From: an uncultured bacterium
GTDB lineage: Bacteria; DUMJ01
Assembly: GCA_937958695.1 (NCBI GenBank)
Contig: CALGNK010000016.1
Location: forward strand, 1-64,000
Length of the DNA: 64,000 bases
Direction of reading: 5' to 3'
Positions 1 to 64,000 of the stretch are shown here, in pieces (the first letter of the stretch is position 1; each line of letters begins with the position of its first letter). The notes beneath the pieces were generated by a model that saw nothing but the letters and a program-made list of their open reading frames with translations, did no database searches and was not told the DNA's origin. Both the position numbers and the translations under genes were made by a program.

Positions 1-223
1 TATTAGAAAATGAAGACTTTATTGGTTTACAAGATAATACATTATCTAAATAAACCCTAGCGAACTGACTAGAGGCAGAAAGTATAAGATAGATATCCTC
101 TTCTCTCTTACCTAGCTCTATAGCCAGGGTATTATCGGGAAGAGAATATATATTCCTTACCGTAGAACCTATTAATATCTCTTTTATCTCTTTAACTACT
201 CTTTCAAGAACAAAGATATCCAT
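1..223 (-). CDS. rqcH: RqcH/FbpA-type NFACT protein, N-terminal fragment
   Basis: Reading the minus strand from the ATG at 223 gives an open frame of 74 codons that runs off the window edge. The translation begins MDIFVLERVVKEIKEIL, followed by GSTVRNIYSLPDNTLAIEL and LILSASSQFARVYL. This matches the opening of the NFACT-N domain of Rqc2/RqcH (older name FbpA, fibronectin-binding protein), which recruits tRNA to stalled 50S subunits and adds C-terminal alanine tails. Only about an eighth of a usual 550-residue protein is present, so the assignment rests on the N-terminal pattern. It is transcribed divergently from gmk with 77 bp between the two start codons. Confidence 0.6.
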   Translation of the reverse strand, partial: MDIFVLERVVKEIKEILIGSTVRNIYSLPDNTLAIELGKREEDIYLILSASSQFARVYLDNVLSCKPIKSSFSN

Positions 224-240
224 AAGACTTCAAAAGCCCC

Positions 241-269
241 TTTATATAGAAGTTGCTTTCTGATATAAT
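241..269 (+). promoter_or_regulatory. Candidate extended -10 promoter for the gmk-pil operon
   Basis: A TGaTATAAT extended -10 element sits at 261-269, about 30 bp before the gmk ATG. A weak -35 (TTTATA, 241-246) lies 17 bp upstream. The match is by eye to the sigma-70/SigA consensus. It would drive the whole gmk-pilB-pilT-pilC-birA operon. Confidence 0.5.
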
Positions 270-300
270 ATCATAAAAATAAAGAAGAACTCAAAGTGAT

Positions 301-900
301 ATGGTTTCGAAAAAAGAGGGGATATTATTTATAGTATCAGGACCTTCTGGGGTAGGTAAGGGGACGGTAATTAACGAAGTTCTGAGATTAGTTCCAGACA
401 TCAATCTGTCAATATCATATACAACTAGACCTCCTCGGAAGAATGAGACAAATGGTAAGGAATATTTCTTTGTTAGCGAAGAAGAATTCAATAGTATGAT
501 AGAAAGAGGAGAATTTTTAGAATGGGCCAGAGTACATGGTAATCTCTACGGAACACCAAAGAGATATATAGAAGAGAAACTAAAAAATAACGAGGATGTT
601 ATACTAGAGATAGATACCCAAGGGGCAAGGCAGGTAAAAAGGACTTTTCCTAATGGAGTATTTATCTTTATACTTCCCCCTTCTATAGATGAGCTATTAA
701 AGAGGCTATATAAAAGGGGGACCGAAAAAGAGGAAGAGATTCAAGTAAGATTAAATAATGCCAAAGAAGAATTTAAAGAATGGGAATGGTATAATTATAC
801 TGTAATAAACGAGTCTATTCATCTAACAGGGGAAATAATTGCATCGATTATAACGGCTGAGAGATTTAGAACCTCAAGATTAAAGTGGAAGGATTTGTAA
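301..900 (+). CDS. gmk: Guanylate kinase
   Basis: Guanylate kinase phosphorylates GMP to GDP with ATP in the cytoplasm. The 199-residue length is typical. The P-loop GPSGVGKGT is at residues 14-22. The GMP-binding region (SYTTRPPR followed by EYFFV) and the segment EWARVHGNLYGTPK are all present. It starts at the first ATG after a divergent promoter region, with only a weak Shine-Dalgarno sequence. It is the first gene of an operon with the pilus motor genes; pilB begins 1 nt after its stop. In many bacteria gmk follows an rqcH- or YicC-type gene, and here the partial rqcH lies divergently upstream. Confidence 0.97.
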   Translation: MVSKKEGILFIVSGPSGVGKGTVINEVLRLVPDINLSISYTTRPPRKNETNGKEYFFVSEEEFNSMIERGEFLEWARVHGNLYGTPKRYIEEKLKNNEDVILEIDTQGARQVKRTFPNGVFIFILPPSIDELLKRLYKRGTEKEEEIQVRLNNAKEEFKEWEWYNYTVINESIHLTGEIIASIITAERFRTSRLKWKDL

Positions 901-901
901 T

Positions 902-2572
902 ATGGTGAACCAGAAGAAAAGACTTGGGGATATTCTTATAGAAAGAGGGCTTATTACAGAGGAAACTCTTAAAAAGGCACTTACTGCTCAAGAAAAGACA
1001 GGGGAAAAACTTGGTGAATTACTACTAAAGATGGGCTTAATAAAAGAAGAGGACCTCTATTCTGCCCTTTCAGAAATCTACAATGTGCCTTATGTAAACC
1101 TAGAAGAGATAGTAATAGATTCAGATGTTGTTAAGCTTATACCAGAACATATATGTAGACGGTACAAGATCATTCCTATAAAGTTAAACGGGGATAAGAT
1201 ATTGTTAGCAATGTCAAATCCGGTAAATATATATGCCTTAGATGATGTACGTATAATAACCGGTAGAGATGTGGAACCTGTCTTAGCATCTGAAGGACAG
1301 ATAAATCAAGCCCTAGACAGAATTTACACGATACAAAAAGGCTTAGAAGAGACCCTGTTAGACATAGCCCCTGGAGAAGAAGAAACTGAGACTACCGTAG
1401 AAGTCCTAGAAGATGAAGCCCCTGTTGTTAGATTGGTTAACCTCACTATTACTCAGGCAGTACAAGAAGGTGCAAGTGATATACATATAGAGCCAACAGA
1501 GAATGAAGTAAAGGTAAGGTTTAGGGTAGATGGGGTTCTGTATGATGTAATGTCTCCTCCTAAAAAGATTTTCCCTACATTGGTAGCAAGGATAAAAATT
1601 CTAGCTAACATGGATATAGCAGAGAGAAGACTCCCCCAGGATGGTAGGTTTAGAGTTACTTCTCAAGGAAAGATAATAGACTTCCGTGTCTCTTCACTCC
1701 CTACCATTCATGGTGAAAAGATAGTATTAAGGCTTCTAGATAGGTCTGCACCACTTATTGGGCTAGAAAAGCTTGGATTTACTGAAGATGTCTTGAGAAA
1801 TTTCGAGTGGCTCATACAGAGACCGTACGGGATGATTCTAGTGACAGGCCCAACAGGAAGTGGAAAGACCACAACCCTGTATTCTGCATTAGCCAAGATT
1901 AACACACCTGAGAAGAATATCATCACGGTAGAAGATCCAGTGGAATATCAGTTCAATAGAATAAATCAGGTGCAAGTCAATGCTAAGATTGGACTTACCT
2001 TTGCCAATGGGCTAAGAAGTATACTTAGGCAGGATCCAGACATAATTATGATCGGAGAAATAAGAGATAAAGAGACTGCAGAAATAGCAGTTCAATCAGC
2101 GCTCACTGGACATCTTGTATTAAGCACAATACATACAAACGATTCTGCAGGAGCAATAGCAAGACTAATGGATATGGGGATAGAACCATTCCTGATATCA
2201 TCCTCAGTTATTGGCATCCTTGCCCAGAGATTGGCTAGGCGTATATGCTCTAGATGTAAGGTTCCAAAACAAGCTACCGAAGAAGAGATAAAGGTTCTAA
2301 AATTAAGTGAGAATGATATTATATATGAAGGCAAAGGTTGTGAGGTCTGTAGACATACCGGATACAGGGGAAGGATAGGGATATTTGAATTACTGATGGT
2401 TGACGACGAGATAAGGGCAATGATTGTAGATAAGGTTCCTGCAAATGTAATAAGAGATACTGCTGTAAAAAAGGGGATGAGAACACTATGGGAGGATGCG
2501 AAACTAAAAGTAAAAAATGGGATAACTACTTATAGTGAGATATTAAGGACTGTTTATGCGGGAGGATTATGA
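902..2572 (+). CDS. pilB: Type IV pilus extension ATPase PilB (GspE family)
   Basis: Hexameric cytoplasmic ATPase that powers pilus extension. The N-terminal half (about residues 5-150) is an MshEN-type domain of the kind that binds c-di-GMP in relatives. The ATPase core has Walker A GPTGSGKT at about 316-323, an Asp box/Walker B ending in DPDIIMIGEIRD at about 377-388 and the His box GHLVLSTIHTN near 402-412. A zinc-binding pair CxxC is present at 449-452 and 480-483 (CSRC, CEVC). The 556 residues are full length. The start follows AAGGA at a reasonable distance. pilT overlaps its stop by 4 nt (ATGA), so translation is probably coupled. Confidence 0.96.
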   Translation: MVNQKKRLGDILIERGLITEETLKKALTAQEKTGEKLGELLLKMGLIKEEDLYSALSEIYNVPYVNLEEIVIDSDVVKLIPEHICRRYKIIPIKLNGDKILLAMSNPVNIYALDDVRIITGRDVEPVLASEGQINQALDRIYTIQKGLEETLLDIAPGEEETETTVEVLEDEAPVVRLVNLTITQAVQEGASDIHIEPTENEVKVRFRVDGVLYDVMSPPKKIFPTLVARIKILANMDIAERRLPQDGRFRVTSQGKIIDFRVSSLPTIHGEKIVLRLLDRSAPLIGLEKLGFTEDVLRNFEWLIQRPYGMILVTGPTGSGKTTTLYSALAKINTPEKNIITVEDPVEYQFNRINQVQVNAKIGLTFANGLRSILRQDPDIIMIGEIRDKETAEIAVQSALTGHLVLSTIHTNDSAGAIARLMDMGIEPFLISSSVIGILAQRLARRICSRCKVPKQATEEEIKVLKLSENDIIYEGKGCEVCRHTGYRGRIGIFELLMVDDEIRAMIVDKVPANVIRDTAVKKGMRTLWEDAKLKVKNGITTYSEILRTVYAGGL

Positions 2573-3660
2573 ATATAGAAGAACTCCTTAAACTTTTATA
2601 TGAAAGAAATGCGTCAGATTTACATTTAACTGTTGGTGTTCCGCCAATTTTGAGAATATACGGGAGATTAGTAAGGACAGAGTACCCTAGGCTTACCCAA
2701 GATGATACAAAGGCTTTGGCTTACTCACTAATGAACCCAGAACAGAAGGCAAAATTTGAGCAAAACAGAGAGATAGACTTCTCTTATGGGTTACCAGGGA
2801 TTGGTAGATTTAGGATAAACGTCTTCTACCAGAGAGGGTCTGTAGGTATAGCTATAAGAAGCATCCCTTATAAGATCCCTAAGCTCGAAGAACTAGGTTT
2901 ACCACCTATTCTGAAGGAGCTGACTAAGAAACCCAAGGGACTGATCCTAGTTACAGGACCTACAGGAAGTGGTAAATCAACAACTCTTGCCTCTATGATA
3001 GATGTAATAAATGAGACACGTGATTGTCATATAGTAACCATAGAGGACCCCATAGAATATATGCACACGCATAAGAAGAGCATAGTCAATCAGAGAGAAG
3101 TGGGAAGCGATACACTATCCTTTGTCAATGCTCTTAGGGCTGTTCTAAGAGAAGATCCAGATGTAATACTTATAGGTGAGATGAGAGACCTGGAGACTAT
3201 ACAAGCTGCTATAACCGCTGCTGAGACAGGGCACTTAGTATTAGCAACATTACATACAAATAATGCATCGCAAACCATAGAAAGGATAATAGACGTTTTC
3301 CCTCCTCATCAACAGGAACAGATAAAATTACAGTTGAGTAATACTATAGAGGCTATCATATCTCAGAGACTTTTACCCAGAAGAAAAGAAAAGATTTCAA
3401 GTGATGGAATGCTTAGTGGCAGGGTAGTAGCGGTAGAGATCCTTATAGCAACGCCTGCAGTAAGGAATCTTATAAGGGAGGGAAAAGTCCATATGATTCC
3501 TAATGTTATCCAAACTGGAAGTCAATTTGGTATGATAAGTATGGACCAATCTTTACTTACCCTTTACAAGAATGGAGAAATAACTCTAGAGGATTTCTTG
3601 TATAACGTTACAAACAGAGAAGAGATGCTAAAGATAATAGGAGAACCAGCTAGAAGATGA
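2569..3660 (+). CDS. pilT: Type IV pilus retraction ATPase PilT
   Basis: Retraction motor that depolymerises pili, giving twitching motility. It has the PAS-like N-domain opening (LLKLLYERNASDLHLTVG), Walker A GPTGSGKS at residues 130-137, a Walker B region DPDVILIGEMRD, the His box GHLVLATLHTN and the PilT hallmark AVRNLIREGKVHMIPNVIQ near the C-terminus. That hallmark separates it from PilB. The length of 363 residues is normal. Its start overlaps the end of pilB, with GGAGGA just upstream. Its own stop overlaps the pilC start in the same ATGA arrangement. Confidence 0.96.
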   Translation: MNIEELLKLLYERNASDLHLTVGVPPILRIYGRLVRTEYPRLTQDDTKALAYSLMNPEQKAKFEQNREIDFSYGLPGIGRFRINVFYQRGSVGIAIRSIPYKIPKLEELGLPPILKELTKKPKGLILVTGPTGSGKSTTLASMIDVINETRDCHIVTIEDPIEYMHTHKKSIVNQREVGSDTLSFVNALRAVLREDPDVILIGEMRDLETIQAAITAAETGHLVLATLHTNNASQTIERIIDVFPPHQQEQIKLQLSNTIEAIISQRLLPRRKEKISSDGMLSGRVVAVEILIATPAVRNLIREGKVHMIPNVIQTGSQFGMISMDQSLLTLYKNGEITLEDFLYNVTNREEMLKIIGEPARR

Positions 3661-4874
3661 GAGAGTTTACATACAGAGCTAGGGAAAAAAGGACAGGGCG
3701 TTGGAGAGAGGGTGTTGCTTCTGCTGAAGATGAAAATACCGTTATAAGAAGACTGCAGGAACAGGAGCTTATAGTTGTATCTATAAAAGAAAAGAAAAAA
3801 TACTTTGATTTAAATACTGCTTTAATAAACTTACAGAGAGTCTCCCTTAGAGATTTGGTAGTATTCACTAGGCAGTTTGCCACTATGGTGAGGGCAGGGG
3901 TAGCTCTGGTTAGGGCATTAGGAATCCTCTCACAGGAGACAAGAAATCCTAGACTAAAACTTGCAATAGAAGATATAAGAAAGGAGGTAGAGAGTGGAAC
4001 AGCGCTATCTCAGGCGCTAGCAAAACACAAAGACATATTCCCAAGACTGTATATAAGCTTAGTTAGAGTTGGAGAAACAGGTGGAATATTAGATGTAATC
4101 CTAGATAGGCTAGCGGTATATTATGAAAAGAATGAAGAGATAACAAGGAAAATAAAGAGTGCTGCTGCATATCCTATAGTTATTATAATCCTAGCTATTG
4201 CTATGGTTATATTCTTACTAACATATGTCCTTCCCACATTCTTAAATCTTCTAATGTCCTTTGAAACTGCCATTCCGCTACCTACAAGAATAGTGATGGG
4301 AGCAAGTAATGCTATTAGAAACTATTGGTATATCGTACTCTCAGTAATCTTGGCATTATATCTTCTCTATAGACTAATCACCTCTAGGCCAAGGGGGAGA
4401 GAACTTTGGGATAAACTCAAACTTAGGATTCCAATTATAGGAAGGATATTAAAGCTTACTATTATCTCTAGACTCTGCCATACCCTAAGTATCCTCCTCT
4501 CTGGTGGTGTCCCCATTATAACCGCCCTTGAAGTAGTGAAAGAGACACTAGACAGTGTTCCCTATATGAATGCCATTGAGGATGCCAGGAGAAGGATCTC
4601 AGAAGGAGATCAACTTTCTGTTACCTTTATTAGGAGCAGTCTCTTTCCTCCGATGCTTGGGTATATGACAGCTGTAGGGGAAGAGAGTGGTTTAGTAGAC
4701 GAAATGCTTAATAGAGTTGGGATGTACTACGATGGTGAGCTTGATGCTATGATAAGCACACTTACCTCTATATTAGAACCCGTACTTATAATATTCGTTG
4801 GTGGATTAGTGGGTTTTATAGTAATTGCAATGTATATGCCTATATTCCAGATCATACAAACACTGATGAGATAA
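3657..4874 (+). CDS. pilC: Type IV pilus inner-membrane platform protein PilC
   Basis: Polytopic inner-membrane protein that couples the PilB/PilT motors to pilin assembly. It has two T2SSF domains: a cytoplasmic one at about residues 65-190 (LVVFTRQFATMVRAG, VGETGGILDVILDRLA) and a second at about 265-390 (ISRLCHTLSILLSGGVP, VGEESGLVDEMLNRV). Three hydrophobic segments lie near residues 170-200, 222-245 and 375-400. The 405 residues are full length. Neither a pilQ-type secretin nor pilMNO follows here; a secretin is encoded 7 kb away on the other strand and a prepilin at 62.5 kb. Confidence 0.95.
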   Translation: MREFTYRAREKRTGRWREGVASAEDENTVIRRLQEQELIVVSIKEKKKYFDLNTALINLQRVSLRDLVVFTRQFATMVRAGVALVRALGILSQETRNPRLKLAIEDIRKEVESGTALSQALAKHKDIFPRLYISLVRVGETGGILDVILDRLAVYYEKNEEITRKIKSAAAYPIVIIILAIAMVIFLLTYVLPTFLNLLMSFETAIPLPTRIVMGASNAIRNYWYIVLSVILALYLLYRLITSRPRGRELWDKLKLRIPIIGRILKLTIISRLCHTLSILLSGGVPIITALEVVKETLDSVPYMNAIEDARRRISEGDQLSVTFIRSSLFPPMLGYMTAVGEESGLVDEMLNRVGMYYDGELDAMISTLTSILEPVLIIFVGGLVGFIVIAMYMPIFQIIQTLMR

Positions 4875-4884
4875 TCTTATCAAA

Positions 4885-5637
4885 ATGAGAAAAATTTCTC
4901 TTAATACTCACCTTTTTAAGGAAATCATCTTTTTAGAGAATGTGTCTTCAACTATGGATGTAGCATTTAAACTAGCTAAGTTAGGAAGAAGAAACACTAT
5001 AATCCTAGCTGATAACCAATGGGCAGGAAGAGGGAAGGATTATAGGGTTTGGTTCTCAGATGATAAATCCCTTTCATTTTCTATAATAATAGATGGTAAA
5101 GATCTAAAGAAAAAATCTTTAATAACCATATTAGCTAGCGTCTTGGTTAGAAGGGGTATAATCTCTTATCTAGCTATCCCTATAAATTTGAAATGGCCTA
5201 ACGATATCATATTTAAGGGTAAGAAGCTTGGTGGTATCCTAGGAGAAAATTTTGATGAGTTTTTAATAGTTGGGGTTGGTATAAATGTAAATACGACAAA
5301 GTTTCCACCTTATCTTACAGATGCGATATCTCTAAAAGAGATAGTTGGGAAGGACATAGATAAAACTAAGCTGTTAATTAATATTATTAATGAATTCTCT
5401 ATAAACTATAGGTTATTATTAGAAGGCGATGAGTTACTAATTAAAGAGTGGAAAAATGCCTGTATTATGATAGGCGAAAGGGTAAGGTTTAAGAGTTATA
5501 ATAATATATTAGAAGGGATAATAATCGATATATCTGATGATGGAGCACTTGTAATCGTTACAGATGGGCAAAGGAGAAAGATATATTCAACAGATGAGTT
5601 AATTCTGGAGGAAAACTTAAGAAGTATTTGGAGGTAA
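4885..5637 (+). CDS. birA: Biotin--[acetyl-CoA-carboxylase] ligase (BirA catalytic type)
   Basis: Attaches biotin to carboxyl carrier proteins using ATP. The biotinyl-AMP-binding loop GRGKDYRVW starts at residue 48; the canonical second Arg of GRGR is replaced by Lys. K103WPND and K113KLGGILGE are intact, as is VGVGINVN. It has no N-terminal helix-turn-helix, so it is a monofunctional ligase rather than a repressor of biotin synthesis. The C-terminal SH3-like domain is present. It lies 10 nt after pilC and 4 nt before the next gene, so it is probably co-transcribed with them. Confidence 0.93.
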   Translation: MRKISLNTHLFKEIIFLENVSSTMDVAFKLAKLGRRNTIILADNQWAGRGKDYRVWFSDDKSLSFSIIIDGKDLKKKSLITILASVLVRRGIISYLAIPINLKWPNDIIFKGKKLGGILGENFDEFLIVGVGINVNTTKFPPYLTDAISLKEIVGKDIDKTKLLINIINEFSINYRLLLEGDELLIKEWKNACIMIGERVRFKSYNNILEGIIIDISDDGALVIVTDGQRRKIYSTDELILEENLRSIWR

Positions 5638-5641
5638 GAAA

Positions 5642-6454
5642 ATGAGAGAGTATCTTAGATTATCTAATAATGACCTAATGTTTGTATTAGAAACATTATC
5701 TCCAGAATTAAAAAGCAGAATGGATACTATAAAAGATGATGAAGAAATAATATTAGGCATGCTAGAAGATTCTAGACTCTTTTCTAGGATAATGAATGAC
5801 GATGAGATAATGCTAAAGATATCTCCTAAGCTTTTCTTTACTGTTCTTATGATAAAGGCAAGGATAGACTTGAATAGAGAGGTCTATACTATAGAGAGGG
5901 ATAGGCATCATAAGATTCCAGTATTTGATATAGAAAAAGTAAGAGAGCTAATAAATGACGATGATATACTCAACTACCTCATAGATATGCTCGTGTCATT
6001 TACAAGGACAGAGAGTCAGACTATATACTATGTAGTTAAGGGGAGAAGGGGGCTTAGAAAGATAAAATTTTCCGATATAGATGTGTTCGACATGATAAGG
6101 CTGGCGGATATGATAGAGGAAGAGATGAGGTTCCCGGTCTATAAAAGAATAGGGGACATATGCCTCTGGCTTTTAGGTATATTCCCCGAATATGTTATGT
6201 CTAGGTCGTTTATACCTTCGAATCTATCTATAAGGGTAGGATTTAGATATAAATTAACTTTCGAAGAATACGAAGAGATTGGCAGGACTTTCTATAAACT
6301 TGCATCAAACGCTTATGATGCAAAAATATTTGGCTTAGATAAGCCTCTTTCAATACTTAGTGAGGAATTTACAATAGCTGAAAAACCATTAAATCTTATA
6401 TCTGAAAGGTATTTGGTCTTTAGAAAGGATAAGTGGTTTATCTCCTTAAATTAG
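5642..6454 (+). CDS. Unrecognised protein, mostly alpha-helical
   Basis: I do not recognise this 270-residue protein. It starts with a good GGAGG ribosome binding site 4 nt after birA, so it is a real last gene of the operon. It has no signal peptide or membrane segment and is rich in Asp, Glu, Ile and Arg. The first 160 residues look helical. The centre holds a hydrophilic segment with a paired His (RHHK). No cysteines cluster and no nucleotide-binding motif is visible. I considered ScpA because of its helical acidic character but saw none of its conserved N-terminal signature. Its stop overlaps the stop of the convergent response regulator by 4 nt. Confidence 0.8.
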   Translation: MREYLRLSNNDLMFVLETLSPELKSRMDTIKDDEEIILGMLEDSRLFSRIMNDDEIMLKISPKLFFTVLMIKARIDLNREVYTIERDRHHKIPVFDIEKVRELINDDDILNYLIDMLVSFTRTESQTIYYVVKGRRGLRKIKFSDIDVFDMIRLADMIEEEMRFPVYKRIGDICLWLLGIFPEYVMSRSFIPSNLSIRVGFRYKLTFEEYEEIGRTFYKLASNAYDAKIFGLDKPLSILSEEFTIAEKPLNLISERYLVFRKDKWFISLN

Positions 6455-7080
6455 AGAATGCCTTTTTTAATAGCATAAAGGATAGCCTCTGACCTATTTT
6501 TTATACCTAACTTCTGAAATATATTCGATATATGCGTCTTAACCGTGCTTTCGCTTATATATAGGGTTTCCCCAATCTCTTTATTCGATTTTCCCTTAGC
6601 TACTTCTCTAAGTATCTCTAACTCTCTAGGGGTAAGCACCTCCCCTAAGTTCTGGTTTTGTGATAGGAGATTTAATAGTTTACGGGATATGCGGGGATTT
6701 ATCATTGTGGTTCCTCTATAGACATTTTTTATAGCATTGACGAGATTTTCTAAAGAGATATCTTTAAGGATATAACCAACTGCTCCAGCTCTGAACATCT
6801 CCATAATAAGACTATCCTCTTCATAAACTGAAATAGCAATAACCTGGATAGAAGGATTTTTAGTCTTTATTGCTTTTGTAGCAGAGATTCCATCTATGTC
6901 AGGCATCCTAATATCCATAAGAATTATATCTGGGTTAAGCTGTTCCGCCTTCTCTATAGCCTCCTGTCCACCATAGGCTTTACCTACAACTTCTATCTCT
7001 TTTTCTCCTTCTAAGAGTTTAGCTATACCATCGCATATCAAAACCTGATCATCTACGATAAGGACTTTGATAGTCCTCAT
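6451..7080 (-). CDS. NarL/FixJ-family response regulator
   Basis: Cytoplasmic two-component response regulator of 209 residues. The receiver domain (1-120) has the acidic pair D10-D11, phospho-acceptor D56 in DIILMDIRMPD, a conserved Ser in AISV and Lys in LKD. The C-terminal LuxR-type helix-turn-helix (about 145-209) reads LTPRELEILREVAKGKSNKEI, then STVKTHISNIFQKL. I chose the ATG at 7080 because GGAGGAGG lies 8 nt upstream. A longer frame from 7104 would have no ribosome binding site and would run into the kinase gene. It lies 10 nt downstream of its partner kinase. Confidence 0.93.
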   Translation of the reverse strand: MRTIKVLIVDDQVLICDGIAKLLEGEKEIEVVGKAYGGQEAIEKAEQLNPDIILMDIRMPDIDGISATKAIKTKNPSIQVIAISVYEEDSLIMEMFRAGAVGYILKDISLENLVNAIKNVYRGTTMINPRISRKLLNLLSQNQNLGEVLTPRELEILREVAKGKSNKEIGETLYISESTVKTHISNIFQKLGIKNRSEAILYAIKKGIL

Positions 7081-7090
7081 CTGCCTCCTC

Positions 7091-8584
7091 CTATAATGGG
7101 ACATAAAATCTTACCCTAGTCCCTCTAGAAGGAACACTTGTAATCTTGAAATCACCCTCTAAAGATTTTATTCTATCTTCCATCATCCTTATACCAAAAG
7201 AGTTACACTTGTCTTTCAAAGTCTCGTAGTCAAATCCAATACCGTCATCTACAATATCTACATTAATTCCATTTTCATCAACTCTAAAATCTATATCGAC
7301 TAAACTCGCTCCGCTGTGTCTTCTTACATTTACTATTGCCTCCCTTATTACAGAGAAAATCGTCTCTCTAATCCTCTTAGGTATAAGTCTTTCATTACCA
7401 CTTAAAGTAAGATTAAACTTAATTCCAGATACCTTTTCTATCCCCTCTATGTATTTCCTCAGATTTTCAAAGAATCCCCCATCTAATATTATAGGTTTCT
7501 CTTCGTATATGATGCATCTTACATCGTTCAATACATTCTTTAATAAAATCTCAAGATCATTTATATCTTCAAAAACATCCTTCGATAATTTTTTCTTCTT
7601 TATATATTGAGCCTTTAATATCCCCTCGGTTATCCCTTGGCATACCCTATCGTGGAGGATGTTTGTTATTCTGATCCTTTCTTCTCTTGATACCGCTTCT
7701 CTCAAAGACAAATAATTCGAGAGGTTTTTAATAGATAAGGTTACATCTCTTAACAAAACCCTTAATCTTTTTATCTCTCTAGACTCAGGCAGATTCCCTT
7801 CAAAGGCTAGATAAATAGCTCCAAATATCTCATCCTTATGTATAAAGGGGAATACTATGGTGTTTCCTATAAATATCTCTTTCTTCTCATACATAGCCTT
7901 ATTAAACAGGTTCTCTATATCCTTTCTTAGATCCTGCAATAACTCATCAGGGATGGTACCAACTATTCTAAAGGTATCCCCTTCGTAAGTTCCTATAGCC
8001 CCAGATGAAGCCTTAGCAAACCTTACTAAATCTTGCAAGAGGTGCCTCATCATAAAATTTAGATTTCTATGCTTAGAGATATTCCGTATTATCCTGTATT
8101 GTGCCCTTATTCTCCTAGTATGTTCCAGACTTTTATGAAAAGCTAAGACACCTCTCATAAGAGTGCTAAAATATCTACTGAGAAGATTAGCAAACTCCAA
8201 ATCTTCCATAGAAAAGGCTTCTTTATCTAGAGAACGATTTATATTTATAACCCCTATTCTTTTTTCTCCATCTAAAACTGGTAATACAATAGAAGAACTG
8301 ATATCGCTTCTTGTAAGGGGTTTTCCTAAGAATGTATCTCCACTATTAAGTATTAAAGATACCTTTTTCTTTAATGCATATCCCGCTATTCCTTCACCAA
8401 GGGATTCTCTTACTTTTTCTGCTACTTCAGAAGGGATACCTCTATAACTAGTAATCCTGAGTACCTTTTCTGTAGAATCTAAGAGCATAACTGAACCGCT
8501 ATCCCCCTCCAACATATTTAAGACCATACTTAAAACTTGAGACGACAAGCTTTTAACCTCTCTATATCTCAAGTCTAGAGACAT
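7091..8584 (-). CDS. GAF-domain sensor histidine kinase (HisKA_3, NarX/DesK type)
   Basis: Soluble kinase of 497 residues. Two GAF-like domains cover about residues 1-145 and 165-290. They are followed by a HisKA_3 dimerisation domain with the phospho-acceptor in LHDRVCQG (H311) and a HATPase_c domain with the N box near 405-420, DDGIGFD at 446-452 and SFGIRMMEDRI at 462-472. No transmembrane segment is evident, so it should sense a cytoplasmic ligand or redox state through its GAF domains. GGGAGG precedes the ATG. It forms an operon with the NarL-type regulator at 6451-7080, the usual partner of HisKA_3 kinases. Confidence 0.92.
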   Translation of the reverse strand: MSLDLRYREVKSLSSQVLSMVLNMLEGDSGSVMLLDSTEKVLRITSYRGIPSEVAEKVRESLGEGIAGYALKKKVSLILNSGDTFLGKPLTRSDISSSIVLPVLDGEKRIGVININRSLDKEAFSMEDLEFANLLSRYFSTLMRGVLAFHKSLEHTRRIRAQYRIIRNISKHRNLNFMMRHLLQDLVRFAKASSGAIGTYEGDTFRIVGTIPDELLQDLRKDIENLFNKAMYEKKEIFIGNTIVFPFIHKDEIFGAIYLAFEGNLPESREIKRLRVLLRDVTLSIKNLSNYLSLREAVSREERIRITNILHDRVCQGITEGILKAQYIKKKKLSKDVFEDINDLEILLKNVLNDVRCIIYEEKPIILDGGFFENLRKYIEGIEKVSGIKFNLTLSGNERLIPKRIRETIFSVIREAIVNVRRHSGASLVDIDFRVDENGINVDIVDDGIGFDYETLKDKCNSFGIRMMEDRIKSLEGDFKITSVPSRGTRVRFYVPL

Positions 8585-8649
8585 CTCTACCTCCCTTAAT
8601 GGAAATCCTAAAATTATCTATTCTCTTCTAAAAACACTTTTCTCTTCAT

Positions 8650-8678
8650 AGTATACATAAAAATAGTTCAATAGTCAA
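8650..8678 (-). promoter_or_regulatory. Promoter of the histidine kinase/response regulator operon
   Basis: On the minus strand TTGACT (8673-8678) is separated by exactly 17 bp from TATACT (8650-8655). It lies about 65 bp before the kinase start codon and immediately downstream of the secretin-like gene. The two-component operon therefore has its own promoter and need not depend on read-through from the secretin operon. Confidence 0.7.
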
Positions 8679-8680
8679 TC

Positions 8681-10483
8681 TCATAATTTATAGTCGAACC
8701 TAAGATATAATAACCTTCCATAAGATGGACCTATGATATTATCGAGATAACTTGAATCTCGATTTTCATACCCTATAGTAAATAAAAGAGACTTTGTCAA
8801 TTCAAATCTCATCTCTATTCTAGCCGAGGAGAGTAAACTAGCATTCGAAGTTCTAAAATACTCTAGAGTTAATGCACTATAATCAGTTATCTTATAATTA
8901 ATGGATAGATTTATTCCAATATCTGCATAGGACTGACTCTTAATATTGTCATTCATTAATACTCCAAATAGTCTACCTTTAAGAGTTAGATATGAAAGTG
9001 GATATGTCTTTTCCTCTATAAATGTACTTAGGACATCTATAGACAATCTCTCATTCCTGGCTAGCCTATACGAGAGGCCAGTTATAATATCAGATATCAG
9101 CTGGTGATTAAAGCTCAAGTCTAAGCTTTTCAATCCATCTTGTATATAGATTCCCTCTAAGATAAGAGTATTCTTATCACTTATAGGAATATTACCATCT
9201 ATGATTATACCAGATCTTACAGTTGTACTAACAGGGTTACTTGTTGATAGGTCAATTATTGTAACTGGTCCTCCAGAAATAACCAAACCTCTAGGTTCCT
9301 CTCTCTTTTTTCCTGGTAATTTAGTCGAAATATATGTACTAGTTTCTAAGGCTGGTAATACACCTCTTACTAGTTCCTCGGGGACCTCCCTGGCGTAGAG
9401 TAAGACAGTAAAAGAATCTCTTAACATTTCATTAGAGCCTATATGTGGCCTAAAGGCTCCAAATCCTCTTGATAATTCTCTATAATCAGTTATTCCCCCA
9501 AGAATAGCTATCTTATCTGGTTCTAAAGATACTACTGTTTTAGTAGAGCCCAAAGATTTCTTAAGGTCCCCTTCTATATAACTAGCAAGTAGTTCCAGAT
9601 TAAGCCTTACCTTGTTATCTATAACCTCAGCGGAAATACCCATCTCTATATCTGCAGAGAAAGGTACCGTAGTAGTATAGTTTTCTATCGAAAATGTCCT
9701 AAATGTCTTCTCTTCCAATAGTATACTAGATCTTTCCCCTTCTAAGACCAAGAACTTAGATCTAGCAGACTGAACAATATTATTTCTCTTCTTTAGGATA
9801 TCCATAATAACATCTATGTTAGTGGTATTATTATAGAAATATCCAAGCGTTAAATCGGCAAAGTATATACCGGTACTATAAACCTCAGATTCTCCATCTA
9901 ACTTCCATTTCACATTTACATCTGTAGGTAATATCTTACTTATCTCGCTATAAGAGGTCTTGGTGTAAAGGACGTCTACATAGACAAGGCGGGAAGGCCT
10001 ATCTATCTCTCTAATCTTACTGACTATGTTATCTATCATAGAATTTGGAGCGGTTATAGAGATCATATTCAAAGAGCTATCTAATCTTACAAACTGAGAA
10101 AAGGTATCACTTATCTTCTGTCTCATTGCTTCTACAGATAGATATTTAGGTCTATAAAAGATGGTCTTTGAAAGGTTATTAAAAATAACATTCTTTATAT
10201 CTGGAGAACCAACTAGATAGTAGCCTTCTTTTTTGGCATATACGTATCCATAGTTAGATAAAATGATATCCAAAGCCCTTTCCAAAGGCATATCTTTAAG
10301 ATCAGCAGAGACAAAACCTTCCACTGTATTATCTAACACTATTATTACCCCTGTCTGGCTCGAAATATCTCTAAGTGCCTGTCTAATATCTGTATCTACA
10401 AATACATTATTCACAAGGCTTTCAGCGTTTAAATTAAAAGGTAAAAGTAAGAAGATAATAAAAATAAATAAAATATTTTTCAT
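8681..10483 (-). CDS. Degenerate secretin paralogue with C-terminal beta-barrel-like extension
   Basis: A 600-residue exported protein with a signal peptide (cleavage after about residue 20, LNAE). Its N-terminal STN/N0-like domain (NVFVDTDIRQALRDIS) is nearly identical to that of the secretin encoded just upstream, so the two arose by duplication. A short N1-type domain and a secretin-like core follow. The core lacks the family signature VPxLGDIPxLGxLF; the equivalent region reads GAFRPHIGSNEMLRDS. The last 200 or so residues are amphipathic beta strands resembling an outer-membrane barrel, ending in RFDYKL. It may be a modified outer-membrane pore or a partner of the true secretin. The order of domains is visible in the sequence; the function is inferred. 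Confidence 0.75.
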   Translation of the reverse strand: MKNILFIFIIFLLLPFNLNAESLVNNVFVDTDIRQALRDISSQTGVIIVLDNTVEGFVSADLKDMPLERALDIILSNYGYVYAKKEGYYLVGSPDIKNVIFNNLSKTIFYRPKYLSVEAMRQKISDTFSQFVRLDSSLNMISITAPNSMIDNIVSKIREIDRPSRLVYVDVLYTKTSYSEISKILPTDVNVKWKLDGESEVYSTGIYFADLTLGYFYNNTTNIDVIMDILKKRNNIVQSARSKFLVLEGERSSILLEEKTFRTFSIENYTTTVPFSADIEMGISAEVIDNKVRLNLELLASYIEGDLKKSLGSTKTVVSLEPDKIAILGGITDYRELSRGFGAFRPHIGSNEMLRDSFTVLLYAREVPEELVRGVLPALETSTYISTKLPGKKREEPRGLVISGGPVTIIDLSTSNPVSTTVRSGIIIDGNIPISDKNTLILEGIYIQDGLKSLDLSFNHQLISDIITGLSYRLARNERLSIDVLSTFIEEKTYPLSYLTLKGRLFGVLMNDNIKSQSYADIGINLSINYKITDYSALTLEYFRTSNASLLSSARIEMRFELTKSLLFTIGYENRDSSYLDNIIGPSYGRLLYLRFDYKL

Positions 10484-10492
10484 CTTCTCCTC

Positions 10493-11707
10493 TTACTTAG
10501 GAGATTCAAGCTCATTTACTATTTTGCAAGTAAGAAATATCAATATATCACTGATCTCCTTAGTCTTTCTCTTACTAGAAAATAATGCTCCTAAAATGGG
10601 GATATCTCCCAATATAGGGACTTTATCTATTACTTCTCTTTCGATCTCTTGTTTTAATCCTCCAATAACTACTGTTTGATTATCCTTTATCCTAATTGTA
10701 GTAGATACTATCCTTCTTAATGCGGTAGGGGTCTCTACCCCCATCTGAACATCGCTAACCTCCGTTGATATTGTAAGAAAAAGGCTATCCGGTTCATTTC
10801 CATCTGATTCTATAACCCTAGGAAGTATCTTTAGTATAATGCCACCCTTTATCATCTGTAATGTCCTAGTTAGTGTTGTCTCTGTTCCAGTAGTAATAAT
10901 GACGTATTCCTCCCTACCAAGCTCTATAGATGCCTCTTTACCATCTAAGGTTGATATCTTTGGTGATGCCTTGACCTTTGCCTTTCCCTCTTCAACCAAA
11001 GCCTTCAGTTTGATAAATATCTTCTGTGCAGAGTCTAGGTTAAATACTATTCCACTAGCATAGGAATAATTAAGTCCTACCGTCCCTGTAGTGTCAGTTA
11101 CTTCACCGGTTGGTAAAGATATGCCAAAGCTACCCTCTAAACTCTCTCCACCGCTCTCTGATAATTCTAAGACAACACTCTCTATTATTACCTGTTTCCT
11201 AGGTTTATCTAGTTTGGATATATCCTGTTTTATCCTTTCTATAATCTCTCTTGAGGATGTAACAGTTATTATGTTGTTTATGGGATCAACCTTTATATAT
11301 GGAGAGTAAAAATCGCTTAATAAGCCTGCTACCGACCTTGCATCAAGATATTTTATCTTTATATGCTCAGTAGTTGTAAGGTTGTTAAATGTGGTACTTT
11401 TTGTATCTGGTAACCCTACCAGATAATAATCCCCCATCCACTTATATGTATAACCACCGCCTGCTAAGACTATCTCCAGGGCTTTTTCTAGAGGGACATC
11501 TTTTAAATCTGCCGTTATCCAACCTTGAACCGTATTATCGGCGATAATATTAATCCCAGCCTGAGCGGAAATATCTCTAAGAGCCTGACGGAGCTCTGTA
11601 TCAACAAAGACGTTAGTTATAAGTATATCCCTTGTAGGGACACTAGCTATAGCAGTTGACCAGGGTAGTAAAGATGCTACTAATAAAATAAATAGGAACC
11701 TTCTCAT
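10493..11707 (-). CDS. Secretin (PilQ/GspD family), short form
   Basis: Outer-membrane secretin of 404 residues with signal peptide (first about 20 residues), an STN/N0 domain (residues 28-85), an N1-type domain (about 110-165) and the secretin core. The core ends with the diagnostic VPILGDIPILGALF at residues 363-376, followed by SDILIFLTCKIV. It lacks extra N2/N3 repeats and an S domain, so it is minimal. It sits in the secreted-protein operon rather than with pilBTC, starting 4 nt inside the preceding gene (ATGA). It could serve the type IV pilus or, as the operon suggests, a dedicated export route for the small secreted proteins upstream. Confidence 0.88.
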   Translation of the reverse strand: MRRFLFILLVASLLPWSTAIASVPTRDILITNVFVDTELRQALRDISAQAGINIIADNTVQGWITADLKDVPLEKALEIVLAGGGYTYKWMGDYYLVGLPDTKSTTFNNLTTTEHIKIKYLDARSVAGLLSDFYSPYIKVDPINNIITVTSSREIIERIKQDISKLDKPRKQVIIESVVLELSESGGESLEGSFGISLPTGEVTDTTGTVGLNYSYASGIVFNLDSAQKIFIKLKALVEEGKAKVKASPKISTLDGKEASIELGREEYVIITTGTETTLTRTLQMIKGGIILKILPRVIESDGNEPDSLFLTISTEVSDVQMGVETPTALRRIVSTTIRIKDNQTVVIGGLKQEIEREVIDKVPILGDIPILGALFSSKRKTKEISDILIFLTCKIVNELESPK

Positions 11708-13335
11708 TCCTTAACCTCCTCTTTTTTCTCTATTTTAAACTCCTTCTCGAGCGTTGCCCATCTCTTTTCTCCAAAATTTACCTTAACAACCGCTATATAC
11801 TCTCCAGGCTCAATAGGTTGAGTGTAGAGGAGCATAAATTGTCTTATCCCTTCAGGTAAGACGATTACCTCTCCATCAGAGAATGGAATCTCTTCTACTA
11901 ATACTTTGGGCTTCTCCTTATCGGCTCCCTTTGTCTTTATGGTGAGGAATGCACTAGCCTTTAGATGTATATTCCCTGTATTTTTAAATAGAGCCAAGAA
12001 CTGTGGAAAGGCGGATTCTCCAAAACCTACCAAATTGATATCCTGAACCTCTCCTGAGTATTTTAAGTCTCCAGGGACAGTAACCAGATACAGTGTATCT
12101 AATATAGTAACAAGTCCCTCTTTAGAGGATGGGTCTGAAACCTCAAAAGAAACATTAGCATATCTACCACCAGGCTTTATATCCCTAGGTGGTGTTACAT
12201 TAACCCTAACTGAACGTCTCTCATTTGGCTTTAATGAAAAACTATTAATGTCGGTCTTTATCCAGTCCACAGAGGAGTATCTAGTATCTTCCGTCTCAAT
12301 AATCTCTCCATTTAACCCTAAGGCTACGTGCTTAGCGCTGACCTTTACATCTACAGACCTCCCTGTCATATTTTGAATAGTTATAACAGAGCTTCTAAAT
12401 GCTCCCGGTGGGGCGGTTATCTCTTGTAGAGAAGGTTCTGCTATAACGTCGATACCTTTACCCCCAGCCAATATCCCAAGTTTAACCTCCCCAGTAGATA
12501 CACTAAATGGAATACTAGCCTTTAATGTGGTAGGAACTCCATATCTTATATACGCATCTGCTATATACTCCCCAGGGGGAAGCATCCTTATGATACTTTT
12601 AAGCTCTGCCTCTGCACCAGGAAATAAAAGTCCCATACCACCACCAAGAGGGATCTCTCTAATCCTTCTACCCAATCTTGATTTTATAATAAGTGTCCCT
12701 TTAGTTTGAACTGTAATATTGCCTTGATTCTTCAATAGGGCAGTAAAGGCTATCATATTGTTATTCTCTATCCTTACGTTCTCTACGTTAAATTCTACTA
12801 GATTTACCTTTCTATCAATCTTCCCTCCAGGTATCGTAACACTTACTATACTTAGTATCTGGGTGGTTATAGTCAAACTGGCAAGCCCTTCCTCCTCCCC
12901 CGCAGAGGTCTTTTTCTCAGGTAAAAGTTCAAATAGTATTGCAGAATATCTGCTCCCATTTACACCTCTAGGTATTGTTACAGAACATTCAATAATCTTT
13001 CCCTCTTGTCCTCTTAATGTTACCTCGCTAGGAGATACTTTTATCCACTCACTACAATCCCAGGGATTTGTCTCATCCTTGGTTAAAAACTGAAAATAAC
13101 CAGCCCTATTTACCTTTACAGGAACAGATCTAATCCTAAAGTTCCCAACACTGCTGGGTTCACTCTCATTTACAAGTAGTATCTCAAACTTCTTAGTCAC
13201 CCCTGGATATGAGGTGATTTCATTGAAAAGAGGTGTTACACTTATATTAATTTGAGAGTAAACTTGAAAAATAAAAGAAAAAAAGATTACTAGCGTAATA
13301 GCTACTGTAACTAGAGTGCAAGCCTTTTTACACAT
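11704..13335 (-). CDS. Secreted tandem Ig-like protein, chaperone-like (DUF916/PapD-like fold suspected)
   Basis: A 543-residue protein with a signal peptide (first about 27 residues). It has two tandem copies of a two-domain beta-sandwich module. Copy 1 runs about 28-285 and copy 2 about 290-535. Each copy contains a W..WI motif (CSEWIKVSPSEV; VDWIKTDINSF), then a P...GGRY(S/A) strand and a closing PGEYIA(D/V) strand. The same module occurs once in the protein at 15544-16332. The pattern recalls periplasmic pilus chaperones or the cell-surface DUF916 family, but I cannot confirm either. AAGGAGGT precedes the ATG. It is followed immediately by the secretin gene. Confidence 0.8.
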   Translation of the reverse strand: MCKKACTLVTVAITLVIFFSFIFQVYSQINISVTPLFNEITSYPGVTKKFEILLVNESEPSSVGNFRIRSVPVKVNRAGYFQFLTKDETNPWDCSEWIKVSPSEVTLRGQEGKIIECSVTIPRGVNGSRYSAILFELLPEKKTSAGEEEGLASLTITTQILSIVSVTIPGGKIDRKVNLVEFNVENVRIENNNMIAFTALLKNQGNITVQTKGTLIIKSRLGRRIREIPLGGGMGLLFPGAEAELKSIIRMLPPGEYIADAYIRYGVPTTLKASIPFSVSTGEVKLGILAGGKGIDVIAEPSLQEITAPPGAFRSSVITIQNMTGRSVDVKVSAKHVALGLNGEIIETEDTRYSSVDWIKTDINSFSLKPNERRSVRVNVTPPRDIKPGGRYANVSFEVSDPSSKEGLVTILDTLYLVTVPGDLKYSGEVQDINLVGFGESAFPQFLALFKNTGNIHLKASAFLTIKTKGADKEKPKVLVEEIPFSDGEVIVLPEGIRQFMLLYTQPIEPGEYIAVVKVNFGEKRWATLEKEFKIEKKEEVKE

Positions 13336-13371
13336 CTTGTTACCTCCTTATCGATTTAAATTATAAATTCA

Positions 13372-13392
13372 GGGGGCCCCTAAGGAGCCCCC
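13372..13392 (-). terminator. Hairpin between the small secreted protein genes and the downstream secretin genes
   Basis: A 9-bp GC-rich stem (13372-13380 with 13384-13392, one G-U pair) closes a 3-nt loop, 8 nt after the stop of the gene at 13401. On the minus strand it is followed by a U-rich stretch (TGAATTTATAATTT). It could terminate most transcripts and so give the small secreted proteins much higher expression than the chaperone-like protein and secretins. Confidence 0.7.
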
Positions 13393-13400
13393 TTAAAACA

Positions 13401-14075
13401 CTACTGTTTAAAATAACCAGTCTCTGGATCTATCCAAGCTTTAATTACTGTAAGTGATAGGAATATCTTAGCATCGTTTTGATACTCACATGCCCTTGTC
13501 TTGGGATAACCACCCTCTGGGTCTTCTCTTATTACAAACTTTATCCATAGATATCCTTCATGATAGCAGAACGGAATTAAAGCTTGGGATGGTAACTGGG
13601 TAGCTTTAACCCACTCAGTTGGCATAGTATCTTTATCTTCACTAAGTCCATAGAATGTCTCTATAGCTTCACCTTGATCGTTCTTTAGATCATCAAAACC
13701 TTCCGCTGTTACTAATACATCTGCATTGGACTTTACCCAGCCCTTTATTGGTCCTGCAACATATACCCCTGGCTTTCTTACTTTGATGTTCCATCCCTGG
13801 GCTCCTAACTCCCATTTTATCCACTGGGCGATAGATGCATGAGTTGCAACATCGATAGTCCAGGTCTTCTTATTGCAGAAACCACTTAAAGCATTACCCT
13901 GATGCCAAGCACGAGCATTAGCTTGAAGACCTCCCAAAGGTTCTGGGACCCAAGTGTTTCCATCCCATCTCCATACCTGTGTTTCCTGTTGTATAGTTAA
14001 CTCACTTGCCCAAGCTAAGCTAGCTATACCCATCACTAAACTTAATACTAGTAGTACTAACAAACCCTTTTTCAC
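13401..14075 (-). CDS. Small secreted protein, SGxCNK family member A
   Basis: A 224-residue exported protein from a GTG start 9 nt after GGAGG; the frame could also open at a TTG three codons earlier. The signal peptide ends about LAWAS. The mature part contains VWRWDG..WV, ARAWHQGNALSGFCNKKTW and IDVATHASIAQW. Its second half has IREDPEGGYPKTRACEYQ and a closing VIKAWIDP. It is clearly homologous to the next gene upstream and, in its N-terminal third, to the protein at 14874. Three conserved cysteines could form disulfides. I know of no named family. Its position and strong translation signals suggest a structural or surface subunit. Confidence 0.85.
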   Translation of the reverse strand: MKKGLLVLLVLSLVMGIASLAWASELTIQQETQVWRWDGNTWVPEPLGGLQANARAWHQGNALSGFCNKKTWTIDVATHASIAQWIKWELGAQGWNIKVRKPGVYVAGPIKGWVKSNADVLVTAEGFDDLKNDQGEAIETFYGLSEDKDTMPTEWVKATQLPSQALIPFCYHEGYLWIKFVIREDPEGGYPKTRACEYQNDAKIFLSLTVIKAWIDPETGYFKQ

Positions 14076-14107
14076 TTCAATCAACCTCCTTTTATAATTT
14101 TTGAAAA

Positions 14108-14797
14108 CTAATTACCTTCAGCAAAAATACCTAAGCCACCCGCATCTAACCAGGGTTTATAAACTGTTACTGTAAGCTTTATCTGGGCATCGTCTTGATA
14201 CTCACACGCCCTTGTCTTGGGATAACCGTCTCCTGCGTCTTCTCTTACGTTAATCTTTATCCACAGGTGGGTGCTATGCGTACAGTATGGGACTCTAAGA
14301 GTCTCTTGGTCTAGCTCTTTTGCCGGGTACCATGTTAGACCATTTGGATATGACTGTCCAAAGGCATACCAAGTCTCTATAGCTTCTCCATCGGCATTCT
14401 TTAGGTCATCAAATCCGGAGAATGTTACTATGACATCTGCATTAGACTTGATAGTTGCACCGATGCAATTGGCTATATATATCCCTGGCTTTCTTACCCT
14501 GAAATACCAACCTTGGGCAGAAAGATTCCACTTTATCCACTGGGCAACAGATGCATGTGTAGCAACATCAATAGTCCAAGTCTCTTTATTGCAATAGCCA
14601 CTTTGAACAACACCCTGATGCCAGGCACGAGCCTTAGCATTCTTCGCACCTGTAGGTTCTAAAAGCCATCCTCCAGTTTCATCATCCCATCTCCATACCT
14701 TAACCTCATCTTGGAGCTGTAGCTCACTTGCCCATGCTAGACTTACTATCCCCATTAATAGAGCTGTTACTATTCCTACCAATAATATCTTCTTCAC
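14108..14797 (-). CDS. Small secreted protein, SGxCNK family member B
   Basis: A 229-residue exported protein, paralogue of the gene at 13401. I place the start at the GTG at 14797 because AAAGGAGGTGA, an essentially perfect anti-16S match, lies 4 nt upstream. The longer open frame to 14893 would add residues in front of the signal peptide. The signal peptide ends about LAWAS. Shared motifs are VWRWDDETGGW, ARAWHQG, SGYCNKETWTID, VATHASVAQWIKW, VREDAGDGYPKTRACEYQ and a final VYKPWLD. No catalytic motif is evident. The function is unknown; an abundant surface or fibre protein is a reasonable guess. Confidence 0.85.
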   Translation of the reverse strand: MKKILLVGIVTALLMGIVSLAWASELQLQDEVKVWRWDDETGGWLLEPTGAKNAKARAWHQGVVQSGYCNKETWTIDVATHASVAQWIKWNLSAQGWYFRVRKPGIYIANCIGATIKSNADVIVTFSGFDDLKNADGEAIETWYAFGQSYPNGLTWYPAKELDQETLRVPYCTHSTHLWIKINVREDAGDGYPKTRACEYQDDAQIKLTVTVYKPWLDAGGLGIFAEGN

Positions 14798-14873
14798 AAT
14801 TTCACCTCCTTTCGAATTAAATCTTATATAAACAGGTAGAGGATTTCCCCTACTTATGTTAACTGCAAGACAA

Positions 14874-15554
14874 TTATTTTTCGCCATATGCAATCACCAA
14901 TATTTCACCAGTTGTTATAGAATACCCGGTTCCACCAATTGTATAATTTAACGTTGCACCTTTATTTAGATAATATGTCCCGGGTGATGTAAATTCCTGC
15001 TTACCTCCCGGATTTAGCTTTGTATAAACCTTGAGTATCAATTCTGCCTCCCCAGAAAAGTTATTACCTATTATCCAAGTAATGTAGGTGTGGTACATCT
15101 GTCCAGGACCATATGTATAGTTTACTGTCCCCTGAGAGACATAGAGAGGTGGGTCTTGAACCCCAAGCTGTGGTTCAAAGGTATCTTTGACAACTACATT
15201 ATCTATGGGATTATTAGAAGATATCTTTATTATTATCTTCCATTCCGCATATTGGTGTGTTGGAACTCTAAATGTACCATCGGGCAGTATCTCAATGTTG
15301 GATGTTACAGGAACTGCAATCTTACTAAAGTTAAATTCAGGAATCTCGACCTTTGCCTTTGTAGAGACATTTATCTCCCAGATGCTCTTATTACAATATC
15401 CACTAACACTATCCCCTAGACCCTCAGCAGAACCGTATGGATTTAGACCATCTAATTTTTCCCACTGTCCTGTATCTGGGTTATAGCGGTAAAAACTCAT
15501 ACCAAGCATTAGAAACATAAAAAAGACTAATAAAAACTTTGTATTAAATCTCAT
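14874..15554 (-). CDS. Secreted DUF11-like protein with SGxCNK N-terminal motif (member C)
   Basis: A 226-residue exported protein. The ATG at 15554 is preferred (GAAGGTGG upstream, followed by a clear signal peptide); it overlaps the preceding gene by 11 nt. After the signal peptide comes YRYNPDTGQWEKL, then SVSGYCNKSIWEINVSTKAKV, the same N-terminal motif seen in members A and B. The rest is different: an Ig-like domain resembling DUF11 repeats (DNVVVKDTFEPQLGV, then YITWIIGNNFSGEAELILKV). It is probably a minor or tip component of whatever A and B form. That role is an inference from gene order and shared motif. Confidence 0.8.
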   Translation of the reverse strand: MRFNTKFLLVFFMFLMLGMSFYRYNPDTGQWEKLDGLNPYGSAEGLGDSVSGYCNKSIWEINVSTKAKVEIPEFNFSKIAVPVTSNIEILPDGTFRVPTHQYAEWKIIIKISSNNPIDNVVVKDTFEPQLGVQDPPLYVSQGTVNYTYGPGQMYHTYITWIIGNNFSGEAELILKVYTKLNPGGKQEFTSPGTYYLNKGATLNYTIGGTGYSITTGEILVIAYGEK

Positions 15555-16332
15555 AGCCCACCTTCCCACTAATTTTTTCTTCGATACAACTGTCAGCGCC
15601 ATAGTTTACTTTCAGATAAGCTGTAAAATCTCCAGGCTTTGGATGTCTCCAGACGGTCCTAATTATCCTTCTTCCTTCGGGAAGTATTGTAGTTGCATCC
15701 TTTAGAGGTATAGTCCTTATCCTTTTATCCTTAGCATCCTTTATATTTACACTCCCTTCTAACTTCAAAAACGTATTCCCTAGATTTCTCAATGCTGTAG
15801 AAAAGATTACCTCTTCTGGGGTATTCTTCTCTATAGTGAAGGATTCTAAAGCTAATCTTTTTCTCTCTGTTGATGGTATGGAAATAAATACTAATGTCCC
15901 TGTTTTGATCTTAACCATCATACTTCTAGAGATGCCTTCGCTACTATTTATGTCAAAGGTTATTGCTGAATATCTTCCACCGGAAGCATCAGAAGGGACT
16001 AAAATTCTACCTTTAACGTCATAGTTGTCCCCAGGAGGTATAATAAAGTTTTTATCCTCTAAAGTGATCCAATCTCTACAGCTCCACTTATCAGGCTCAT
16101 CAATTATCACTAATGTTCCATTTTCCTCAAATATAAATGATGATACGCTACTCTTTACCTTTAATATTGAAGCACTTAGATTAATAAGAGAGATAGAGAA
16201 GTCGTACTTAGTTTTAGGTGCCAGAGAAAGTTCTATTATTGATGGGGAAATACTAACCCTTATCTCTTTTAGAGGATCCTCAACTAGATATGATGAACCA
16301 AATAGTCTAGTACAGATAAGTATTTTCTCCAT
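15544..16332 (-). CDS. Single-module Ig-like chaperone-like protein
   Basis: A 262-residue protein with one copy of the module that is duplicated in the 543-residue protein of this operon. Shared landmarks are an opening ISPSIIELSLAPKTKYDFSI, CRDWITLEDKNFIIPPG, ASGGRYSAITFDI, NLGNTFLKLEG and the closing PGDFTAYLKVNYG. It starts with a TAATG overlap with the preceding gene and GGTGG upstream. Unlike its relatives it lacks an obvious signal peptide (MEKILICTRLFGSSYL is only weakly hydrophobic). Its export route is therefore unclear, or the N-terminus may be damaged. A periplasmic chaperone for the small secreted proteins is one hypothesis. Confidence 0.75.
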   Translation of the reverse strand: MEKILICTRLFGSSYLVEDPLKEIRVSISPSIIELSLAPKTKYDFSISLINLSASILKVKSSVSSFIFEENGTLVIIDEPDKWSCRDWITLEDKNFIIPPGDNYDVKGRILVPSDASGGRYSAITFDINSSEGISRSMMVKIKTGTLVFISIPSTERKRLALESFTIEKNTPEEVIFSTALRNLGNTFLKLEGSVNIKDAKDKRIRTIPLKDATTILPEGRRIIRTVWRHPKPGDFTAYLKVNYGADSCIEEKISGKVGYEI

Positions 16333-17258
16333 TATAGTCCACCCTGGAATAGAAATGTTAAACTTCCCATATACTCTCCAGCCAAGACAGATTCATCGGT
16401 TTTAAGTTTAAAATCAAGAGGTATTGTAAACTCTCCCTTCTTATTACCGGTAAGTATGGTTATATAGGAGTTGGAAAGTTGTAAATAATCATTATTGCCA
16501 ACTTTTATATATAAACGACTAGGTGGTATAGGCGGAATTGTTTTATTCTTATACTTTTTAGACTCCTCGTACTCTACTAATTCTGTAGCTTTGCACTGAA
16601 CAGACCAATTTTTATTGTTAGTCTTTATCTCTAACATTAAAGTCTCCATAGATTCCCACTCACCAGGTCTAGGAACTAAGAATGATAACGTATTTGGTGT
16701 GATATTTATAGTATCTTGAGGCTTTTTTATCTTTCTTCTAGAATCAGATAAGATAGTTACCGAAAATATCGGCTTTATCGTTATAGTGATCGGCAAAGAA
16801 TAAATCTTGGTAAATTCTTCCTTCCCATTTGAGATATGTCTATAGCTAAAAAGAATACTACCCTGATAAAACCCAGGTTCATCTGACCAGCTCGGCTTAT
16901 ATATTATATTCAGCCTGGGAATGAATACCGAATTATTTCTTTTACCTCCAGCAAGTCTTACCTTACTGTTAAAAGGTGTAAAAAATGTATCAAATGGGTT
17001 TATACCAAGTGCAAATAGGAACCTCTCTCTGGGAATTCCTACTATATCTAATTCGCAGAATAATTCCCAGATATCTGCGTCTATAGAACCTGTTACATCT
17101 ATATGTTGTGCATATATATCTGAGATCTTATCTACTATAAACTCTACTTTGGAAGGGGTAAATGATATAAAGGTTAAGGCTTTATTCTGTGAAAAGCCAC
17201 CAGGTATGATTAAAACTATTAAACTGATAATTTCTAATAACGTGATCAATCTTTTCAT
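16332..17258 (-). CDS. Unrecognised secreted beta-rich protein, first gene of the secreted-protein operon
   Basis: A 308-residue exported protein with a signal peptide ending about GGFSQ. I place the start at the ATG at 17258, 5 nt after GGAGG. The frame can be opened earlier by a GTG at 17270, but that overlaps the ribosome binding site. The mature part appears to be two beta-sandwich domains, each closing with a similar strand (PGFYQGSILFSY at mid-protein, AGEYMGSLTFLF at the end). I recognise no family. It is the first gene of the operon and shares the closing GxYxGSxxF strand style of Ig-like adhesin or chaperone domains. Confidence 0.75.
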   Translation of the reverse strand: MKRLITLLEIISLIVLIIPGGFSQNKALTFISFTPSKVEFIVDKISDIYAQHIDVTGSIDADIWELFCELDIVGIPRERFLFALGINPFDTFFTPFNSKVRLAGGKRNNSVFIPRLNIIYKPSWSDEPGFYQGSILFSYRHISNGKEEFTKIYSLPITITIKPIFSVTILSDSRRKIKKPQDTINITPNTLSFLVPRPGEWESMETLMLEIKTNNKNWSVQCKATELVEYEESKKYKNKTIPPIPPSRLYIKVGNNDYLQLSNSYITILTGNKKGEFTIPLDFKLKTDESVLAGEYMGSLTFLFQGGL

Positions 17259-17562
17259 CATTACCTCCACCTATAGGATAAATCAAGGGGAATGCGTTTA
17301 CTATCGGCTGGAGGTATACTTTTTGTCATACTTTTGTAGACTCTTTTGAATCATACTAAAGTATGGTGGATTTGATCCTTAGTATGATGTGAGATAAAAG
17401 ATATTAGTTAAAAAGAGTTAAGGTCTCGAGAAACCCCCGAGACCTTACCCTAGAGAGGAGGATATATCTAAATTGGTCTATATTAAAAATACTCTAAAAC
17501 TTTACAAGAGGTTCGAAACAATGATATCATTATAGAAAAATTTTTAGGGAGGTATTTTATAT
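17259..17562. other. 304-bp divergent intergenic region with hairpin and possible promoters
   Basis: No gene was found here. Besides the CATACT cluster it holds a perfect 10-bp inverted repeat (TAAGGTCTCG at 17419-17428 and CGAGACCTTA at 17438-17447) around a 9-nt loop. On the minus strand the repeat is followed by a short U-rich stretch. It could attenuate a transcript entering the secreted-protein operon, or form in the leader of the plus-strand gene. For the gene at 17563 a weak promoter TTTACA (17501) with TATCAT (17525) is visible, spacer 18 bp. Confidence 0.55.
17314..17388. promoter_or_regulatory. Cluster of CATACT half-sites in the divergent intergenic region
   Basis: Within 75 bp there are GTATAC (17314-17319), TCATACTTTT (17326-17335), ATCATACTAAAGTATG (17350-17365, itself a palindrome CATACT-aa-AGTATG) and TTAGTATGAT (17379-17388). 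The last is the perfect inverted partner of ATCATACTAA at 17350-17359. A possible minus-strand promoter (TCTACA, 16 bp, TATACC at 17313-17340) lies inside the cluster. This looks like a multi-site operator for the secreted-protein operon. Confidence 0.5.
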
Positions 17563-18081
17563 ATGAAAGTTGATGGAGGTATCTTTTGGGGACTATTATT
17601 AGTGGTTATAGGGATATTGGTTATTCTAAAATATAGTCTTCACCTTAATATCTCGATTTTTAGGATAGTGATAGCCATAATACTTATATATCTTGGAATT
17701 TCTCTAATTATAGGGCAGTGGCGGATAAGAAATGAAACTAATATTATATTCAGCGAAGGGACTATTAGACCAGAAACTTTAGAAAAGGCTTACAATGTAG
17801 TATTTGGAAGAGGATATATAGACCTAACCGGTATTGCTCCAAGCGAATTTGATAAATCTATTAAGATAGCTACAGTATTTGCCAATACCACATTAAGGAT
17901 AGACCCCAATATGCCTATAGAGATAGATATAGATTGTGCTTTTGGAAGCACAATAACTCCTGATGGAACAAGCATATCTTTTGGTGATAGAATTTATAAG
18001 ACACCTAGTGCGACTAATAGTCAATCATATCTCAAGATAAAAGCGGATACAGTCTTTGGAGTATTGGAGATAATACAGTAA
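17563..18081 (+). CDS. LiaF/toastrack-domain membrane protein
   Basis: A 172-residue protein with two N-terminal membrane helices (about 6-24 and 33-52). They are followed by a beta-solenoid-like domain resembling the LiaF C-terminal or toastrack domain (VVFGRGYIDLTG, KIATVFANTTLRID, DCAFGSTITPDG, ADTVFGVLEI). Relatives in Firmicutes sense envelope stress together with a LiaS-type kinase. Here the nearest such kinase is 9 kb away, so a functional link is speculative. GGGAGGT precedes the ATG. It may be the first gene of an operon with the CHASE2 cyclase and the Crp-like regulator. Confidence 0.82.
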   Translation: MKVDGGIFWGLLLVVIGILVILKYSLHLNISIFRIVIAIILIYLGISLIIGQWRIRNETNIIFSEGTIRPETLEKAYNVVFGRGYIDLTGIAPSEFDKSIKIATVFANTTLRIDPNMPIEIDIDCAFGSTITPDGTSISFGDRIYKTPSATNSQSYLKIKADTVFGVLEIIQ

Positions 18082-18084
18082 CAT

Positions 18085-19749
18085 ATGAAATTAAGTGGCT
18101 TTTTCTACATTTGACTTACAACTAACATTATAATAGTTCTTATCTATTCCTTAGGTGGATTTGATAGGATAAATTATGCTCTTATAAACTATCTTTTTTA
18201 TCTATCAAATAAATCGGATTTCTCAAAGGACATGGCAGTTATCGGTATAACGGATAAGTGCCTGGAGAAGTTTGGCAGATGGCCTTGGAAGAGGGATCAC
18301 TTTGTAAAATTACTAGAGATACTACAAGGGGTAAATGCAAGGGCAATAGGTATAGATATACTCTTTTTAGAACCAGAAGGACAAGTCGATGGGAAATTGG
18401 CTAGTGTATCTAAAAAACTGGGGAATGTGGTATTTTCAGCATATTTTAATACGGAGGACTCTAGATTATATCTACCTATTCCTGCCATCCTACAAAGCGC
18501 CTATGGTGTAGGACATATAAACGTAACATCTGCTGTAAATGGATTTATATATAGTCTCCCTGTAAGTTTACCCTCTAGAGATAAAGAGATAAAGGCCTTA
18601 AGTATTAAGGTAAGTGAAGCCTATTTAGGTAAAACTATTGATAATATACCAACAGAAGATGGAAACCTTCTTATAAACTATACTGGCAAAAGACCTAAGA
18701 TAATACCTTTTAGTGATATCTTAGAGGGAAGGTTTTCTAAAGAATATTTCAAAGACAAAATAGTGTTAATAGGGATAATTGCTAAAGGCTTAGGAGATTA
18801 TTTCCTGGCACCTTCTTATAAAGAACCTATCTCTGGATTGGAGATCCATGTGAATGCAGTAAATACAATAATAGAAGGGGCTTATCTCAAGATGGTTCCA
18901 AAGACAACCATCATTATAATTACTCTAGTAACTTTTCTCTTATTTCTTATCATAAAAGAAAGACTTGCTAGAGTTTTACTCTTAGGACTATCAACAGTCT
19001 TCCTTTCTTTCTTTATCGGTTTTATCCTTTTCTCTTCTAGTAGAATAATTTTTGACTGCTTTCCTATAATTCTCTCTACTGTATTTAATATCAGTATCAG
19101 CACTTTATATGGATATCTCAAAGAGAAAATGGAAAAGGATAAGATAAAAGATATATTCAAGATGTATCTGCCGCCTGAAGTCATAGAGGAGCACTTAAAG
19201 AATCCTGAATTTTGGGATCTAAGAGGGGAAAATATAGAGATTACAGTGATATTTGTTGACATAAGCGGATTTACTAGGTTCTCTCAAGAACATAAGCCTC
19301 AAGAGGTGGTAGAATTTCTAAACAGGTACTTTTCTATTGTAACAGAGATTATCTTTAAACATAGAGGAACTTTAGATAAATTTATAGGAGATGCGGTAAT
19401 GGCAATATATGGTGCCCCAATCAGATATAATGAGCATCCGTTAGAGGCTGTACTATCAGCGATTGAGATTATGAATATTGCCAAAGAGTACAATATATTA
19501 TTGAAGATTGGTATAAATACTGGCAGTGTAATACTTGGGAATATAGGAACAGAAAGAAGAATACAGTATACCGCTATAGGAGATACAGTAAATATGGCAG
19601 AGTATCTAGAATCTATAGCCAATCCGGGAGAGATTATCATAGGAGAAGCAACTTATAGAGAAATTAGAGATAAAGTCAGAGCAGAAAAAATAACTCTAAC
19701 TGGTAAGTATGAAGGTAGAATTGCCTATAGGTTAATAATAGATGGATAA
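18085..19749 (+). pseudogene. CHASE2-domain class III adenylate cyclase, interrupted by an in-frame TGA in the first membrane segment
   Basis: The coding frame extends upstream of the first usable ATG (18232). From the ATG at 18085 it reads MKLSGFFYI, a TGA at 18112-18114, then LTTNIIIIVLIYSLGGFDRI and into the CHASE2 domain. This is the expected first membrane helix. CHASE2 covers about 18140-18900, followed by two or three membrane helices. The cyclase domain has metal-binding D343 (IFVDISGFTRF) and D387 (DKFIGDAVMAIYG). Substrate-selecting K383 and D451 fit ATP (numbering from ATG 18232). If the TGA is real, only the shorter 505-residue form without helix 1 could be made. Otherwise it is a nonsense mutation (TGG to TGA) or a sequencing error. 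Without it the protein is complete. Confidence 0.75.
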
Positions 19750-20422
19750 GGTAGAGATTTTAAAAAGTGTACCTATCTTCTCCAGATTAGATATAGAATC
19801 GCTTCAAAGGATAGCGGAGATATCTGTAGAAAGGTACTATGAAAAGGGTGAGGTCATTCTCTTACAAGACACAAAGGTAGACGGACTCTACATAGTAGTA
19901 AAGGGTAGTATTAGAATAAGTAGGCTCTCTGAAGATGGAAGGATAAAGACCTTAGCAATCCTCTCAACTGGGGATATTATAGGTGAGATGTCTATACTTG
20001 ATGAGGAATCAGCATCCGCAACGGCAGAAACTATAGAAAATTCCCTTTTACTCTTCATAAAAAGAGGTGACTTCCAGAACATCCTATTGAAATATCCATC
20101 TATCACTCTTAGTATAGCGCAGATACTAGTTAAGAGACTTAGAGTAGCAGACGAAGAGATTGAAAACCTTACCTTTTACAATGTAAGGGCTAGAGTTATT
20201 AAGACACTGATAGAATTGGCTAATAAATATGGAGAAAGGATCCCTCAAGGCGTAAAGATTTCTCTTAGGTTTACCCAACAAGACCTGGCAGATATGGTAG
20301 GTTCTTCAAGAGAAACGGTCTCAAGAATAATAAGCACCCTAGAAAAAGAAAAGATAATAACTAACATTGGAGGATACACAGTAATAAACGATATAGACCA
20401 GCTTAAAGGGCATTTTCTTTAG
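19742..20422 (+). CDS. Crp/Fnr-family transcription regulator
   Basis: A 226-residue regulator. The cyclic-nucleotide-binding fold covers about 5-125, the long dimer helix about 125-150 and a winged helix-turn-helix 165-220. The recognition helix SSRETVSRI keeps R190, E191 and R195, equivalent to the CRP residues that read TGTGA. In the nucleotide pocket G81-E82 is present but the Arg that contacts the cAMP phosphate in E. coli CRP (R82) is Ala91 here. cAMP binding is therefore doubtful. It has no Fnr-type cysteine cluster. It overlaps the cyclase gene by 8 nt, an arrangement that suggests a shared pathway, and a consensus target site lies 1.3 kb downstream. Confidence 0.92.
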   Translation: MDKVEILKSVPIFSRLDIESLQRIAEISVERYYEKGEVILLQDTKVDGLYIVVKGSIRISRLSEDGRIKTLAILSTGDIIGEMSILDEESASATAETIENSLLLFIKRGDFQNILLKYPSITLSIAQILVKRLRVADEEIENLTFYNVRARVIKTLIELANKYGERIPQGVKISLRFTQQDLADMVGSSRETVSRIISTLEKEKIITNIGGYTVINDIDQLKGHFL

Positions 20423-21054
20423 CGACCTTTAGGGCGATTATCCCCATCTTTGCCAGAACTTTTACCCTCTTGCCTATGTTGGTATTGTTCTAATTTCTCT
20501 TCTTTCCTTCTTTCACTAGCTGGATTTATCTCAGGAGGAGATTTAGGTCTTACTATACCAGATTCTCCCTTCCTAAGTCTAAGTGTCCTTCCCTGGGCAG
20601 TTAAATCAACTTCACCTTCATATACCGTCACAATAGTGGTCTGGTCTTCCAAAACCTCTACACTAAACTCTGTTCCCCTAACACCGGCTATTGCAGAGGG
20701 TGTCCTTACTTCAAAGTTAGGGAATAACTTTGTTATGTAAAGCTTTATATAGCCTATGGCTAGAGAGATATAGTCTTTATATATTGACACCTCAGTGTCT
20801 GGACTTATCTTAACTATACTTCCATCAGAAAACCTTAATTCTGCATAGCTATTTTCTCTAGTTTTAAGTGAATCTCCACTATCTAATATATCTCCTTTAT
20901 TGACAGGGATCCAGATATTATGGGGATTAATCTTTTTTAGAACAGTCCCTTCTATCCTGGTAATAGTAGCTTTATATGGAGAGACTATATTTATTGAACT
21001 CCCCATAATAGTTAAAGCTATTATTAAAATAAGAAAGACTTTTGAATCTTTCAT
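20419..21054 (-). CDS. FecR-domain secreted protein
   Basis: A 211-residue protein with an N-terminal hydrophobic segment (signal peptide or anchor, about 5-25) and a FecR domain: LKTRENSYAELRFSDGSIVKI, then VRTPSAIAGVRGTEFSVEV and TTIVTVYEGEVDL. The C-terminal 45 residues are hydrophilic and rich in Lys, Arg, Glu and Gln. FecR-like domains of this secreted type often co-occur with CHASE2 proteins and outer-membrane proteins, and a CHASE2 cyclase is adjacent here. AGGAG precedes the ATG. Its stop overlaps that of the convergent crp-like gene by 4 nt. It follows the Gln-rich protein gene across a strong hairpin. Confidence 0.88.
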   Translation of the reverse strand: MKDSKVFLILIIALTIMGSSINIVSPYKATITRIEGTVLKKINPHNIWIPVNKGDILDSGDSLKTRENSYAELRFSDGSIVKISPDTEVSIYKDYISLAIGYIKLYITKLFPNFEVRTPSAIAGVRGTEFSVEVLEDQTTIVTVYEGEVDLTAQGRTLRLRKGESGIVRPKSPPEINPASERRKEEKLEQYQHRQEGKSSGKDGDNRPKGR

Positions 21055-21068
21055 TTTTATCTCCTATC

Positions 21069-21093
21069 TTAGGCGGGGCAATGCCCCGCCTAA
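21069..21093 (-). terminator. 11-bp perfect hairpin between the Gln-rich and FecR genes
   Basis: TTAGGCGGGGC (21069-21079) and GCCCCGCCTAA (21083-21093) form a perfect stem around AAT. On the minus strand the following bases (GATAGGAG) are the FecR gene ribosome binding site rather than a U tract. A partial terminator, RNA-stabilising structure or translational gate fits better than a strong intrinsic terminator. Confidence 0.6.
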
Positions 21094-21105
21094 AACTTTA
21101 TCTAG

Positions 21106-21663
21106 TTACTTTCTACCACTATGTCCATGCTGTTCTTTATGTTCCTGCTGGCCGGTCTGAGTTTGTTGATGGATCTGTTGCTGAATCTGCTGTTGAACCT
21201 GGGTTGTTTGCTGCTGATTATACTGTTGTGTTTGTTGTCTAGTCTGCTGTTGAACCTGCTCCTTATTGGAAAGCCTTTTTGCCTCTCTAAGCAGGTACTC
21301 CAATCCTCCAGACTCTCCTCTATCTTTTTTGTTTATAGTTAGTCCTAACTTAGAAAGTTTAACACCAAAATAACTGGCAACTTCACCCCAACCTAAGTCG
21401 TTCTCCTCTGCATAGTTTATCACCTCTTCTAAACTTTTGCCACTTTCAGTTGCTATGATGCATATTATTGCGATCTCTCCATAACCGTATCCTTGAACTC
21501 TTAACTGGTTGATCAATTCTTCTGTAAGAAGATCGCCAAACACTAACAGCAGATTACTTACCAGTCCTTTATTCTCACCTAATGGGGCACTATCGTCTGC
21601 CATGGCTAGTATTGGCATTAAGATTATACTAGCCACCAAGATACCTATCAATAACTTTTTCAT
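21106..21663 (-). CDS. Secreted protein with Gln-rich C-terminal tail
   Basis: A 185-residue exported protein. The signal peptide ends after about residue 22 (LAMADD). A helical middle (residues 30-110) contains two related segments: YGYGEIAIICIIATESGKSLEEVI and LGWGEVASYFGVKL. The last 55 residues are a low-complexity stretch of Gln, Thr and His (QQQ runs ending in HKEQHGHSGRK). I recognise no named family. Similar GxGE-type helical repeats occur in secreted bacterial proteins of unknown function. The C-terminal tail could bind metal through its His residues or self-associate. A CRP-type site sits exactly at a class II position in its promoter. Confidence 0.78.
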   Translation of the reverse strand: MKKLLIGILVASIILMPILAMADDSAPLGENKGLVSNLLLVFGDLLTEELINQLRVQGYGYGEIAIICIIATESGKSLEEVINYAEENDLGWGEVASYFGVKLSKLGLTINKKDRGESGGLEYLLREAKRLSNKEQVQQQTRQQTQQYNQQQTTQVQQQIQQQIHQQTQTGQQEHKEQHGHSGRK

Positions 21664-21694
21664 CTTTCATCACCTCCAAAGTTTTTCTACTTAA

Positions 21695-21700
21695 AGTATA
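21695..21700 (-). promoter_or_regulatory. -10 element of the Gln-rich/FecR operon
   Basis: TATACT on the minus strand predicts transcription starting near 21688. There is no good -35 hexamer at the expected place. The CRP-type palindrome at 21722-21737 covers that region and is centred at -41.5, as in class II CRP-dependent promoters. Confidence 0.55.
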
Positions 21701-21721
21701 TCCATAGGAGTTATGACTGTA

Positions 21722-21737
21722 TGTGACGTATATCACA
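21722..21737. promoter_or_regulatory. CRP-type operator TGTGA-N6-TCACA
   Basis: The sequence TGTGACGTATATCACA is a perfect CRP-type palindrome (both pentamers exact, 6-bp spacer). It lies between the divergent genes at 21663 (minus) and 21757 (plus). The Crp-family protein encoded at 19742 retains the three recognition-helix residues (R, E, R) that read this half-site, so it is the obvious candidate binder. Confidence 0.75.
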
Positions 21738-21740
21738 ATG

Positions 21741-21749
21741 TGGTAATAT
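21741..21749 (+). promoter_or_regulatory. Extended -10 element for the dehydratase-like operon
   Basis: TGgTAATAT resembles an extended -10 and would start transcription at or 1 nt before the ATG at 21757, giving a leaderless message. This fits the absence of a Shine-Dalgarno sequence there. The CRP-type site would cover the -35 region of this promoter and could repress it. Confidence 0.4.
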
Positions 21750-21756
21750 ATTCTCT

Positions 21757-23028
21757 ATGGAAAAGATTATAAAGGCTTACAGTAATCTAATGAAGAGGAA
21801 TTTAGATAAGCCAGAGCTAGTAAAGTTTTTAATAAAGATAGGCTTAGAGGTAGCAAAACTTTGGGTAGACTATGTTGGAGACAAAGATGCGCCAGAGTCG
21901 TTAAGATATCTAAACAGTATATGTTTTAAGTTTATCTTAGAGCCATTGAGAGACCCTAATAATAGTGCATTTGTTAATCTATTAGCCCCAACAGAGATAC
22001 TCCATTCAATGGATATATATCCTTTGTTTATAGAAGCATACTCTTCGTTTATCTCTGGCTTTTACTGTGAAAATGCATTTATAGATAAGGCTACCGCAGA
22101 GGGTATATCCGATACCCTATGTAGTTATCACAAGACTTTTCTTGGCGCGCTAGAATTGTCTATCTTGCCAAAACTTAAATTTGCAGTTACATCCTCAATA
22201 CTTTGTGATGGTAATTCTAATACTTTTAGATATATAGCCAACAGATATAAGATCCCCTATTACATAATAGATATTCCATACGGGTATAGTGAAGAATCGG
22301 TAAGATATGTAGTTAATCAGTTAAAAGAGATGATATCTATAGTAGAAGCTATAACTCAAAAGAGATTCGATATAGATAGGCTTAGAGAGATAATTAGATT
22401 AGAAAACAGGACTAAAGGATACATAAGATCATACCTAGAAAGTCTCAAAAACCATACTATGCCTAATAGCATCTCTCTAGAAATGTATAAACTCTTTGTT
22501 ACACATCCATATATGGGAAGAGAAGAGACATTTAGATTCTTTAAAATCCTTGCAGATGATGTCATAAAATATCCTGATAGTGGCTATAGGATATTTTGGA
22601 TCCATATAATGCCCTATTTCTCATACCCAATTCAGCGGTACTTAAATTTTAATAAAGATTTCAAACTTATAGGGTGTGACCTAAATTTTGACTATCTAGA
22701 AGATATGGATGAAAGGAAGCCTTTAGAAGCTATCGCTAGGAAATTGATGCTTAATGTAAATAATGGAAACTTTAAGAGAAAGATAGATAATATAAAGAAA
22801 CTAATAATCGATCTCAAAGTAGATGGGGTTATACACTTCTGTCAGTGGGGATGTAAACAATCTTTTGGTGGATTTATGCTTCTAAAGAAGGAGATAGAAA
22901 AGATGGGTATACCTTTTTTAGCTATAGATGGGGATGCGGTTGACAGAAGAAATAATCCAGAAGAACAGATTAATACAAGGCTATCAGCATTCTTTGAGGT
23001 ATTAACAGAGAGAGGAAAAAGATGGTAG
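21757..23028 (+). CDS. 2-hydroxyacyl-CoA dehydratase D-component-like protein (HgdB family)
   Basis: A 423-residue cytoplasmic protein of the HgdB/BcrB/FldB-C superfamily, whose members carry a [4Fe-4S] cluster. Features are FAVTSSILCDGNSNTFRYIANRYKIPYYIIDIPYG, the helical middle (REIIRLENRTKGYIRSYLE) and a C-terminal motif DGVIHFCQWGCKQSFGGFMLLKKEIEKMGIPFLAIDGDAVDRRNN with EQINTRLSAFFEVL. Candidate cluster ligands are the Cys in SILCDG, HFCQWGC and nearby. The substrate is unknown. The next gene, overlapping by 7 nt, supplies the second subunit and the ATP-dependent activator, so this looks like a self-contained radical dehydratase or related double-cubane reductase system. Confidence 0.88.
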   Translation: MEKIIKAYSNLMKRNLDKPELVKFLIKIGLEVAKLWVDYVGDKDAPESLRYLNSICFKFILEPLRDPNNSAFVNLLAPTEILHSMDIYPLFIEAYSSFISGFYCENAFIDKATAEGISDTLCSYHKTFLGALELSILPKLKFAVTSSILCDGNSNTFRYIANRYKIPYYIIDIPYGYSEESVRYVVNQLKEMISIVEAITQKRFDIDRLREIIRLENRTKGYIRSYLESLKNHTMPNSISLEMYKLFVTHPYMGREETFRFFKILADDVIKYPDSGYRIFWIHIMPYFSYPIQRYLNFNKDFKLIGCDLNFDYLEDMDERKPLEAIARKLMLNVNNGNFKRKIDNIKKLIIDLKVDGVIHFCQWGCKQSFGGFMLLKKEIEKMGIPFLAIDGDAVDRRNNPEEQINTRLSAFFEVLTERGKRW

Positions 23029-24701
23029 GTTATGTCTGTAAGTATACACCGTATCTTGTTATAGAAAGCCTTGGAGAAAAGACGGTAAGGATAGAACCAA
23101 AAATAAGTAGCTATGAAATGTCAAATTCCCTAACACATCCCAATATCTGTAGTTATGCCAAATTGGTGTTAGAAGAAATATTAAAGAAGAAAACAGATAA
23201 GATTATACTGACTAATTGCTGTGACTCCATAAGAAGATTATACGATATCTTAGAGGCATTACCCTTTATTAAGTTTTTACATATCATTGATCTACCTAAG
23301 AAGAGAGATCAGAAAGGGAGGTTTCTGTTTAAGAATGAGATCATAAAACTTATAAAGAGATATAAAGAGTTCTCTGGTAAAAACCTTGATATAGGTAACC
23401 TTAGAGATCTACTTAATAACCTGTCTCCATCTATCGAAAAGAGGAATGAAAAGTTAAATTTAGTAATAATAGGTGGTAGGTGTAAAGAGTCTATAATAGA
23501 GATTGTGGAGGAGTTTGGGGGCAATATTCTATATAACCTTACCTGTACTGGAAATAGACCACCATATAGACCTATAGGGATAAACGAAGATCCCATAGAA
23601 GCCTATGCCAATATACTTTTAGACTCCTATCCCTGTATGAGAATGGATGATACAAAAGAAAGATTAGACATATTTACCCAGGATAAAAGGATAGATGGTG
23701 TGATCTATCACACGGTAAAATTCTGTGACCTATACTCTTATGAATATGCAGATATAAAAGATAAAATAGATATACCCTTACTCAAGCTAGAAACTGACTA
23801 TACAGACACATCGGAAGGGCAGATAAGAACAAGGGTTCAGGCATTTATAGAATCACTAAAGGAGAAGGCAAAGAAGGATATTCAACCTAAGAGTACTAGG
23901 AAGGATTTGATAGTAGCTGGAATAGATAGTGGTTCTACTTCTACTAATGCTGTTATTATAGATGCAAATAGAAGAATCTTAGGCTTTTCTATAATACCAA
24001 CAGGTGCTAAAAGTATAGAGAGTGCATATAGGGCTTTAGAAGAGGCTTTAAAGACGTCTGGTATTAAGATGGAAGATTTATCTTATATAGTAGCTACAGG
24101 CTATGGAAGGATAAGTATACACTTTGCTAACTTAGAAGTAACGGAGATAACCTGCCATGCAAAGGGGGCGTTTTTCCTGAACAAGGATATAAGGACAATC
24201 ATAGATGTTGGAGGGCAGGATAGTAAGGTAATAAAGATAGATAAAGATGGGAATATTATAGACTTTGTTATGAATGATAAGTGTTCAGCAGGAACTGGTA
24301 GATTTTTGGAGAATATGAGTAGGGTCTTAGAGATTCCCGTAGATAGAATGGGAAAAGAGTCTCTTGATTGGAAGGAAGATTTAGAGATAAGTTCTATGTG
24401 TACAGTCTTTGCCGAATCTGAGGTAATATCGCTTATAGCAAAGAATAAGGATAGAAAAGATATAATTCGTGCCATTCATAAGTCTATAGTAAAGAGAATT
24501 ATCTCTTTTATTGAGAGGATAAACGGAGAACCCAGATACATAATGACTGGAGGAGTTGCAAAGAATATAGGTGTAGTAAGATGCTTGGAGGAAAAACTTG
24601 GCGAAAAGGTCATAGTCCCAGATGAACCGCAGATAGTAGGTGCTCTAGGTTCTGCACTTATAGGCTTAGAAAAACTGGAGGGATTGACTATATGTGTGTA
24701 A
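23022..24701 (+). CDS. HgdB-like subunit fused to a BadF/HgdC-type activator ATPase
   Basis: A 559-residue fusion. Residues 1-290 are a second, shorter 2-hydroxyacyl-CoA dehydratase-type subunit (early Cys in VGYVCKY, HPNICSY, TNCCDSIRR; later EGQIRTRVQAF). Residues 300-555 form an ASKHA-fold activator ATPase: GIDSGSTSTNAVI, TGYGR, IDVGGQDSKVI, KCSAGTGRF with C421, SSMCTVFAESE with C460 (the two Cys that bridge a [4Fe-4S] in HgdC dimers) and MTGGVAKN. Activators are normally separate proteins. Fused or compact forms occur in the double-cubane-cluster proteins described for some anaerobes. It overlaps both neighbours, indicating coupled expression. Confidence 0.88.
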   Translation: MVGYVCKYTPYLVIESLGEKTVRIEPKISSYEMSNSLTHPNICSYAKLVLEEILKKKTDKIILTNCCDSIRRLYDILEALPFIKFLHIIDLPKKRDQKGRFLFKNEIIKLIKRYKEFSGKNLDIGNLRDLLNNLSPSIEKRNEKLNLVIIGGRCKESIIEIVEEFGGNILYNLTCTGNRPPYRPIGINEDPIEAYANILLDSYPCMRMDDTKERLDIFTQDKRIDGVIYHTVKFCDLYSYEYADIKDKIDIPLLKLETDYTDTSEGQIRTRVQAFIESLKEKAKKDIQPKSTRKDLIVAGIDSGSTSTNAVIIDANRRILGFSIIPTGAKSIESAYRALEEALKTSGIKMEDLSYIVATGYGRISIHFANLEVTEITCHAKGAFFLNKDIRTIIDVGGQDSKVIKIDKDGNIIDFVMNDKCSAGTGRFLENMSRVLEIPVDRMGKESLDWKEDLEISSMCTVFAESEVISLIAKNKDRKDIIRAIHKSIVKRIISFIERINGEPRYIMTGGVAKNIGVVRCLEEKLGEKVIVPDEPQIVGALGSALIGLEKLEGLTICV

Positions 24702-25252
24702 TAGCGTTATGTAAAGATAGAAAGCTTTCCAAAGAGGAGATAGAAAAAGCTTGGAATAAAAATCCTCATGGGGCTGGTATAGGATGGGTAGAAGATAAAA
24801 GAACTTTTTATATAAAAGGGATAATGGGGATAGAAGAATTTATAGAGATCTATGGGAGGATAGATACCATACCCCATATAGTCCACTTTAGGAATGCTTC
24901 AATAGGCATTCTGGTAAACCCAAAATTGACTCATCCTTTCATAGTGAGTTTAAGCTCTCCAATAAGACTTAGGTATAAAGGTACTAAACCTATAATCTTT
25001 CACAACGGCACTATAAGTAATTGGAGAGAGTTATATAACTCACACATAAAATCCAGAGGGATAAATATTAGAGAGGATAGCTTGTCTGATACAAGGGTTA
25101 TGGCAATAATATGGGCTGAAAGAGACGAAAAGACCTTCTATGAGCTCAATCCAGGTAGAGTTGCCATAGTACATCCTTGTGGAGAGATAAAGAGGTATGG
25201 AAAATGGTTTGAAAAGGATGGAATATATCTATCAAATAATCAGTTAATATAA
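24692..25252 (+). CDS. Class II glutamine amidotransferase-like protein
   Basis: A 186-residue Ntn-hydrolase fold protein. The nucleophile is Cys2, exposed after Met removal (MCVIALCK). HFRNASIG near residue 68 and IIFHNGTISNW near 108 match the glutamine-binding strands of class II amidotransferases. No synthetase or isomerase domain is attached, so it may act as a free amidase or partner an unidentified protein. Its start overlaps the activator fusion gene by 10 nt, so it is translated as part of the dehydratase-like operon. The link between the two activities is unexplained. Confidence 0.82.
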   Translation: MCVIALCKDRKLSKEEIEKAWNKNPHGAGIGWVEDKRTFYIKGIMGIEEFIEIYGRIDTIPHIVHFRNASIGILVNPKLTHPFIVSLSSPIRLRYKGTKPIIFHNGTISNWRELYNSHIKSRGINIREDSLSDTRVMAIIWAERDEKTFYELNPGRVAIVHPCGEIKRYGKWFEKDGIYLSNNQLI

Positions 25253-25328
25253 TTAAAAAGCAAACTTAGCCTTAGAGACTTTGGTAAAATAATATAAAGA
25301 CTAGATTATAATAGAAGGAGGAATCTCT

Positions 25329-26888
25329 ATGAATAGGATGTTGAGAATAATAGTAAGCTTAATAATACTTGTTGTCTTACCTTTTCAAATAGTATTGAGT
25401 GGTCCTTCTAAAGAGCAAGTTAATGCCTTCTCCAAAGTAAAAATGGTTAGACTAGTGATACAGCAAAATTATAAAGAGGCAAAAAGGGCCAAGATACCAA
25501 TAGAGGATATAATTGAAGGACTCTTAGCTCCTATTGGTATCAAGGTAACTAAGAGCCTTGTGATCTACGATGCCATTATAAATGTAAAGATTAATGGAGA
25601 ACCCCTGGGTATAAACTTCTTTGGTGAGAACATATATGCCGGAGGAAAACTCTCTGGGACTATATCGTTTGAACCAAAGGATAAAAAGATTCCACCATAT
25701 AAAAAATCCTTTTCTGGAAAGATAGACCCGACTGCTAATAACCCTAATATTACACTTAATCCAAATATGACAGATCCATCAAATGCACCCTTTAGAGACG
25801 TTCTTGTTGCATCAGATTTTTATGAAAAGTTTATAGAAACTATTGGGGAATTATACGGACCATCTTCAGCCATAGAATGCTGGATTGCCCTTTTAGAAGA
25901 TGAAGATTATAATGTTCAGACAAAGGCAATTAATGCCCTAGTAAAGATTGGTAAGAGGGCAATAAAACCACTTACAGAAAAACTTAATACCCAAAATAAC
26001 TCGCTTAGATTAGCGGTCATAGAAACATTGGGGAGAATAAAAGATCCTATAGTGGTAAACTCTCTAATAGAGTTGCTCAAAGACAAAGACAGTTCTATAA
26101 GGTCAAAGTCTGCAGAGGCTCTTGGCCAGATAAGAGACAAGAGGGCGGTGGAACCTCTAATAGCCATTATTAAGGACGAGGATAGCTGGGTAAGGATGGC
26201 TGTAGCAGAAGCACTGGGAAAGATAAAGGACCCGAAAGCGGTAGATCCACTTATACTACTCTTGAGAGACGAGGATAGCTGGGTAAAGGTAAGATCTATC
26301 GAAGCCTTAATAGCAATTGGAGACAAAAAGGCGGTAGATCCTCTCTTATCTACCCTTAAAGATAAGAACAGCTCTGTAAGGACAAGATCAGCAGAGGCTC
26401 TGGGTGTATTAAAAGATCCAAAGGCTGTTCCAGACCTTATCAAGGCCCTTAAAGACAAAGAGACTGATGTAAGAATGCGTTCTGCAGAGGCTTTGGGAAA
26501 ACTTGGAGATAAAAGGGCAGTTGATCCTCTAATAGAAGGACTAAAGGATGAAGACTGGACGGTAAGGCTCCGTTCTGCAGAGGCTCTAGGAAAACTTGGA
26601 GATAAAAAAGCGGTAGAACCTCTTATAGCTATAATAAATGATAAGGAGTGGACAGTCAGGTCAAGTGTAGCGGATGCATTGGGGAGATTAAAAGACCCAA
26701 GAGCTGTTGATCCTCTTATATCGCTACTTAAAGACAAGGAGAGTTCTGTTAGAATAAGCGCTATAGAGGCATTGGGAAGGATTAAGGATAAAAGGGCAAT
26801 CGAACCACTAAAGAAGGTTGCCAATAGCGACTCTTCTGAGCTAGCAAGAAAGAAGGCAAAAGAAGTTTTAATGATATTGCAGAAGTAA
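25329..26888 (+). CDS. Secreted HEAT-repeat protein
   Basis: A 519-residue protein with a signal peptide (about 1-26). A unique N-domain (27-180) contains a beta-rich part resembling a lipid- or ligand-binding fold (VIYDAIINVKINGEPLGINFFGENIYAGG). About eleven 31-residue PBS-lyase-type HEAT repeats of the form AVDPLIxLLKDEDSxVRxRSAEALGxLKD run to the C-terminus. Such repeats make a curved binding scaffold. No catalytic motif is seen. AGAAGGAGG precedes the ATG. Neighbouring repeats are almost identical at DNA level (near 26490 and 26575), a sign of recent repeat duplication. A long antisense open frame here is only a product of this repetitive composition. Confidence 0.88.
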   Translation: MNRMLRIIVSLIILVVLPFQIVLSGPSKEQVNAFSKVKMVRLVIQQNYKEAKRAKIPIEDIIEGLLAPIGIKVTKSLVIYDAIINVKINGEPLGINFFGENIYAGGKLSGTISFEPKDKKIPPYKKSFSGKIDPTANNPNITLNPNMTDPSNAPFRDVLVASDFYEKFIETIGELYGPSSAIECWIALLEDEDYNVQTKAINALVKIGKRAIKPLTEKLNTQNNSLRLAVIETLGRIKDPIVVNSLIELLKDKDSSIRSKSAEALGQIRDKRAVEPLIAIIKDEDSWVRMAVAEALGKIKDPKAVDPLILLLRDEDSWVKVRSIEALIAIGDKKAVDPLLSTLKDKNSSVRTRSAEALGVLKDPKAVPDLIKALKDKETDVRMRSAEALGKLGDKRAVDPLIEGLKDEDWTVRLRSAEALGKLGDKKAVEPLIAIINDKEWTVRSSVADALGRLKDPRAVDPLISLLKDKESSVRISAIEALGRIKDKRAIEPLKKVANSDSSELARKKAKEVLMILQK

Positions 26889-26909
26889 TTTAATCTAGGA
26901 GGTAAAGTT

Positions 26910-27725
26910 ATGGTAAAGATAGACCTCAATAATTATTCAGGGATAGTAACAGGTGGTGCTAGTGGTATAGGAAAGGCAGTGGTAAAGAAATTGCTCAATG
27001 CAGGGGCAAAGGTAATAATAGCTGATGTAAATGAAGAAACAGGTAAGGAAACCTTAAAAGAACTTGTAGAGTTTAAAGACTTTGTTGATTTTGTAAAGAC
27101 AGATGTTACCAATAAAAAAAGTGTAGAAGATATGGTAAGTTTTACAAAGGAGAGGTTTGGAAAGATCAACTATCTTGTAAATAATGCGGGTATAAATATA
27201 CCTAGACTTTTAGTTGACCCACAAGGTAAAGAAGAGGTAACAGAAGAGATATTCGATAAGATAACAATGGTAAACCAGAAGGGAGCTGTATTATGCGCTC
27301 AGGCTGTTGTAAGAGAGATGTTAAGAGATGGAATAAAGGGGGTAGTAGTTAATATGGCGTCAGAATCTGCATTGGAAGGCTCTGAGGGGCAGAGTATATA
27401 TGCTGGAACAAAGGCAGCTCTATACTCATACACTAGGAGCTGGGCTAAGGAACTTGGTAAATATGGTATAAGAGTCGTTGGAGTTGCCCCTGGTATTCTT
27501 GAACCAACAGCACTGAGAACTCCAGAGTATGAAAGGGCACTTGCCTATACAAGGGGCATAACGGTAGAGGAGTTAAGAAAAACCTATGAATCTGTATCAA
27601 TCCCTCTTAAGAGGGTTGGGACATTAGAAGAGGTGGCAAACCTTGTTTGCTTTTTGGTCTCAGATCTTGCAAGTTATATAACAGGAACGGTAATAAACAT
27701 ATCTGGAGGAAAATCTAGGGCATAA
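26910..27725 (+). CDS. SDR-family dehydrogenase, sorbitol-6-phosphate 2-dehydrogenase-like
   Basis: NAD(P)-dependent short-chain dehydrogenase of 271 residues. The Rossmann motif is TGGASGIG at about 11-18, followed by NNAG near 91, catalytic Ser in NMASESALEGSEGQ and YxxxK (YAGTK). The segments NIPRLLVDPQGK, GVAPGILEPTALRTPEYE and ALAYTRGITVEELR closely resemble the sorbitol-6-phosphate dehydrogenases of Gram-positive PTS operons that convert glucitol-6-phosphate to fructose-6-phosphate. No PTS genes are nearby, so the substrate may be another polyol phosphate. AGGAGGT precedes the ATG, 21 nt after the HEAT-repeat gene. Confidence 0.87.
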   Translation: MVKIDLNNYSGIVTGGASGIGKAVVKKLLNAGAKVIIADVNEETGKETLKELVEFKDFVDFVKTDVTNKKSVEDMVSFTKERFGKINYLVNNAGINIPRLLVDPQGKEEVTEEIFDKITMVNQKGAVLCAQAVVREMLRDGIKGVVVNMASESALEGSEGQSIYAGTKAALYSYTRSWAKELGKYGIRVVGVAPGILEPTALRTPEYERALAYTRGITVEELRKTYESVSIPLKRVGTLEEVANLVCFLVSDLASYITGTVINISGGKSRA

Positions 27726-27731
27726 AAATTT

Positions 27732-27770
27732 CTCCCCCTATAACTTTTTATATAGAAGTTATAGGGGGAG
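27732..27770 (-). terminator. 15-bp hairpin terminator, mainly minus-strand
   Basis: CTCCCCCTATAACTT (27732-27746) pairs perfectly with AAGTTATAGGGGGAG (27756-27770) around a 9-nt loop. On the minus strand the stem is followed by AAATTTTTAT, a proper U tract, 30 nt after the stop of the tiny gene at 27801. On the plus strand, after the SDR gene, no T tract follows, though the stem may still reduce read-through. Confidence 0.8.
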
Positions 27771-27800
27771 GGTTCTGAGAGATCTTTCTAGGTCTCATAT

Positions 27801-27887
27801 TTAGAATGTCTTTAGAAGAGTCCCTACAGAAGATAGAACTAATAGTGCTGATAGTCCAAAGAAGATTATCAAAATTCTCTTCATCAT
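27801..27887 (-). CDS. 28-residue hydrophobic small protein
   Basis: A minus-strand ORF too short for standard gene calling. It encodes MMKRILIIFFGLSALLVLSS followed by VGTLLKTF. AAAAAAGGAGGTGAAACGAAG places an ideal Shine-Dalgarno 8 nt before the ATG at 27887, and a strong intrinsic terminator follows. The product is a single membrane helix with two basic residues at its N-terminus. It could be a toxin-like or regulatory membrane peptide, or the remnant of a signal peptide from a lost exported protein. The complete set of expression signals argues that it is made. Confidence 0.6.
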   Translation of the reverse strand: MMKRILIIFFGLSALLVLSSVGTLLKTF

Positions 27888-28079
27888 CTTCGTTTCACCT
27901 CCTTTTTTAATATTTTCTAATTTAATGATAATTAGATAAGTTTAAGGTATAACTAAGAGTAATTTAAACATCTTTTAAGGGCTGTTTAAGAGATGATTAA
28001 GAGTAAATGTTATAGGATTTGATATATTATAAATGCTATAATTACTTCTATAATACTTATATGAAAGGGGAGATAATAA

Positions 28080-29318
28080 ATGGGAGTTAAAGAGATTGCT
28101 CAGAAGGCTAAATCTGCTTTTTATATACTTGCTAAGGCAAAAACATTGGTAAAAAATTCCGCCCTTCTACTTATGGCTGATAGACTAGAAGAAAGGAGTA
28201 AAGAGATCTTAGAGGCTAATAGCATAGACCTTGAGAATGCTAAAAATCTTTCCTCTGCTCTTATTGATAGACTTACCCTGAATGAAAAGAGGATCTCCGC
28301 TATGGCGACATCTCTAAGAGAGGTAGCCAGATTAGAAGACCCGGTAGGGAAAACTGTATCTGCCTGGAGAAGACCTAATGGAATAGAGATTCAGAAGATA
28401 AGGGTTCCAATAGGACTCATAGGTATCATATATGAGGCTAGGCCAAATGTTACTGCAGATGCTGCAGGTCTATGCCTAAAGGCTGGCAATGCGGTTATAC
28501 TTAAAGGTGGCTCAGAGGCTATAAATTCTAATAGAAAGATTGTGGAGATCCTACAGTCTGCGGTAAAAGATGTAGGATTACCCCCAGATGTGATTTCCTT
28601 TATAGATGATACTAAGAGAGAGGCAACACTAGAACTTATGCACTGTGATGAGTATGTAGACCTCCTTATCCCTAGGGGTGGAGCTAACCTTATACAGACA
28701 GTGAGGAGAGAATCAACTGTGCCAGTTATAGAAACTGGAGTGGGCAATTGCCATGTGTATGTAGATGAGAGCGCAGACTTAGATATGGCAGAGGAGATCA
28801 CATTCAATGCAAAAGTCCAAAGACCAGGCGTATGTAATGCTATTGAGACCCTTCTAGTTCATGAAAAAATAAGCAAAATATTCCTACCTAGGATGCTAGA
28901 AAGACTTAGATCGGCAGGAGTAGAGATTAGAGGATGTCCTAAGACTAGAGAGATAGTCCCATGGGTTAATCCAGCAACAGAGGAAGATTGGTACACAGAG
29001 TATCTAGACCTTATCATTGCTGTAAAGGTAGTAGATGATGTTGATTCTGCTATAGCACACATAAATAAGTACGGAAGTAAACACTCTGATAGTATAGTCA
29101 CAAAGGACTATTTCAATGCTAGAAAGTTTCTAAATGAGGTTGATTCTGCATGTGTCTATGTAAATGCCTCTACAAGATTTACCGATGGTTTTGAATTTGG
29201 CTTAGGGGCAGAGATAGGAATAAGTACACAGAAGCTCCACGCTAGGGGACCTATGGGACTAGAAGAGATAACAACCACTAAGTATATAATCTATGGGGAG
29301 GGTCAGATAAGAGAATGA
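28080..29318 (+). CDS. proA: Glutamate-5-semialdehyde dehydrogenase (gamma-glutamyl phosphate reductase)
   Basis: Second step of proline synthesis: NADPH-dependent reduction of gamma-glutamyl phosphate. The 412 residues are full length. The aldehyde dehydrogenase-type fold is evident, with the nucleotide-binding region GIIYEARPNVTADAAGLCLKAGNAVILKGG, VIETGVGNCHVYVD, the catalytic Cys in RPGVCNAIETLL (C252) and the closing GLGAEIGISTQKLHARGPMGLEEITTTKYI. GGGGAG precedes the ATG. proC overlaps its stop by 4 nt. No proB is visible in the window, so glutamate 5-kinase must be encoded elsewhere. Confidence 0.97.
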   Translation: MGVKEIAQKAKSAFYILAKAKTLVKNSALLLMADRLEERSKEILEANSIDLENAKNLSSALIDRLTLNEKRISAMATSLREVARLEDPVGKTVSAWRRPNGIEIQKIRVPIGLIGIIYEARPNVTADAAGLCLKAGNAVILKGGSEAINSNRKIVEILQSAVKDVGLPPDVISFIDDTKREATLELMHCDEYVDLLIPRGGANLIQTVRRESTVPVIETGVGNCHVYVDESADLDMAEEITFNAKVQRPGVCNAIETLLVHEKISKIFLPRMLERLRSAGVEIRGCPKTREIVPWVNPATEEDWYTEYLDLIIAVKVVDDVDSAIAHINKYGSKHSDSIVTKDYFNARKFLNEVDSACVYVNASTRFTDGFEFGLGAEIGISTQKLHARGPMGLEEITTTKYIIYGEGQIRE

Positions 29319-30103
29319 AATACAAAATTGGTCTTGTTGGGCTTGGCAATATGGCATCTAGTCTTATAGAAGGCTGGACAAATTGCAAAAGAGACGGTAA
29401 AGATATTATCGGCTTTGACATAAAACTGGATAGGGCTAACTTTGTAAGAGAGAGATTTGGGATAAATATTGCAGGTAATATACAAGAAGTAGCTGATGCT
29501 GAGCTTGTTATACTTGCAGTAAAGCCACAGGATTTTTCTTCTATAAAAATAGATATACCTCAAGATACAACTATCGTTTCTATTATGGCTGGGGTACCGA
29601 TAAAAAAACTGGAAGAGGTTTTTTCTAATAGCCCTATAATTAGGATTATGCCAAATCTTTTATGTAGCATAAACAAAAGCTTTATCCCATTTACCTGTAA
29701 TAACAAAGTAGATCAAACAAAGAAAGAACTATTCATCTCTTGGTTTTCTGATTTTGGTGACGTTAGTGAAGTAAAAGAGTCACTTATGAATGTTATGACC
29801 GCCCTAAATGGAAGCGGACCTGGTTTTATAGCATATCTTATAGAAGCCTTCTCGGAGGCTAGTGTATTTGAAGGATTACCGTACGATATAGCTTTAAAGC
29901 TTACTTTGAGTATATTTGAAGGAACATCAGCATTCTTGAGAGAAAATAAAATCTCTCCAAACTCTTTTAGGCTAAATGTAACATCCCCTGGAGGAACTAC
30001 TTCTAGAGGAATCTGGGCTCTAGAGAAGGCTGGTATAAAGGGAGTTATATATGATATGATAAGACTCAGTAGTGAAAGAGCTAAAGAGCTTGAAAACTCT
30101 TAG
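29315..30103 (+). CDS. proC: Pyrroline-5-carboxylate reductase
   Basis: Final step of proline synthesis. The 262-residue protein has an N-terminal Rossmann motif (IGLVGLGNMASSLIEGW), AVKPQDF, a PIIRIMPN motif and the C-terminal dimerisation signature GSGPGFIAYLIEAFSEASVFEGLP with VTSPGGTTSRGIWALEKAGIKG. The ATG overlaps the proA stop (ATGA), so the two are translationally coupled. The next gene starts 19 nt after its stop and switches to carbohydrate-type oxidoreductases. Confidence 0.95.
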   Translation: MKYKIGLVGLGNMASSLIEGWTNCKRDGKDIIGFDIKLDRANFVRERFGINIAGNIQEVADAELVILAVKPQDFSSIKIDIPQDTTIVSIMAGVPIKKLEEVFSNSPIIRIMPNLLCSINKSFIPFTCNNKVDQTKKELFISWFSDFGDVSEVKESLMNVMTALNGSGPGFIAYLIEAFSEASVFEGLPYDIALKLTLSIFEGTSAFLRENKISPNSFRLNVTSPGGTTSRGIWALEKAGIKGVIYDMIRLSSERAKELENS

Positions 30104-30122
30104 GAGAAAGGAAGGGAAAGCT

Positions 30123-31121
30123 ATGCTAAGAGTAGGGATTATTGGTGCTGGTGGAATGGGTAAAATACATGCAGATTGCTGGTCTAAGGTAAAGGATGCA
30201 AAGATTCAAGTTATATGCGATATAGAAAAGGATAAGGCTGAATCGTTAGCAAAGATATATGATGCAGATATTGCCACTTCTAGTGCTGATGTTATAAAGA
30301 GGTCAGACATAGATATCATAGATATATGCACCCCAACCCCTTTCCATGCAGATGATATCATATTGGCATTAAAAGCAAGTAAGCATACCATATGTGAGAA
30401 ACCTATAGCAAGAACATTAGAATCTGCTAGAGAAGTCGTTAAGATTGCAAGACAGACAGAAGTAAAGTTTATGACCGCTCATGTGTTAAGATTCTTCCCT
30501 GAATTTGCCTCTGCTAAGACTCTTATAGAAGATGGGGCTATAGGAATTCCTAGGATGGCAAGGATGAAAAGGGGAGGCCCTTATCCTGTAGGAAAATGGA
30601 ATGACTGGTATTCTAAGGTAGAGATGAGTGGTGGATGTCTTGTAGATACAGGGATACATGACTTTGACTTTCTTAGATGGATATTTGGTGATGCAGAACG
30701 TGTATATGCCAGTGCTCTAACGTGGAAAAATATACCCCATAAAGACTATGGACTTGCCACTATTAGGTTTAAATCTAGGGCAATGGCTCAGGTAGAGATC
30801 ACTTGGGCTCATCCACCTAAGACACCTATGAAGGTTGGATTTGAACTTATAGGAACAGATGGGATGTTAACATATGACAATTATTCATCTACGCCTTTAA
30901 GAATAATGAAAGAGGGGGAAACATCTAATACGTTCTCAATGGAAAGTCCAATAACAGAAGATCCATACCTTCTAGAGATAGAACACTTTGTCTCTTGCAT
31001 AAAGGAGAATAAAGAACCTCTAATAACACCTGAGGATGCCTATAAAGCCTTAGAGATTGCCTTAGCATGCATCGAATCTGCTAGGACTAATAGACCAGTA
31101 AATATTGGAGGTGATTTGTAA
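30123..31121 (+). CDS. Gfo/Idh/MocA-family oxidoreductase (1 of 5)
   Basis: NAD(P)-dependent sugar-type dehydrogenase of 332 residues. The N-terminal Rossmann motif is VGIIGAGGMGKIHADCW and the family hallmark CEKPIARTLESAREVV is near residue 95. GGCLVDTGIHDFDFLRW contains the catalytic-region Asp/His. I place the start at the ATG at 30123 with AAGGAAGGGAAAG upstream. An ATG 51 nt earlier would overlap proC and lacks a ribosome binding site. The substrate cannot be read from sequence. It is followed, with a 1-nt overlap, by a second member of the same family and then nagA, so an amino-sugar or inositol-like substrate is plausible. Confidence 0.9.
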   Translation: MLRVGIIGAGGMGKIHADCWSKVKDAKIQVICDIEKDKAESLAKIYDADIATSSADVIKRSDIDIIDICTPTPFHADDIILALKASKHTICEKPIARTLESAREVVKIARQTEVKFMTAHVLRFFPEFASAKTLIEDGAIGIPRMARMKRGGPYPVGKWNDWYSKVEMSGGCLVDTGIHDFDFLRWIFGDAERVYASALTWKNIPHKDYGLATIRFKSRAMAQVEITWAHPPKTPMKVGFELIGTDGMLTYDNYSSTPLRIMKEGETSNTFSMESPITEDPYLLEIEHFVSCIKENKEPLITPEDAYKALEIALACIESARTNRPVNIGGDL

Positions 31122-32110
31122 TGAAAGGAGCTATCTTAAGTTTTGCCCATATGCATGCATTTAGCTATATAGAATGTCTAAAGAAGATTCAGGAAGTAGA
31201 AATAACTGCAATCGCTGATGAAGATGAAGATAGAGGTAAATCTCTGGCAAATAGATTCAATACTAGATACTACAAAGATTATCAAGATCTTTTAAAGTCT
31301 GAGGACATTGACTTTGTTGTTGTGTGCTCTGAAAACGTAAAACATAAAGACCTAGTTATAGCAAGTGCCCAGGCAGGAAAACATATATTGTGTGAAAAAC
31401 CAATCTCTGTAGATATAAAATCTGCTAAAGAGATGATAGAAACAGCAAAAAGATACGGGGTTCAACTCCAGACAGCTTTCCCAGTAAGATTTTCTCCTAT
31501 TGTAAGAAAGGTCAAGGGTATGATAGATAATGGAGAGTTTGGTAAGATCTTTGCGTTTAACTGTACCAATCATGGCAAGATGCCTGGTGGATGGTTTGTT
31601 GATAAATCTTTAGCTGGTGGTGGAGCAATAATGGACCATACCGTCCATGTTATGGATATACTTAGATGGTATCTTGGCTGTGAGGCTGAGTATGTCTATG
31701 CAGAAGGAGATACACTACTACATGATATACCATCAGATGATGTAGGATTGGTAAGCATCGAATTCGAAAATGGTGTCTTTGCCACTATAGATACTAGCTG
31801 GACTAGACCTAAATCCTTCCCCATATGGGGAGATGTCAACATATATATGACTGCTGAGAAAGGAGCGGTTGAGATAGAGGTATTTAATCAAAATCTAAGT
31901 CTATACAATGATAAGACAATGTCTGTATCTTGGTTAGGTTGGGGATCAAATATGGACTATCTTATGCTAAAAAGCTTTATATCCTCTATAAAAGAGAATA
32001 AACAAGTAGAGGTCACAGGTTACGATGGTCTCAAAGCTATGGAGGTTGCTCTGGCTGCCTATAGATCTATAGAATTAAAAGAACCTGTAAAACTTCCACT
32101 GGAGGAATAG
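31121..32110 (+). CDS. Gfo/Idh/MocA-family oxidoreductase (2 of 5)
   Basis: A 329-residue dehydrogenase. Its N-terminus (GAILSFAHMHAFSYIECLK) lacks the usual GxGxxG and has SFAHMHAFS instead, a variant common in sugar-acid or amino-sugar members. CEKPISVDIKSAKEMIE and GGGAIMDHTVHVMDILRW are intact. GGAGGTGA precedes a TAATG start overlapping the previous gene. The nagA ATG follows its stop codon directly, so the three genes are probably one transcription unit. Confidence 0.9.
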   Translation: MKGAILSFAHMHAFSYIECLKKIQEVEITAIADEDEDRGKSLANRFNTRYYKDYQDLLKSEDIDFVVVCSENVKHKDLVIASAQAGKHILCEKPISVDIKSAKEMIETAKRYGVQLQTAFPVRFSPIVRKVKGMIDNGEFGKIFAFNCTNHGKMPGGWFVDKSLAGGGAIMDHTVHVMDILRWYLGCEAEYVYAEGDTLLHDIPSDDVGLVSIEFENGVFATIDTSWTRPKSFPIWGDVNIYMTAEKGAVEIEVFNQNLSLYNDKTMSVSWLGWGSNMDYLMLKSFISSIKENKQVEVTGYDGLKAMEVALAAYRSIELKEPVKLPLEE

Positions 32111-33244
32111 ATGTTTGGTTTAAGAGGGAATATAGTAACTGATGGAAATATATATACAAACTGGGTCTTAGTAGTAGAAGATGACCATATATATAGCGTT
32201 ACACGTGAGGTTGAAAGTATTCCAGTAGAAAATCTTGATGAATGTTTTATTGTGCCAGGGTTTGTAGATATACACACACATGGAGCAGTAGGATACGATA
32301 TTATGGACGGCGATCCTGAAGGCATAATAAAAATGTCAGAATTCTTAGCTTCACACGGAGTTACATCCTTTTTGCCAACTACAACTACTCTAGATATAGA
32401 AAGCACTCTAAGAGCTATCTCTGCAGTAGAAAGGGCGATAGAATTAAATAAAAATGGAGCAAGGATTATTGGAATACACCTAGAAGGTCCTTTTATAAAT
32501 CCTAAACACAAGGGAGCTCAGAATGAAAGATATATAATAGAACCTACCAAAGAGGTATTAGAGAAACTTACAGAATCTAAGCTTATAAAACTTGTAACTA
32601 TAGCTCCTGAGATTTCAGGGGCTATACCCGCCATAAAGTTTATGAGGGATAAAGGCATATATGTATCTCTAGGACACTCAGATGCTACATATGAGGACAC
32701 CATAAAAGCTATAATGGCGGGAGCAACTCTAGTGACGCATATGTTCAATGGTATGAGACCTTTCCATCATAGGGAACCAGGTATAATAGGAGCTGGAATT
32801 GTAGAAGATTCGCTAAATTGTCAGATAATTGCCGATGGAATACATACACACTTCTCAGCGATAAGACTCGTTTATAAAGCAAAGGGATACAGAAATATAG
32901 TTCTTATAAGTGATAGTATGAGTGCTACTGGTTTATCTGATGGGGAGTATGAGTTGGGAGAACTTAAAGTTACCGTTAGAAGTGGAGCCCCTAGACTTCA
33001 AGATGGTCGATTAGCTGGAAGTACATTGACCCTAGATACTGCAATAAAGAATATGGTAAACAAGGTCCTAGTTCCACTACCCTTTGCAGTAGAGATGGCG
33101 TCAAGGGTACCAGCTAAAAGCATAGGAGAAGCCTCTATAGGTAGCTTCTCCTATGGGAATAAGGCAGATATTGCAGTATTAGATAAAAATTTTAATGTGG
33201 TAAGGACCTATATAGACGGGAAAATAGTCTATTCTTCTGTCTGA
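32111..33244 (+). CDS. nagA: N-acetylglucosamine-6-phosphate deacetylase
   Basis: Deacetylates GlcNAc-6-phosphate to glucosamine-6-phosphate, a key step in chitin or peptidoglycan amino-sugar recovery. The 377 residues have the amidohydrolase metal motif FVDIHTHG (H55, H57), IHLEGPFINPKHKGAQ, LGHSDATYE, THMFNGMRPFHHREPG and the catalytic Asp in LISDSMSATG. The ATG directly follows the upstream stop with GGAGG just before. Its 3' end overlaps the convergent PerR-like gene by 16 nt. No nagB or GlcNAc transporter is adjacent. Confidence 0.95.
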   Translation: MFGLRGNIVTDGNIYTNWVLVVEDDHIYSVTREVESIPVENLDECFIVPGFVDIHTHGAVGYDIMDGDPEGIIKMSEFLASHGVTSFLPTTTTLDIESTLRAISAVERAIELNKNGARIIGIHLEGPFINPKHKGAQNERYIIEPTKEVLEKLTESKLIKLVTIAPEISGAIPAIKFMRDKGIYVSLGHSDATYEDTIKAIMAGATLVTHMFNGMRPFHHREPGIIGAGIVEDSLNCQIIADGIHTHFSAIRLVYKAKGYRNIVLISDSMSATGLSDGEYELGELKVTVRSGAPRLQDGRLAGSTLTLDTAIKNMVNKVLVPLPFAVEMASRVPAKSIGEASIGSFSYGNKADIAVLDKNFNVVRTYIDGKIVYSSV

Positions 33245-33648
33245 TCTTGGCATTCTTTACAGTAGCCATAGTATACAGCCTGTGCCCTTACTACTTTAAA
33301 ATCCTTCCCCAAATCAGGAAGAGGAACAGAGGTTGCAACATCAAAAATCTTTCTACAATTCAAGCAGACAAAATGGCTATGAGCAGTTATATCAGGGTCG
33401 AAGTGAGTCTTTCCATCACCAACATCTAGCCTCTGTATAACTCCCAAGTCAGCTAGACTATTTAACGTCTTATACACCGTTGCTATAGAGACAGTCGGAG
33501 CAATCTCTGACACTTTCTTATGAACATCCTCAGCGCTGGGATGCGTCTTATTTCCATCTAATACCTCACCTATAAGCTGTCTCTGAGGAGTAATCTTAAG
33601 ACCTTTGTCCTTTATAGTTTTTAGTATTATATTCTCTCTTTTTCTCAT
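33229..33648 (-). CDS. perR: Fur-family repressor, PerR-like
   Basis: A 139-residue metalloregulator. The winged helix (about 15-75) contains ITPQRQLIGEVL and ATVYKTLNSLADLGVI. The structural zinc site is two CxxC pairs (C95/C98 and C130/C133). The regulatory metal site aligns with Bacillus PerR: H36, D84 or D86, H90, H92 and D103, where Asp rather than Glu favours a peroxide-sensing PerR over Fur. That subtype call is an inference from alignment by eye. The gene lies 10 nt after lpdA but has its own promoter inside the lpdA 3' end and no ribosome binding site, suggesting a leaderless message. Confidence 0.87.
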   Translation of the reverse strand: MRKRENIILKTIKDKGLKITPQRQLIGEVLDGNKTHPSAEDVHKKVSEIAPTVSIATVYKTLNSLADLGVIQRLDVGDGKTHFDPDITAHSHFVCLNCRKIFDVATSVPLPDLGKDFKVVRAQAVYYGYCKECQDQTEE

Positions 33649-33657
33649 AACTATATC

Positions 33658-33685
33658 ATTATACTATATGTAGTGGTAAATTCAA
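33658..33685 (-). promoter_or_regulatory. Internal promoter of the PerR-like gene
   Basis: On the minus strand TTGAAT (33680-33685), 16 bp and TATAAT (33658-33663) end 9 nt before the ATG at 33648. Transcription would begin about 3 nt upstream of the start codon, so the message would be leaderless. The surrounding TATAGTATAATGATATAG is loosely palindromic and could be an autoregulatory site. Confidence 0.6.
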
Positions 33686-35011
33686 GCCTACAAAACTTGC
33701 TTCCATAATTGCCTCTGGCAATGTTGGATGAGCATGAATAGTATCTGCTAATTCTTCTAATTTTATCCTCTCTTTTACTGCAAGTCCAACCTCTCCCAAC
33801 ATTACAGATGCGTATGGCCCTATGATATGAGCTCCAATAAGCTCTCTTGATTCATTAGCTACTAACTTTACCATTCCTTCCCATTTTCCTATAGAAATAG
33901 CATAACCCAATGCCCTAAATGGAAATCTTCCAATAACTGGATTTATACCTTGAGCCTTTGCCTGTTCTTCGGTTAGCCCTACACTACCTATCTGAGGTTC
34001 ACAAAATGTTGCTCTAGGAACAGCACTATAATCTAGACTCTTTCTATTACCAGTAATATTCTCTATAGCGGTTAAGCCTTGGTGAGATGCAACATGGGCA
34101 AATAGAGATATGCCTGTTACATCCCCTATAGCATATATATTTGATATATTTGTCTGTAAGAACTCATTCACCTCTATGTAACCTTTACTATTTGTCTTTA
34201 TCCCAAGAAGTTCTGTACCTAAGCCTTCTGTATTTGGTCTTCTTCCTACAGCGATAAGAATCTTCTCCCCTTTTATACGTTCTCCATTTTCTAAGATTGC
34301 ACCATCATCTATAATCTCTTTTACAGTATTGTTTAGATAGAGTTTTATACCTTTCTTCTTCAGAGCTCTCTCAAGAATCTTAGATATCTCATCATCTTCT
34401 GTAGGAACTACTCTAGGCATCATCTCAACTATGCTTACCTCAGAACCCATATCTCTATAGAATGTAGCAAACTCTACACCAATAGCACCTGCACCAATAA
34501 TGATTATATCTTTAGGTATGTAAGGTGTAGAAAGGGCATAGTCGCTAGAAATGATTCTATCATTATCTATCTTTATATTCCCTATGCTTGTAATAGGCAA
34601 AGAACCTGTAGCTATAATAATTACATCCCCTTTTACAACTTCTCCGTTAGATACACTAACCTCTGTATTACTTATTAACTTTGCTTTGCCTTTAATCAAC
34701 CTTACCTTTCTTGTGGATAATAGATACTCTACCCCTCTAACAAGCTGTTCTACTACCTGGTCTTTCCTCTTAAATACTAAATCTATATCTACTCTGTAAT
34801 CACTTAACTCTATACCAAAATCTTTAGCTGTCTTTATATCGTTTAGTCTCTCACTAACTGAAAGTATCGCTTTAGTCGGTATACACCCTCTATTAAGGCA
34901 TACCCCTCCTACCCTATCCTCTTCGATTAGAGTTACACTATGGCCTAACTGAGCTCCTCTAAGAGCAGCAACATATCCACCTGGGCCTCCACCAATTATA
35001 ACTATATTCAC
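33659..35011 (-). CDS. lpdA: Dihydrolipoyl dehydrogenase
   Basis: Flavoprotein disulfide oxidoreductase of 450 residues. The FAD motif is IIGGGPGGYVAALRGAQLG, the redox pair C38/C43 lies in GGVCLNRGCIPTKA, the NAD motif is IIIGAGAIGVEFATFY and the FAD-binding YAIGDVTG is present. The C-terminal HAHPTLPEAIMEASF carries the catalytic His. The start is a GTG overlapping the previous gene by 4 nt with AAGGAGG 8 nt upstream. No 2-oxoacid dehydrogenase or glycine-cleavage genes are adjacent. The folate genes beside it would fit a role as the L protein of the glycine-cleavage system. Confidence 0.94.
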   Translation of the reverse strand: MNIVIIGGGPGGYVAALRGAQLGHSVTLIEEDRVGGVCLNRGCIPTKAILSVSERLNDIKTAKDFGIELSDYRVDIDLVFKRKDQVVEQLVRGVEYLLSTRKVRLIKGKAKLISNTEVSVSNGEVVKGDVIIIATGSLPITSIGNIKIDNDRIISSDYALSTPYIPKDIIIIGAGAIGVEFATFYRDMGSEVSIVEMMPRVVPTEDDEISKILERALKKKGIKLYLNNTVKEIIDDGAILENGERIKGEKILIAVGRRPNTEGLGTELLGIKTNSKGYIEVNEFLQTNISNIYAIGDVTGISLFAHVASHQGLTAIENITGNRKSLDYSAVPRATFCEPQIGSVGLTEEQAKAQGINPVIGRFPFRALGYAISIGKWEGMVKLVANESRELIGAHIIGPYASVMLGEVGLAVKERIKLEELADTIHAHPTLPEAIMEASFVGLNLPLHIV

Positions 35012-35562
35012 CTTTCAATCCTCCTTTTTTCGGTAATTACTATATCCATCTTCTCATCCCACTCATCTATAAAATCTTCGTCAACTATCTGAAAGTCATA
35101 TGCAAGTCCTATCTTTAAGACTTTCTCGGGAAGAGACTTTATAAATCTATCATAATGACCTCTACCATGACCTATCCTATGAAGTTTTGTGTTGAATGCA
35201 ATACCTGGAACAATAATGACCTCAATGTTTTCTATATTATAGGCTTCAGAACTATAAGGTTCTAGCACATTAAAAGCCCCTGGAGAAAGTTCATCCAAAC
35301 CTTTTATCCTAACCGGTATAATATCCTCTCCTACAGTCTTTGGAACTACTAACACCTTCCCATCAGTTAATACTCTTTTTAATATCTTAAATGTAGGAAC
35401 CTCACTAGGTAGACTTACATAACTCATTATAACACCATAAGGCTCTATAATCCTTATAACCTCTTCCTGTATAATATCTCCCCATCTATCTAATAGTTCT
35501 TTTGGATAAAGCTTAAATAATCTCTTTATCCTTCCCCTTATCTTAAGTTTAGTTATGTTCAT
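35008..35562 (-). CDS. 5-formyltetrahydrofolate cyclo-ligase
   Basis: Converts 5-formyl-THF to 5,10-methenyl-THF with ATP (MTHFS, YgfA family). The 184 residues have a basic N-terminus (KIRGRIKRLF), YVSLPSEVPTFKIL, VPKT, IEVIIVPGIAFNTKLHRIGHGRGHYDRFI (the Mg-ATP loop) and LAYDFQIVDE. It overlaps folD by 14 nt upstream and lpdA by 4 nt downstream. Its product is the substrate of FolD, so the gene pair is functionally coherent. Confidence 0.93.
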   Translation of the reverse strand: MNITKLKIRGRIKRLFKLYPKELLDRWGDIIQEEVIRIIEPYGVIMSYVSLPSEVPTFKILKRVLTDGKVLVVPKTVGEDIIPVRIKGLDELSPGAFNVLEPYSSEAYNIENIEVIIVPGIAFNTKLHRIGHGRGHYDRFIKSLPEKVLKIGLAYDFQIVDEDFIDEWDEKMDIVITEKRRIER

Positions 35563-36412
35563 AATTACCCTTCTGTAACCTATAAGCGGTAATTACATTC
35601 TTCATAAGCATCGCTACTGTCATAGGTCCAACGCCACCAGGGACTGGTGTTATTGCTCTAGCGACGTTTTTTACCTCTTCAAAGTCTACATCGCCTACAA
35701 GTTTATCATCTACCCTATTTATACCAACATCTATAACAATGGCTCCCTCTTTTACCATATCTACAGTTATAAGCTTAGGAGCACCAACTGCGCATACAAG
35801 TATATCAGCCCTAGAAGTCTCTTCTTTTAAATCAGAAGTCTTTGAATGACAGATTGTCACTGTTGCATCAAGAGATAATAGTAAGTGAAAAAGTGGTTTC
35901 CCTACAAGATTACTCCTTCCAACTATTACCGCATTTTTACCTTTTACATCTATGTTTTCTCTCTTCAATAACTCAACAACACCTAGAGGTGTGCAAGGTA
36001 TAATCCTTGGCTTTCCACTTAGAAGCCTTCCAAGATTATCAGGATGAAGCCCATCTACGTCTTTCAGTGGGTCTATATTAGAAACTATATCAAAGGCATC
36101 TAGATGTTCAGGTAAAGGCATTTGAACTATGATACCATTTATCGTTTCATCTTCATTTAAAGCCCTTATACTAGATAATAGATCTTCTCTACCTATCGAC
36201 TGAGGGAATTTCAAGAGCCTATAGTTTAATCCCAATCTCTTACAAGCCCTTTCTTTATTCCTAACATATACTATAGAGGCAGGGTCATCTCCTACCAAGA
36301 CTACCGCTAGCCCAGGCTTATCTTTAATGGCAATTACCTCTTCCTTAAGTTCCTCGTATATCCTATCCGCTATACTTTTTCCATCTATTATCTTAGTCAT
36401 CTTAGACTCCAT
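35549..36412 (-). CDS. folD: Bifunctional methylenetetrahydrofolate dehydrogenase/cyclohydrolase
   Basis: Interconverts methylene-, methenyl- and 10-formyl-THF. The 287-residue protein has the active-site region VYVRNKERACKRLGLN (Tyr and Lys), IIVQMPLPEHLD, DPLKDVDGLHPDN, PCTPLGVVELL, the NADP-binding GRSNLVGKPLFHLLL and TPVPGGVGPMTVAMLMKN. The start overlaps the previous gene (TAATG); an alternative ATG four codons in is equally plausible. It lies in an operon with the cyclo-ligase and a FolT-like transporter component. Confidence 0.96.
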   Translation of the reverse strand: MESKMTKIIDGKSIADRIYEELKEEVIAIKDKPGLAVVLVGDDPASIVYVRNKERACKRLGLNYRLLKFPQSIGREDLLSSIRALNEDETINGIIVQMPLPEHLDAFDIVSNIDPLKDVDGLHPDNLGRLLSGKPRIIPCTPLGVVELLKRENIDVKGKNAVIVGRSNLVGKPLFHLLLSLDATVTICHSKTSDLKEETSRADILVCAVGAPKLITVDMVKEGAIVIDVGINRVDDKLVGDVDFEEVKNVARAITPVPGGVGPMTVAMLMKNVITAYRLQKGNYEHN

Positions 36413-37404
36413 TATTCTTCCTCTTCAAGCCTTTCTATCTCAGACATAATTATCTCTTCTACGGTAAGATTCTTTATCTTACTCTTATAGAGCTGTCTTC
36501 CTAGAAGATTATCTCCTTTAACCCATCGTTCTTCGGGCTTATCCTTTAAAATATTGTAAAACCTATTTACCTGAGCACTCAGATAATCCGCTCTATGGAC
36601 GGTTTCTGCCTCTAAAGTCATAGGCAATATAGGAGAACCTGTAGAGTAATCCCCATGATGACTCAATATTATATGGAGAAGTTGTTGAAGATATGAAGGG
36701 GATATTGAGTTTATACTTCTTGCCCTTTCCTTTATAGCCATTGCTCCTATAAATATATGTCCTAAGAGCCTACCCTTGGTGGAATATTCGATCTGAGTAC
36801 TATAAGTAAATTCATCTACTTTTCCTATATCATGAAGAATAGAACCAGCTATTATCAAGTCTCTATTCATCTCAGGATACATCTCACTTGCAGTCAAAGA
36901 GATCTTACATACCTCCCAGGTATGCTCTATAAGACCTCCAATATATGCATGATGTATTACCTTACCAGCTGGGGCAAGGAGAAAATTCCTTACAAATTTA
37001 TCGTCCTCTAGGAATGACTTGACTATTTCTTTTATACCCTGGTCTAGTATGGTATTAGTTAGACTCTTAAGTTCTTCTAATAATACTATAGAATTTCTAG
37101 GACTTTGAGGGATAAAATCCTTTGGATCAAAATGACTTGTAGGCTTTAAATCTTCTAAGGCTATCTCTGTATTGTTATTATACATCATAACCCTACCACT
37201 GACCTCATATACTACTCCTATAGTTATATTCTTACCTTCGTCGTCCCATCTCCTAGCTATCATCGAACCCGTCTTATCTCCCAATGTAAGGATAAGATTA
37301 GTCCTTCCATTTTTAGTAGCACCAACGCTTTTCTTTAATACTACAAATGGGACCTTCTCTAAAAGAATTCCTTCTTTAAGTTGTGATATATAGTACTTTT
37401 TCAT
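36412..37404 (-). CDS. yhaM: OB-fold/HD-domain 3'-5' exoribonuclease, YhaM family
   Basis: A 330-residue nuclease. The N-terminal OB-fold (about 5-95, LILTLGDKTGSMIARRWDD) binds nucleic acid. The HD domain has HHAYIGGLIEHTWEV, LILAGSILHDIGK-type residues (SILHDIGKVDEF), LGHIFIGAMAI and LLHIILSHHGDY as metal ligands. This is the arrangement of YhaM/CBF1 proteins, which trim RNA 3' ends. I use the ATG at 37404, which forms an ATGA overlap with the preceding gene; the frame could open at a TTG four codons earlier. Its place in a folate and peptide operon appears incidental. Confidence 0.92.
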   Translation of the reverse strand: MKKYYISQLKEGILLEKVPFVVLKKSVGATKNGRTNLILTLGDKTGSMIARRWDDEGKNITIGVVYEVSGRVMMYNNNTEIALEDLKPTSHFDPKDFIPQSPRNSIVLLEELKSLTNTILDQGIKEIVKSFLEDDKFVRNFLLAPAGKVIHHAYIGGLIEHTWEVCKISLTASEMYPEMNRDLIIAGSILHDIGKVDEFTYSTQIEYSTKGRLLGHIFIGAMAIKERARSINSISPSYLQQLLHIILSHHGDYSTGSPILPMTLEAETVHRADYLSAQVNRFYNILKDKPEERWVKGDNLLGRQLYKSKIKNLTVEEIIMSEIERLEEEE

Positions 37405-38192
37405 CTTGGATACCAAGCCATTGCTTTTGTAGTATATCCTACCCCAGTATTACCCCTTCTATCTAAAACAATAACTCCAAACTCTAGCCCTTTCATCTTC
37501 CCTTCATTCACCACCATATCTACAGCTACCTGTGCAGGGAACTGTCTCAACAGTATATCTATCTTTTTTGCTAATCCAAACTTTATTATATCTTCTCCTA
37601 ATCCAGTAGCAGATACTCCTCCCCAAAAAGATGCGTAAGTTCCTGCAGATATTATAGGACTATCCCCTACCCTACCGGGAAGTTTTCCTTTCAGTCCCCC
37701 AGTAGATGTACCTGCGGATATTATTCCTCTTTTATCCATAGCTACTGCACCAACAGTATCCGAAGAGACCCTATGAGAAGATTCTCTAGATCTAAAAGGG
37801 GGAAGGTTATACTTCTCTGCAAACTTCTCTGCACCCTCTCCAACCAACATAACATGTGATGTTTCTTCCATAACCAATCTGGCAAGTTTAATAGGATTTC
37901 TCACCGTTCTTACCCCACCAACTGCTCCTGCCCTTCCATCAGATGTCATAATACTAGCATCCATCTCTACATAACCTTCCTTATTCGGAAAGGACCCCAT
38001 ACCTGCATCAAATACCCCGCTATCCTCCATAAGTATTATTACCTTCTCCACAACTGAAAGCGAATCCCATCCATCTTCTAAAAGCTTATTACCTATCTCC
38101 CATATCCCCTTTAAATTCTTCTGATAAATCTTAAGGGTATCTTCAGGGATATCTCCTGCTCCCCCATGAACTACAAGTCTAACTTCGCTCAT
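37401..38192 (-). CDS. Plant-type L-asparaginase/isoaspartyl peptidase
   Basis: Ntn-hydrolase that self-cleaves to expose a catalytic Thr and hydrolyses isoaspartyl dipeptides or asparagine. The 263 residues include VVHGGAGDIP, FDAGMGSFPNKEGYVEMDASIM, the cleavage site SSDT (T146 as nucleophile, followed by VGAVAMD), GTSTGGLKGKLPGRVGDSPI and GTYASFWGGVSATGLGE. The linker before T146 is short, as in thermophilic homologues. GGAGG precedes the ATG. It lies 22 nt after the FolT-like gene. Confidence 0.93.
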   Translation of the reverse strand: MSEVRLVVHGGAGDIPEDTLKIYQKNLKGIWEIGNKLLEDGWDSLSVVEKVIILMEDSGVFDAGMGSFPNKEGYVEMDASIMTSDGRAGAVGGVRTVRNPIKLARLVMEETSHVMLVGEGAEKFAEKYNLPPFRSRESSHRVSSDTVGAVAMDKRGIISAGTSTGGLKGKLPGRVGDSPIISAGTYASFWGGVSATGLGEDIIKFGLAKKIDILLRQFPAQVAVDMVVNEGKMKGLEFGVIVLDRRGNTGVGYTTKAMAWYPR

Positions 38193-38214
38193 TTCTAGGG
38201 ATAACCTCCTAATA

Positions 38215-38739
38215 TCATTTATCTACAATCAACATTTTAAATCTATTCAAAAGAACGTTTATTATCTCCATAGATAAGAAACTATAAATAGGAATCAAGA
38301 AGGCTTGGGATATAATAGCAGGTATAAGGACAGGTTTTAAAGGCAATTCAAAGATAAAATGTAATGTCAAAGGTACTAGAAGCATAGATGACACTACCTG
38401 TGTTACTCCTACCCCAATAAGGTAATCTCTAAAAGATAATCTCTCCCTACTTAGAGTTATAAGGCTTGGAAGTATTCCCCTTATTGCAGAGATGATAGTA
38501 AATGCAGGGTTATACGAACCCATTGGATTTATAAAGTACCCCAATATATCTGAGATTGCGCCACATAAAGCCCCCTCTATTGGGCCAAACAAGAAACTTG
38601 CAATAATTATCGGCAATGGCCCAAAACCTATTCTCACCCCTTCTATTCCTCCTATAGGAATTCTTAATGAAAGAATCCTAGTAAGAACTATACTTAGCCC
38701 AGAAAGGAATGCTATATATACAGTTCTTTTTATAACCAT
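38215..38739 (-). CDS. ECF transporter S component, FolT-like (folate)
   Basis: A 174-residue membrane protein with about six helices. The pattern IPIGGIEGVRIGFGPLPIIIASFLFGPIEGALCGAISDILGYFINPMGSYNPAFTI in order (paraphrased here as residues 27-83, key motifs RIGFGPLP, SDILGY and NPMGSYNP) is that of folate-specific S components. It would dock on a shared ECF energising module (EcfA/A'/T), which is not in the window. Specificity is supported by its operon partners FolD and 5-formyl-THF cyclo-ligase. GGAGGG precedes the ATG. It is the first gene of the minus-strand operon ending with the PerR-like gene. Confidence 0.85.
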   Translation of the reverse strand: MVIKRTVYIAFLSGLSIVLTRILSLRIPIGGIEGVRIGFGPLPIIIASFLFGPIEGALCGAISDILGYFINPMGSYNPAFTIISAIRGILPSLITLSRERLSFRDYLIGVGVTQVVSSMLLVPLTLHFIFELPLKPVLIPAIISQAFLIPIYSFLSMEIINVLLNRFKMLIVDK

Positions 38740-38793
38740 TCCTAATCCCTCCTAATTCTCTACAAACTCTCTATGATTATATCATTAAATTCC

Positions 38794-38802
38794 TGTTATA
38801 AT
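38794..38802 (+). promoter_or_regulatory. Extended -10 element for the oxidoreductase at 38833
   Basis: TGtTATAAT lies 31 bp before the ATG. No strong -35 is seen. On the opposite strand a TATAAT (38776-38781) could serve the FolT-like operon, so the two promoters would be divergent and overlapping within 93 bp. Confidence 0.5.
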
Positions 38803-38832
38803 ATATCTAATCCTAAAGAAGAGGTGGTAAAT

Positions 38833-39843
38833 ATGGCAAGAATTTACAATGTTGGAGTAGCAGGTTTAAATCATGACCATATATGGGGATTACTCAGAAG
38901 CTGGCTAGAGCAACCTAATGTAAGGTTAGTAGGAGTGGCAGAGTCTCATGATCCTCTCAAAGAGAGAGCTAGAAAGGATTTCGGAATTGATAAATTTTAT
39001 GATACCTACGAAGAACTAATAGATAATGAGAAATTAGACATACTTCAGATTACCTGTGAAAATAGCAAACATAGGGAGATCACAGAATATGCAGTATCAA
39101 AGAGAATAAATGTTATTATAGAAAAACCAATGGCAGAAAGCTATGAAAGTGCATTAAAGATGTTTAATTCAGCCAAGTCAAGCGGAGTAAAACTTATGGT
39201 AAATTGGCCAACTACCTGGAACCCTGCTATTAGGAAAGCCCTAGATATGGCTAAAAGTGGAGACATAGGAAAGATATTTCAGTTTAGATTTAGGGCAGGA
39301 CATAAGGGTCCAAAAGAGATAGGATGTTCCATATTCTTTTATAGCTGGCTCTATGACTCAGAAAAGAATGGAGCAGGGGCATATATGGACTTCTGTGGAT
39401 ACGGTACACATATGGCTGGTTATCTCTTAGGCAAGCCCCTATCAGTTTTGGCTTTTGGGAAAAACTTAGTGAGAGATTATATACCAGCAGAAGATAATGC
39501 GATACTTATTATGGAGTATGACAGAGCTGTGGCGGTAGCAGAGGCAACCTGGAGTCAGATAGGGAATGTGCCAACAGAAAATCCAATCATATATGGAAGT
39601 AACGGAACTATAGTGGTAAGTAGAGGAGAGATAATTCTATTTCTAGATGGGAAAGAACCCAAGAGTATAATTCCAGAAGAGCTACCACCATATGAAAAGA
39701 ATGCGGTGGTGTATTTTTTACATTGTATAGAGAACGATATAACACCAGAAGGATTATCTGATCCTGAACTTGCACTTCAGACTCAGAAGATACTATCTGC
39801 AGGACTGGAGAGTATAAAGACTAAGAGATCTGTATCTATATAG
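38833..39843 (+). CDS. Gfo/Idh/MocA-family oxidoreductase (3 of 5)
   Basis: A 336-residue NAD(P)-dependent dehydrogenase. The N-terminus is VGVAGLNHDHIWGLLRSWLE, where the usual GxGxxG is replaced by GLNHDH. IIEKPMAESYESALKMF near residue 95 is the family hallmark, and GAGAYMDFCGYGTHMAGYLLG takes the place of the catalytic GG..D.G.H segment. I chose the ATG at 38833 with GAGGTGG upstream, rather than an ATG 60 nt earlier that has no ribosome binding site. It stands alone, convergent with plsY. The substrate is unknown. Confidence 0.88.
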   Translation: MARIYNVGVAGLNHDHIWGLLRSWLEQPNVRLVGVAESHDPLKERARKDFGIDKFYDTYEELIDNEKLDILQITCENSKHREITEYAVSKRINVIIEKPMAESYESALKMFNSAKSSGVKLMVNWPTTWNPAIRKALDMAKSGDIGKIFQFRFRAGHKGPKEIGCSIFFYSWLYDSEKNGAGAYMDFCGYGTHMAGYLLGKPLSVLAFGKNLVRDYIPAEDNAILIMEYDRAVAVAEATWSQIGNVPTENPIIYGSNGTIVVSRGEIILFLDGKEPKSIIPEELPPYEKNAVVYFLHCIENDITPEGLSDPELALQTQKILSAGLESIKTKRSVSI

Positions 39844-39848
39844 AGGCT

Positions 39849-40451
39849 TCAGCTCTTAAACCCTCTAAAAAAGCTAACTAGATCTCCCCAATGTTTATAT
39901 AGGATGATTGAGAGATTTCCCACATAGAAGTAGAGTAGATACTCTTTCCCATTGTAGAAATTATAAAGCACATAGGGAATTAAAGCCACAAATCCTAAGA
40001 CGACTCTAAATGCATCCTCTTCTACTTTTGTTGCTTTTGGCTTTATAAGTGTAAATACGGTAAAGGTAACCCCAAGAATCGTAGGACCTTCCCATTTAGT
40101 TAAGACAGACCATGCCCCAAATGTAGTTGCAATCGCCTTTCCCCCTTTAAACTTTAACATTGGAGAAAAGGCATGCCCCAAGATGCCACAGAGTGCAGAT
40201 GTGGCTATTATATATTCATTACCGACTAAGCCTTTAGAGATAAATATAACAAGTGGGAAAATCCCTTTAAAATAGTCTAATATAAGGGCAAGGACTCCAA
40301 GCCTCCAACCCTTAACTCTCCATAGATTTGAAGATCCAGGGTTTCCATCTCTTACCTCTCTTAGATTAACGTTGTTAAGTCTTGCCAAGATATAGGAATA
40401 CATAATAGAACCAGATAAAAATTGTATTAAAATAACTAGGATATTATACAT
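39849..40451 (-). CDS. plsY: PlsY-type glycerol-3-phosphate acyltransferase
   Basis: Integral membrane acyltransferase of 200 residues that uses acyl-phosphate to acylate glycerol-3-phosphate. The three PlsY motifs are visible: GSxxxSYILARLNNVNLR, DGNPGSSNLWRVKGWRLGVLALILDYFKG and LGHAFSPMLKFKGGKAIATTFG. A distinctive cytoplasmic loop PKATKVEEDAFRV follows. It overlaps the upstream glycosyltransferase gene by 8 nt. The same pairing occurs in some Firmicutes, where PlsY-like proteins may be dedicated to glycolipid or carotenoid modification rather than housekeeping phospholipid synthesis. Confidence 0.88.
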   Translation of the reverse strand: MYNILVILIQFLSGSIMYSYILARLNNVNLREVRDGNPGSSNLWRVKGWRLGVLALILDYFKGIFPLVIFISKGLVGNEYIIATSALCGILGHAFSPMLKFKGGKAIATTFGAWSVLTKWEGPTILGVTFTVFTLIKPKATKVEEDAFRVVLGFVALIPYVLYNFYNGKEYLLYFYVGNLSIILYKHWGDLVSFFRGFKS

Positions 40452-41511
40452 CTATCCTTCTTCCCTTCCATACAACAGACCTAAAAATAAATGTCCTAGC
40501 TGTAGAAATTACAAAGATTAAGAGGAAGAAAAAGAAGTAAACGGGATATACCATGGCATCCAAAATATTGTAATCTCCAGTCTTTCTTACCAGCATATAT
40601 ATCTGTAAGGCAAACAATAGATAATAAATCAGGTAAGATAAACTAGGACTAGAATGGAGAAAAGAAGAGTATATGCCGGTAAACCATAAAAATATTAGCA
40701 AAAAATTTAAGAAGCCGGTATGTATTGCTCCAAAAGCCATATTCTTAGTAAGACCCTCGAAGAGTTGTCTTATACCTCTAGGATACATACGGAACCTTAC
40801 CAATTCTCCGCCTAAGAGATTGGTAAGATTTTTGCCTCTTTCTAAATAGAGCCTTCCAAGCTTTAGATCTTCTATAACTTCACCCTTTACCGATTGATGC
40901 CCACCCACATCTTCATAATCTTTCCTTGATGTTAATACAACTGGTCCAAAAGCCCCTATAGGAATAGACCTTCTTCTTAAAGAGAATGAATTAGTAGAAC
41001 AAACTGCTATTAGATTAAATGGTAATGTAAAATGTTCATAGAACCTTTCAAACCTTTGATAGGGCCAGACAGAGATCATTCCTCTCCGCTCTGTGTACTC
41101 TTTTAATATACTCTCTATGGCATTACTAGAAAGTTCTACATCCGCATCTAGGAAGAGCAAAAAGTCTCCAGCGGAATTTAGATACCCATTCCAACAAGCC
41201 CAAGGCTTCCCTATCCAGCCAGGAGGGGGATCTTCCCTTAGAGAAACAACTTTCACATTTTTATAGGAAGCTGCAACTAATTCTGTGTTATCGGTAGAAT
41301 TATCGTTTACTATAATTATTTCATACGGTTTATAAGTCTGTCTCTCTAGAGTCTCTAAGATTTTACCAATATTATGCTCCTCATTCCTTGCTGGTATGAT
41401 TATAGAAATATTAAAACTTTTATCTTTCATCCTCCCAGGCTTTAAAAACTCAATGTTTCTAAATAATAACCAACCAATAAACCAGGTAAAGATTAAAAAT
41501 ATGTGTCTCAT
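40444..41511 (-). CDS. Membrane glycosyltransferase family 2 (CrtQ-like)
   Basis: A 355-residue GT2 enzyme. An N-terminal anchor (about 1-20) precedes the GT-A core ISIIIPARNEEHNIGKILETL, IVNDNSTDNT, WIGKPWACWNGYLNSAGDFLLFLDADVEL (DxD as DAD) and GEVIEDLKLGRLYLERG (catalytic ED). Three to four C-terminal helices occupy about 255-345. The PPPGWIGKPWAC segment is typical of the CrtQ/hopanoid-associated type that glycosylates lipids. It is co-transcribed with a PlsY-like acyltransferase. No carotenoid genes are seen here, so the acceptor is unknown. Confidence 0.85.
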   Translation of the reverse strand: MRHIFLIFTWFIGWLLFRNIEFLKPGRMKDKSFNISIIIPARNEEHNIGKILETLERQTYKPYEIIIVNDNSTDNTELVAASYKNVKVVSLREDPPPGWIGKPWACWNGYLNSAGDFLLFLDADVELSSNAIESILKEYTERRGMISVWPYQRFERFYEHFTLPFNLIAVCSTNSFSLRRRSIPIGAFGPVVLTSRKDYEDVGGHQSVKGEVIEDLKLGRLYLERGKNLTNLLGGELVRFRMYPRGIRQLFEGLTKNMAFGAIHTGFLNFLLIFLWFTGIYSSFLHSSPSLSYLIYYLLFALQIYMLVRKTGDYNILDAMVYPVYFFFFLLIFVISTARTFIFRSVVWKGRRIDV

Positions 41512-41686
41512 ACCAATCTATCAATATGCCTTCCATAGGGAATTAAGGTCTTTACCAGAAAAATACATGACCCTCTATCTAGCTTTTAGTTACTTCTCCT
41601 AATACCTTTGCCATAATAAGAACTTTTAAATAACAATAAAAGTATATCATAAGAAGTACTCTTGTCAACATAGAATAATAAAATAC

Positions 41687-41715
41687 TTGATTAATATTTT
41701 TGCCATTGTTATACT
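41687..41715 (+). promoter_or_regulatory. Promoter of the serine hydrolase gene
   Basis: TTGATT (41687-41692), 17 bp, then TGtTATACT (41707-41715) with an extended -10. It lies 31 bp before the TTG start codon. The rest of the 235-bp region from 41512 shows nothing else that I can identify. Confidence 0.7.
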
Positions 41716-41746
41716 GCTATTATCTGCAGATAATTAGAGGGAAAAA

Positions 41747-42796
41747 TTGAGGGGCATTGACAGTCTCATATCAAAATATATGGATTATGGAACATTTCCA
41801 GGAGGAGTTTTACTAGTAGGGGTAGATAAAGATATCGTCTTAGAAAAGGCGTATGGTTATAAATCTCTCTACCCTGCAAAAGAGGAAAACTCTACAGATA
41901 CCATATATGACCTAGCAAGCCTTACTAAAGTGGTGGCAACTACACCGGCCATTATGAAACTTCTTGAAGAAGGAGAAGTAAGATTATGGGATCCGGTAAA
42001 GAGATTCCTGCCTGAATTTTCTACTGGAGAAAAACAAAACATAAGAATTTTTCATCTCCTTACCCACACATCGGGACTTCCACCATATTCTAATGCCTGG
42101 AGGTATACCAAAGACCCAATAGAATTAAAGGAAGAATTATTAAAGATAGAACTCTCCTATCAAACAGGGACAAATATCGTATACTCTTGTCTCAATTTTA
42201 TACTTCTAAGATACATCATAGAAAAGATTACAGATCTACCTTTTGATAGATTTGTAAGAGAAGCAATATTTACCTCCTTAGGAATGAATGATACTAGCTT
42301 TCTTCCCAAGGATATCTCAAGAGTAGCTCCTACATGTGAAAGAGATGGTAAGATACTTAGAGGAGAACCAGACGATGAATTAGCTTATTATCAAGGAGGG
42401 ATCAGTGGAAATGCCGGTTTATTTTCTACTGCAAAGGACTTATACATATATGCTAGATCATATATAAATCCAGACTATTATATCTTTTCGCCCTATACGA
42501 TAGAACTTTTCACAAAAGAGCATGTATCCTTTGGTGAAGAAAAGAAGGGATTAGGCTGGATGATAAAAAGTCTTAATTCCTCCTGTGGAGACCTTTTCAG
42601 TGAAAAATCTTTTGGACATACGGGTTTTACAGGAACAAGCCTCTGGATAGACCCAGTTAAAAAGCTTATAGTTATTTTTCTATCAAACAGAACACATTTA
42701 TCTAGAAAGGTAGGAGAATACGATAAGACTTCTGAGATGATAATAGAGTTTCGCCCAAGACTGCATAACCTTATAGTAGCCTCTATATTCAAATAG
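41747..42796 (+). CDS. Serine hydrolase, class C beta-lactamase/esterase family
   Basis: A 349-residue protein of the PF00144 type. The nucleophile motif SLTK (in YDLASLTKVV) is near residue 58. The Tyr motif is YSC (YSCLNF) in place of the usual YxN, and HTGFTG near 290 replaces the KTG box. Conserved LLTHTSGLP and GGISGNAGLFSTAKDL are present. There is no signal peptide, so it acts in the cytoplasm. The start is a TTG with AGAGGG 6 nt upstream. Relatives include esterases, D-amino-acid peptidases and anhydro-sugar enzymes. Neighbouring cell-wall-type catabolic genes make a D-peptide or ester substrate possible. Confidence 0.87.
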   Translation: MRGIDSLISKYMDYGTFPGGVLLVGVDKDIVLEKAYGYKSLYPAKEENSTDTIYDLASLTKVVATTPAIMKLLEEGEVRLWDPVKRFLPEFSTGEKQNIRIFHLLTHTSGLPPYSNAWRYTKDPIELKEELLKIELSYQTGTNIVYSCLNFILLRYIIEKITDLPFDRFVREAIFTSLGMNDTSFLPKDISRVAPTCERDGKILRGEPDDELAYYQGGISGNAGLFSTAKDLYIYARSYINPDYYIFSPYTIELFTKEHVSFGEEKKGLGWMIKSLNSSCGDLFSEKSFGHTGFTGTSLWIDPVKKLIVIFLSNRTHLSRKVGEYDKTSEMIIEFRPRLHNLIVASIFK

Positions 42797-42825
42797 TCAG
42801 GCAAGATTACTAAGCCTTGCCTGAC
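42796..42825. terminator. Bidirectional hairpin between convergent genes
   Basis: GTCAGGCAAG (42796-42805) pairs perfectly with CTTGCCTGAC (42816-42825) around a 10-nt loop. It begins at the last base of the serine hydrolase stop and lies just before the end of the convergent oxidoreductase gene. The flanks are AT-rich but not true T tracts. Confidence 0.65.
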
Positions 42826-42834
42826 ATAAATCCA

Positions 42835-43869
42835 TTATAGTGTATCTAGATAAATTTCTCTTCTTTCTCTACTAGACTTATATATGGCAAGTATTATCTT
42901 TAAAGCCTTTTTCCCCTCTTCTCCAGGTATTAGTGGGTCTCGGTTATTCTTTATAGCATCTATCATATCCTGTATTAAGAGCATATGACCTATGTAGCCT
43001 ACCGCTCTAGGGTCAGAAGCAGTACTACCTACTGTTAGATCATGCTCTAGCTTAAGCTCTACTCCTGGAACTTCCCATCTAGCTATCTTCTCACCATCTA
43101 CTAAAATACTACCATCAACACCGTGAAATTCTAATCTGTGATCAAATCCAGGAACTACAGATGTTGTTCCCTCAATAACTCCTATAGCACCATTCTTATA
43201 CTCAAGGACAGATACTGCGGTATCTTCCACCTCTATCCTTCTAGCCAAAGTCCTAGTATAGGCAAATACAGACCCTACTTCTCCCATAATCCATTGCATA
43301 AGGTCTATACAGTGAATACCTTGGTTCATTAATGCCCCACCACCATCTAGAGCCAAAGTTCCTCTCCAATCTCCACTGTCATAATAAGCCTGACTCCTAA
43401 AGTACTTCATATAGGCATCACCAAGAATTAACTTACCTATAGCGCCCTGTGATACAACCTCTTTTATCTTCTTAAATACGTTCTGAGTCCTTCGCTGGAA
43501 GATACAGGCAAGTTTTCTTTTATACTCCTTACTAGCAGATATCATCGCGTCTGCCTGATCCAATGTTATAGCCATAGGTTTTTCTGTTATCACATGCTTA
43601 CCTCTTTTCATTGCCTCTATAGCCATCTCAGGGTGTAATCCACTAGGCGTGCATATATTTACTATGTCTATATCTGGTCTATCTAACATCTCTCTATAGT
43701 CTAAATACCAATCACAGTTATACCTTTGAGCAAAGCTCCTAGCCCTTTCTTCAACAACGTCTGCTACCGCTACTAATTTCGCATTTGGTGTATGAACTAT
43801 CCCCTCCGCATGGTTGGGAGCTATAACACCACATCCTATAATAGCAAAGTTAAAGATCTTATCTTCCAT
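42835..43869 (-). CDS. Gfo/Idh/MocA-family oxidoreductase (4 of 5)
   Basis: A 344-residue dehydrogenase with a canonical Rossmann start (FAIIGCGVIAPNHAEGI), NICTPSGLHPEMAIEAMKRGKHVITEKPMAI and GGGALMNQGIHCIDLMQWIMG (catalytic region with Gln-Gly-His). It resembles the UDP-GlcNAc-type and inositol-type oxidoreductases that often pair with a DegT aminotransferase, which is exactly its neighbour upstream (11 nt). GGAGGGGAAG precedes the ATG. Together the two could make or break a 3-amino sugar or a 3-keto sugar. Confidence 0.9.
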   Translation of the reverse strand: MEDKIFNFAIIGCGVIAPNHAEGIVHTPNAKLVAVADVVEERARSFAQRYNCDWYLDYREMLDRPDIDIVNICTPSGLHPEMAIEAMKRGKHVITEKPMAITLDQADAMISASKEYKRKLACIFQRRTQNVFKKIKEVVSQGAIGKLILGDAYMKYFRSQAYYDSGDWRGTLALDGGGALMNQGIHCIDLMQWIMGEVGSVFAYTRTLARRIEVEDTAVSVLEYKNGAIGVIEGTTSVVPGFDHRLEFHGVDGSILVDGEKIARWEVPGVELKLEHDLTVGSTASDPRAVGYIGHMLLIQDMIDAIKNNRDPLIPGEEGKKALKIILAIYKSSRERREIYLDTL

Positions 43870-43880
43870 TTCTTCCCCTC

Positions 43881-45089
43881 CTATAGAGAATACTCCTCTT
43901 CAACCTTCTTGAACACCTCTATTGTATAATTTATCTCTCTTTCTGTCCATCCTTCATGAAGATAAAGGGTCATATGGTCAGCCAGTGCCTTCTCCGCATT
44001 TGGGCAACAATTTGTATAGTCTATCTCTCTTACCCCTGGCATAGACCAAGGATATTGAGATGTTCCATAGGTAACCCTATTCTTTATCCAGTACTGATTA
44101 TAGATAGGAACTACATAGTGTGCCCCTATAGGTAATCCATATTCAGCTAAAACCTTAGCGGTTTCTACTTTATCTATTCTCATATACTCTTTGTTAAACT
44201 TGATAAAGGCAAACCAAGGGTTTGGTTCAGCGTCATCTATAAACTTCCATAATCTAAATAACTTTAGTCCAGATAACCCTTCTCTTAATCTCTCAACTAC
44301 CCACTGTCTCTTACTCTTTATATCTGCAAGCTTTGTAAGCTGAACCCTACCTATAGCAGCCTGAAGCTCAGTCATTCTATAATTTAAACCCAAGAATAGA
44401 TTTGTTGTCTCCGTAGAATTAAAAGGTTTTCCTCTATCTGAGAACCTCTTGGTATTCCAGTATAATTCTTCATTATTTGTTATAACCATGCCACCTTGTC
44501 CGCCAGCATTCATATGCTTCCCAGCCATAAGGCTAAAAGCAGATATATCGCCAAATGTTCCAACATACCTACCTTTATACTTTGCACCATGTGCCTGTGC
44601 ACAATCTTCTATTAAATACAAATTATACCTCTTGGCTATGTCTACTATAGGATCCATATCGCATGGTTGACCAGCTAGATGAACAACAATAATCGCCTTT
44701 GTCTTTTCAGTGATATTTTTCTCTATAGATTCAGGAGAGAGGTTGAGCGTTTCATAATCAACATCTGCGAATATCGGAATGCAATTCTGCATAAGGATAG
44801 GGGCAACAGTTCCAGGATCAGTGATAGGGGTAGTTATGATCTCGCTACCCGGTTCAAGTCTTAGAGCACCAATTGCAGAATGAATAGCAGCGGTCCCTGA
44901 ACTTACAGCAGCTGCAAACTTTACTCCAAAATAGTCAGCAAATTCTCTCTCATAAGAGGCAACCTCAGGTCCCTTTCCATAGAGGTCTATCGCCTCAGGA
45001 CCAGTCATCGTCTTCTCTACTATCCTAAGGATAGCCTCTTTCTCCCTTTCATCAAATATGATTCTTGGTGGAAAAGTTATCCTTTCCAT
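43881..45089 (-). CDS. DegT/DnrJ/EryC1/StrS-family aminotransferase (1 of 2)
   Basis: PLP-dependent sugar aminotransferase of 402 residues. Landmarks are SSGTAAIHSAIGAL (phosphate-binding), VVHLAGQPCDMDPIVDIA, LIEDCAQAHGAKYKGRYVG and the PLP lysine in SLMAGKHMNAGGQGGM. The GLNYRMTELQAAIGRVQL segment is normal. GGAGGAATAAAA precedes the ATG. It sits between the glycosyl-hydrolase-like gene (2 nt gap) and a Gfo/Idh oxidoreductase. A second family member is encoded at 50495 on the opposite strand. Confidence 0.92.
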   Translation of the reverse strand: MERITFPPRIIFDEREKEAILRIVEKTMTGPEAIDLYGKGPEVASYEREFADYFGVKFAAAVSSGTAAIHSAIGALRLEPGSEIITTPITDPGTVAPILMQNCIPIFADVDYETLNLSPESIEKNITEKTKAIIVVHLAGQPCDMDPIVDIAKRYNLYLIEDCAQAHGAKYKGRYVGTFGDISAFSLMAGKHMNAGGQGGMVITNNEELYWNTKRFSDRGKPFNSTETTNLFLGLNYRMTELQAAIGRVQLTKLADIKSKRQWVVERLREGLSGLKLFRLWKFIDDAEPNPWFAFIKFNKEYMRIDKVETAKVLAEYGLPIGAHYVVPIYNQYWIKNRVTYGTSQYPWSMPGVREIDYTNCCPNAEKALADHMTLYLHEGWTEREINYTIEVFKKVEEEYSL

Positions 45090-45091
45090 TT

Positions 45092-47260
45092 TTATTCCTC
45101 CTCTAATACAATAATATCAAACTCCTTCAATATAGGCACTGTAAAATTGACACCGTTATTATTTTTAAAATCTATATAATTCTCGTTACTCACTGAATAG
45201 ATGCTCTTTATAGAGATATTCTTAATCGATATCTCTATATTATTTACAGGGTTAATATAACTAAGTGGTCTTTGCATATCACCAGTATTATTCACCAAGA
45301 ATAGTATAATCCTACTTTTATCCTTCTGTCTATAAAGCTCAGCCTCTAAAGTAGGTGGAGCCAAAACCTTTATTATCGGTTCTCTTAGATAATTAATGCT
45401 AGCACTTATTAACTGTTCTTGTGTCCCGATCCTATCAGACCCATAGAATGCCCCTATAGGGAATGCAAAATAGAGTACTTTACCTTTTCCATAGCTATTA
45501 ATTATAACCGCTGGAAAATTGCTCTCGCCCTTAAGAGGTGTGTATACCCTTTCTAAAGGATTCATAAAAAGAAACGGGGTATATGTCCTTTCTAGTGGTT
45601 TTACCTTTAAGGCATAAGGGGATCTTTCTATAAGATTTCCCTTATCAAAGCCAAAAATGTCTTCCTTAGCTATTATATAGTTCTCACCTCTTACAGCAGG
45701 AAATGCCCCTTCTATATCTTTAATACCTAAAAGTCTTAATCTCTCTTCTATAAATCTTAGTTCTCCTTTTTCACTATACAATCCGGCATCAAAAGAAGTT
45801 ATTAGAGAACCACCATCCTTTACAAAATCTTCTATTACCTGCCACTGTTCATCGCTTAAGCAAGCAAAATCTGGTATTATAAGGATCTTATACTTTGATA
45901 ACTTCTCTAATAATATGTCTTCATCTAGTACAATATCGAACATTATATGACTCCTAGTTAATGCGGTAAAATAACCTTCATAGGAAAAACTCATTAGATT
46001 TTCACAGATTAGCTTTCTTTTGCTCCAATCTACTACAGTCTTACCAGTTCCTAAGTCAACTATAAGGTCCTGCTCCTTACCACTACCTAGATCTTTGTAT
46101 AGTTCAGTAATGGCTGATATATAATATCTACTAGTCTGAGATGAAAAGAGCAAAGCGGTGTCTGAGATAGATTCTAAATCTTTTAGATAATCTTCATTCT
46201 TCTCCAAAAATCCTAACGTCTCATTCAATGGTTTACATCCTTCTGGCTTATACTCGTGTCTATACGTAGAACCACCTATCCATATACTCCCATTACAACT
46301 TACCGCCTGATATACAGATAGTTTTATCTCTTCAGGAGGTAAAAATGTATAGTGCCAGGCACCCATACAGTAGTGAAAAGCAGTTACTGCAGGTATCCCT
46401 GTAGCCCTTAGATACTTCGTAGTCATAGCAGATTGATAAAGGTTTATCCTACCAGAGGATGGATGGAAGAATGCCTCAGCCAGAGAGAAATTTTGATATC
46501 TAGATAACCTCTTTGCATCCCTAGCAACCCTCCAGCTCCCAGGTTGCCATGAACCGGCGTTCAAGAATATAACACCTTCAGGATTTATTCTAAGAACAAC
46601 CTCTTGTGCATCCTTCAAGAAGTCAGCCATAGAGTCTTCTCTAAATTCAATAAATGCCTTCCATAGAGGGTCCTGCCAATCCTCCTTTGGTATTTCACTA
46701 CCATATCTCTCCTTAAACTTTTTCTGACAAGATTCACAGTAACAACAGTCAGGATATACAACTGGACCATCTAAGAATATCCCATCAACTCCCGTCTTCA
46801 TCGTCTCTTCCATCAATTTGAAAGCCCAATCTCTCCAAGGGGAGTTTACACAAAAGGTAGTTCCATTACCATAGAGAGGATGAACTATACCGTAAGGTTC
46901 TCCATTGGACATTATCTTCTCCCATCCTGGATGAGCATCGGCAAATTCATAGCTAAACCAGTGCATATTTAGATAGACCAGTAATCTTATCCCATATTTT
47001 CTAGCGTATGAAAGATATGTTCTAAGAGAATCGAAATCCTCAAACCCAGGATATCTATCAAAACCTTCAGCATAAAATGTAACTAGATAACCTAGACCAG
47101 GAGAAACACCCGGAGTCCCTACTATCCATTCGCAGTTTATATGAAGTTTTCCTTTTTTCATTCGCACAAGAGTATCTATGTTTTCATTCTTTATCCTTGA
47201 AAAGTCGTCTATATAATCCCATCTCATCATCCTTAAAGGTCTTTTCCACCAATAAGCCAT
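45092..47260 (-). CDS. Glycoside-hydrolase-like protein with beta-galactosidase-type trimerisation domain (GHL6-like)
   Basis: A 722-residue cytoplasmic protein. The first 330 residues form a TIM-barrel-like domain (LLVYLNMHWFSYEFADAHPGWE, GVDGIFLDGPVVYPDCCYC, CESCQKKFKERYG) typical of hypothetical glycosyl hydrolases of the GHL6/GH42-like group. Residues 430-620 resemble the GH42 trimerisation (flavodoxin-like) domain: YKILIIPDFACLSDEQWQVIEDFVKDGGSLITSFD, then GKGKVLYFAFPIGAFYG. A small beta-sandwich ends the protein. A DGxxxDGP Asp in the barrel may be catalytic. I start at the ATG at 47260 (GGAGGT 5 nt upstream); the frame is open to 47317. Confidence 0.82.
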   Translation of the reverse strand: MAYWWKRPLRMMRWDYIDDFSRIKNENIDTLVRMKKGKLHINCEWIVGTPGVSPGLGYLVTFYAEGFDRYPGFEDFDSLRTYLSYARKYGIRLLVYLNMHWFSYEFADAHPGWEKIMSNGEPYGIVHPLYGNGTTFCVNSPWRDWAFKLMEETMKTGVDGIFLDGPVVYPDCCYCESCQKKFKERYGSEIPKEDWQDPLWKAFIEFREDSMADFLKDAQEVVLRINPEGVIFLNAGSWQPGSWRVARDAKRLSRYQNFSLAEAFFHPSSGRINLYQSAMTTKYLRATGIPAVTAFHYCMGAWHYTFLPPEEIKLSVYQAVSCNGSIWIGGSTYRHEYKPEGCKPLNETLGFLEKNEDYLKDLESISDTALLFSSQTSRYYISAITELYKDLGSGKEQDLIVDLGTGKTVVDWSKRKLICENLMSFSYEGYFTALTRSHIMFDIVLDEDILLEKLSKYKILIIPDFACLSDEQWQVIEDFVKDGGSLITSFDAGLYSEKGELRFIEERLRLLGIKDIEGAFPAVRGENYIIAKEDIFGFDKGNLIERSPYALKVKPLERTYTPFLFMNPLERVYTPLKGESNFPAVIINSYGKGKVLYFAFPIGAFYGSDRIGTQEQLISASINYLREPIIKVLAPPTLEAELYRQKDKSRIILFLVNNTGDMQRPLSYINPVNNIEISIKNISIKSIYSVSNENYIDFKNNNGVNFTVPILKEFDIIVLEEE

Positions 47261-47288
47261 AGCAACCTCCATTTTTAAATTTATAGTT

Positions 47289-47317
47289 ATAATAACACTA
47301 TACAAACATGAAGTCAA
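47289..47317 (-). promoter_or_regulatory. Promoter of the minus-strand hydrolase-aminotransferase-oxidoreductase operon
   Basis: On the minus strand TTGACT (47312-47317) and TATTAT (47289-47294) are separated by 17 bp, about 29 bp before the ATG at 47260. Confidence 0.65.
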
Positions 47318-47349
47318 TTTTTAAATTGCTCAGAAATTTTAAAGGCTAC

Positions 47350-47377
47350 TTGACTTTTGATTTGACATCGGTATAAT
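47350..47377 (+). promoter_or_regulatory. Promoter of the plus-strand dppA-led operon
   Basis: TTGACT (47350-47355), 16 bp and TATAAT (47372-47377) lie about 35 bp before the ATG at 47412. It is back-to-back with the minus-strand promoter at 47289-47317, so a single regulator bound between them could control both catabolic operons. Confidence 0.7.
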
Positions 47378-47411
47378 TCTTATATAAATTTAATAATTCA
47401 GGAGGTATATT

Positions 47412-48212
47412 ATGAGATTCCATATTTCAACAGACCTAGAAGGGGTAGAGGGTGTTGTCCTTCCAGTTCAGACTGAATCTGGTAATCCTATGTATGAAAG
47501 GGCAAGAAGACTTCTCACTAGGGAAGTAAATATAGTAGTTCAAACCCTGAATGAACTTGGGATAGAAGAGATAATTGTTTTAGATGGGCATGGTGCTAAT
47601 CAGGCTTATAATCTAGTCTATGAAGAGCTTGTAGATGGTGCAAAGTATATTATGGGGTCTCCCTGGCCCGATTATCTGACGATGCTTACCTCAGATTTTG
47701 ACGGTCTAATGCTTATAGGAGCCCATGCTATGGCAGGGACAAAAGGTTCTGTTCTAGACCATACAATGTCATCTATTTCATGGAGAGGCGCATACATTAA
47801 TGATATTCCGGTAGGGGAGATAGGTATGTGTGCATTTTATGCCGGATCTCTAGGTGTCCCTCTAGTCTTTGTTTCTGGAGATGACAAGGCTTGCTTAGAG
47901 GCAAAGAATCTAGTAAGTGATGTGGAAGTAGCAATAACTAAATATGGACTTACTAGGACATCTGCAGTTATGCTTCCCCAAACTACGGTAGAAAACAATA
48001 TAAAATCTGCGTTAAAAAGAGCAGTAGAGAAATGTAAGATTATAAAACCATTAACGATTGATGGACCTGTAAGTTTCAAGATAGAATTTCTCTTAGCAGA
48101 GCATGCACAGAGGTATTGGAATAAAGAGGGTGCTAAACTCTTAGACGCTCGAACAGTAGTCTTTACTGGAAAGGATGCAAGAGATGCTATAGAAAGGTGG
48201 TTATCAACATGA
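47412..48212 (+). CDS. dppA: M55-family D-aminopeptidase DppA
   Basis: Zinc peptidase of 266 residues that forms a self-compartmentalising decamer and releases D-amino acids from peptides. The zinc ligands are visible in ISTDLEGVEG (Asp and Glu), VLDGHGANQ (His), LIGAHAMAG (His) and the nearby LDHTMS. GGAGGT precedes the ATG. In Bacillus subtilis dppA leads the operon of a dipeptide transporter. Here a complete Dpp/Opp transporter lies 7 kb downstream on the same strand, with catabolic genes between. Confidence 0.93.
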   Translation: MRFHISTDLEGVEGVVLPVQTESGNPMYERARRLLTREVNIVVQTLNELGIEEIIVLDGHGANQAYNLVYEELVDGAKYIMGSPWPDYLTMLTSDFDGLMLIGAHAMAGTKGSVLDHTMSSISWRGAYINDIPVGEIGMCAFYAGSLGVPLVFVSGDDKACLEAKNLVSDVEVAITKYGLTRTSAVMLPQTTVENNIKSALKRAVEKCKIIKPLTIDGPVSFKIEFLLAEHAQRYWNKEGAKLLDARTVVFTGKDARDAIERWLST

Positions 48213-48931
48213 AGATAGTAGATGCAAATACTAGTTTTGGTTTTTATCCTTATAGAAAGGCGGATACATCATTAGAAACTCTAAAAACTATCCTAAAATC
48301 TTATCAGGCTAGAGGGTTTACACTATCATTAAAAGGGATATTCTACGATGCGATAGAGGGTAATGAAGAGACCCTTACTTTAATAGAGAGAGAAGATGGT
48401 TTATACCCGATCGCTACCTATGACCCTAGGGCTTATCCAAAAGATATAGAATATATAGAGAATCTAAAAGCAAAAGGATTTTTGGCTATTGCCTTTTTCC
48501 CAAGATTACAAGGCTGGATGATAGACTTTGCGCCATTTAGAGATGTTGTTGATATCTTAAGCAATGAAAATCTACCTATCATTATTCATACATCTGGATA
48601 TGGAGAGCTTACAAAGATTTCATCTATAGCAAGAGAGGTAAAAAATCCATTTATAATAGTAGGATCCAATTATAGTAATCTTTCAGAGGTTATTTCGGTT
48701 ATAAAAAAATTAGAAAACATATATATAGAGTCCCATCTCCTCAATAGTCCAGATGCCTTAGAATATTTAAAGAGGTATGCTAGTCTTGACCGAATTATTT
48801 TTGGTTCAGGGGCACCTTTACTTTCATTTGAGACCGCTTTAAATATAATATTAAAAAGCACTCTTTCTGAAGATGAGAAGGAAAATATTTTGAGTAAAAA
48901 TCTTGAAGTGATGCTAGGAGTGAAACTATGA
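48209..48931 (+). CDS. Amidohydrolase-fold protein lacking the metal site
   Basis: A 240-residue protein homologous to the next gene but without its metal ligands. The opening VDANTSFGFYPYRK replaces VDVHCHFGSWPF, so the HxH motif is gone. IIVGSNYSN replaces FIMGHTGGD, and IIFGSGAPL replaces VLFGTDFTL, losing the catalytic Asp. One His is kept in IIIHTSG. It is therefore probably a non-catalytic partner of the downstream enzyme or has a metal-independent activity. I use the ATG at 48209 (ATGA overlap with dppA, GGTGG upstream). A GTG four codons earlier is possible. Confidence 0.82.
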   Translation: MKIVDANTSFGFYPYRKADTSLETLKTILKSYQARGFTLSLKGIFYDAIEGNEETLTLIEREDGLYPIATYDPRAYPKDIEYIENLKAKGFLAIAFFPRLQGWMIDFAPFRDVVDILSNENLPIIIHTSGYGELTKISSIAREVKNPFIIVGSNYSNLSEVISVIKKLENIYIESHLLNSPDALEYLKRYASLDRIIFGSGAPLLSFETALNIILKSTLSEDEKENILSKNLEVMLGVKL

Positions 48932-49665
48932 TTATAGATGTTCACTGCCACTTTGGTTCTTGGCCCTTTGCAATGGATAACTTTGGGGTAGATAGAATAA
49001 AGGAGTACCTTGACAGATTCAATGTAACAAAGGCTATATTTTCTTCATCTAAAGCCATAGTGTATGATTTTAGAGAGGGAAATAGAGAGTTGATAGAACT
49101 TCTAGAAAAGGATGATAGACTCTATGGATATCTAGTTCTAAATCCAAACTATCTAGAAGAATCTATAGAAGAGGTAAATAGATATTTGGATAATGAAAAG
49201 ATTGTTGGTATAAAATTACATCCAGCTTACTCTAGAGTCAGTATAGATGACGAGAAGACAAAAAAGATAATAGAACATTTCTTAGACACAAAGCTTATAT
49301 ATCTTATACACACCTGGGGAATCCCTATGGCTATTCAGCTTACTAAAATAGCAAGACAATTCCCCAATGTGAGGTTTATTATGGGTCATACAGGTGGAGA
49401 TGTCTGGTATGACTGTCTTGATATAGTAAAACCTTATCCGAATATATATGTTGAGCCCTGCTCTAGCTATGCAGATAGAGATAAACTTAGAATAAGTATA
49501 GATACTGTTGGTATAGAGAGGGTTCTATTTGGAACAGACTTCACTCTAATAAATCCTTCCTTTGTCACTGGGATGGTAGAGTGTAGTGGGCTTACAGAAG
49601 AAGAAAAGGCTCGTATTTATTATAAAAATTCAATAAAACTTTTAGAAGGAGGTAAAAATGCCTAA
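48928..49665 (+). CDS. Metal-dependent amidohydrolase (amidohydrolase 2 family)
   Basis: A 245-residue TIM-barrel hydrolase or decarboxylase. Metal ligands HxH are in IIDVHCHFG near the N-terminus. KLHPAYS, LIHTWG, FIMGHTGG and LFGTDF supply the remaining His and Asp residues. Relatives act on lactones, ureido compounds or aromatic carboxylates, so the substrate is undefined. It starts with an ATGA overlap with the degenerate paralogue and overlaps the next gene by 8 nt. Confidence 0.9.
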   Translation: MIIDVHCHFGSWPFAMDNFGVDRIKEYLDRFNVTKAIFSSSKAIVYDFREGNRELIELLEKDDRLYGYLVLNPNYLEESIEEVNRYLDNEKIVGIKLHPAYSRVSIDDEKTKKIIEHFLDTKLIYLIHTWGIPMAIQLTKIARQFPNVRFIMGHTGGDVWYDCLDIVKPYPNIYVEPCSSYADRDKLRISIDTVGIERVLFGTDFTLINPSFVTGMVECSGLTEEEKARIYYKNSIKLLEGGKNA

Positions 49666-50491
49666 GATAGGAGCATTAGGTCTATCAATGGGGAGATACA
49701 CATTTGAGGAATTCTTAGAATACGCTAGTTCTACAGGTTTTGATGGTATAGAGATATCTACCTCACCAGGTGTACACAAGAATAGCCTTCCATTAACATT
49801 CGAAAATGTTCCAAAGGTAAAAGAACTATTAGAGAAATATAAACTAGAAGCATTCGCAGTATCAGGCTATAATGATTTTGTCCAAAAAGACATAACAGAA
49901 CTGACTAAACAGATTGAGAAGTTAGAAAATACCTGTAAACTGGCAAAAGAGTTTTCTGCCAAGGTAGTTAGAGCTTTTGGTGGTGAACCAAAGGAGGGCA
50001 TAAACAGAAAGGATGCTATAAAACTTATAATTGAAGGCTTTAAAGAGATGGTAAAAAGGGCAGAAAGTCTTGGAATAATCTTAGGTCTAGAGAATCATGG
50101 AGAACTTACTAACGATGCCAGGGTAGAGCTAGAAATACTAGAAGCTGTAGGTTCTAATTATTTAAGACTTACAGTAGATACGTCAAACTATTACTGGTAT
50201 GGGAATAGCCTAAAAGATGTAGAAGAGTTCTTAAAAATGGTTGCTCCCTACACTGTCCACACACATCTGAAGAATGGAAGTACAAAGAATGGGATAAAGG
50301 ATAAGTATATCTCGCTAGCCCTTGGAGAGGGCGAGATAAATTTAAAGATATTTTTAGAAGAGCTTAAAAAGAACGGCTATAAGAATCCTCTCTGTATAGA
50401 GTATGAGGGGCTTGAAGACCCTAAGATTGGCCTAAAGAAGGGCTTAGACTGGTTAAGAAATACATTAAAAGAGATTGGATGGGAGGGTTAG
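49658..50491 (+). CDS. Sugar phosphate isomerase/epimerase (xylose isomerase-like TIM barrel)
   Basis: A 277-residue AP-endonuclease-2-fold protein. Typical elements are GFDGIEISTSPGVH, LGLENHGELTND (metal Glu), LTVDTSNYYWYG (metal Asp), VHTHLKNG (His) and CIEYEGLEDP (metal Glu). These are the residues of sugar 3-epimerases and inosose dehydratases. AGGAGGT precedes the ATG. Its neighbours (DegT aminotransferase, MFS transporter, Gfo/Idh oxidoreductase) suggest catabolism of an unusual sugar or cyclitol. Confidence 0.9.
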   Translation: MPKIGALGLSMGRYTFEEFLEYASSTGFDGIEISTSPGVHKNSLPLTFENVPKVKELLEKYKLEAFAVSGYNDFVQKDITELTKQIEKLENTCKLAKEFSAKVVRAFGGEPKEGINRKDAIKLIIEGFKEMVKRAESLGIILGLENHGELTNDARVELEILEAVGSNYLRLTVDTSNYYWYGNSLKDVEEFLKMVAPYTVHTHLKNGSTKNGIKDKYISLALGEGEINLKIFLEELKKNGYKNPLCIEYEGLEDPKIGLKKGLDWLRNTLKEIGWEG

Positions 50492-50494
50492 AAG

Positions 50495-51697
50495 ATGAAA
50501 CTTGCTATTAAAGGTGGAACACCAGTAAGGACAAAGCCATTTACAAAGTGGCCTATATTTGACGAAAGAGAAGAAAGAGCATTAATAGAGGTCCTAAGAA
50601 GTGGACATTGGGGTAGGATTTCAGGCAAGAAGAACGAGGAATTTGAAGAGAAATTCAGTAGATTTGTTGGTACAAATTATGGTGTTACTTGTGTAAACGG
50701 AACAGCCGCCCTAGAGATAGCACTTAGAGCTATGAATATAGGAAAGGGAGATGAGGTTATTGTTCCTGCTTATACATTTATAGCTACCGCAAGTGCCTGT
50801 CTATTGGTTGGTGCAGATCCGGTATTTGCGGATATAGACCCAAATACATACAATATAGACCCAAAGAGTATAGAGCAGGCGATAACCACAAAGACAAAGG
50901 CAATTATAGCTGTTCATATCGGTGGATGTCCGGCAAATATGGATGAGATAATGAGGATAGCCAAAAAGTATAATCTACTTGTCTTGGAAGATGCAGCTCA
51001 GGCACATGGGGCAGAGTGGAGAGGTAAGAAGATTGGCTCTATTGGAGATATGGCAACATTCAGTTTTCAGGCATCAAAGAATATAAATGCAGGAGAGGGA
51101 GGAATAATTACCACTAATAATAAGAAGTTTGCCGATATGGCATGGTCCCTTATGAATGTAGGTAGAGTTAAAGAGGGTGGATGGTACGATCATCCTATAC
51201 TTGGTTGGAACTATAGAATGACAGAATTTCAAGCAGCGATACTCCTCGTCCAGATGGAAAGGATAGAGGAACAGATGAAAAAGAGAGAAGAAAATGCCAA
51301 ATACCTTGCCGAGGGTTTAAGAAAGATAGGAGGGGTAGAACCACTAGTCCCAGACGAAGGTGTAACAAGAAATGCATACCATCTGTTTATATTCAGGTAT
51401 AACAGGGAAGAATTCAAAGGTATAAAGAGGGATATATTTATAAGGGCTCTAAACGCGGAGGGTATTCCTGCTAGCCCAGGATATGTTCCTCTTTACAAGT
51501 TCCCAGCTATCCTAGATTGGCCCTACAAAGAAAGAGACTATAAGGATGTCTATCTACCTGTTACAGAGAAGGCATGCCATGAAGAAGGAATCTGGCTACC
51601 TCAGAGCGTCCTACTTGGACCCAAGGAGGATATGGACGATATACTAACTGCGGTATCTAAGGTAAAAGAGAACATAGAGGAGCTAAAAGAGGTGTAG
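50495..51697 (+). CDS. DegT/DnrJ/EryC1/StrS-family aminotransferase (2 of 2)
   Basis: A 400-residue PLP enzyme. Landmarks are GTNYGVTCVNGTAALEIALRAM in pieces (phosphate cup), VHIGGCPANMDEIM, LVLEDAAQAHGAEWRGKKIG and the PLP lysine in FSFQASKNINAGEGG. GWNYRMTEFQAAILLVQM and the C-terminal LPQSVLLG are normal. GGGAGGG precedes the ATG. It is 3 nt after the isomerase. Enzymes of this subgroup, with a Gfo/Idh partner, include inosamine and 3-keto-sugar aminotransferases. Confidence 0.92.
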   Translation: MKLAIKGGTPVRTKPFTKWPIFDEREERALIEVLRSGHWGRISGKKNEEFEEKFSRFVGTNYGVTCVNGTAALEIALRAMNIGKGDEVIVPAYTFIATASACLLVGADPVFADIDPNTYNIDPKSIEQAITTKTKAIIAVHIGGCPANMDEIMRIAKKYNLLVLEDAAQAHGAEWRGKKIGSIGDMATFSFQASKNINAGEGGIITTNNKKFADMAWSLMNVGRVKEGGWYDHPILGWNYRMTEFQAAILLVQMERIEEQMKKREENAKYLAEGLRKIGGVEPLVPDEGVTRNAYHLFIFRYNREEFKGIKRDIFIRALNAEGIPASPGYVPLYKFPAILDWPYKERDYKDVYLPVTEKACHEEGIWLPQSVLLGPKEDMDDILTAVSKVKENIEELKEV

Positions 51698-51698
51698 C

Positions 51699-52841
51699 AT
51701 AAATAACGAGATTATATTCTTCCTTATAGGTGGACTCCTATTCCTTGGCTCTGGAGCCACACAACCTTATATAGTGCCGTATCTTAAGGGGCTGGGATAT
51801 CTTTCTACTATAGGAAGCCTAGTAATAGCAATGATCTACATATCCCAGATCCCTTCTAGATTTTTTATACACAAATTAGAAAAACTTCTTGGACAGATTC
51901 CGGTAGTATTTATAGGTATTGGGGGTTATGCAATCTATGCATTCATCTTTGCACTTAGTAATAAATTATTCTCATTCTTCTTGGCAACAAGCATATTAGG
52001 ATTCTCCTCAGCCCTTTTCTGGACATCTGGGGTTGTGCTTCTTCTTAATAATACAAGTATAGAGAGGTATGGCAGAGCTGTAGGGGCTTTATACGCTGGT
52101 GTAGGATTTGGCACTGCTGTAGGTGTCTTATGGTTAAACAAAATTCTAGCAGATTTTGGCGGAAAGACTATGTTTTCTCTAGCAGGAATTCCTCCTATCA
52201 TAGGACTTCTACTCCTATCTAAACTGAGACTTGAGAATGTAGTTGTATCAAAGGCTATAACACTTAACTCCTTAAAAGAAATAGCAACAAGAGAGACATT
52301 TATGGTTAGTATTCTTCTATTCATAAGTTCATTCTCTTATGGGATAGTCTATAGCGGATTTAGCATCTTGATAAGTAGAGAGATAGGTCTAGCATGGATA
52401 GGAGCACTATCGATCTCATTCTATCTACTCAAGTCTCTATTCAGTAAGGTTGGTGGAAGCATCTCAGACTTTTTTGGTAGAAGGTTCTCTTTCATCATAA
52501 GTTTTGTATTTGGTGCCTTAGCCAGCCTTATGTTAGGATTAGCTAAATCACCAATAGCATTTATTGTATCTGGTGCCCTTTTAGGTTTTCAGGTTTCAAC
52601 AGTATCTGTAAATGCCAACGCCTGGGTAGCAGACATTGCAAGCTTAAGTGATAGGTCAAACTATATGGCATTTATCTTCACATTCAACGCCTTAGGGGTG
52701 GCGGTATCATTACTTGCTAGCGGTTACCTATTAGCTACTCCGGAAAGAACGCTCACTGCATTTATCTCGTTTGCAATATTAAATGTTATTGCTGTAATAA
52801 TATCATTTTTTGCTCGAGGTGGTGAAAATACCTATGCTTAA
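51699..52841 (+). CDS. MFS transporter with apparent ATA start
   Basis: A 12-helix-type major facilitator. The helix 1 sequence (NNEIIFFLIGGLLFLGSGATQ) lies upstream of the first GTG (51774), so that GTG cannot be the true start. The frame is closed by TAA at 51684 and contains no ATG, GTG or TTG before helix 1. The only well-placed candidate is ATA at 51699, 4-5 nt after AGAGGTG. Either ATA (or ATT at 51711) is used, or an ATG has mutated or been misread. Motif-A-like SDFFGRRFS is in the central loop. It probably imports the sugar processed by its neighbours. The length from ATA is 380 residues. Confidence 0.8.
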   Translation: MNNEIIFFLIGGLLFLGSGATQPYIVPYLKGLGYLSTIGSLVIAMIYISQIPSRFFIHKLEKLLGQIPVVFIGIGGYAIYAFIFALSNKLFSFFLATSILGFSSALFWTSGVVLLLNNTSIERYGRAVGALYAGVGFGTAVGVLWLNKILADFGGKTMFSLAGIPPIIGLLLLSKLRLENVVVSKAITLNSLKEIATRETFMVSILLFISSFSYGIVYSGFSILISREIGLAWIGALSISFYLLKSLFSKVGGSISDFFGRRFSFIISFVFGALASLMLGLAKSPIAFIVSGALLGFQVSTVSVNANAWVADIASLSDRSNYMAFIFTFNALGVAVSLLASGYLLATPERTLTAFISFAILNVIAVIISFFARGGENTYA

Positions 52842-53790
52842 TATAGGGGTAATAGGTTACGGATTTATAGGAAAGGTTCATACCCAACACTATATGAATA
52901 ATCCAAATGTCAATAGAGTTATAATAGCAGACCCTTTGGAAGAAAATAGAAAAAACGCAGAGAAGATGGGACTTAAGACGTATGAGAACTTTGAAGATAT
53001 GCTAAATCTAGAAAAACTAGATGCGATAAGCATATGCACTCCACACCATACACATAGAGATATAACCCTAAGAGTTATGGACTTTAAGATTCCTATACTA
53101 TTAGAAAAACCTGTTGCTACAAGTAGAGAAGAGATAAAAGAGATTATAGAAAAGGGAGAAAGACTAAACATCAAGGTGATGGTTGCCCACTCTCTGAGGT
53201 TTAGTGATACCTTCAGATTAGCAAAGAAACTAATAGAAGAAGGAGAGATAGGGGAAATTCTATTCATCATAGGGAAATACCTAGCATTTAAGGATTATAA
53301 TCAGTATCCAAAATGGAAGACAACAAAGAAGGAGGCTTGGGGAGGAACACTCTTTAGAGATGGAATTCATATAGTAGACGCAATAGTCTGGTTTTCAGGA
53401 AAGAAGATAGCCTCAGTAAATGGCCTTCCTTTAAATCTTCTTTTCAATACGGAGGTTGAAGATACATTCCTAGGGACAATTAACTTTCAAGATGGAAGCA
53501 TTGCCCAGCTCTCTATGAGTAGTATTACAAAGGGTTTCGAGCAGATAGGATTAGAGATCTATGGAGAAAAAGGATCTATAAAGGTTACTAACGATGAACT
53601 CGTCTTTTATAAAGAAGATGATACACCAAGATACATAAAACCAGCCATAGGGGCATCAGACTTTTGGAAGAATCAAATAGACCATTTTGTAGACTGTATA
53701 ATAAAAAATAAAGAACCAATAGTAACACTTAAAGAAGCAGAAAAGACTATGGAAGCAATATTTATGCTGTATGAATCTGCTAAAGTATAA
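52834..53790 (+). CDS. Gfo/Idh/MocA-family oxidoreductase (5 of 5)
   Basis: A 318-residue dehydrogenase. The Rossmann motif is IGVIGYGFIGKVHTQHYM, followed by SICTPHHTHRDITLRVMDFKIPILLEKPVATS and GGTLFRDGIHIVDAIVWFSG. I use the ATG at 52834, which overlaps the transporter gene by 8 nt, with GGTGGTGA about 8 nt upstream. A GTG at 52822 or TTG at 52810 is less well placed. It is the last catabolic gene of the dppA-led operon. Confidence 0.89.
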   Translation: MLNIGVIGYGFIGKVHTQHYMNNPNVNRVIIADPLEENRKNAEKMGLKTYENFEDMLNLEKLDAISICTPHHTHRDITLRVMDFKIPILLEKPVATSREEIKEIIEKGERLNIKVMVAHSLRFSDTFRLAKKLIEEGEIGEILFIIGKYLAFKDYNQYPKWKTTKKEAWGGTLFRDGIHIVDAIVWFSGKKIASVNGLPLNLLFNTEVEDTFLGTINFQDGSIAQLSMSSITKGFEQIGLEIYGEKGSIKVTNDELVFYKEDDTPRYIKPAIGASDFWKNQIDHFVDCIIKNKEPIVTLKEAEKTMEAIFMLYESAKV

Positions 53791-53817
53791 TTGTTCAAAT
53801 ATAGGTGGGGACTATTT

Positions 53818-54810
53818 ATGAGAAAGATATTCATTTTTACTCTTCTATTTATATTCCTTTTTATTACAGTAGCAAGTTCTGAGGAGCTCTGGAGATACGA
53901 ACTAGAAAATGCTCTATCCTTTGCTTTAAAAGAAGAAAATCTCTATAGAATTTCTGATCTAGCAAAAGAATTAAAGAGAGACACTATTCAAGGGAGTGTT
54001 TGGAATATTCTAGAATGGGAAGAGAAAAATATTCAATATGACTTTCATAAAGCCACTCTACACGAACCTGTAATCCGCATCTGGAACACTGGTAAAATAG
54101 AGATAATCCAAGGTCATGATAATATATTTCAACTTCCTTATGAGACAGTGCTTAAAAGAAGTGGTATCTGTAAAGATTATGCACTTCTTACTGCTGGCTT
54201 AATCTTAGCAATGGACTATACGCCTGTCTTTGTATTGGATATAGGATTTCTAAACGAATCTATAAGACATAATGCGGTTGGAGTAATAATTAATGATTGG
54301 TTTTTTATACTAGACCAACATACACCTATAATGGATGCTGGAACTTATTATAGACACTGGCTAAAAGAAGATAAAGTTATAAATGAGATAATCTTATACA
54401 AGATTGAAAGAAGAGAAGGTATTATTACTAAGTATAGATTTGACCTTAATAGCTTTAAGAATGCAGATTATAGACACACACCTAAGGATCTAGAGGTCAT
54501 AAGTAATAATCTTATGAAAAACATTGTAGATAACTTTCCAAATTTGAAGATAAATAAGGATATTGAGTATCTTGATAGAGAGAATAGATTACCTAAAGGT
54601 TACCAAAAAGGAAAAACTTATAACTACAAGTTTACAGATTTTCTAGAATACTACAATCCTATATTCCACTATCAATTTATGGAAAGACTATATAAAGATA
54701 TTTTGAAAGATGACAAAATTTATGCTGATCTAAAAAGTTTTAATTATTTCTTTATAAGATCAGAGAGTACAGATGGAACACTTAAGATAATTCTAAACTT
54801 GGCAAGCTAA
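53818..54810 (+). CDS. Secreted transglutaminase-like (papain-fold) protein
   Basis: A 330-residue exported protein. The signal peptide covers about 1-20 (FLFITVASSEE). The transglutaminase-type triad appears as Cys in KRSGICKDYALLTAGLI, His in SIRHNAVGVII and Asp in FFILDQHTP, matching the order of PF01841-like domains. The C-terminal 120 residues are charged and without recognised features. I use the ATG at 53818 (GGTGGGG upstream) rather than an ATG-less opening at 53791. Microbial relatives are peptidases acting on surface peptides, which fits the D-aminopeptidase and peptide transporter nearby. Confidence 0.8.
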   Translation: MRKIFIFTLLFIFLFITVASSEELWRYELENALSFALKEENLYRISDLAKELKRDTIQGSVWNILEWEEKNIQYDFHKATLHEPVIRIWNTGKIEIIQGHDNIFQLPYETVLKRSGICKDYALLTAGLILAMDYTPVFVLDIGFLNESIRHNAVGVIINDWFFILDQHTPIMDAGTYYRHWLKEDKVINEIILYKIERREGIITKYRFDLNSFKNADYRHTPKDLEVISNNLMKNIVDNFPNLKINKDIEYLDRENRLPKGYQKGKTYNYKFTDFLEYYNPIFHYQFMERLYKDILKDDKIYADLKSFNYFFIRSESTDGTLKIILNLAS

Positions 54811-54824
54811 AGAAGAACGCACCC

Positions 54825-54854
54825 TTGAAGTTTGTTTTAATATTGTGTTATAAT
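54825..54854 (+). promoter_or_regulatory. Strong promoter of the peptide-binding protein gene
   Basis: TTGAAG (54825-54830), 18 bp, then TGtTATAAT (54846-54854), both -35 and extended -10. The predicted leader is about 120 nt. It carries a GAGGGGGTGA sequence and a possible 6-codon ORF (ATG at 54903), but I see no recognisable riboswitch. Confidence 0.75.
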
Positions 54855-54981
54855 TAAGACGCAATAACATTCGTATGAGGGGGTGATAAAAGGGATAAAA
54901 AGATGAATAAATTTAAGGTTTAATTGTCTCTGTCGGTGAGTTAATGTGAAGGGGAGAAAATTTTAGAGAAGGAGGGAATTT

Positions 54982-56715
54982 ATGAAGAAAGTTATTTTAA
55001 CTCTACTAAGCTTGATACTAGTAGTAAGTTTAGTCTCTTCTGCTCTTGCAGGTGGACAGTTTAACGGTGCTTGGCCTTATACACCACCTCCAGTTGGACA
55101 CTTCAATTCCTATGCAACCAATGCTATCACTTTGGGTATTTATTATGACCTTATAGAACAACCATTAGCTATGTATCTATGGGCTAGTGGTAAGTGGATG
55201 CCGCTTTTGGCAACAAAGTGGAGTCTAAATAGGAAAACCAATACATTTAGGGTATATCTTAGAAAAGGTGTAAAGTGGCAAGATGGTAAGACATTTACTG
55301 CTAAAGACGTAGTTACTACATTCTATCTTGGATATCTCTATAACTGGGCTATCTGGAGATACATAGACAAGGTAACAGCGGTGGATGACTATACTGTAGA
55401 CTTCCGTATGGCGGTAGTATGTGCTCCTATGGTCTTGGAGAGATACGTCCTTAGGACACAGATCCGTTCTGATGCTGTATATGGCAAATATGCAAGTCAG
55501 GTAATTGCCCTTCTCAACCAAGGCAAAACAAGAGACTCTGATGAGATGAAGAAACTCAGAGCAGAGTTTGACCAGTTTAGGCCTGAGAAGATGATTGGTA
55601 CTGGTCCATTTATTCTAGATCCAAAGAATCTAACCGAATCAGAAATAACACTCACCAAATTTGAAGGGTATTGGGATGCTGAGAAGATTCAGTTTGACAA
55701 AATTAAGGTATACAATGGAGAAACTCCTGTAGTAACTCCGTTAGTTATGGCTAAAGAGGTAGACTATGCTACACATGGCTTCCCGCCTGCAACAGAGAAA
55801 CAGTATATACAGATGGGTATAAGAATCATAAGACCACCAATATATTCTGGTCCAGCGATATACTTTAACCACAACATCTATCCATTCAATCTAAAAGAAG
55901 TCAGACAGGCTATTGCCTATGTAATTAAGAAAGAAGAAAATGCATTCGTATCTCTAGGCGACTCTGCTAAGAGACAGATCTATATGACAGGTCTAAGTGA
56001 TAACCTAGTTCCACAGTGGTTATCAGAAGCGGTGATAAAGAGACTAAATAAATATGACTACAATCCTGACTTAGCAGCAAAAATATTAACTGGGCTTGGA
56101 TTCAAGAAGGGTGCAGATGGTATCTGGGTAACAGACAAAGGGACAAAGATGGAGTACGAGCTACTAGTTCCAGCTGAATTTGCAGACTGGGCAGCTGCAG
56201 CAGAGAATGCTGCTGAGCAGTTGACAAAATTTGGTATAAAGACTACAGTTCGTGGTATTACTTATGCCCAGCATCCTACCGAGGTAAGGGCTGGAAGATT
56301 CCAGATGGCTATAGCTGGTTGGGGTTCCGCACATCCACATGCACACTTCTCCTATTATACAGACCTAGTTACATATAACTATCCAAGCGGTCTAGGACCT
56401 GGAATGAACTTCCCTCTTGTACAAACTACTAAGTCTGTAGGTAAGGTCGACTTAGATAAGCTTATCACCCAGAGTGCAGAGGGTTACGATGTCCTACAGC
56501 AGAAGAAGATTGTGGAAAAACTTGCACTTGCATTCAACGAACTATTACCAATAGTTCCTCTCTGGGAGAGATATGGAAATAACCCAGCACTTGATGGTGT
56601 AAGAGTAACCAACTGGCCTAAGGAAGGAGATCCAATCTATAAGAATAGCCCATATGCTGATAACTTTGTCACAATAATGATACTAAATGGAACACTAAAG
56701 CCAGTAACTAAATAG
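54982..56715 (+). CDS. ABC transporter substrate-binding protein, peptide/nickel family (SBP_bac_5)
   Basis: Extracytoplasmic receptor of 577 residues. The signal peptide ends about SSALA (residue 23); there is no lipobox Cys, so it is periplasmic rather than lipid-anchored. The family signature FRVYLRKGVKWQDGKTFTAKDVVTTF spans about residues 90-115, with MIGTGPFIL and the C-terminal WERYGNNPALDGVRVTNWP. GGAGGG precedes the ATG. It has its own promoter and is separated from the permease genes by a hairpin, typical of binding proteins expressed in excess. Peptide rather than sugar specificity is inferred from the family and dppA upstream. Confidence 0.92.
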   Translation: MKKVILTLLSLILVVSLVSSALAGGQFNGAWPYTPPPVGHFNSYATNAITLGIYYDLIEQPLAMYLWASGKWMPLLATKWSLNRKTNTFRVYLRKGVKWQDGKTFTAKDVVTTFYLGYLYNWAIWRYIDKVTAVDDYTVDFRMAVVCAPMVLERYVLRTQIRSDAVYGKYASQVIALLNQGKTRDSDEMKKLRAEFDQFRPEKMIGTGPFILDPKNLTESEITLTKFEGYWDAEKIQFDKIKVYNGETPVVTPLVMAKEVDYATHGFPPATEKQYIQMGIRIIRPPIYSGPAIYFNHNIYPFNLKEVRQAIAYVIKKEENAFVSLGDSAKRQIYMTGLSDNLVPQWLSEAVIKRLNKYDYNPDLAAKILTGLGFKKGADGIWVTDKGTKMEYELLVPAEFADWAAAAENAAEQLTKFGIKTTVRGITYAQHPTEVRAGRFQMAIAGWGSAHPHAHFSYYTDLVTYNYPSGLGPGMNFPLVQTTKSVGKVDLDKLITQSAEGYDVLQQKKIVEKLALAFNELLPIVPLWERYGNNPALDGVRVTNWPKEGDPIYKNSPYADNFVTIMILNGTLKPVTK

Positions 56716-56732
56716 TGATAATCAGGATATAT

Positions 56733-56757
56733 GGGGACGTCTCTATGAGACGTCCCC
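56733..56757 (+). terminator. Attenuating hairpin between binding protein and permease genes
   Basis: GGGGACGTCTC (56733-56743) and GAGACGTCCCC (56747-56757) form a perfect 11-bp stem with a TAT loop. It is followed by TAATTTTATC. It starts 17 nt after the binding-protein stop. Partial termination here would give far more binding protein than permease. Confidence 0.8.
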
Positions 56758-56787
56758 TAATTTTATCATTACAGGAGGGCAAGAAAG

Positions 56788-57816
56788 TTGAGCAGAGTTA
56801 AAAAAATTCTTTCTAATTACATATTTTTAAGGGCTGTAAGAGCAATTTTAACTGTCTTTATAGTGGCAACATTAACATTCTTTATCATTAGACTTATGCC
56901 TGGAAATCCTATAGAGATATATATAGGACAACTTATGTCTCAGTATGGGATGAGCTTTCAGGATGCAAAAAACCAGGCAGCAGCGTTGTTTTCTATAGAC
57001 CTAAATGCACCCCTATCCAAACAGTACGTAATCTATATGAGAAATCTATTAAGAGGAGATTTTGGCGTCTCGTTTTTATCTCAAGGGACTCCGGTAGCTT
57101 TAATGATCTCTGCTTATCTTCCATGGACTATATTTAGCGTTGGAATATCTATACTGATAAGCTTTACTCTAGGTATAACCCTTGGTATGCTTGCTGCTTA
57201 TAAAAGAGGAAGTATATTCGACCATATTATGTCAACTATTGCAGCTATATTAAGTGCTATACCAAATTATTTAATAGGTATCCTTCTTCTTATTATTATT
57301 GGTGTCCAGCTTGGACTGATCCCTGTAAGCGCAATGAGAGGAACTGTTTCTCCTGGTATAAAGCCAGGATTCACATGGATATTCATAAAGGACATATTCT
57401 CACGTGCTCTTTTACCAATTATGACTTATGTAGTAAGCACTATTGGTGGTTGGACATTGAGCATGAAGAGTAGCACACTAAATACCTTAGGAGAAGATTA
57501 TGTAACGGTAGCAAAGGCTAGAGGACTTCCTGAAAGTCGTATAACATTTGCCTATGTGGGTAGGAATGCACTTTTACCACTATTTACCAGCTTGACTATG
57601 CAGATGGGATTTCTTATGGGTGGTTCAGCATTAATTGAGAGTATATTTGTTTATAAAGGCATCGGTTGGGCTTTAGGTGCCAGCATAGCCCAGAGGGACT
57701 ATCCCGTTATGCAGGCAGTATTTTTAATAATTACTATTGCGGTTATAGTGGCAAACTTTATTGCAGACTTACTCTATTCTAAACTGGACCCACGTATAAA
57801 GATAGGAGGAGAATAA
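56788..57816 (+). CDS. dppB: Peptide ABC transporter permease, DppB family
   Basis: Inner-membrane permease of 342 residues with about six helices. It starts with the typical DppB N-terminus (ILTVFIVATLTFFIIRLMPGNP, starting near residue 20) and an extended periplasmic region. The ABC-coupling motif is in EDYVTVAKARGLPESRI, followed by GGSALIESIFVYKGIGWALG. The start is a TTG with AGGAGGGC upstream. The dppC gene begins at the last base of its stop. Confidence 0.93.
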   Translation: MSRVKKILSNYIFLRAVRAILTVFIVATLTFFIIRLMPGNPIEIYIGQLMSQYGMSFQDAKNQAAALFSIDLNAPLSKQYVIYMRNLLRGDFGVSFLSQGTPVALMISAYLPWTIFSVGISILISFTLGITLGMLAAYKRGSIFDHIMSTIAAILSAIPNYLIGILLLIIIGVQLGLIPVSAMRGTVSPGIKPGFTWIFIKDIFSRALLPIMTYVVSTIGGWTLSMKSSTLNTLGEDYVTVAKARGLPESRITFAYVGRNALLPLFTSLTMQMGFLMGGSALIESIFVYKGIGWALGASIAQRDYPVMQAVFLIITIAVIVANFIADLLYSKLDPRIKIGGE

Positions 57817-58691
57817 TGAAGTCTAGAGAGATTGTTAAGAGAATATTCTGGGAACCTTTAGTTATTATATCTCGAGACAAGGCTGGACTTATTGGTTTTA
57901 TCTTTCTTTTATCTATACTATTACTCTCTTTTGTTGGACCATACTTTGTAAAACTAGACACTGAAGTAAAATTAGATAAGATATATCAATTTCCATCTAG
58001 AGAGCATATCTTAGGGACGGATAATCAGGGAAGAGACATATTCTCTCAAATAGTAAACGGTGGTAGGGATGTTATAATAGTGGCATTCTTGGCAGGACTT
58101 ATATCTACTCTAATAGCGGTAAGTCTAGGTTCATTAAGCGCATATGCTGGGGGCTTTACAGATACGGTAATTATGTTTATAACCGAGATCATCCTGACGA
58201 TTCCACAGTTTCCACTCTTGGCTGTCTTGGCAGCATTTGTAAGGCTTACAAACCCAACTATGCTGGCATTTATTATCGGTTTTCTCGGTTGGCCTGCCCT
58301 TGCAAGAGCGATAAGGTCTCAGGTCCTCTCTATAAAGGAAAGAGACTATATAGAAGCAGCAAGGGTCTTAGACCTTGGAAGGATGCACATAATATTTTCT
58401 GAAATACTCCCCAATATGCTTAGTTATATAGTTATAAGTCTTATTATGGCTATGACAGGGGCGGTGTATAGTCAAGTAGGATTAATAATACTTGGACTTG
58501 TTCCATTCTATGGCCACAATTGGGGTCTTATGATCCAGCTGGCTTGGACTAGGGGTGCTATATTCTATAAAGGGAGCATCTTTTACATCTTATCCCCAAT
58601 AATAGCTATAGTACTATTCCAATGGTCAGCAGTGACATTCACTAGGTCCCTTGAAGGAATATTTAATCCAAGATTAAGGGCGGGAGAGTAA
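57816..58691 (+). CDS. dppC: Peptide ABC transporter permease, DppC family
   Basis: Second permease subunit, 291 residues. The N-terminal helix is preceded by KAGLIGFIFLLSILLLSFVGPYF in short form, then HILGTDNQGRDIFSQIVNGGR (DppC signature), with the EAA-type coupling motif RDYIEAARVLDLGRMHII. TAATG overlap with dppB and GGAGGAG upstream indicate coupled translation. The C-terminus ends in NPRLRAGE, as usual for the family. Confidence 0.93.
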   Translation: MKSREIVKRIFWEPLVIISRDKAGLIGFIFLLSILLLSFVGPYFVKLDTEVKLDKIYQFPSREHILGTDNQGRDIFSQIVNGGRDVIIVAFLAGLISTLIAVSLGSLSAYAGGFTDTVIMFITEIILTIPQFPLLAVLAAFVRLTNPTMLAFIIGFLGWPALARAIRSQVLSIKERDYIEAARVLDLGRMHIIFSEILPNMLSYIVISLIMAMTGAVYSQVGLIILGLVPFYGHNWGLMIQLAWTRGAIFYKGSIFYILSPIIAIVLFQWSAVTFTRSLEGIFNPRLRAGE

Positions 58692-58692
58692 A

Positions 58693-59685
58693 TTGACTAG
58701 AGAGATTTTAAACATAGAAAATCTATTCGTCGAATATTCTAATATAAGAGGAAAGGTAAAAGCAGTAAGAGGAGTAAACCTAAAGCTTTATAAGGGGGAA
58801 AATCTGGCACTAATAGGAGAAAGCGGTTCTGGGAAAACTACTTTAGGGACTGCAATCATAAGATTACTTCCTTCATCGGGGTATATAAAAGATGGAAGAA
58901 TCGTATATAAGGGAAATGGAAATGAATATGATATAAGTAAATTTAGCGAAAAAGAGCTAAGACAGTTTAGATGGAAAGAGATTGCTATGGTTTTCCAATC
59001 TGCACTAAACTCCTTTAATCCAGTATTAAAGGTGTGGGACCAGATATACGATACTGCAAGGGCTCATGGGATAAGTAATAGAAATTTTGTTAAAGAAAGG
59101 GCTATATCCCTTCTTAGATATGTTCAATTAGACCCAGAAAGGGTTATAAACTCATATCCTCATGAGCTTAGCGGTGGTATGAGACAGAGGGTCCTTATAG
59201 CTATGAGTCTACTTTTGGAGCCTAAGATACTCATACTAGATGAGCCTACTACCGCTCTAGATATTCTCACACAGAGAAATATAATAGAACTTCTTAGGAC
59301 AATAAAGGCAGATATGGGACTCTCGATGATATTCATATCTCATGACCTCTCTCTAGCAGCAGAACTTGCAGATAGGGTAGCGGTTATGTATGCAGGAGCC
59401 ATAGTAGAACTTGGTAGTGTGGAAGATATATTTTACCGTCCAAAACATCCATATACCCTTGGACTTATAAAAGCTGTCCCTACTGTAACTGCTGGCTTTA
59501 GAGAACTCTATTCTATTCCAGGTTCACCACCTGACCTTATAAATCTTACACCGGGATGCAAATTTGCTCCTAGATGTGAATATAAAAATTCAGTATGTGA
59601 AAAAGATGAACCTATGCTAGTAGAGGTAGGACAGGACCATTTTGTAGCATGTTTTAGGCATAAGGAGATAGGCAATGGAAGATAG
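58693..59685 (+). CDS. dppD: Peptide ABC transporter ATPase, DppD/OppD family
   Basis: Cytoplasmic ATPase of 330 residues. Walker A GESGSGKTT is near residue 42, the Q-loop in VFQSALNSFNP, the signature LSGGMRQRV near 160, Walker B ILDEPTTALD and the H-loop ISHDLSLAAELAD. The C-terminal oligopeptide_HPY region PGSPPDLINLTPGCKFAPRCEY with its later Cys residues can bind an iron-sulphur cluster in relatives. The start is a TTG after GGGAGAG. It overlaps the next ATPase by 11 nt. Confidence 0.94.
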   Translation: MTREILNIENLFVEYSNIRGKVKAVRGVNLKLYKGENLALIGESGSGKTTLGTAIIRLLPSSGYIKDGRIVYKGNGNEYDISKFSEKELRQFRWKEIAMVFQSALNSFNPVLKVWDQIYDTARAHGISNRNFVKERAISLLRYVQLDPERVINSYPHELSGGMRQRVLIAMSLLLEPKILILDEPTTALDILTQRNIIELLRTIKADMGLSMIFISHDLSLAAELADRVAVMYAGAIVELGSVEDIFYRPKHPYTLGLIKAVPTVTAGFRELYSIPGSPPDLINLTPGCKFAPRCEYKNSVCEKDEPMLVEVGQDHFVACFRHKEIGNGR

Positions 59686-60676
59686 AGCTATTATACAACT
59701 TGACCATGTGAGTAAATCATTTACTGTAAGGAGCGGAATCTTTGGGGGAAGGAAGAATATGCAAGTTATAGGAGACCTATCCCTTTCTATAGGAAGGGGA
59801 GAAGTCTTATGTCTTGTTGGTGAGAGTGGCTGTGGAAAGACAACTACTGGTAAACTTATAGTTGGTTTGATAAAACCTACCTCAGGAAGAATACTATTTG
59901 AGGGAAAAGATATCTGGAGTATGAATAATGAAGAGTTCAAGGATTACAGAAAGGCAGTACAAATCATACATCAGGACCCGTATTCCTCTTTAAATCCTGT
60001 TCACAGGATATACAATATACTGAGTGCTCCTCTATTTAGACATGGACTAGTCAGAAATAGAAGCGAAGCAGAAGAAAAAGTTCTTGATCTCTTAGATAGG
60101 GTAGACCTTACACCACCTGGAGATTTTATATATAAATACCCACACCAATTGAGTGGAGGGCAGAGGCAGAGAGTAGCCATAGCACGTTCTCTAACATTGA
60201 ATCCAAAATTCATTGTGGCAGATGAAGCGGTATCTATGTTAGACGTATCTATAAGACTTAGTATTATAGAGCTTTTAAGAAGACTCAAAGAAGAGATGAA
60301 TGTTACATTCCTATTTATTACACACGACCTTGCAATGGCTAAGTATTTTGGATGGGAAGGGAGGATCGCAGTTATGTATCTAGGGAGAATAGTAGAGATA
60401 GGACCTACCCCAAGAGTGATAGAAAACCCTCTTCATCCATATACAAAGGCTCTACTCATGGCTATCCCAGAGGCAGATCCGCAGGTTACTAGAAACAAGA
60501 CACCTATGAAATTAAGAAGTCTAGACATACCTAGTCTACTAAACTTACCCCCAGGTTGTTCATTTAATCCAAGATGCCCATTCTGGATAGAGGGAACTTG
60601 TGACAAAGAGGTACCTGATATGTATGAGCCTGAAAATGACCATTACGTATCTTGTTTCTTATTTAGGGGGAAATGA
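59675..60676 (+). CDS. dppF: Peptide ABC transporter ATPase, DppF/OppF family
   Basis: Second ATPase subunit, 333 residues. Walker A GESGCGKTT is near residue 49, Q-loop in IIHQDPYSSLNP, signature LSGGQRQRV, Walker B VADEAVSMLDVS and H-loop ITHDLAMAKYF. In Walker B the usual DEPTS is DEAVS, as in many OppF proteins. The C-terminal LPPGCSFNPRCPFWIEGTCD carries the Cys cluster motif. AAGGAG precedes the ATG. A 59-residue membrane protein gene overlaps its stop. Confidence 0.94.
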   Translation: MEDRAIIQLDHVSKSFTVRSGIFGGRKNMQVIGDLSLSIGRGEVLCLVGESGCGKTTTGKLIVGLIKPTSGRILFEGKDIWSMNNEEFKDYRKAVQIIHQDPYSSLNPVHRIYNILSAPLFRHGLVRNRSEAEEKVLDLLDRVDLTPPGDFIYKYPHQLSGGQRQRVAIARSLTLNPKFIVADEAVSMLDVSIRLSIIELLRRLKEEMNVTFLFITHDLAMAKYFGWEGRIAVMYLGRIVEIGPTPRVIENPLHPYTKALLMAIPEADPQVTRNKTPMKLRSLDIPSLLNLPPGCSFNPRCPFWIEGTCDKEVPDMYEPENDHYVSCFLFRGK

Positions 60677-60852
60677 TAGATCCTAATTTGGGCTTAGGAG
60701 TATTTAGAATAGCAATATTTATTATCTTAGTTTCTGGCGGATTACTCTTCTTTTTAGAGCCAGGTACTGCTACTTTTGTAGTAGATGTCCTGGCTCTATT
60801 CTCTGGTCTAGCGCTTGCAGGTCTAGTTATTCTCCTAGTTAGGAAGAAATAG
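60673..60852 (+). CDS. 59-residue membrane protein with two helices
   Basis: A short ORF just under the usual size cut-off. It starts at the ATG that overlaps the dppF stop (ATGA) with GGGGG upstream, and ends 4 nt before the radical SAM gene. The sequence has two hydrophobic stretches (about 10-28 and 34-55) joined by FLEPGTATFV and a basic C-terminus VRKK. No family is recognised. Tight overlap on both sides makes it very likely to be translated. It may be an accessory subunit of the transporter or an unrelated small membrane protein. Confidence 0.75.
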   Translation: MIDPNLGLGVFRIAIFIILVSGGLLFFLEPGTATFVVDVLALFSGLALAGLVILLVRKK

Positions 60853-60856
60853 ATAA

Positions 60857-62443
60857 ATGCTTCTATTTTTAGCTATAAATGCCAAATATATTCATACAAA
60901 TATTGCAATAAGATATTTCTACCATCTATGTAAGGATGTATACCCTTGTAAGTTTCTAGAATTCAACATAAATCAAGATTTAAATGATGCGCTATCTAGG
61001 ATAGTTGAGGAGAAACCTAAATATGTAGCTATATCGGTCTATATCTGGAATGCCTCTTATGTAAAGAGACTTATAGAAGGGATCAAAAAGGTTTTAAAAG
61101 ATGTAAAAATAATCCTAGGAGGTCCAGAGGTATACTTTGACAAAATAGAAGATTGGCAATATGTAGATTTTATAGTAGGCGGTGAAGGAGAACCATTCTT
61201 TATAGAATTCTGTAATGCTATCTCAAAAGAAAAGGGATTCAATATTAGGAGTTATCCATATTTCGATATGGAGAAACTTCCATTTCCATACAAAGATGAA
61301 AAGATAGATACCAATAAGATTTACTATTACGAGTCAAGTAGAGGATGTCCATTTAAATGCTCGTACTGTTTATCTTCACTAGACAAAACGGTTAGATTTG
61401 CACCAATAGAAAAGGTCTTTGATGAGATAAAATATCTCTTTGATAGAAGAGTAAGGCTATTAAAATTTGTCGATAGGACATTTAATATAAATAAAGAAAG
61501 GGCTATTAAGATTATAGAATTCTGCAAGAAATACGCCAAAGAGACACAGGTTCACCTTGAGATAGAACCATCATTACTTGATGAAGATATAATATTAGCC
61601 CTGAATACCTCTAAAGTGGGGCTATTTAGGCTTGAGATGGGGATTCAGAGTTTTAAAAGCGACACACTTAAAGCTATAGATAGAGGATTTGCCGATTTAG
61701 AAAGAGTGGATAAAAACATTAAGAAAATTATAAGTGGGGGGAAATGCTTCATTCATCTAGACCTAATAGCTGGATTACCATACGAAAACTATGAGGAGTT
61801 TAAAGAATCTTTAAATAAGAGTATTTTATACTTTGCCGATGAGGTCCAGTTGGGATTTTTAAAAATGCTAAAGGGAACAAGGATAAGAGAAGAGGCAGAT
61901 ATGTATAATTACCAGTACTATAGCTTTCCCCCATACGAGGTAATATCTAATAGATTTATATCTTACAGTGAGATCTACAAACTAAAACGGATAGAGACCT
62001 TGGTTGATAGGCTCTATAATAGAAAATATCTATTTTGGACATTAAGATATATATTCAAAAGATGTAAGCCTTCAGAGGTCTTTGAGAAATTAGCCTGTGA
62101 GGCTGATCTGAAAGAAAATATTAGAGACTTCTTAAGAGGATTATATAGATCTCTTTTAAGATTTGGCTTTATAGAAGACGATAATATCTTAAAAAACCTT
62201 TTTAGATTTGACATATTAAATATCCATCCAGAAGATTATCTACCAGAAGAATTAGAATTTTCAGATGAAGAAAAAGGTATTATAAGGGCATTCAAAAAGA
62301 CAAAACCTAGAGAGATGCTTAGAAATGCCAGAATAGGACTCTTCTACTTTGACATAGAAAAATTTATAATACAGGACATCTTCAAAGAAGGTAGATTAAT
62401 TTACGTATTCAAAGAAGGAACAAGGGAAAAATTCTCTCTGTAA
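60857..62443 (+). CDS. B12-binding-domain radical SAM protein (DUF4080-type)
   Basis: A 528-residue enzyme. An N-terminal cobalamin-binding-like Rossmann domain (1-130; AINAKYIHTNIAIRYF, IILGGPEVYFD, FIVGGEGEPFF) precedes a radical SAM barrel with the cluster motif CPFKCSYC (C164, C168, C171). RLEMGIQSF and HLDLIAGLPYENYEEF follow. The C-terminal 180 residues fit the DUF4080 extension. The cobalamin His motif DxHxxG is not obvious, so corrinoid binding is uncertain. Such proteins may methylate or rearrange unidentified substrates. It follows the small membrane protein by 4 nt. Confidence 0.9.
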   Translation: MLLFLAINAKYIHTNIAIRYFYHLCKDVYPCKFLEFNINQDLNDALSRIVEEKPKYVAISVYIWNASYVKRLIEGIKKVLKDVKIILGGPEVYFDKIEDWQYVDFIVGGEGEPFFIEFCNAISKEKGFNIRSYPYFDMEKLPFPYKDEKIDTNKIYYYESSRGCPFKCSYCLSSLDKTVRFAPIEKVFDEIKYLFDRRVRLLKFVDRTFNINKERAIKIIEFCKKYAKETQVHLEIEPSLLDEDIILALNTSKVGLFRLEMGIQSFKSDTLKAIDRGFADLERVDKNIKKIISGGKCFIHLDLIAGLPYENYEEFKESLNKSILYFADEVQLGFLKMLKGTRIREEADMYNYQYYSFPPYEVISNRFISYSEIYKLKRIETLVDRLYNRKYLFWTLRYIFKRCKPSEVFEKLACEADLKENIRDFLRGLYRSLLRFGFIEDDNILKNLFRFDILNIHPEDYLPEELEFSDEEKGIIRAFKKTKPREMLRNARIGLFYFDIEKFIIQDIFKEGRLIYVFKEGTREKFSL

Positions 62444-62456
62444 TATCTACAAGAAC

Positions 62457-62483
62457 TTGACTTATCATTCAAAAAGTTATACT
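62457..62483 (+). promoter_or_regulatory. Candidate promoter of the prepilin gene
   Basis: TTGACT (62457-62462) and TATACT (62478-62483) are both good hexamers but the spacer is only 15 bp. It lies 55 bp before the ATG of the prepilin. The gene also has an excellent ribosome binding site (GAAGGGAGGAG), consistent with high expression. Confidence 0.5.
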
Positions 62484-62537
62484 ATCTTTAGTAATCGATA
62501 ATGTTAAATAAAAAATCTCTAGAAGGGAGGAGTTATT

Positions 62538-62993
62538 ATGAAGAAAAATTTAAGAGCTAGAGAAGGTTTTACGCTAATTGAGCTTATGATTGTTATAGCA
62601 GTTATAGGCATCTTGGCAGCTGTTTTAATCCCTTATACATTTAGGGCTCAGGATAGGGCAAGAGAGACTGGTGTCCAAAATGCAGCCCGTGCAATACAGA
62701 CTGGTCTAGAGATGTATGCATCAAACCAGACTAGTGCTCCTTGGTATCCAAATTCACAAACTGCAGTGCAGAGTCTCACGGTTTTGGTTTCACCGTCACC
62801 TAAGAATCCTTTCAATGGGACAGAATATTTAGTGTCTGTACAGAATAACACTTCTCCGTTTTATTTAGGTGCAACTAGCGCAACAGCTGCTGCTGGTGTT
62901 ATTGAGTACCAAACCGACGGCAATTCTTACACCTTAATTTTATATGGTGCTGGGGGAGCAAAACTTCCCTTAGAGCTTACCGGTGGACGTTAA
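62538..62993 (+). CDS. pilA: Type IV prepilin (PilA/PulG-like)
   Basis: A 151-residue prepilin. The short basic leader MKKNLRAREG ends with the prepilin peptidase site G10/F11, followed by FTLIELMIVIAVIGILAAVLIP with the essential Glu at mature position 5. The globular domain is small and has no disulfide pair. It lies far from pilBTC in the window but is the only pilin seen, so it is the likely substrate. A strong terminator follows, making it a monocistronic, highly expressed gene. Confidence 0.94.
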   Translation: MKKNLRAREGFTLIELMIVIAVIGILAAVLIPYTFRAQDRARETGVQNAARAIQTGLEMYASNQTSAPWYPNSQTAVQSLTVLVSPSPKNPFNGTEYLVSVQNNTSPFYLGATSATAAAGVIEYQTDGNSYTLILYGAGGAKLPLELTGGR

Positions 62994-63008
62994 TTTCTCT
63001 GTTTAATA

Positions 63009-63036
63009 GGGGCTCGTATGAGCCCCCATTATTTTT
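63009..63036 (+). terminator. Intrinsic terminator of the prepilin gene
   Basis: GGGGCTC (63009-63015) and GAGCCCC (63020-63026) form a 7-bp stem with a GTAT loop, followed by CATTATTTTTTAT. The structure is 16 nt after the stop codon. Confidence 0.9.
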
Positions 63037-63099
63037 TATAACATCTTAAATTATCTTCTTATTTTAAATTTGACTATTAAATATATTTTAACTGAAGTT

Positions 63100-64000
63100 C
63101 GGACATCTGGATTCAGATAAAAATACCCCCTTCCTGTAGTGTTATCATATTATTAGATAAAACTAACAGAAAGGGGGTGATCAAATGACATTCATAAAAA
63201 CTTATTTTATCAAAAAATTTGTAAAAGAGCTAGTTCCTTCCGAAGAATTATACCTAGATTCCTTCGCTAAAATTATTATAGCATATCTACAAGCTAAAAG
63301 ACTTCGTATATCTGACATAGCTAATTCTATAGGCAGTATCTCACGCAAAAAGGGTAATAATGCAGATAAGATAGATGAGACTAACTATAAAGCCATACAA
63401 AGATTCTTAAAAACATACTTAAAAGGTTCCTATCTCCAAAAGCTGAATTTATTATCGTTGATCCCACAGAGATACCTAGAGAAGATGCTAAGAAAACAGA
63501 ATATGTAGGTACTCTTAGCGATAGTAAAACTAGAGGTTCCAACTTACTAGTAGTAAGTATACCATACGAAGGTAGAGCTATAACTTTTTATTTTACTACC
63601 TAGAATTCAGCTATGAAGGATTCCTTAGAGCACTAACAGAATCAGGGATGAAGTTTGTTATAAGGCTAAATGCAAGCAACAATGTAAGAATAACAGATCA
63701 GAGCAAGAACAAAATAGTTCTAAAGGTAGCCAAGGGAGAGACTAAGGTCTGGAAGAACGTCTACTACAAAGGGGAGATAAAAGTAGACATAATAGGGTAC
63801 TTTGGCACTGGACATGAAGATAATGAGTAAAAAAGAAGAGAGGATGGAGAAACTAATAGCGATAGGGTTAATAACATACAGTATAGGGCTACTAATAGGG
63901 GAAGAGCTGAGGAAGCTAGGGATATCAGAGAAGAATAGGAAGCAGTACTCAGGATTATACGTACTATTGTATAAGGCTAACAAGATGAAAGAAGAGATAA
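63100..64000 (+). mobile_element. Insertion-sequence remnant carrying the decayed transposase
   Basis: The transposase fragments mark an old insertion sequence whose right end is outside the window. Just upstream of the gene a small inverted repeat ATCTG-gatt-CAGAT (63105-63118) and the run AAAATACCCCC may belong to its left end. I could not identify terminal inverted repeats or a target-site duplication, so the left boundary is approximate. Confidence 0.5.
63185..64000 (+). pseudogene. Decayed IS4-superfamily DDE transposase, truncated by the window end
   Basis: Four remnants of one transposase lie in order. The first (63185-63420) has the N-terminal domain and an AAGGGGGTGA ribosome binding site. 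A -1 shift at TTAAAAGG (63419-63426) then leads to the first catalytic region IIVDPTEIPREDAKKTEYVG with LSDSKTRGSNLLVVSIPYEGRAI, ending at TAG 63601. After an internal deletion comes EFSYEGFLRALTESGMKFVIRLN (from 63603), missing the second catalytic Asp. A second deletion removes the region with the catalytic Glu (YREK motif). The tail (from 63814, MSKKEERMEKLIAIGLITYSIG) runs off the window. It cannot encode an active enzyme. Confidence 0.85.

Follow-up and report, generated by a model that had tools for sequence, protein, structure and literature searches.

What is made by an operon that places secretins among immunoglobulin (Ig)-like proteins and small secreted proteins? The question is raised by a locus in the window analyzed here, a 64,000-nucleotide stretch of DNA from an uncultured bacterium of the lineage DUMJ01. 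Secretins are known as pores driven by inner-membrane motors, and strand-exchange pilins are known to use ushers for assembly. The cluster has the appearance of a machine not described before and distributed over many bacterial phyla: helpers with two Ig-like domains would hand pilus-like subunits to an outer-membrane channel of their own, a task that falls to an unrelated pore in classical chaperone-usher systems. We put at about 0.6 the probability that the operon encodes a dedicated system for export and assembly in diderm bacteria, working in the manner of a chaperone-usher system with different parts. The narrower reading, a new "chaperone-secretin pathway" composed of WxLIP-type Ig chaperones, donor-strand pilins, an ATPase-free secretin and a barrel-tailed partner and spread over many deep-branching phyla, we regard as an even bet. 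In the papers searched, no system that pairs a secretin with a chaperone, with donor-strand subunits or with WxL proteins has been described before. If the reading is right, a conserved, motor-free cluster uniting a secretin, WxLIP-type chaperones and pilin-like subunits would be a further kind of surface-assembly machine, the Gram-positive WxL system would become linked to diderm envelopes, and testable functions could be assigned to hypothetical genes of Thermotogota, Atribacterota, Planctomycetota and other groups.

Gene content of the cluster

Positions 8681–17258 hold eight minus-strand open reading frames (ORFs), separated by short gaps or overlapping their neighbors, in the order U, Ig1, C, B, A, Ig2, S and D, exactly as the sequence-only reading of this DNA had laid them out. 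In Pfam and NCBIfam, A, B, C, U and Ig1 match no named family and none of the eight products matches an usher, in agreement with the usher-less operon first described. That description had also noted the absence of motor genes; this holds within the eight genes, but pilB, pilT and pilC lie in the window on the other strand (902–4874).

The secretin pair

S (10493–11707, minus strand), proposed from its sequence to be a true secretin, belongs to the secretin superfamily: it matches the PF00263 core (E 1.2e-37) together with Secretin_N and STN. It is a short secretin, consisting of an STN/N0 domain, one Secretin_N domain and the secretin core; further N domains, a lipobox and an S domain are absent from its sequence. 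S shares a true core, N0 and one N1-type domain with the secretins of type IV pili (T4P; PilQ), type II secretion (T2SS; GspD) and type III secretion (T3SS; SctC) and differs from them in being short, linked to Ig proteins and free of an ATPase, platform protein or pseudopilin in its cluster. In a tree, S-type secretins form one clade (SH-aLRT 100, branch 0.78) apart from the PilQ and GspD types, and S falls below the NCBIfam cut-offs for PilQ (162 bits against 284), GspD (148 against 351), SctC (126 against 238), MshL and HofQ. S is best read as a secretin dedicated to this cluster.

The alternative that survives best, which we nonetheless consider unlikely, is that S is an alternative secretin of the cell's T4P or T2SS machinery, and that the Ig and small proteins are accessories secreted or displayed by it through a shared GspE, GspF and pseudopilus. 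Several observations lean this way: T2SSF is present in 27 of the 28 genomes that have the S locus, pilB, pilT and pilC lie 4–8 kb away in the window genus, GspE, GspF and a pseudopilin are near S in L098 and L102, and Planctomycetes/Scalindua loci carry GspE, GspF and a pseudopilin-like gene 0.8–9 kb downstream. An N0-like domain is also retained, and in T2SS and T4P the N0 domain contacts the inner-membrane platform. Since T2SSF occurs in nearly all S-locus genomes and GspE/GspF are nearby in some, an inner-membrane motor could be shared. Against this stand the separate clade and sub-threshold scores of S, and the rarity of GspE/GspF near S loci (3/29, versus 12/26 control secretin loci). 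In several genomes T2SSF is on the contig of a different secretin instead of that of S (e.g., G403:C7, G407:C4 and G410:C14), and one incomplete genome (G405) has S and no T2SSF match. The host's real PilQ sits beside pilMNO on another contig (C18); the S locus has neither a pilMNOP neighborhood nor the GspE, GspF and pseudopilins of a type II locus. According to the sequence-only reading, homologues of the secretin next to pilMNOP in relatives, with the small proteins scattered, would argue against a dedicated system; the opposite was found, with S homologues of many phyla forming their own clade and adjoining a double Ig gene, usually with small secreted genes.

D (8681–10483, minus strand) is a secretin paralogue with a degenerate core and a beta-rich, barrel-like tail of ~200 residues. 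Both features had been suspected: Pfam finds STN and Secretin_N and leaves the secretin domain unmatched, and in most homologues the C-terminal residues resemble an outer-membrane protein (OMP) beta-signal. Full-length counterparts occur at L096:3003-4907, L103:9926-11764 and L105:1247-3061; the ~400-residue genes between Ig2 and S in L106 and L108, considered as counterparts, are not D-like. Barrel proteins of Thermotogota give an unconvincing direct profile match to D (probability 5), but the N-terminal region of these proteins does match the secretin core of S (probability 77, E 1.9e-5). Secretins carrying a barrel-like tail would be a new type of protein.

The Ig-like proteins

Ig2 (11704–13335, minus strand) carries a signal peptide and Ig1 (15544–16332, minus strand) no evident one in the window genus. 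The modules first seen in these proteins, one in Ig1 and two in Ig2, are real, but their count required revision: each comprises two Ig domains, one DUF916-like and one DUF3324-like, so the "double" protein Ig2 has four. A signal peptide is not recognizable in Ig1 of any of the three congeners, and relatives elsewhere have one (e.g., L097:5859-6719). The Ig2 profile matches the Gram-positive protein EfmWxLIP1 (E 2.7e-11), and PF06030 is weak and below cut-off in the window Ig protein (E 1.8e-4) and above cut-off in L021. The predicted Ig2 model resembles WxLIP (TMt 0.51–0.53) and the fimbrial chaperone CfaA (TMt 0.55–0.56), and its most significant structural matches are axonemal multi-Ig proteins, Ig folds being common. 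The likeness to CfaA is one of fold: Pfam gives no PapD-family match at E<=1 among the products. The idea that the Ig proteins are chaperones gains WxLIP sequence homology and CfaA fold similarity; the axonemal matches, the missing PapD hit and the lack of a signal peptide on Ig1 in this genus count against the favored reading. On balance, Ig1 and Ig2 are best read as WxLIP-like periplasmic chaperones that would bind subunits.

The small secreted proteins

B (14108–14797, minus strand; mature from 14728) and A (13401–14075, minus strand) are paralogues (60%), and members of their family (alignment A7) occur in nine loci outside the window genus. C (14874–15554, minus strand), which had been counted as a third paralogue, shares only the N-terminal region YRYNPxTGxW...SGxCNK (in C, YRYNPDTGQW/SGYCNK) with them. 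The remainder of this "large-subunit-like" secreted protein is a different, DUF11-like domain, and the middle domain of C can be aligned to the products of L100:5986-7311 and L104:6073-7080. U (16332–17258, minus strand) has a signal peptide and two beta domains that end in "(P/A)G.Y.G.I.F" motifs, and is subunit-like.

The AlphaFold2 (AF2) model of B (pLDDT 89.5), a pilin-like beta sandwich, has its best Foldseek matches among donor-strand pilins, namely CfaB (E 2e-4), FimA and TasA (E 3.7e-3), and also matches CsuE, PapA and archaeal pili; the TM-scores to pilins are weak, below 0.5. The view of the small proteins as subunits is strengthened by this predicted fold, and A and B are best read as putative pilin-like subunits that may undergo donor-strand exchange and form fibers. 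The SGxCNK subunit family would be a new type of protein.

Comparison with known assembly systems

One of the closest known systems is the Gram-positive WxL cluster, in which a WxLIP (DUF916/DUF3324) accompanies small and large WxL proteins: Ig1 and Ig2 are related to WxLIP in both sequence and fold (TMt ~0.5), so that a WxLIP (DUF916) protein is present here, and the Ig genes likewise have genes for secreted beta proteins, small and large, beside them. The present cluster differs in that the Ig unit is duplicated in Ig2, a dedicated secretin and a barrel-tailed secretin are added, and the hosts are mostly diderm. This invites a second alternative, which we judge improbable: the locus would be the WxL cluster's equivalent in diderms, with the Ig proteins as structural, peptidoglycan-linked anchors of a coat of A, B and U and the secretin as a mere anchor or pore, and with neither hand-off nor fiber. 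In the WxL cluster, too, one WxLIP is paired with small and large partners (PMC10599100), and C and other large subunits parallel the large kind. However, Pfam detects no WxL domain in A, B, C, U or their relatives, nor do PDB searches with A/B; the C-termini of Ig1 and Ig2 are soluble and charged, where WxLIP has a transmembrane (TM) helix; the modeled B most resembles polymerizing pilins; and the secretin clade is dedicated.

A dedicated chaperone-usher-like system finds a parallel in the chaperone-usher pathway, especially in class 5 fimbriae, whose two-Ig-domain chaperone CfaA binds the pilin CfaB by beta-strand complementation. Here a CfaA-like protein and a subunit with a CfaB-like predicted fold are likewise combined with a hairpin after the subunit genes and no ATPase, whereas PapD and usher (PF00577-type) matches are absent and the pore is a secretin. 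In other loci (e.g., L020, L055, L067 and L072), the same Ig family and small secreted genes are found, and the secretin pair gives way to a ~1000-residue barrel-like protein that carries SdrD_B/CarboxypepD domains. These barrel proteins, which accompany single Ig proteins, were considered as candidate ushers; they match no usher in Pfam or among the sequences of the PDB and consist mostly of SdrD-type and transthyretin-like domains. The earlier proposal that a secretin replaces the usher fits the layout and is kept as an analogy. The TasA match recalls the TasA/TapA fibers of Bacillus, which have a strand-complementing partner protein (PMC10151520); here neither SipW nor TapA is recognized and an outer-membrane secretin is present.

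Conservation across genomes

The gene order is kept in both congeneric genomes, being intact in L017/L095 and split across two contigs in G001. Scanning 84,980 species genomes with the secretin motif alone (a five-row alignment, the seven-row one being too diverse) returned 30 S relatives under about 15 phylum-level labels; a search of viral contigs returned none. The double Ig-like gene adjoins the secretin in 24 of the 30 loci (within 6.2 kb in one of them), the other six having at most 3.2 kb of sequence 5' of the secretin, and in 0 of 26 other secretin loci from the same genomes. A/B-family subunits lie beside Ig2 in the window genus and in L097, L100, L103, L104, L109, L115, L119 and L120; their place is taken by other small secreted genes in L102, L106, L108, L110 and L122. 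Relatives of U occur in L097, L101, L102, L106, L108 and L110, where they precede either Ig1 or the secretin on the upstream side. The cluster is thus a conserved and coherent unit. It is known almost exclusively from metagenome-derived genomes. That provenance might suit surface proteins with no link beyond a common operon, kept together by neighborhood inertia, an explanation made very improbable by the Ig2 linkage and by recurrence across phylum-level labels at identities down to 20–40%.

A proposed mechanism

In the chaperone-usher-like system that we favor, Sec would carry the components into the periplasm, where Ig1 and the double Ig2 would bind and stabilize A and B, and probably U as well; beta-strand complementation is the most likely means. 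The models for this are known CfaA-CfaB binding and the predicted WxLIP-WxL interaction, in which a DUF916 beta-hairpin is predicted to insert into WxL (PMC10599100). The chaperone-subunit complexes would dock onto the N0/N1 ring of the short S, and the subunits would exit through its pore and build a polymer or coat on the surface. D may help to position S in the outer membrane or to gate it, standing in for the absent pilotin and S domain. As the cluster has no ATPase, the energy would come from the folding of subunits or from strand exchange.

Hairpin and possible regulators

Between A and Ig2 lies an RNA hairpin (13371–13393, minus strand; 10 bp, -20.8 kcal/mol), probably a partial terminator or mRNA stabilizer. 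Twelve loci have a gap of at least 50 nt after their last subunit gene, and every one of them has a strong hairpin there. We propose that the subunits are produced in excess, because the hairpin would limit read-through or protect the upstream mRNA. Downstream of D, a GAF histidine kinase (7091–8584, minus strand), which is outside the machine itself, and a LuxR-type response regulator (6451–7104, minus strand) are possible regulators of the cluster. The kinase is kept in congeners and is also found near the Caldatribacterium locus L103, and a LuxR-type regulator is near 5 of 29 S loci versus 0 of 27 other loci.

Architecture and spread of the cluster

The eight genes at 8681-17258 (minus strand) belong to a conserved cluster that has its own secretin clade, Ig proteins related to WxLIP (the Gram-positive DUF916/DUF3324 protein of WxL clusters) and subunits with a predicted pilin-like fold. 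The sequence-only reading listed these genes in an order that we confirm, and all are real ORFs: U (16332..17258), Ig1 (15544..16332), C (14874..15554), B (14108..14797), A (13401..14075), the double Ig gene Ig2 (11704..13335), the short secretin S (10493..11707) and its paralogue D (8681..10483). ORFs were called with a simple caller, and starts were revised for U (17258), C (15554), A (14075) and B (14797, a GTG after AAAGGAGGTG). Overlaps of 1-11 nt link U, Ig1 and C, and one of 4 nt links Ig2 and S; gaps separate C from B (76 nt), B from A (32 nt), A from Ig2 (65 nt) and S from D (9 nt). The proposed check of gene-order conservation found the same order in two congeneric genomes, the sampled relatives including no further genome from the host's family. 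In both congeners (L017:12283-13539, L019:2619-3917) U has a divergent polysaccharide deacetylase gene as its neighbour, which is absent there in the window (17270-17563). Two secreted proteins, one with a FecR domain (20419-21054) and one of 185 aa with no assigned function (21106-21663), are kept near the locus in one congener, G002.

Relatives of the Ig profile occur in 52 of 386 sampled genomes, many adjoining a barrel-like protein of ~800-1200 aa; in four unrelated genomes a double Ig gene instead has a short secretin as a direct or near neighbour, and one such locus, L054, has its genes ordered as in the window (U,U,Ig1,A-like,Ig2,x,S). A five-row secretin alignment, with Ig left out of the query, was scanned against 84,980 species genomes and gave 30 loci. 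By six-frame profile search, 24 of these have a double Ig gene next to the secretin, counting L103, where the gene is divergent and some 6.2 kb distant, and L094 and L123, where the match covers one Ig module only; in the remaining six, no more than 3.2 kb of sequence is available on the 5' side. No Ig match was found at 26 other secretin loci of the same genomes, a few of them on short contigs. The hosts, nearly all MAGs, include by record title Aerophobetes, Caldatribacterium/Atribacteria, Planctomycetes, Scalindua, Phycisphaerales, WOR-3, KSB1, Calditrichaeota, Thermotogota, Armatimonadetes/Fimbriimonadaceae, Abditibacterium, Limnochordaceae, Rhizobiales and Berkelbacteria, among others.

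One Fimbriimonadaceae genome has two separate S-type loci (L156 and L112). In the CPR genome Berkelbacteria GW2011_GWE1_39_12 (L123), the S-type secretin directly follows the Ig gene and is the genome's only secretin match; this group is usually regarded as being without an outer membrane. Just downstream of two Planctomycetes/Scalindua loci lies a gene for a pseudopilin-like N-methyl protein fused to a FecR domain (L098:4576-5820, L102:11954-13216), followed by two GspE genes and one GspF.

The secretin S and its possible partners

S comprises one STN/N0 domain, one Secretin_N domain and the core, directly past which it terminates; it carries no lipobox and scores far below the cut-offs of the NCBIfam models PilQ, GspD, SctC, MshL and HofQ. 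Secretins linked to Ig genes group as a single clade in a tree with 21 other secretins (SH-aLRT 100, branch 0.78). The main rival explanation, less probable but kept plausible by the Planctomycete loci and by the near-universal T2SSF (present in 27 of the 28 genomes bearing an S locus), is that S borrows a T4P/T2SS platform. GspE or GspF lies near 3 of 29 S loci versus 12 of 26 other loci, and in G403, G407 and G410 T2SSF is on the contig of another secretin, not on that of S. pilB, pilT and pilC lie 4-8 kb from the cluster in the window, on the opposite strand. The host encodes a PilQ as its second secretin, next to pilMNO and pseudopilin genes on a different contig (L023); S is therefore not the secretin of the type IV pilus. 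Genes for a LuxR-type response regulator occur close to 5 of 29 S loci versus 0 of 27 other loci, a control list that includes one contig-edge S locus (L150).

Ig proteins and subunits

Each Ig module corresponds to one WxLIP unit (DUF916 + DUF3324), and a profile of Ig2 hits the E. faecium WxLIP of solved structure at E 2.7e-11. The predicted Ig2 structure (pLDDT 82.5) aligns with WxLIP at TMt 0.51-0.53 and with the CFA/I chaperone CfaA at 0.55-0.56; axonemal multi-Ig proteins obtain stronger E-values, because the Ig fold is common. A published prediction has a beta-hairpin of WxLIP inserting into WxL (PMC10599100). The C-terminal membrane helix of WxLIP is absent from Ig1 and Ig2, as would suit a periplasmic carrier. 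In three of three congeners Ig1 begins without a recognisable signal peptide (MEKILICTRLF...), which relatives elsewhere have; the Ig1 start overlaps the stop codon of U.

The A/B family shares the pattern ARAxxSGxxxGxCNKxxW...VAQW...VRKPG.Y...SNGDV...GFDDL...ACEYxD, and eight loci of other genera have relatives of it next to Ig2. C carries the N-terminal motif of A and B, and a middle domain also present in larger subunits of L100 and L104; U has a repeated '(P/A)G.Y.G.I.F' ending. No WxL domain was found in the subunits. B is predicted to adopt a pilin-like fold (pLDDT 89.5, pTM 0.72): its three PDB matches below E 0.001 are all CfaB, followed by FimA, TasA, Pyrobaculum pili, CsuE, CooA, CS20 and PapA, with TM-scores to PDB pilins of 0.33-0.49 that are therefore evidence of fold class only.

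In each of the 12 loci where at least 50 nt separate Ig2 from the last subunit gene, this spacer contains a strong hairpin (-13.8 to -31.2 kcal/mol; z-scores -2.2 in the window, -2.6 in L095); the comparison was picked only after the window hairpin had been seen. Such hairpins are mostly missing from the gaps that separate one subunit gene from the next, or Ig2 from S, but some long spacers elsewhere in S loci fold well too. Fimbrial operons have a comparable hairpin arrangement, with subunits in excess of export parts; the hairpin's position suggests that subunits may likewise be made in excess here.

Protein D and a candidate export route

The N-terminus of S recurs in D (46% over 176 residues, congener's D versus S); a degenerate core follows, and then a ~200-aa tail with many stretches of alternating hydrophobicity, from which a barrel topology may be inferred. 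OMP beta-signals end in an aromatic residue, as do most D homologues (GFRF, LRITF, LSFEF). In L096 the core is still recognisable and the tail also present; the Thermotogota protein at the D position keeps a core remnant only (hhalign probability 77 to S) and the tail.

We propose that Ig proteins would form complexes with subunits in the periplasm and dock on the ring of S N-domains, that subunits would be exported through S without a dedicated motor and assembled outside by strand exchange, and that D may be a placement factor or gate. The component proteins fall in known superfamilies, but the cluster lacks the features that define each of the systems with which it was compared. No earlier description of such a system was found in the open-licence literature, an absence that is not proof.

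A second, wider locus type (L020, L055, L056, L059, L060, L064, L067-L069, L072) combines a mostly single-module Ig protein, small secreted proteins and a barrel-like protein of ~800-1000 aa. These barrel-like proteins gave no usher match, despite the usher-like layout; they carry SdrD_B/CarboxypepD domains and sometimes T2SS-T3SS_pil_N or Cu_amine_oxidN1.
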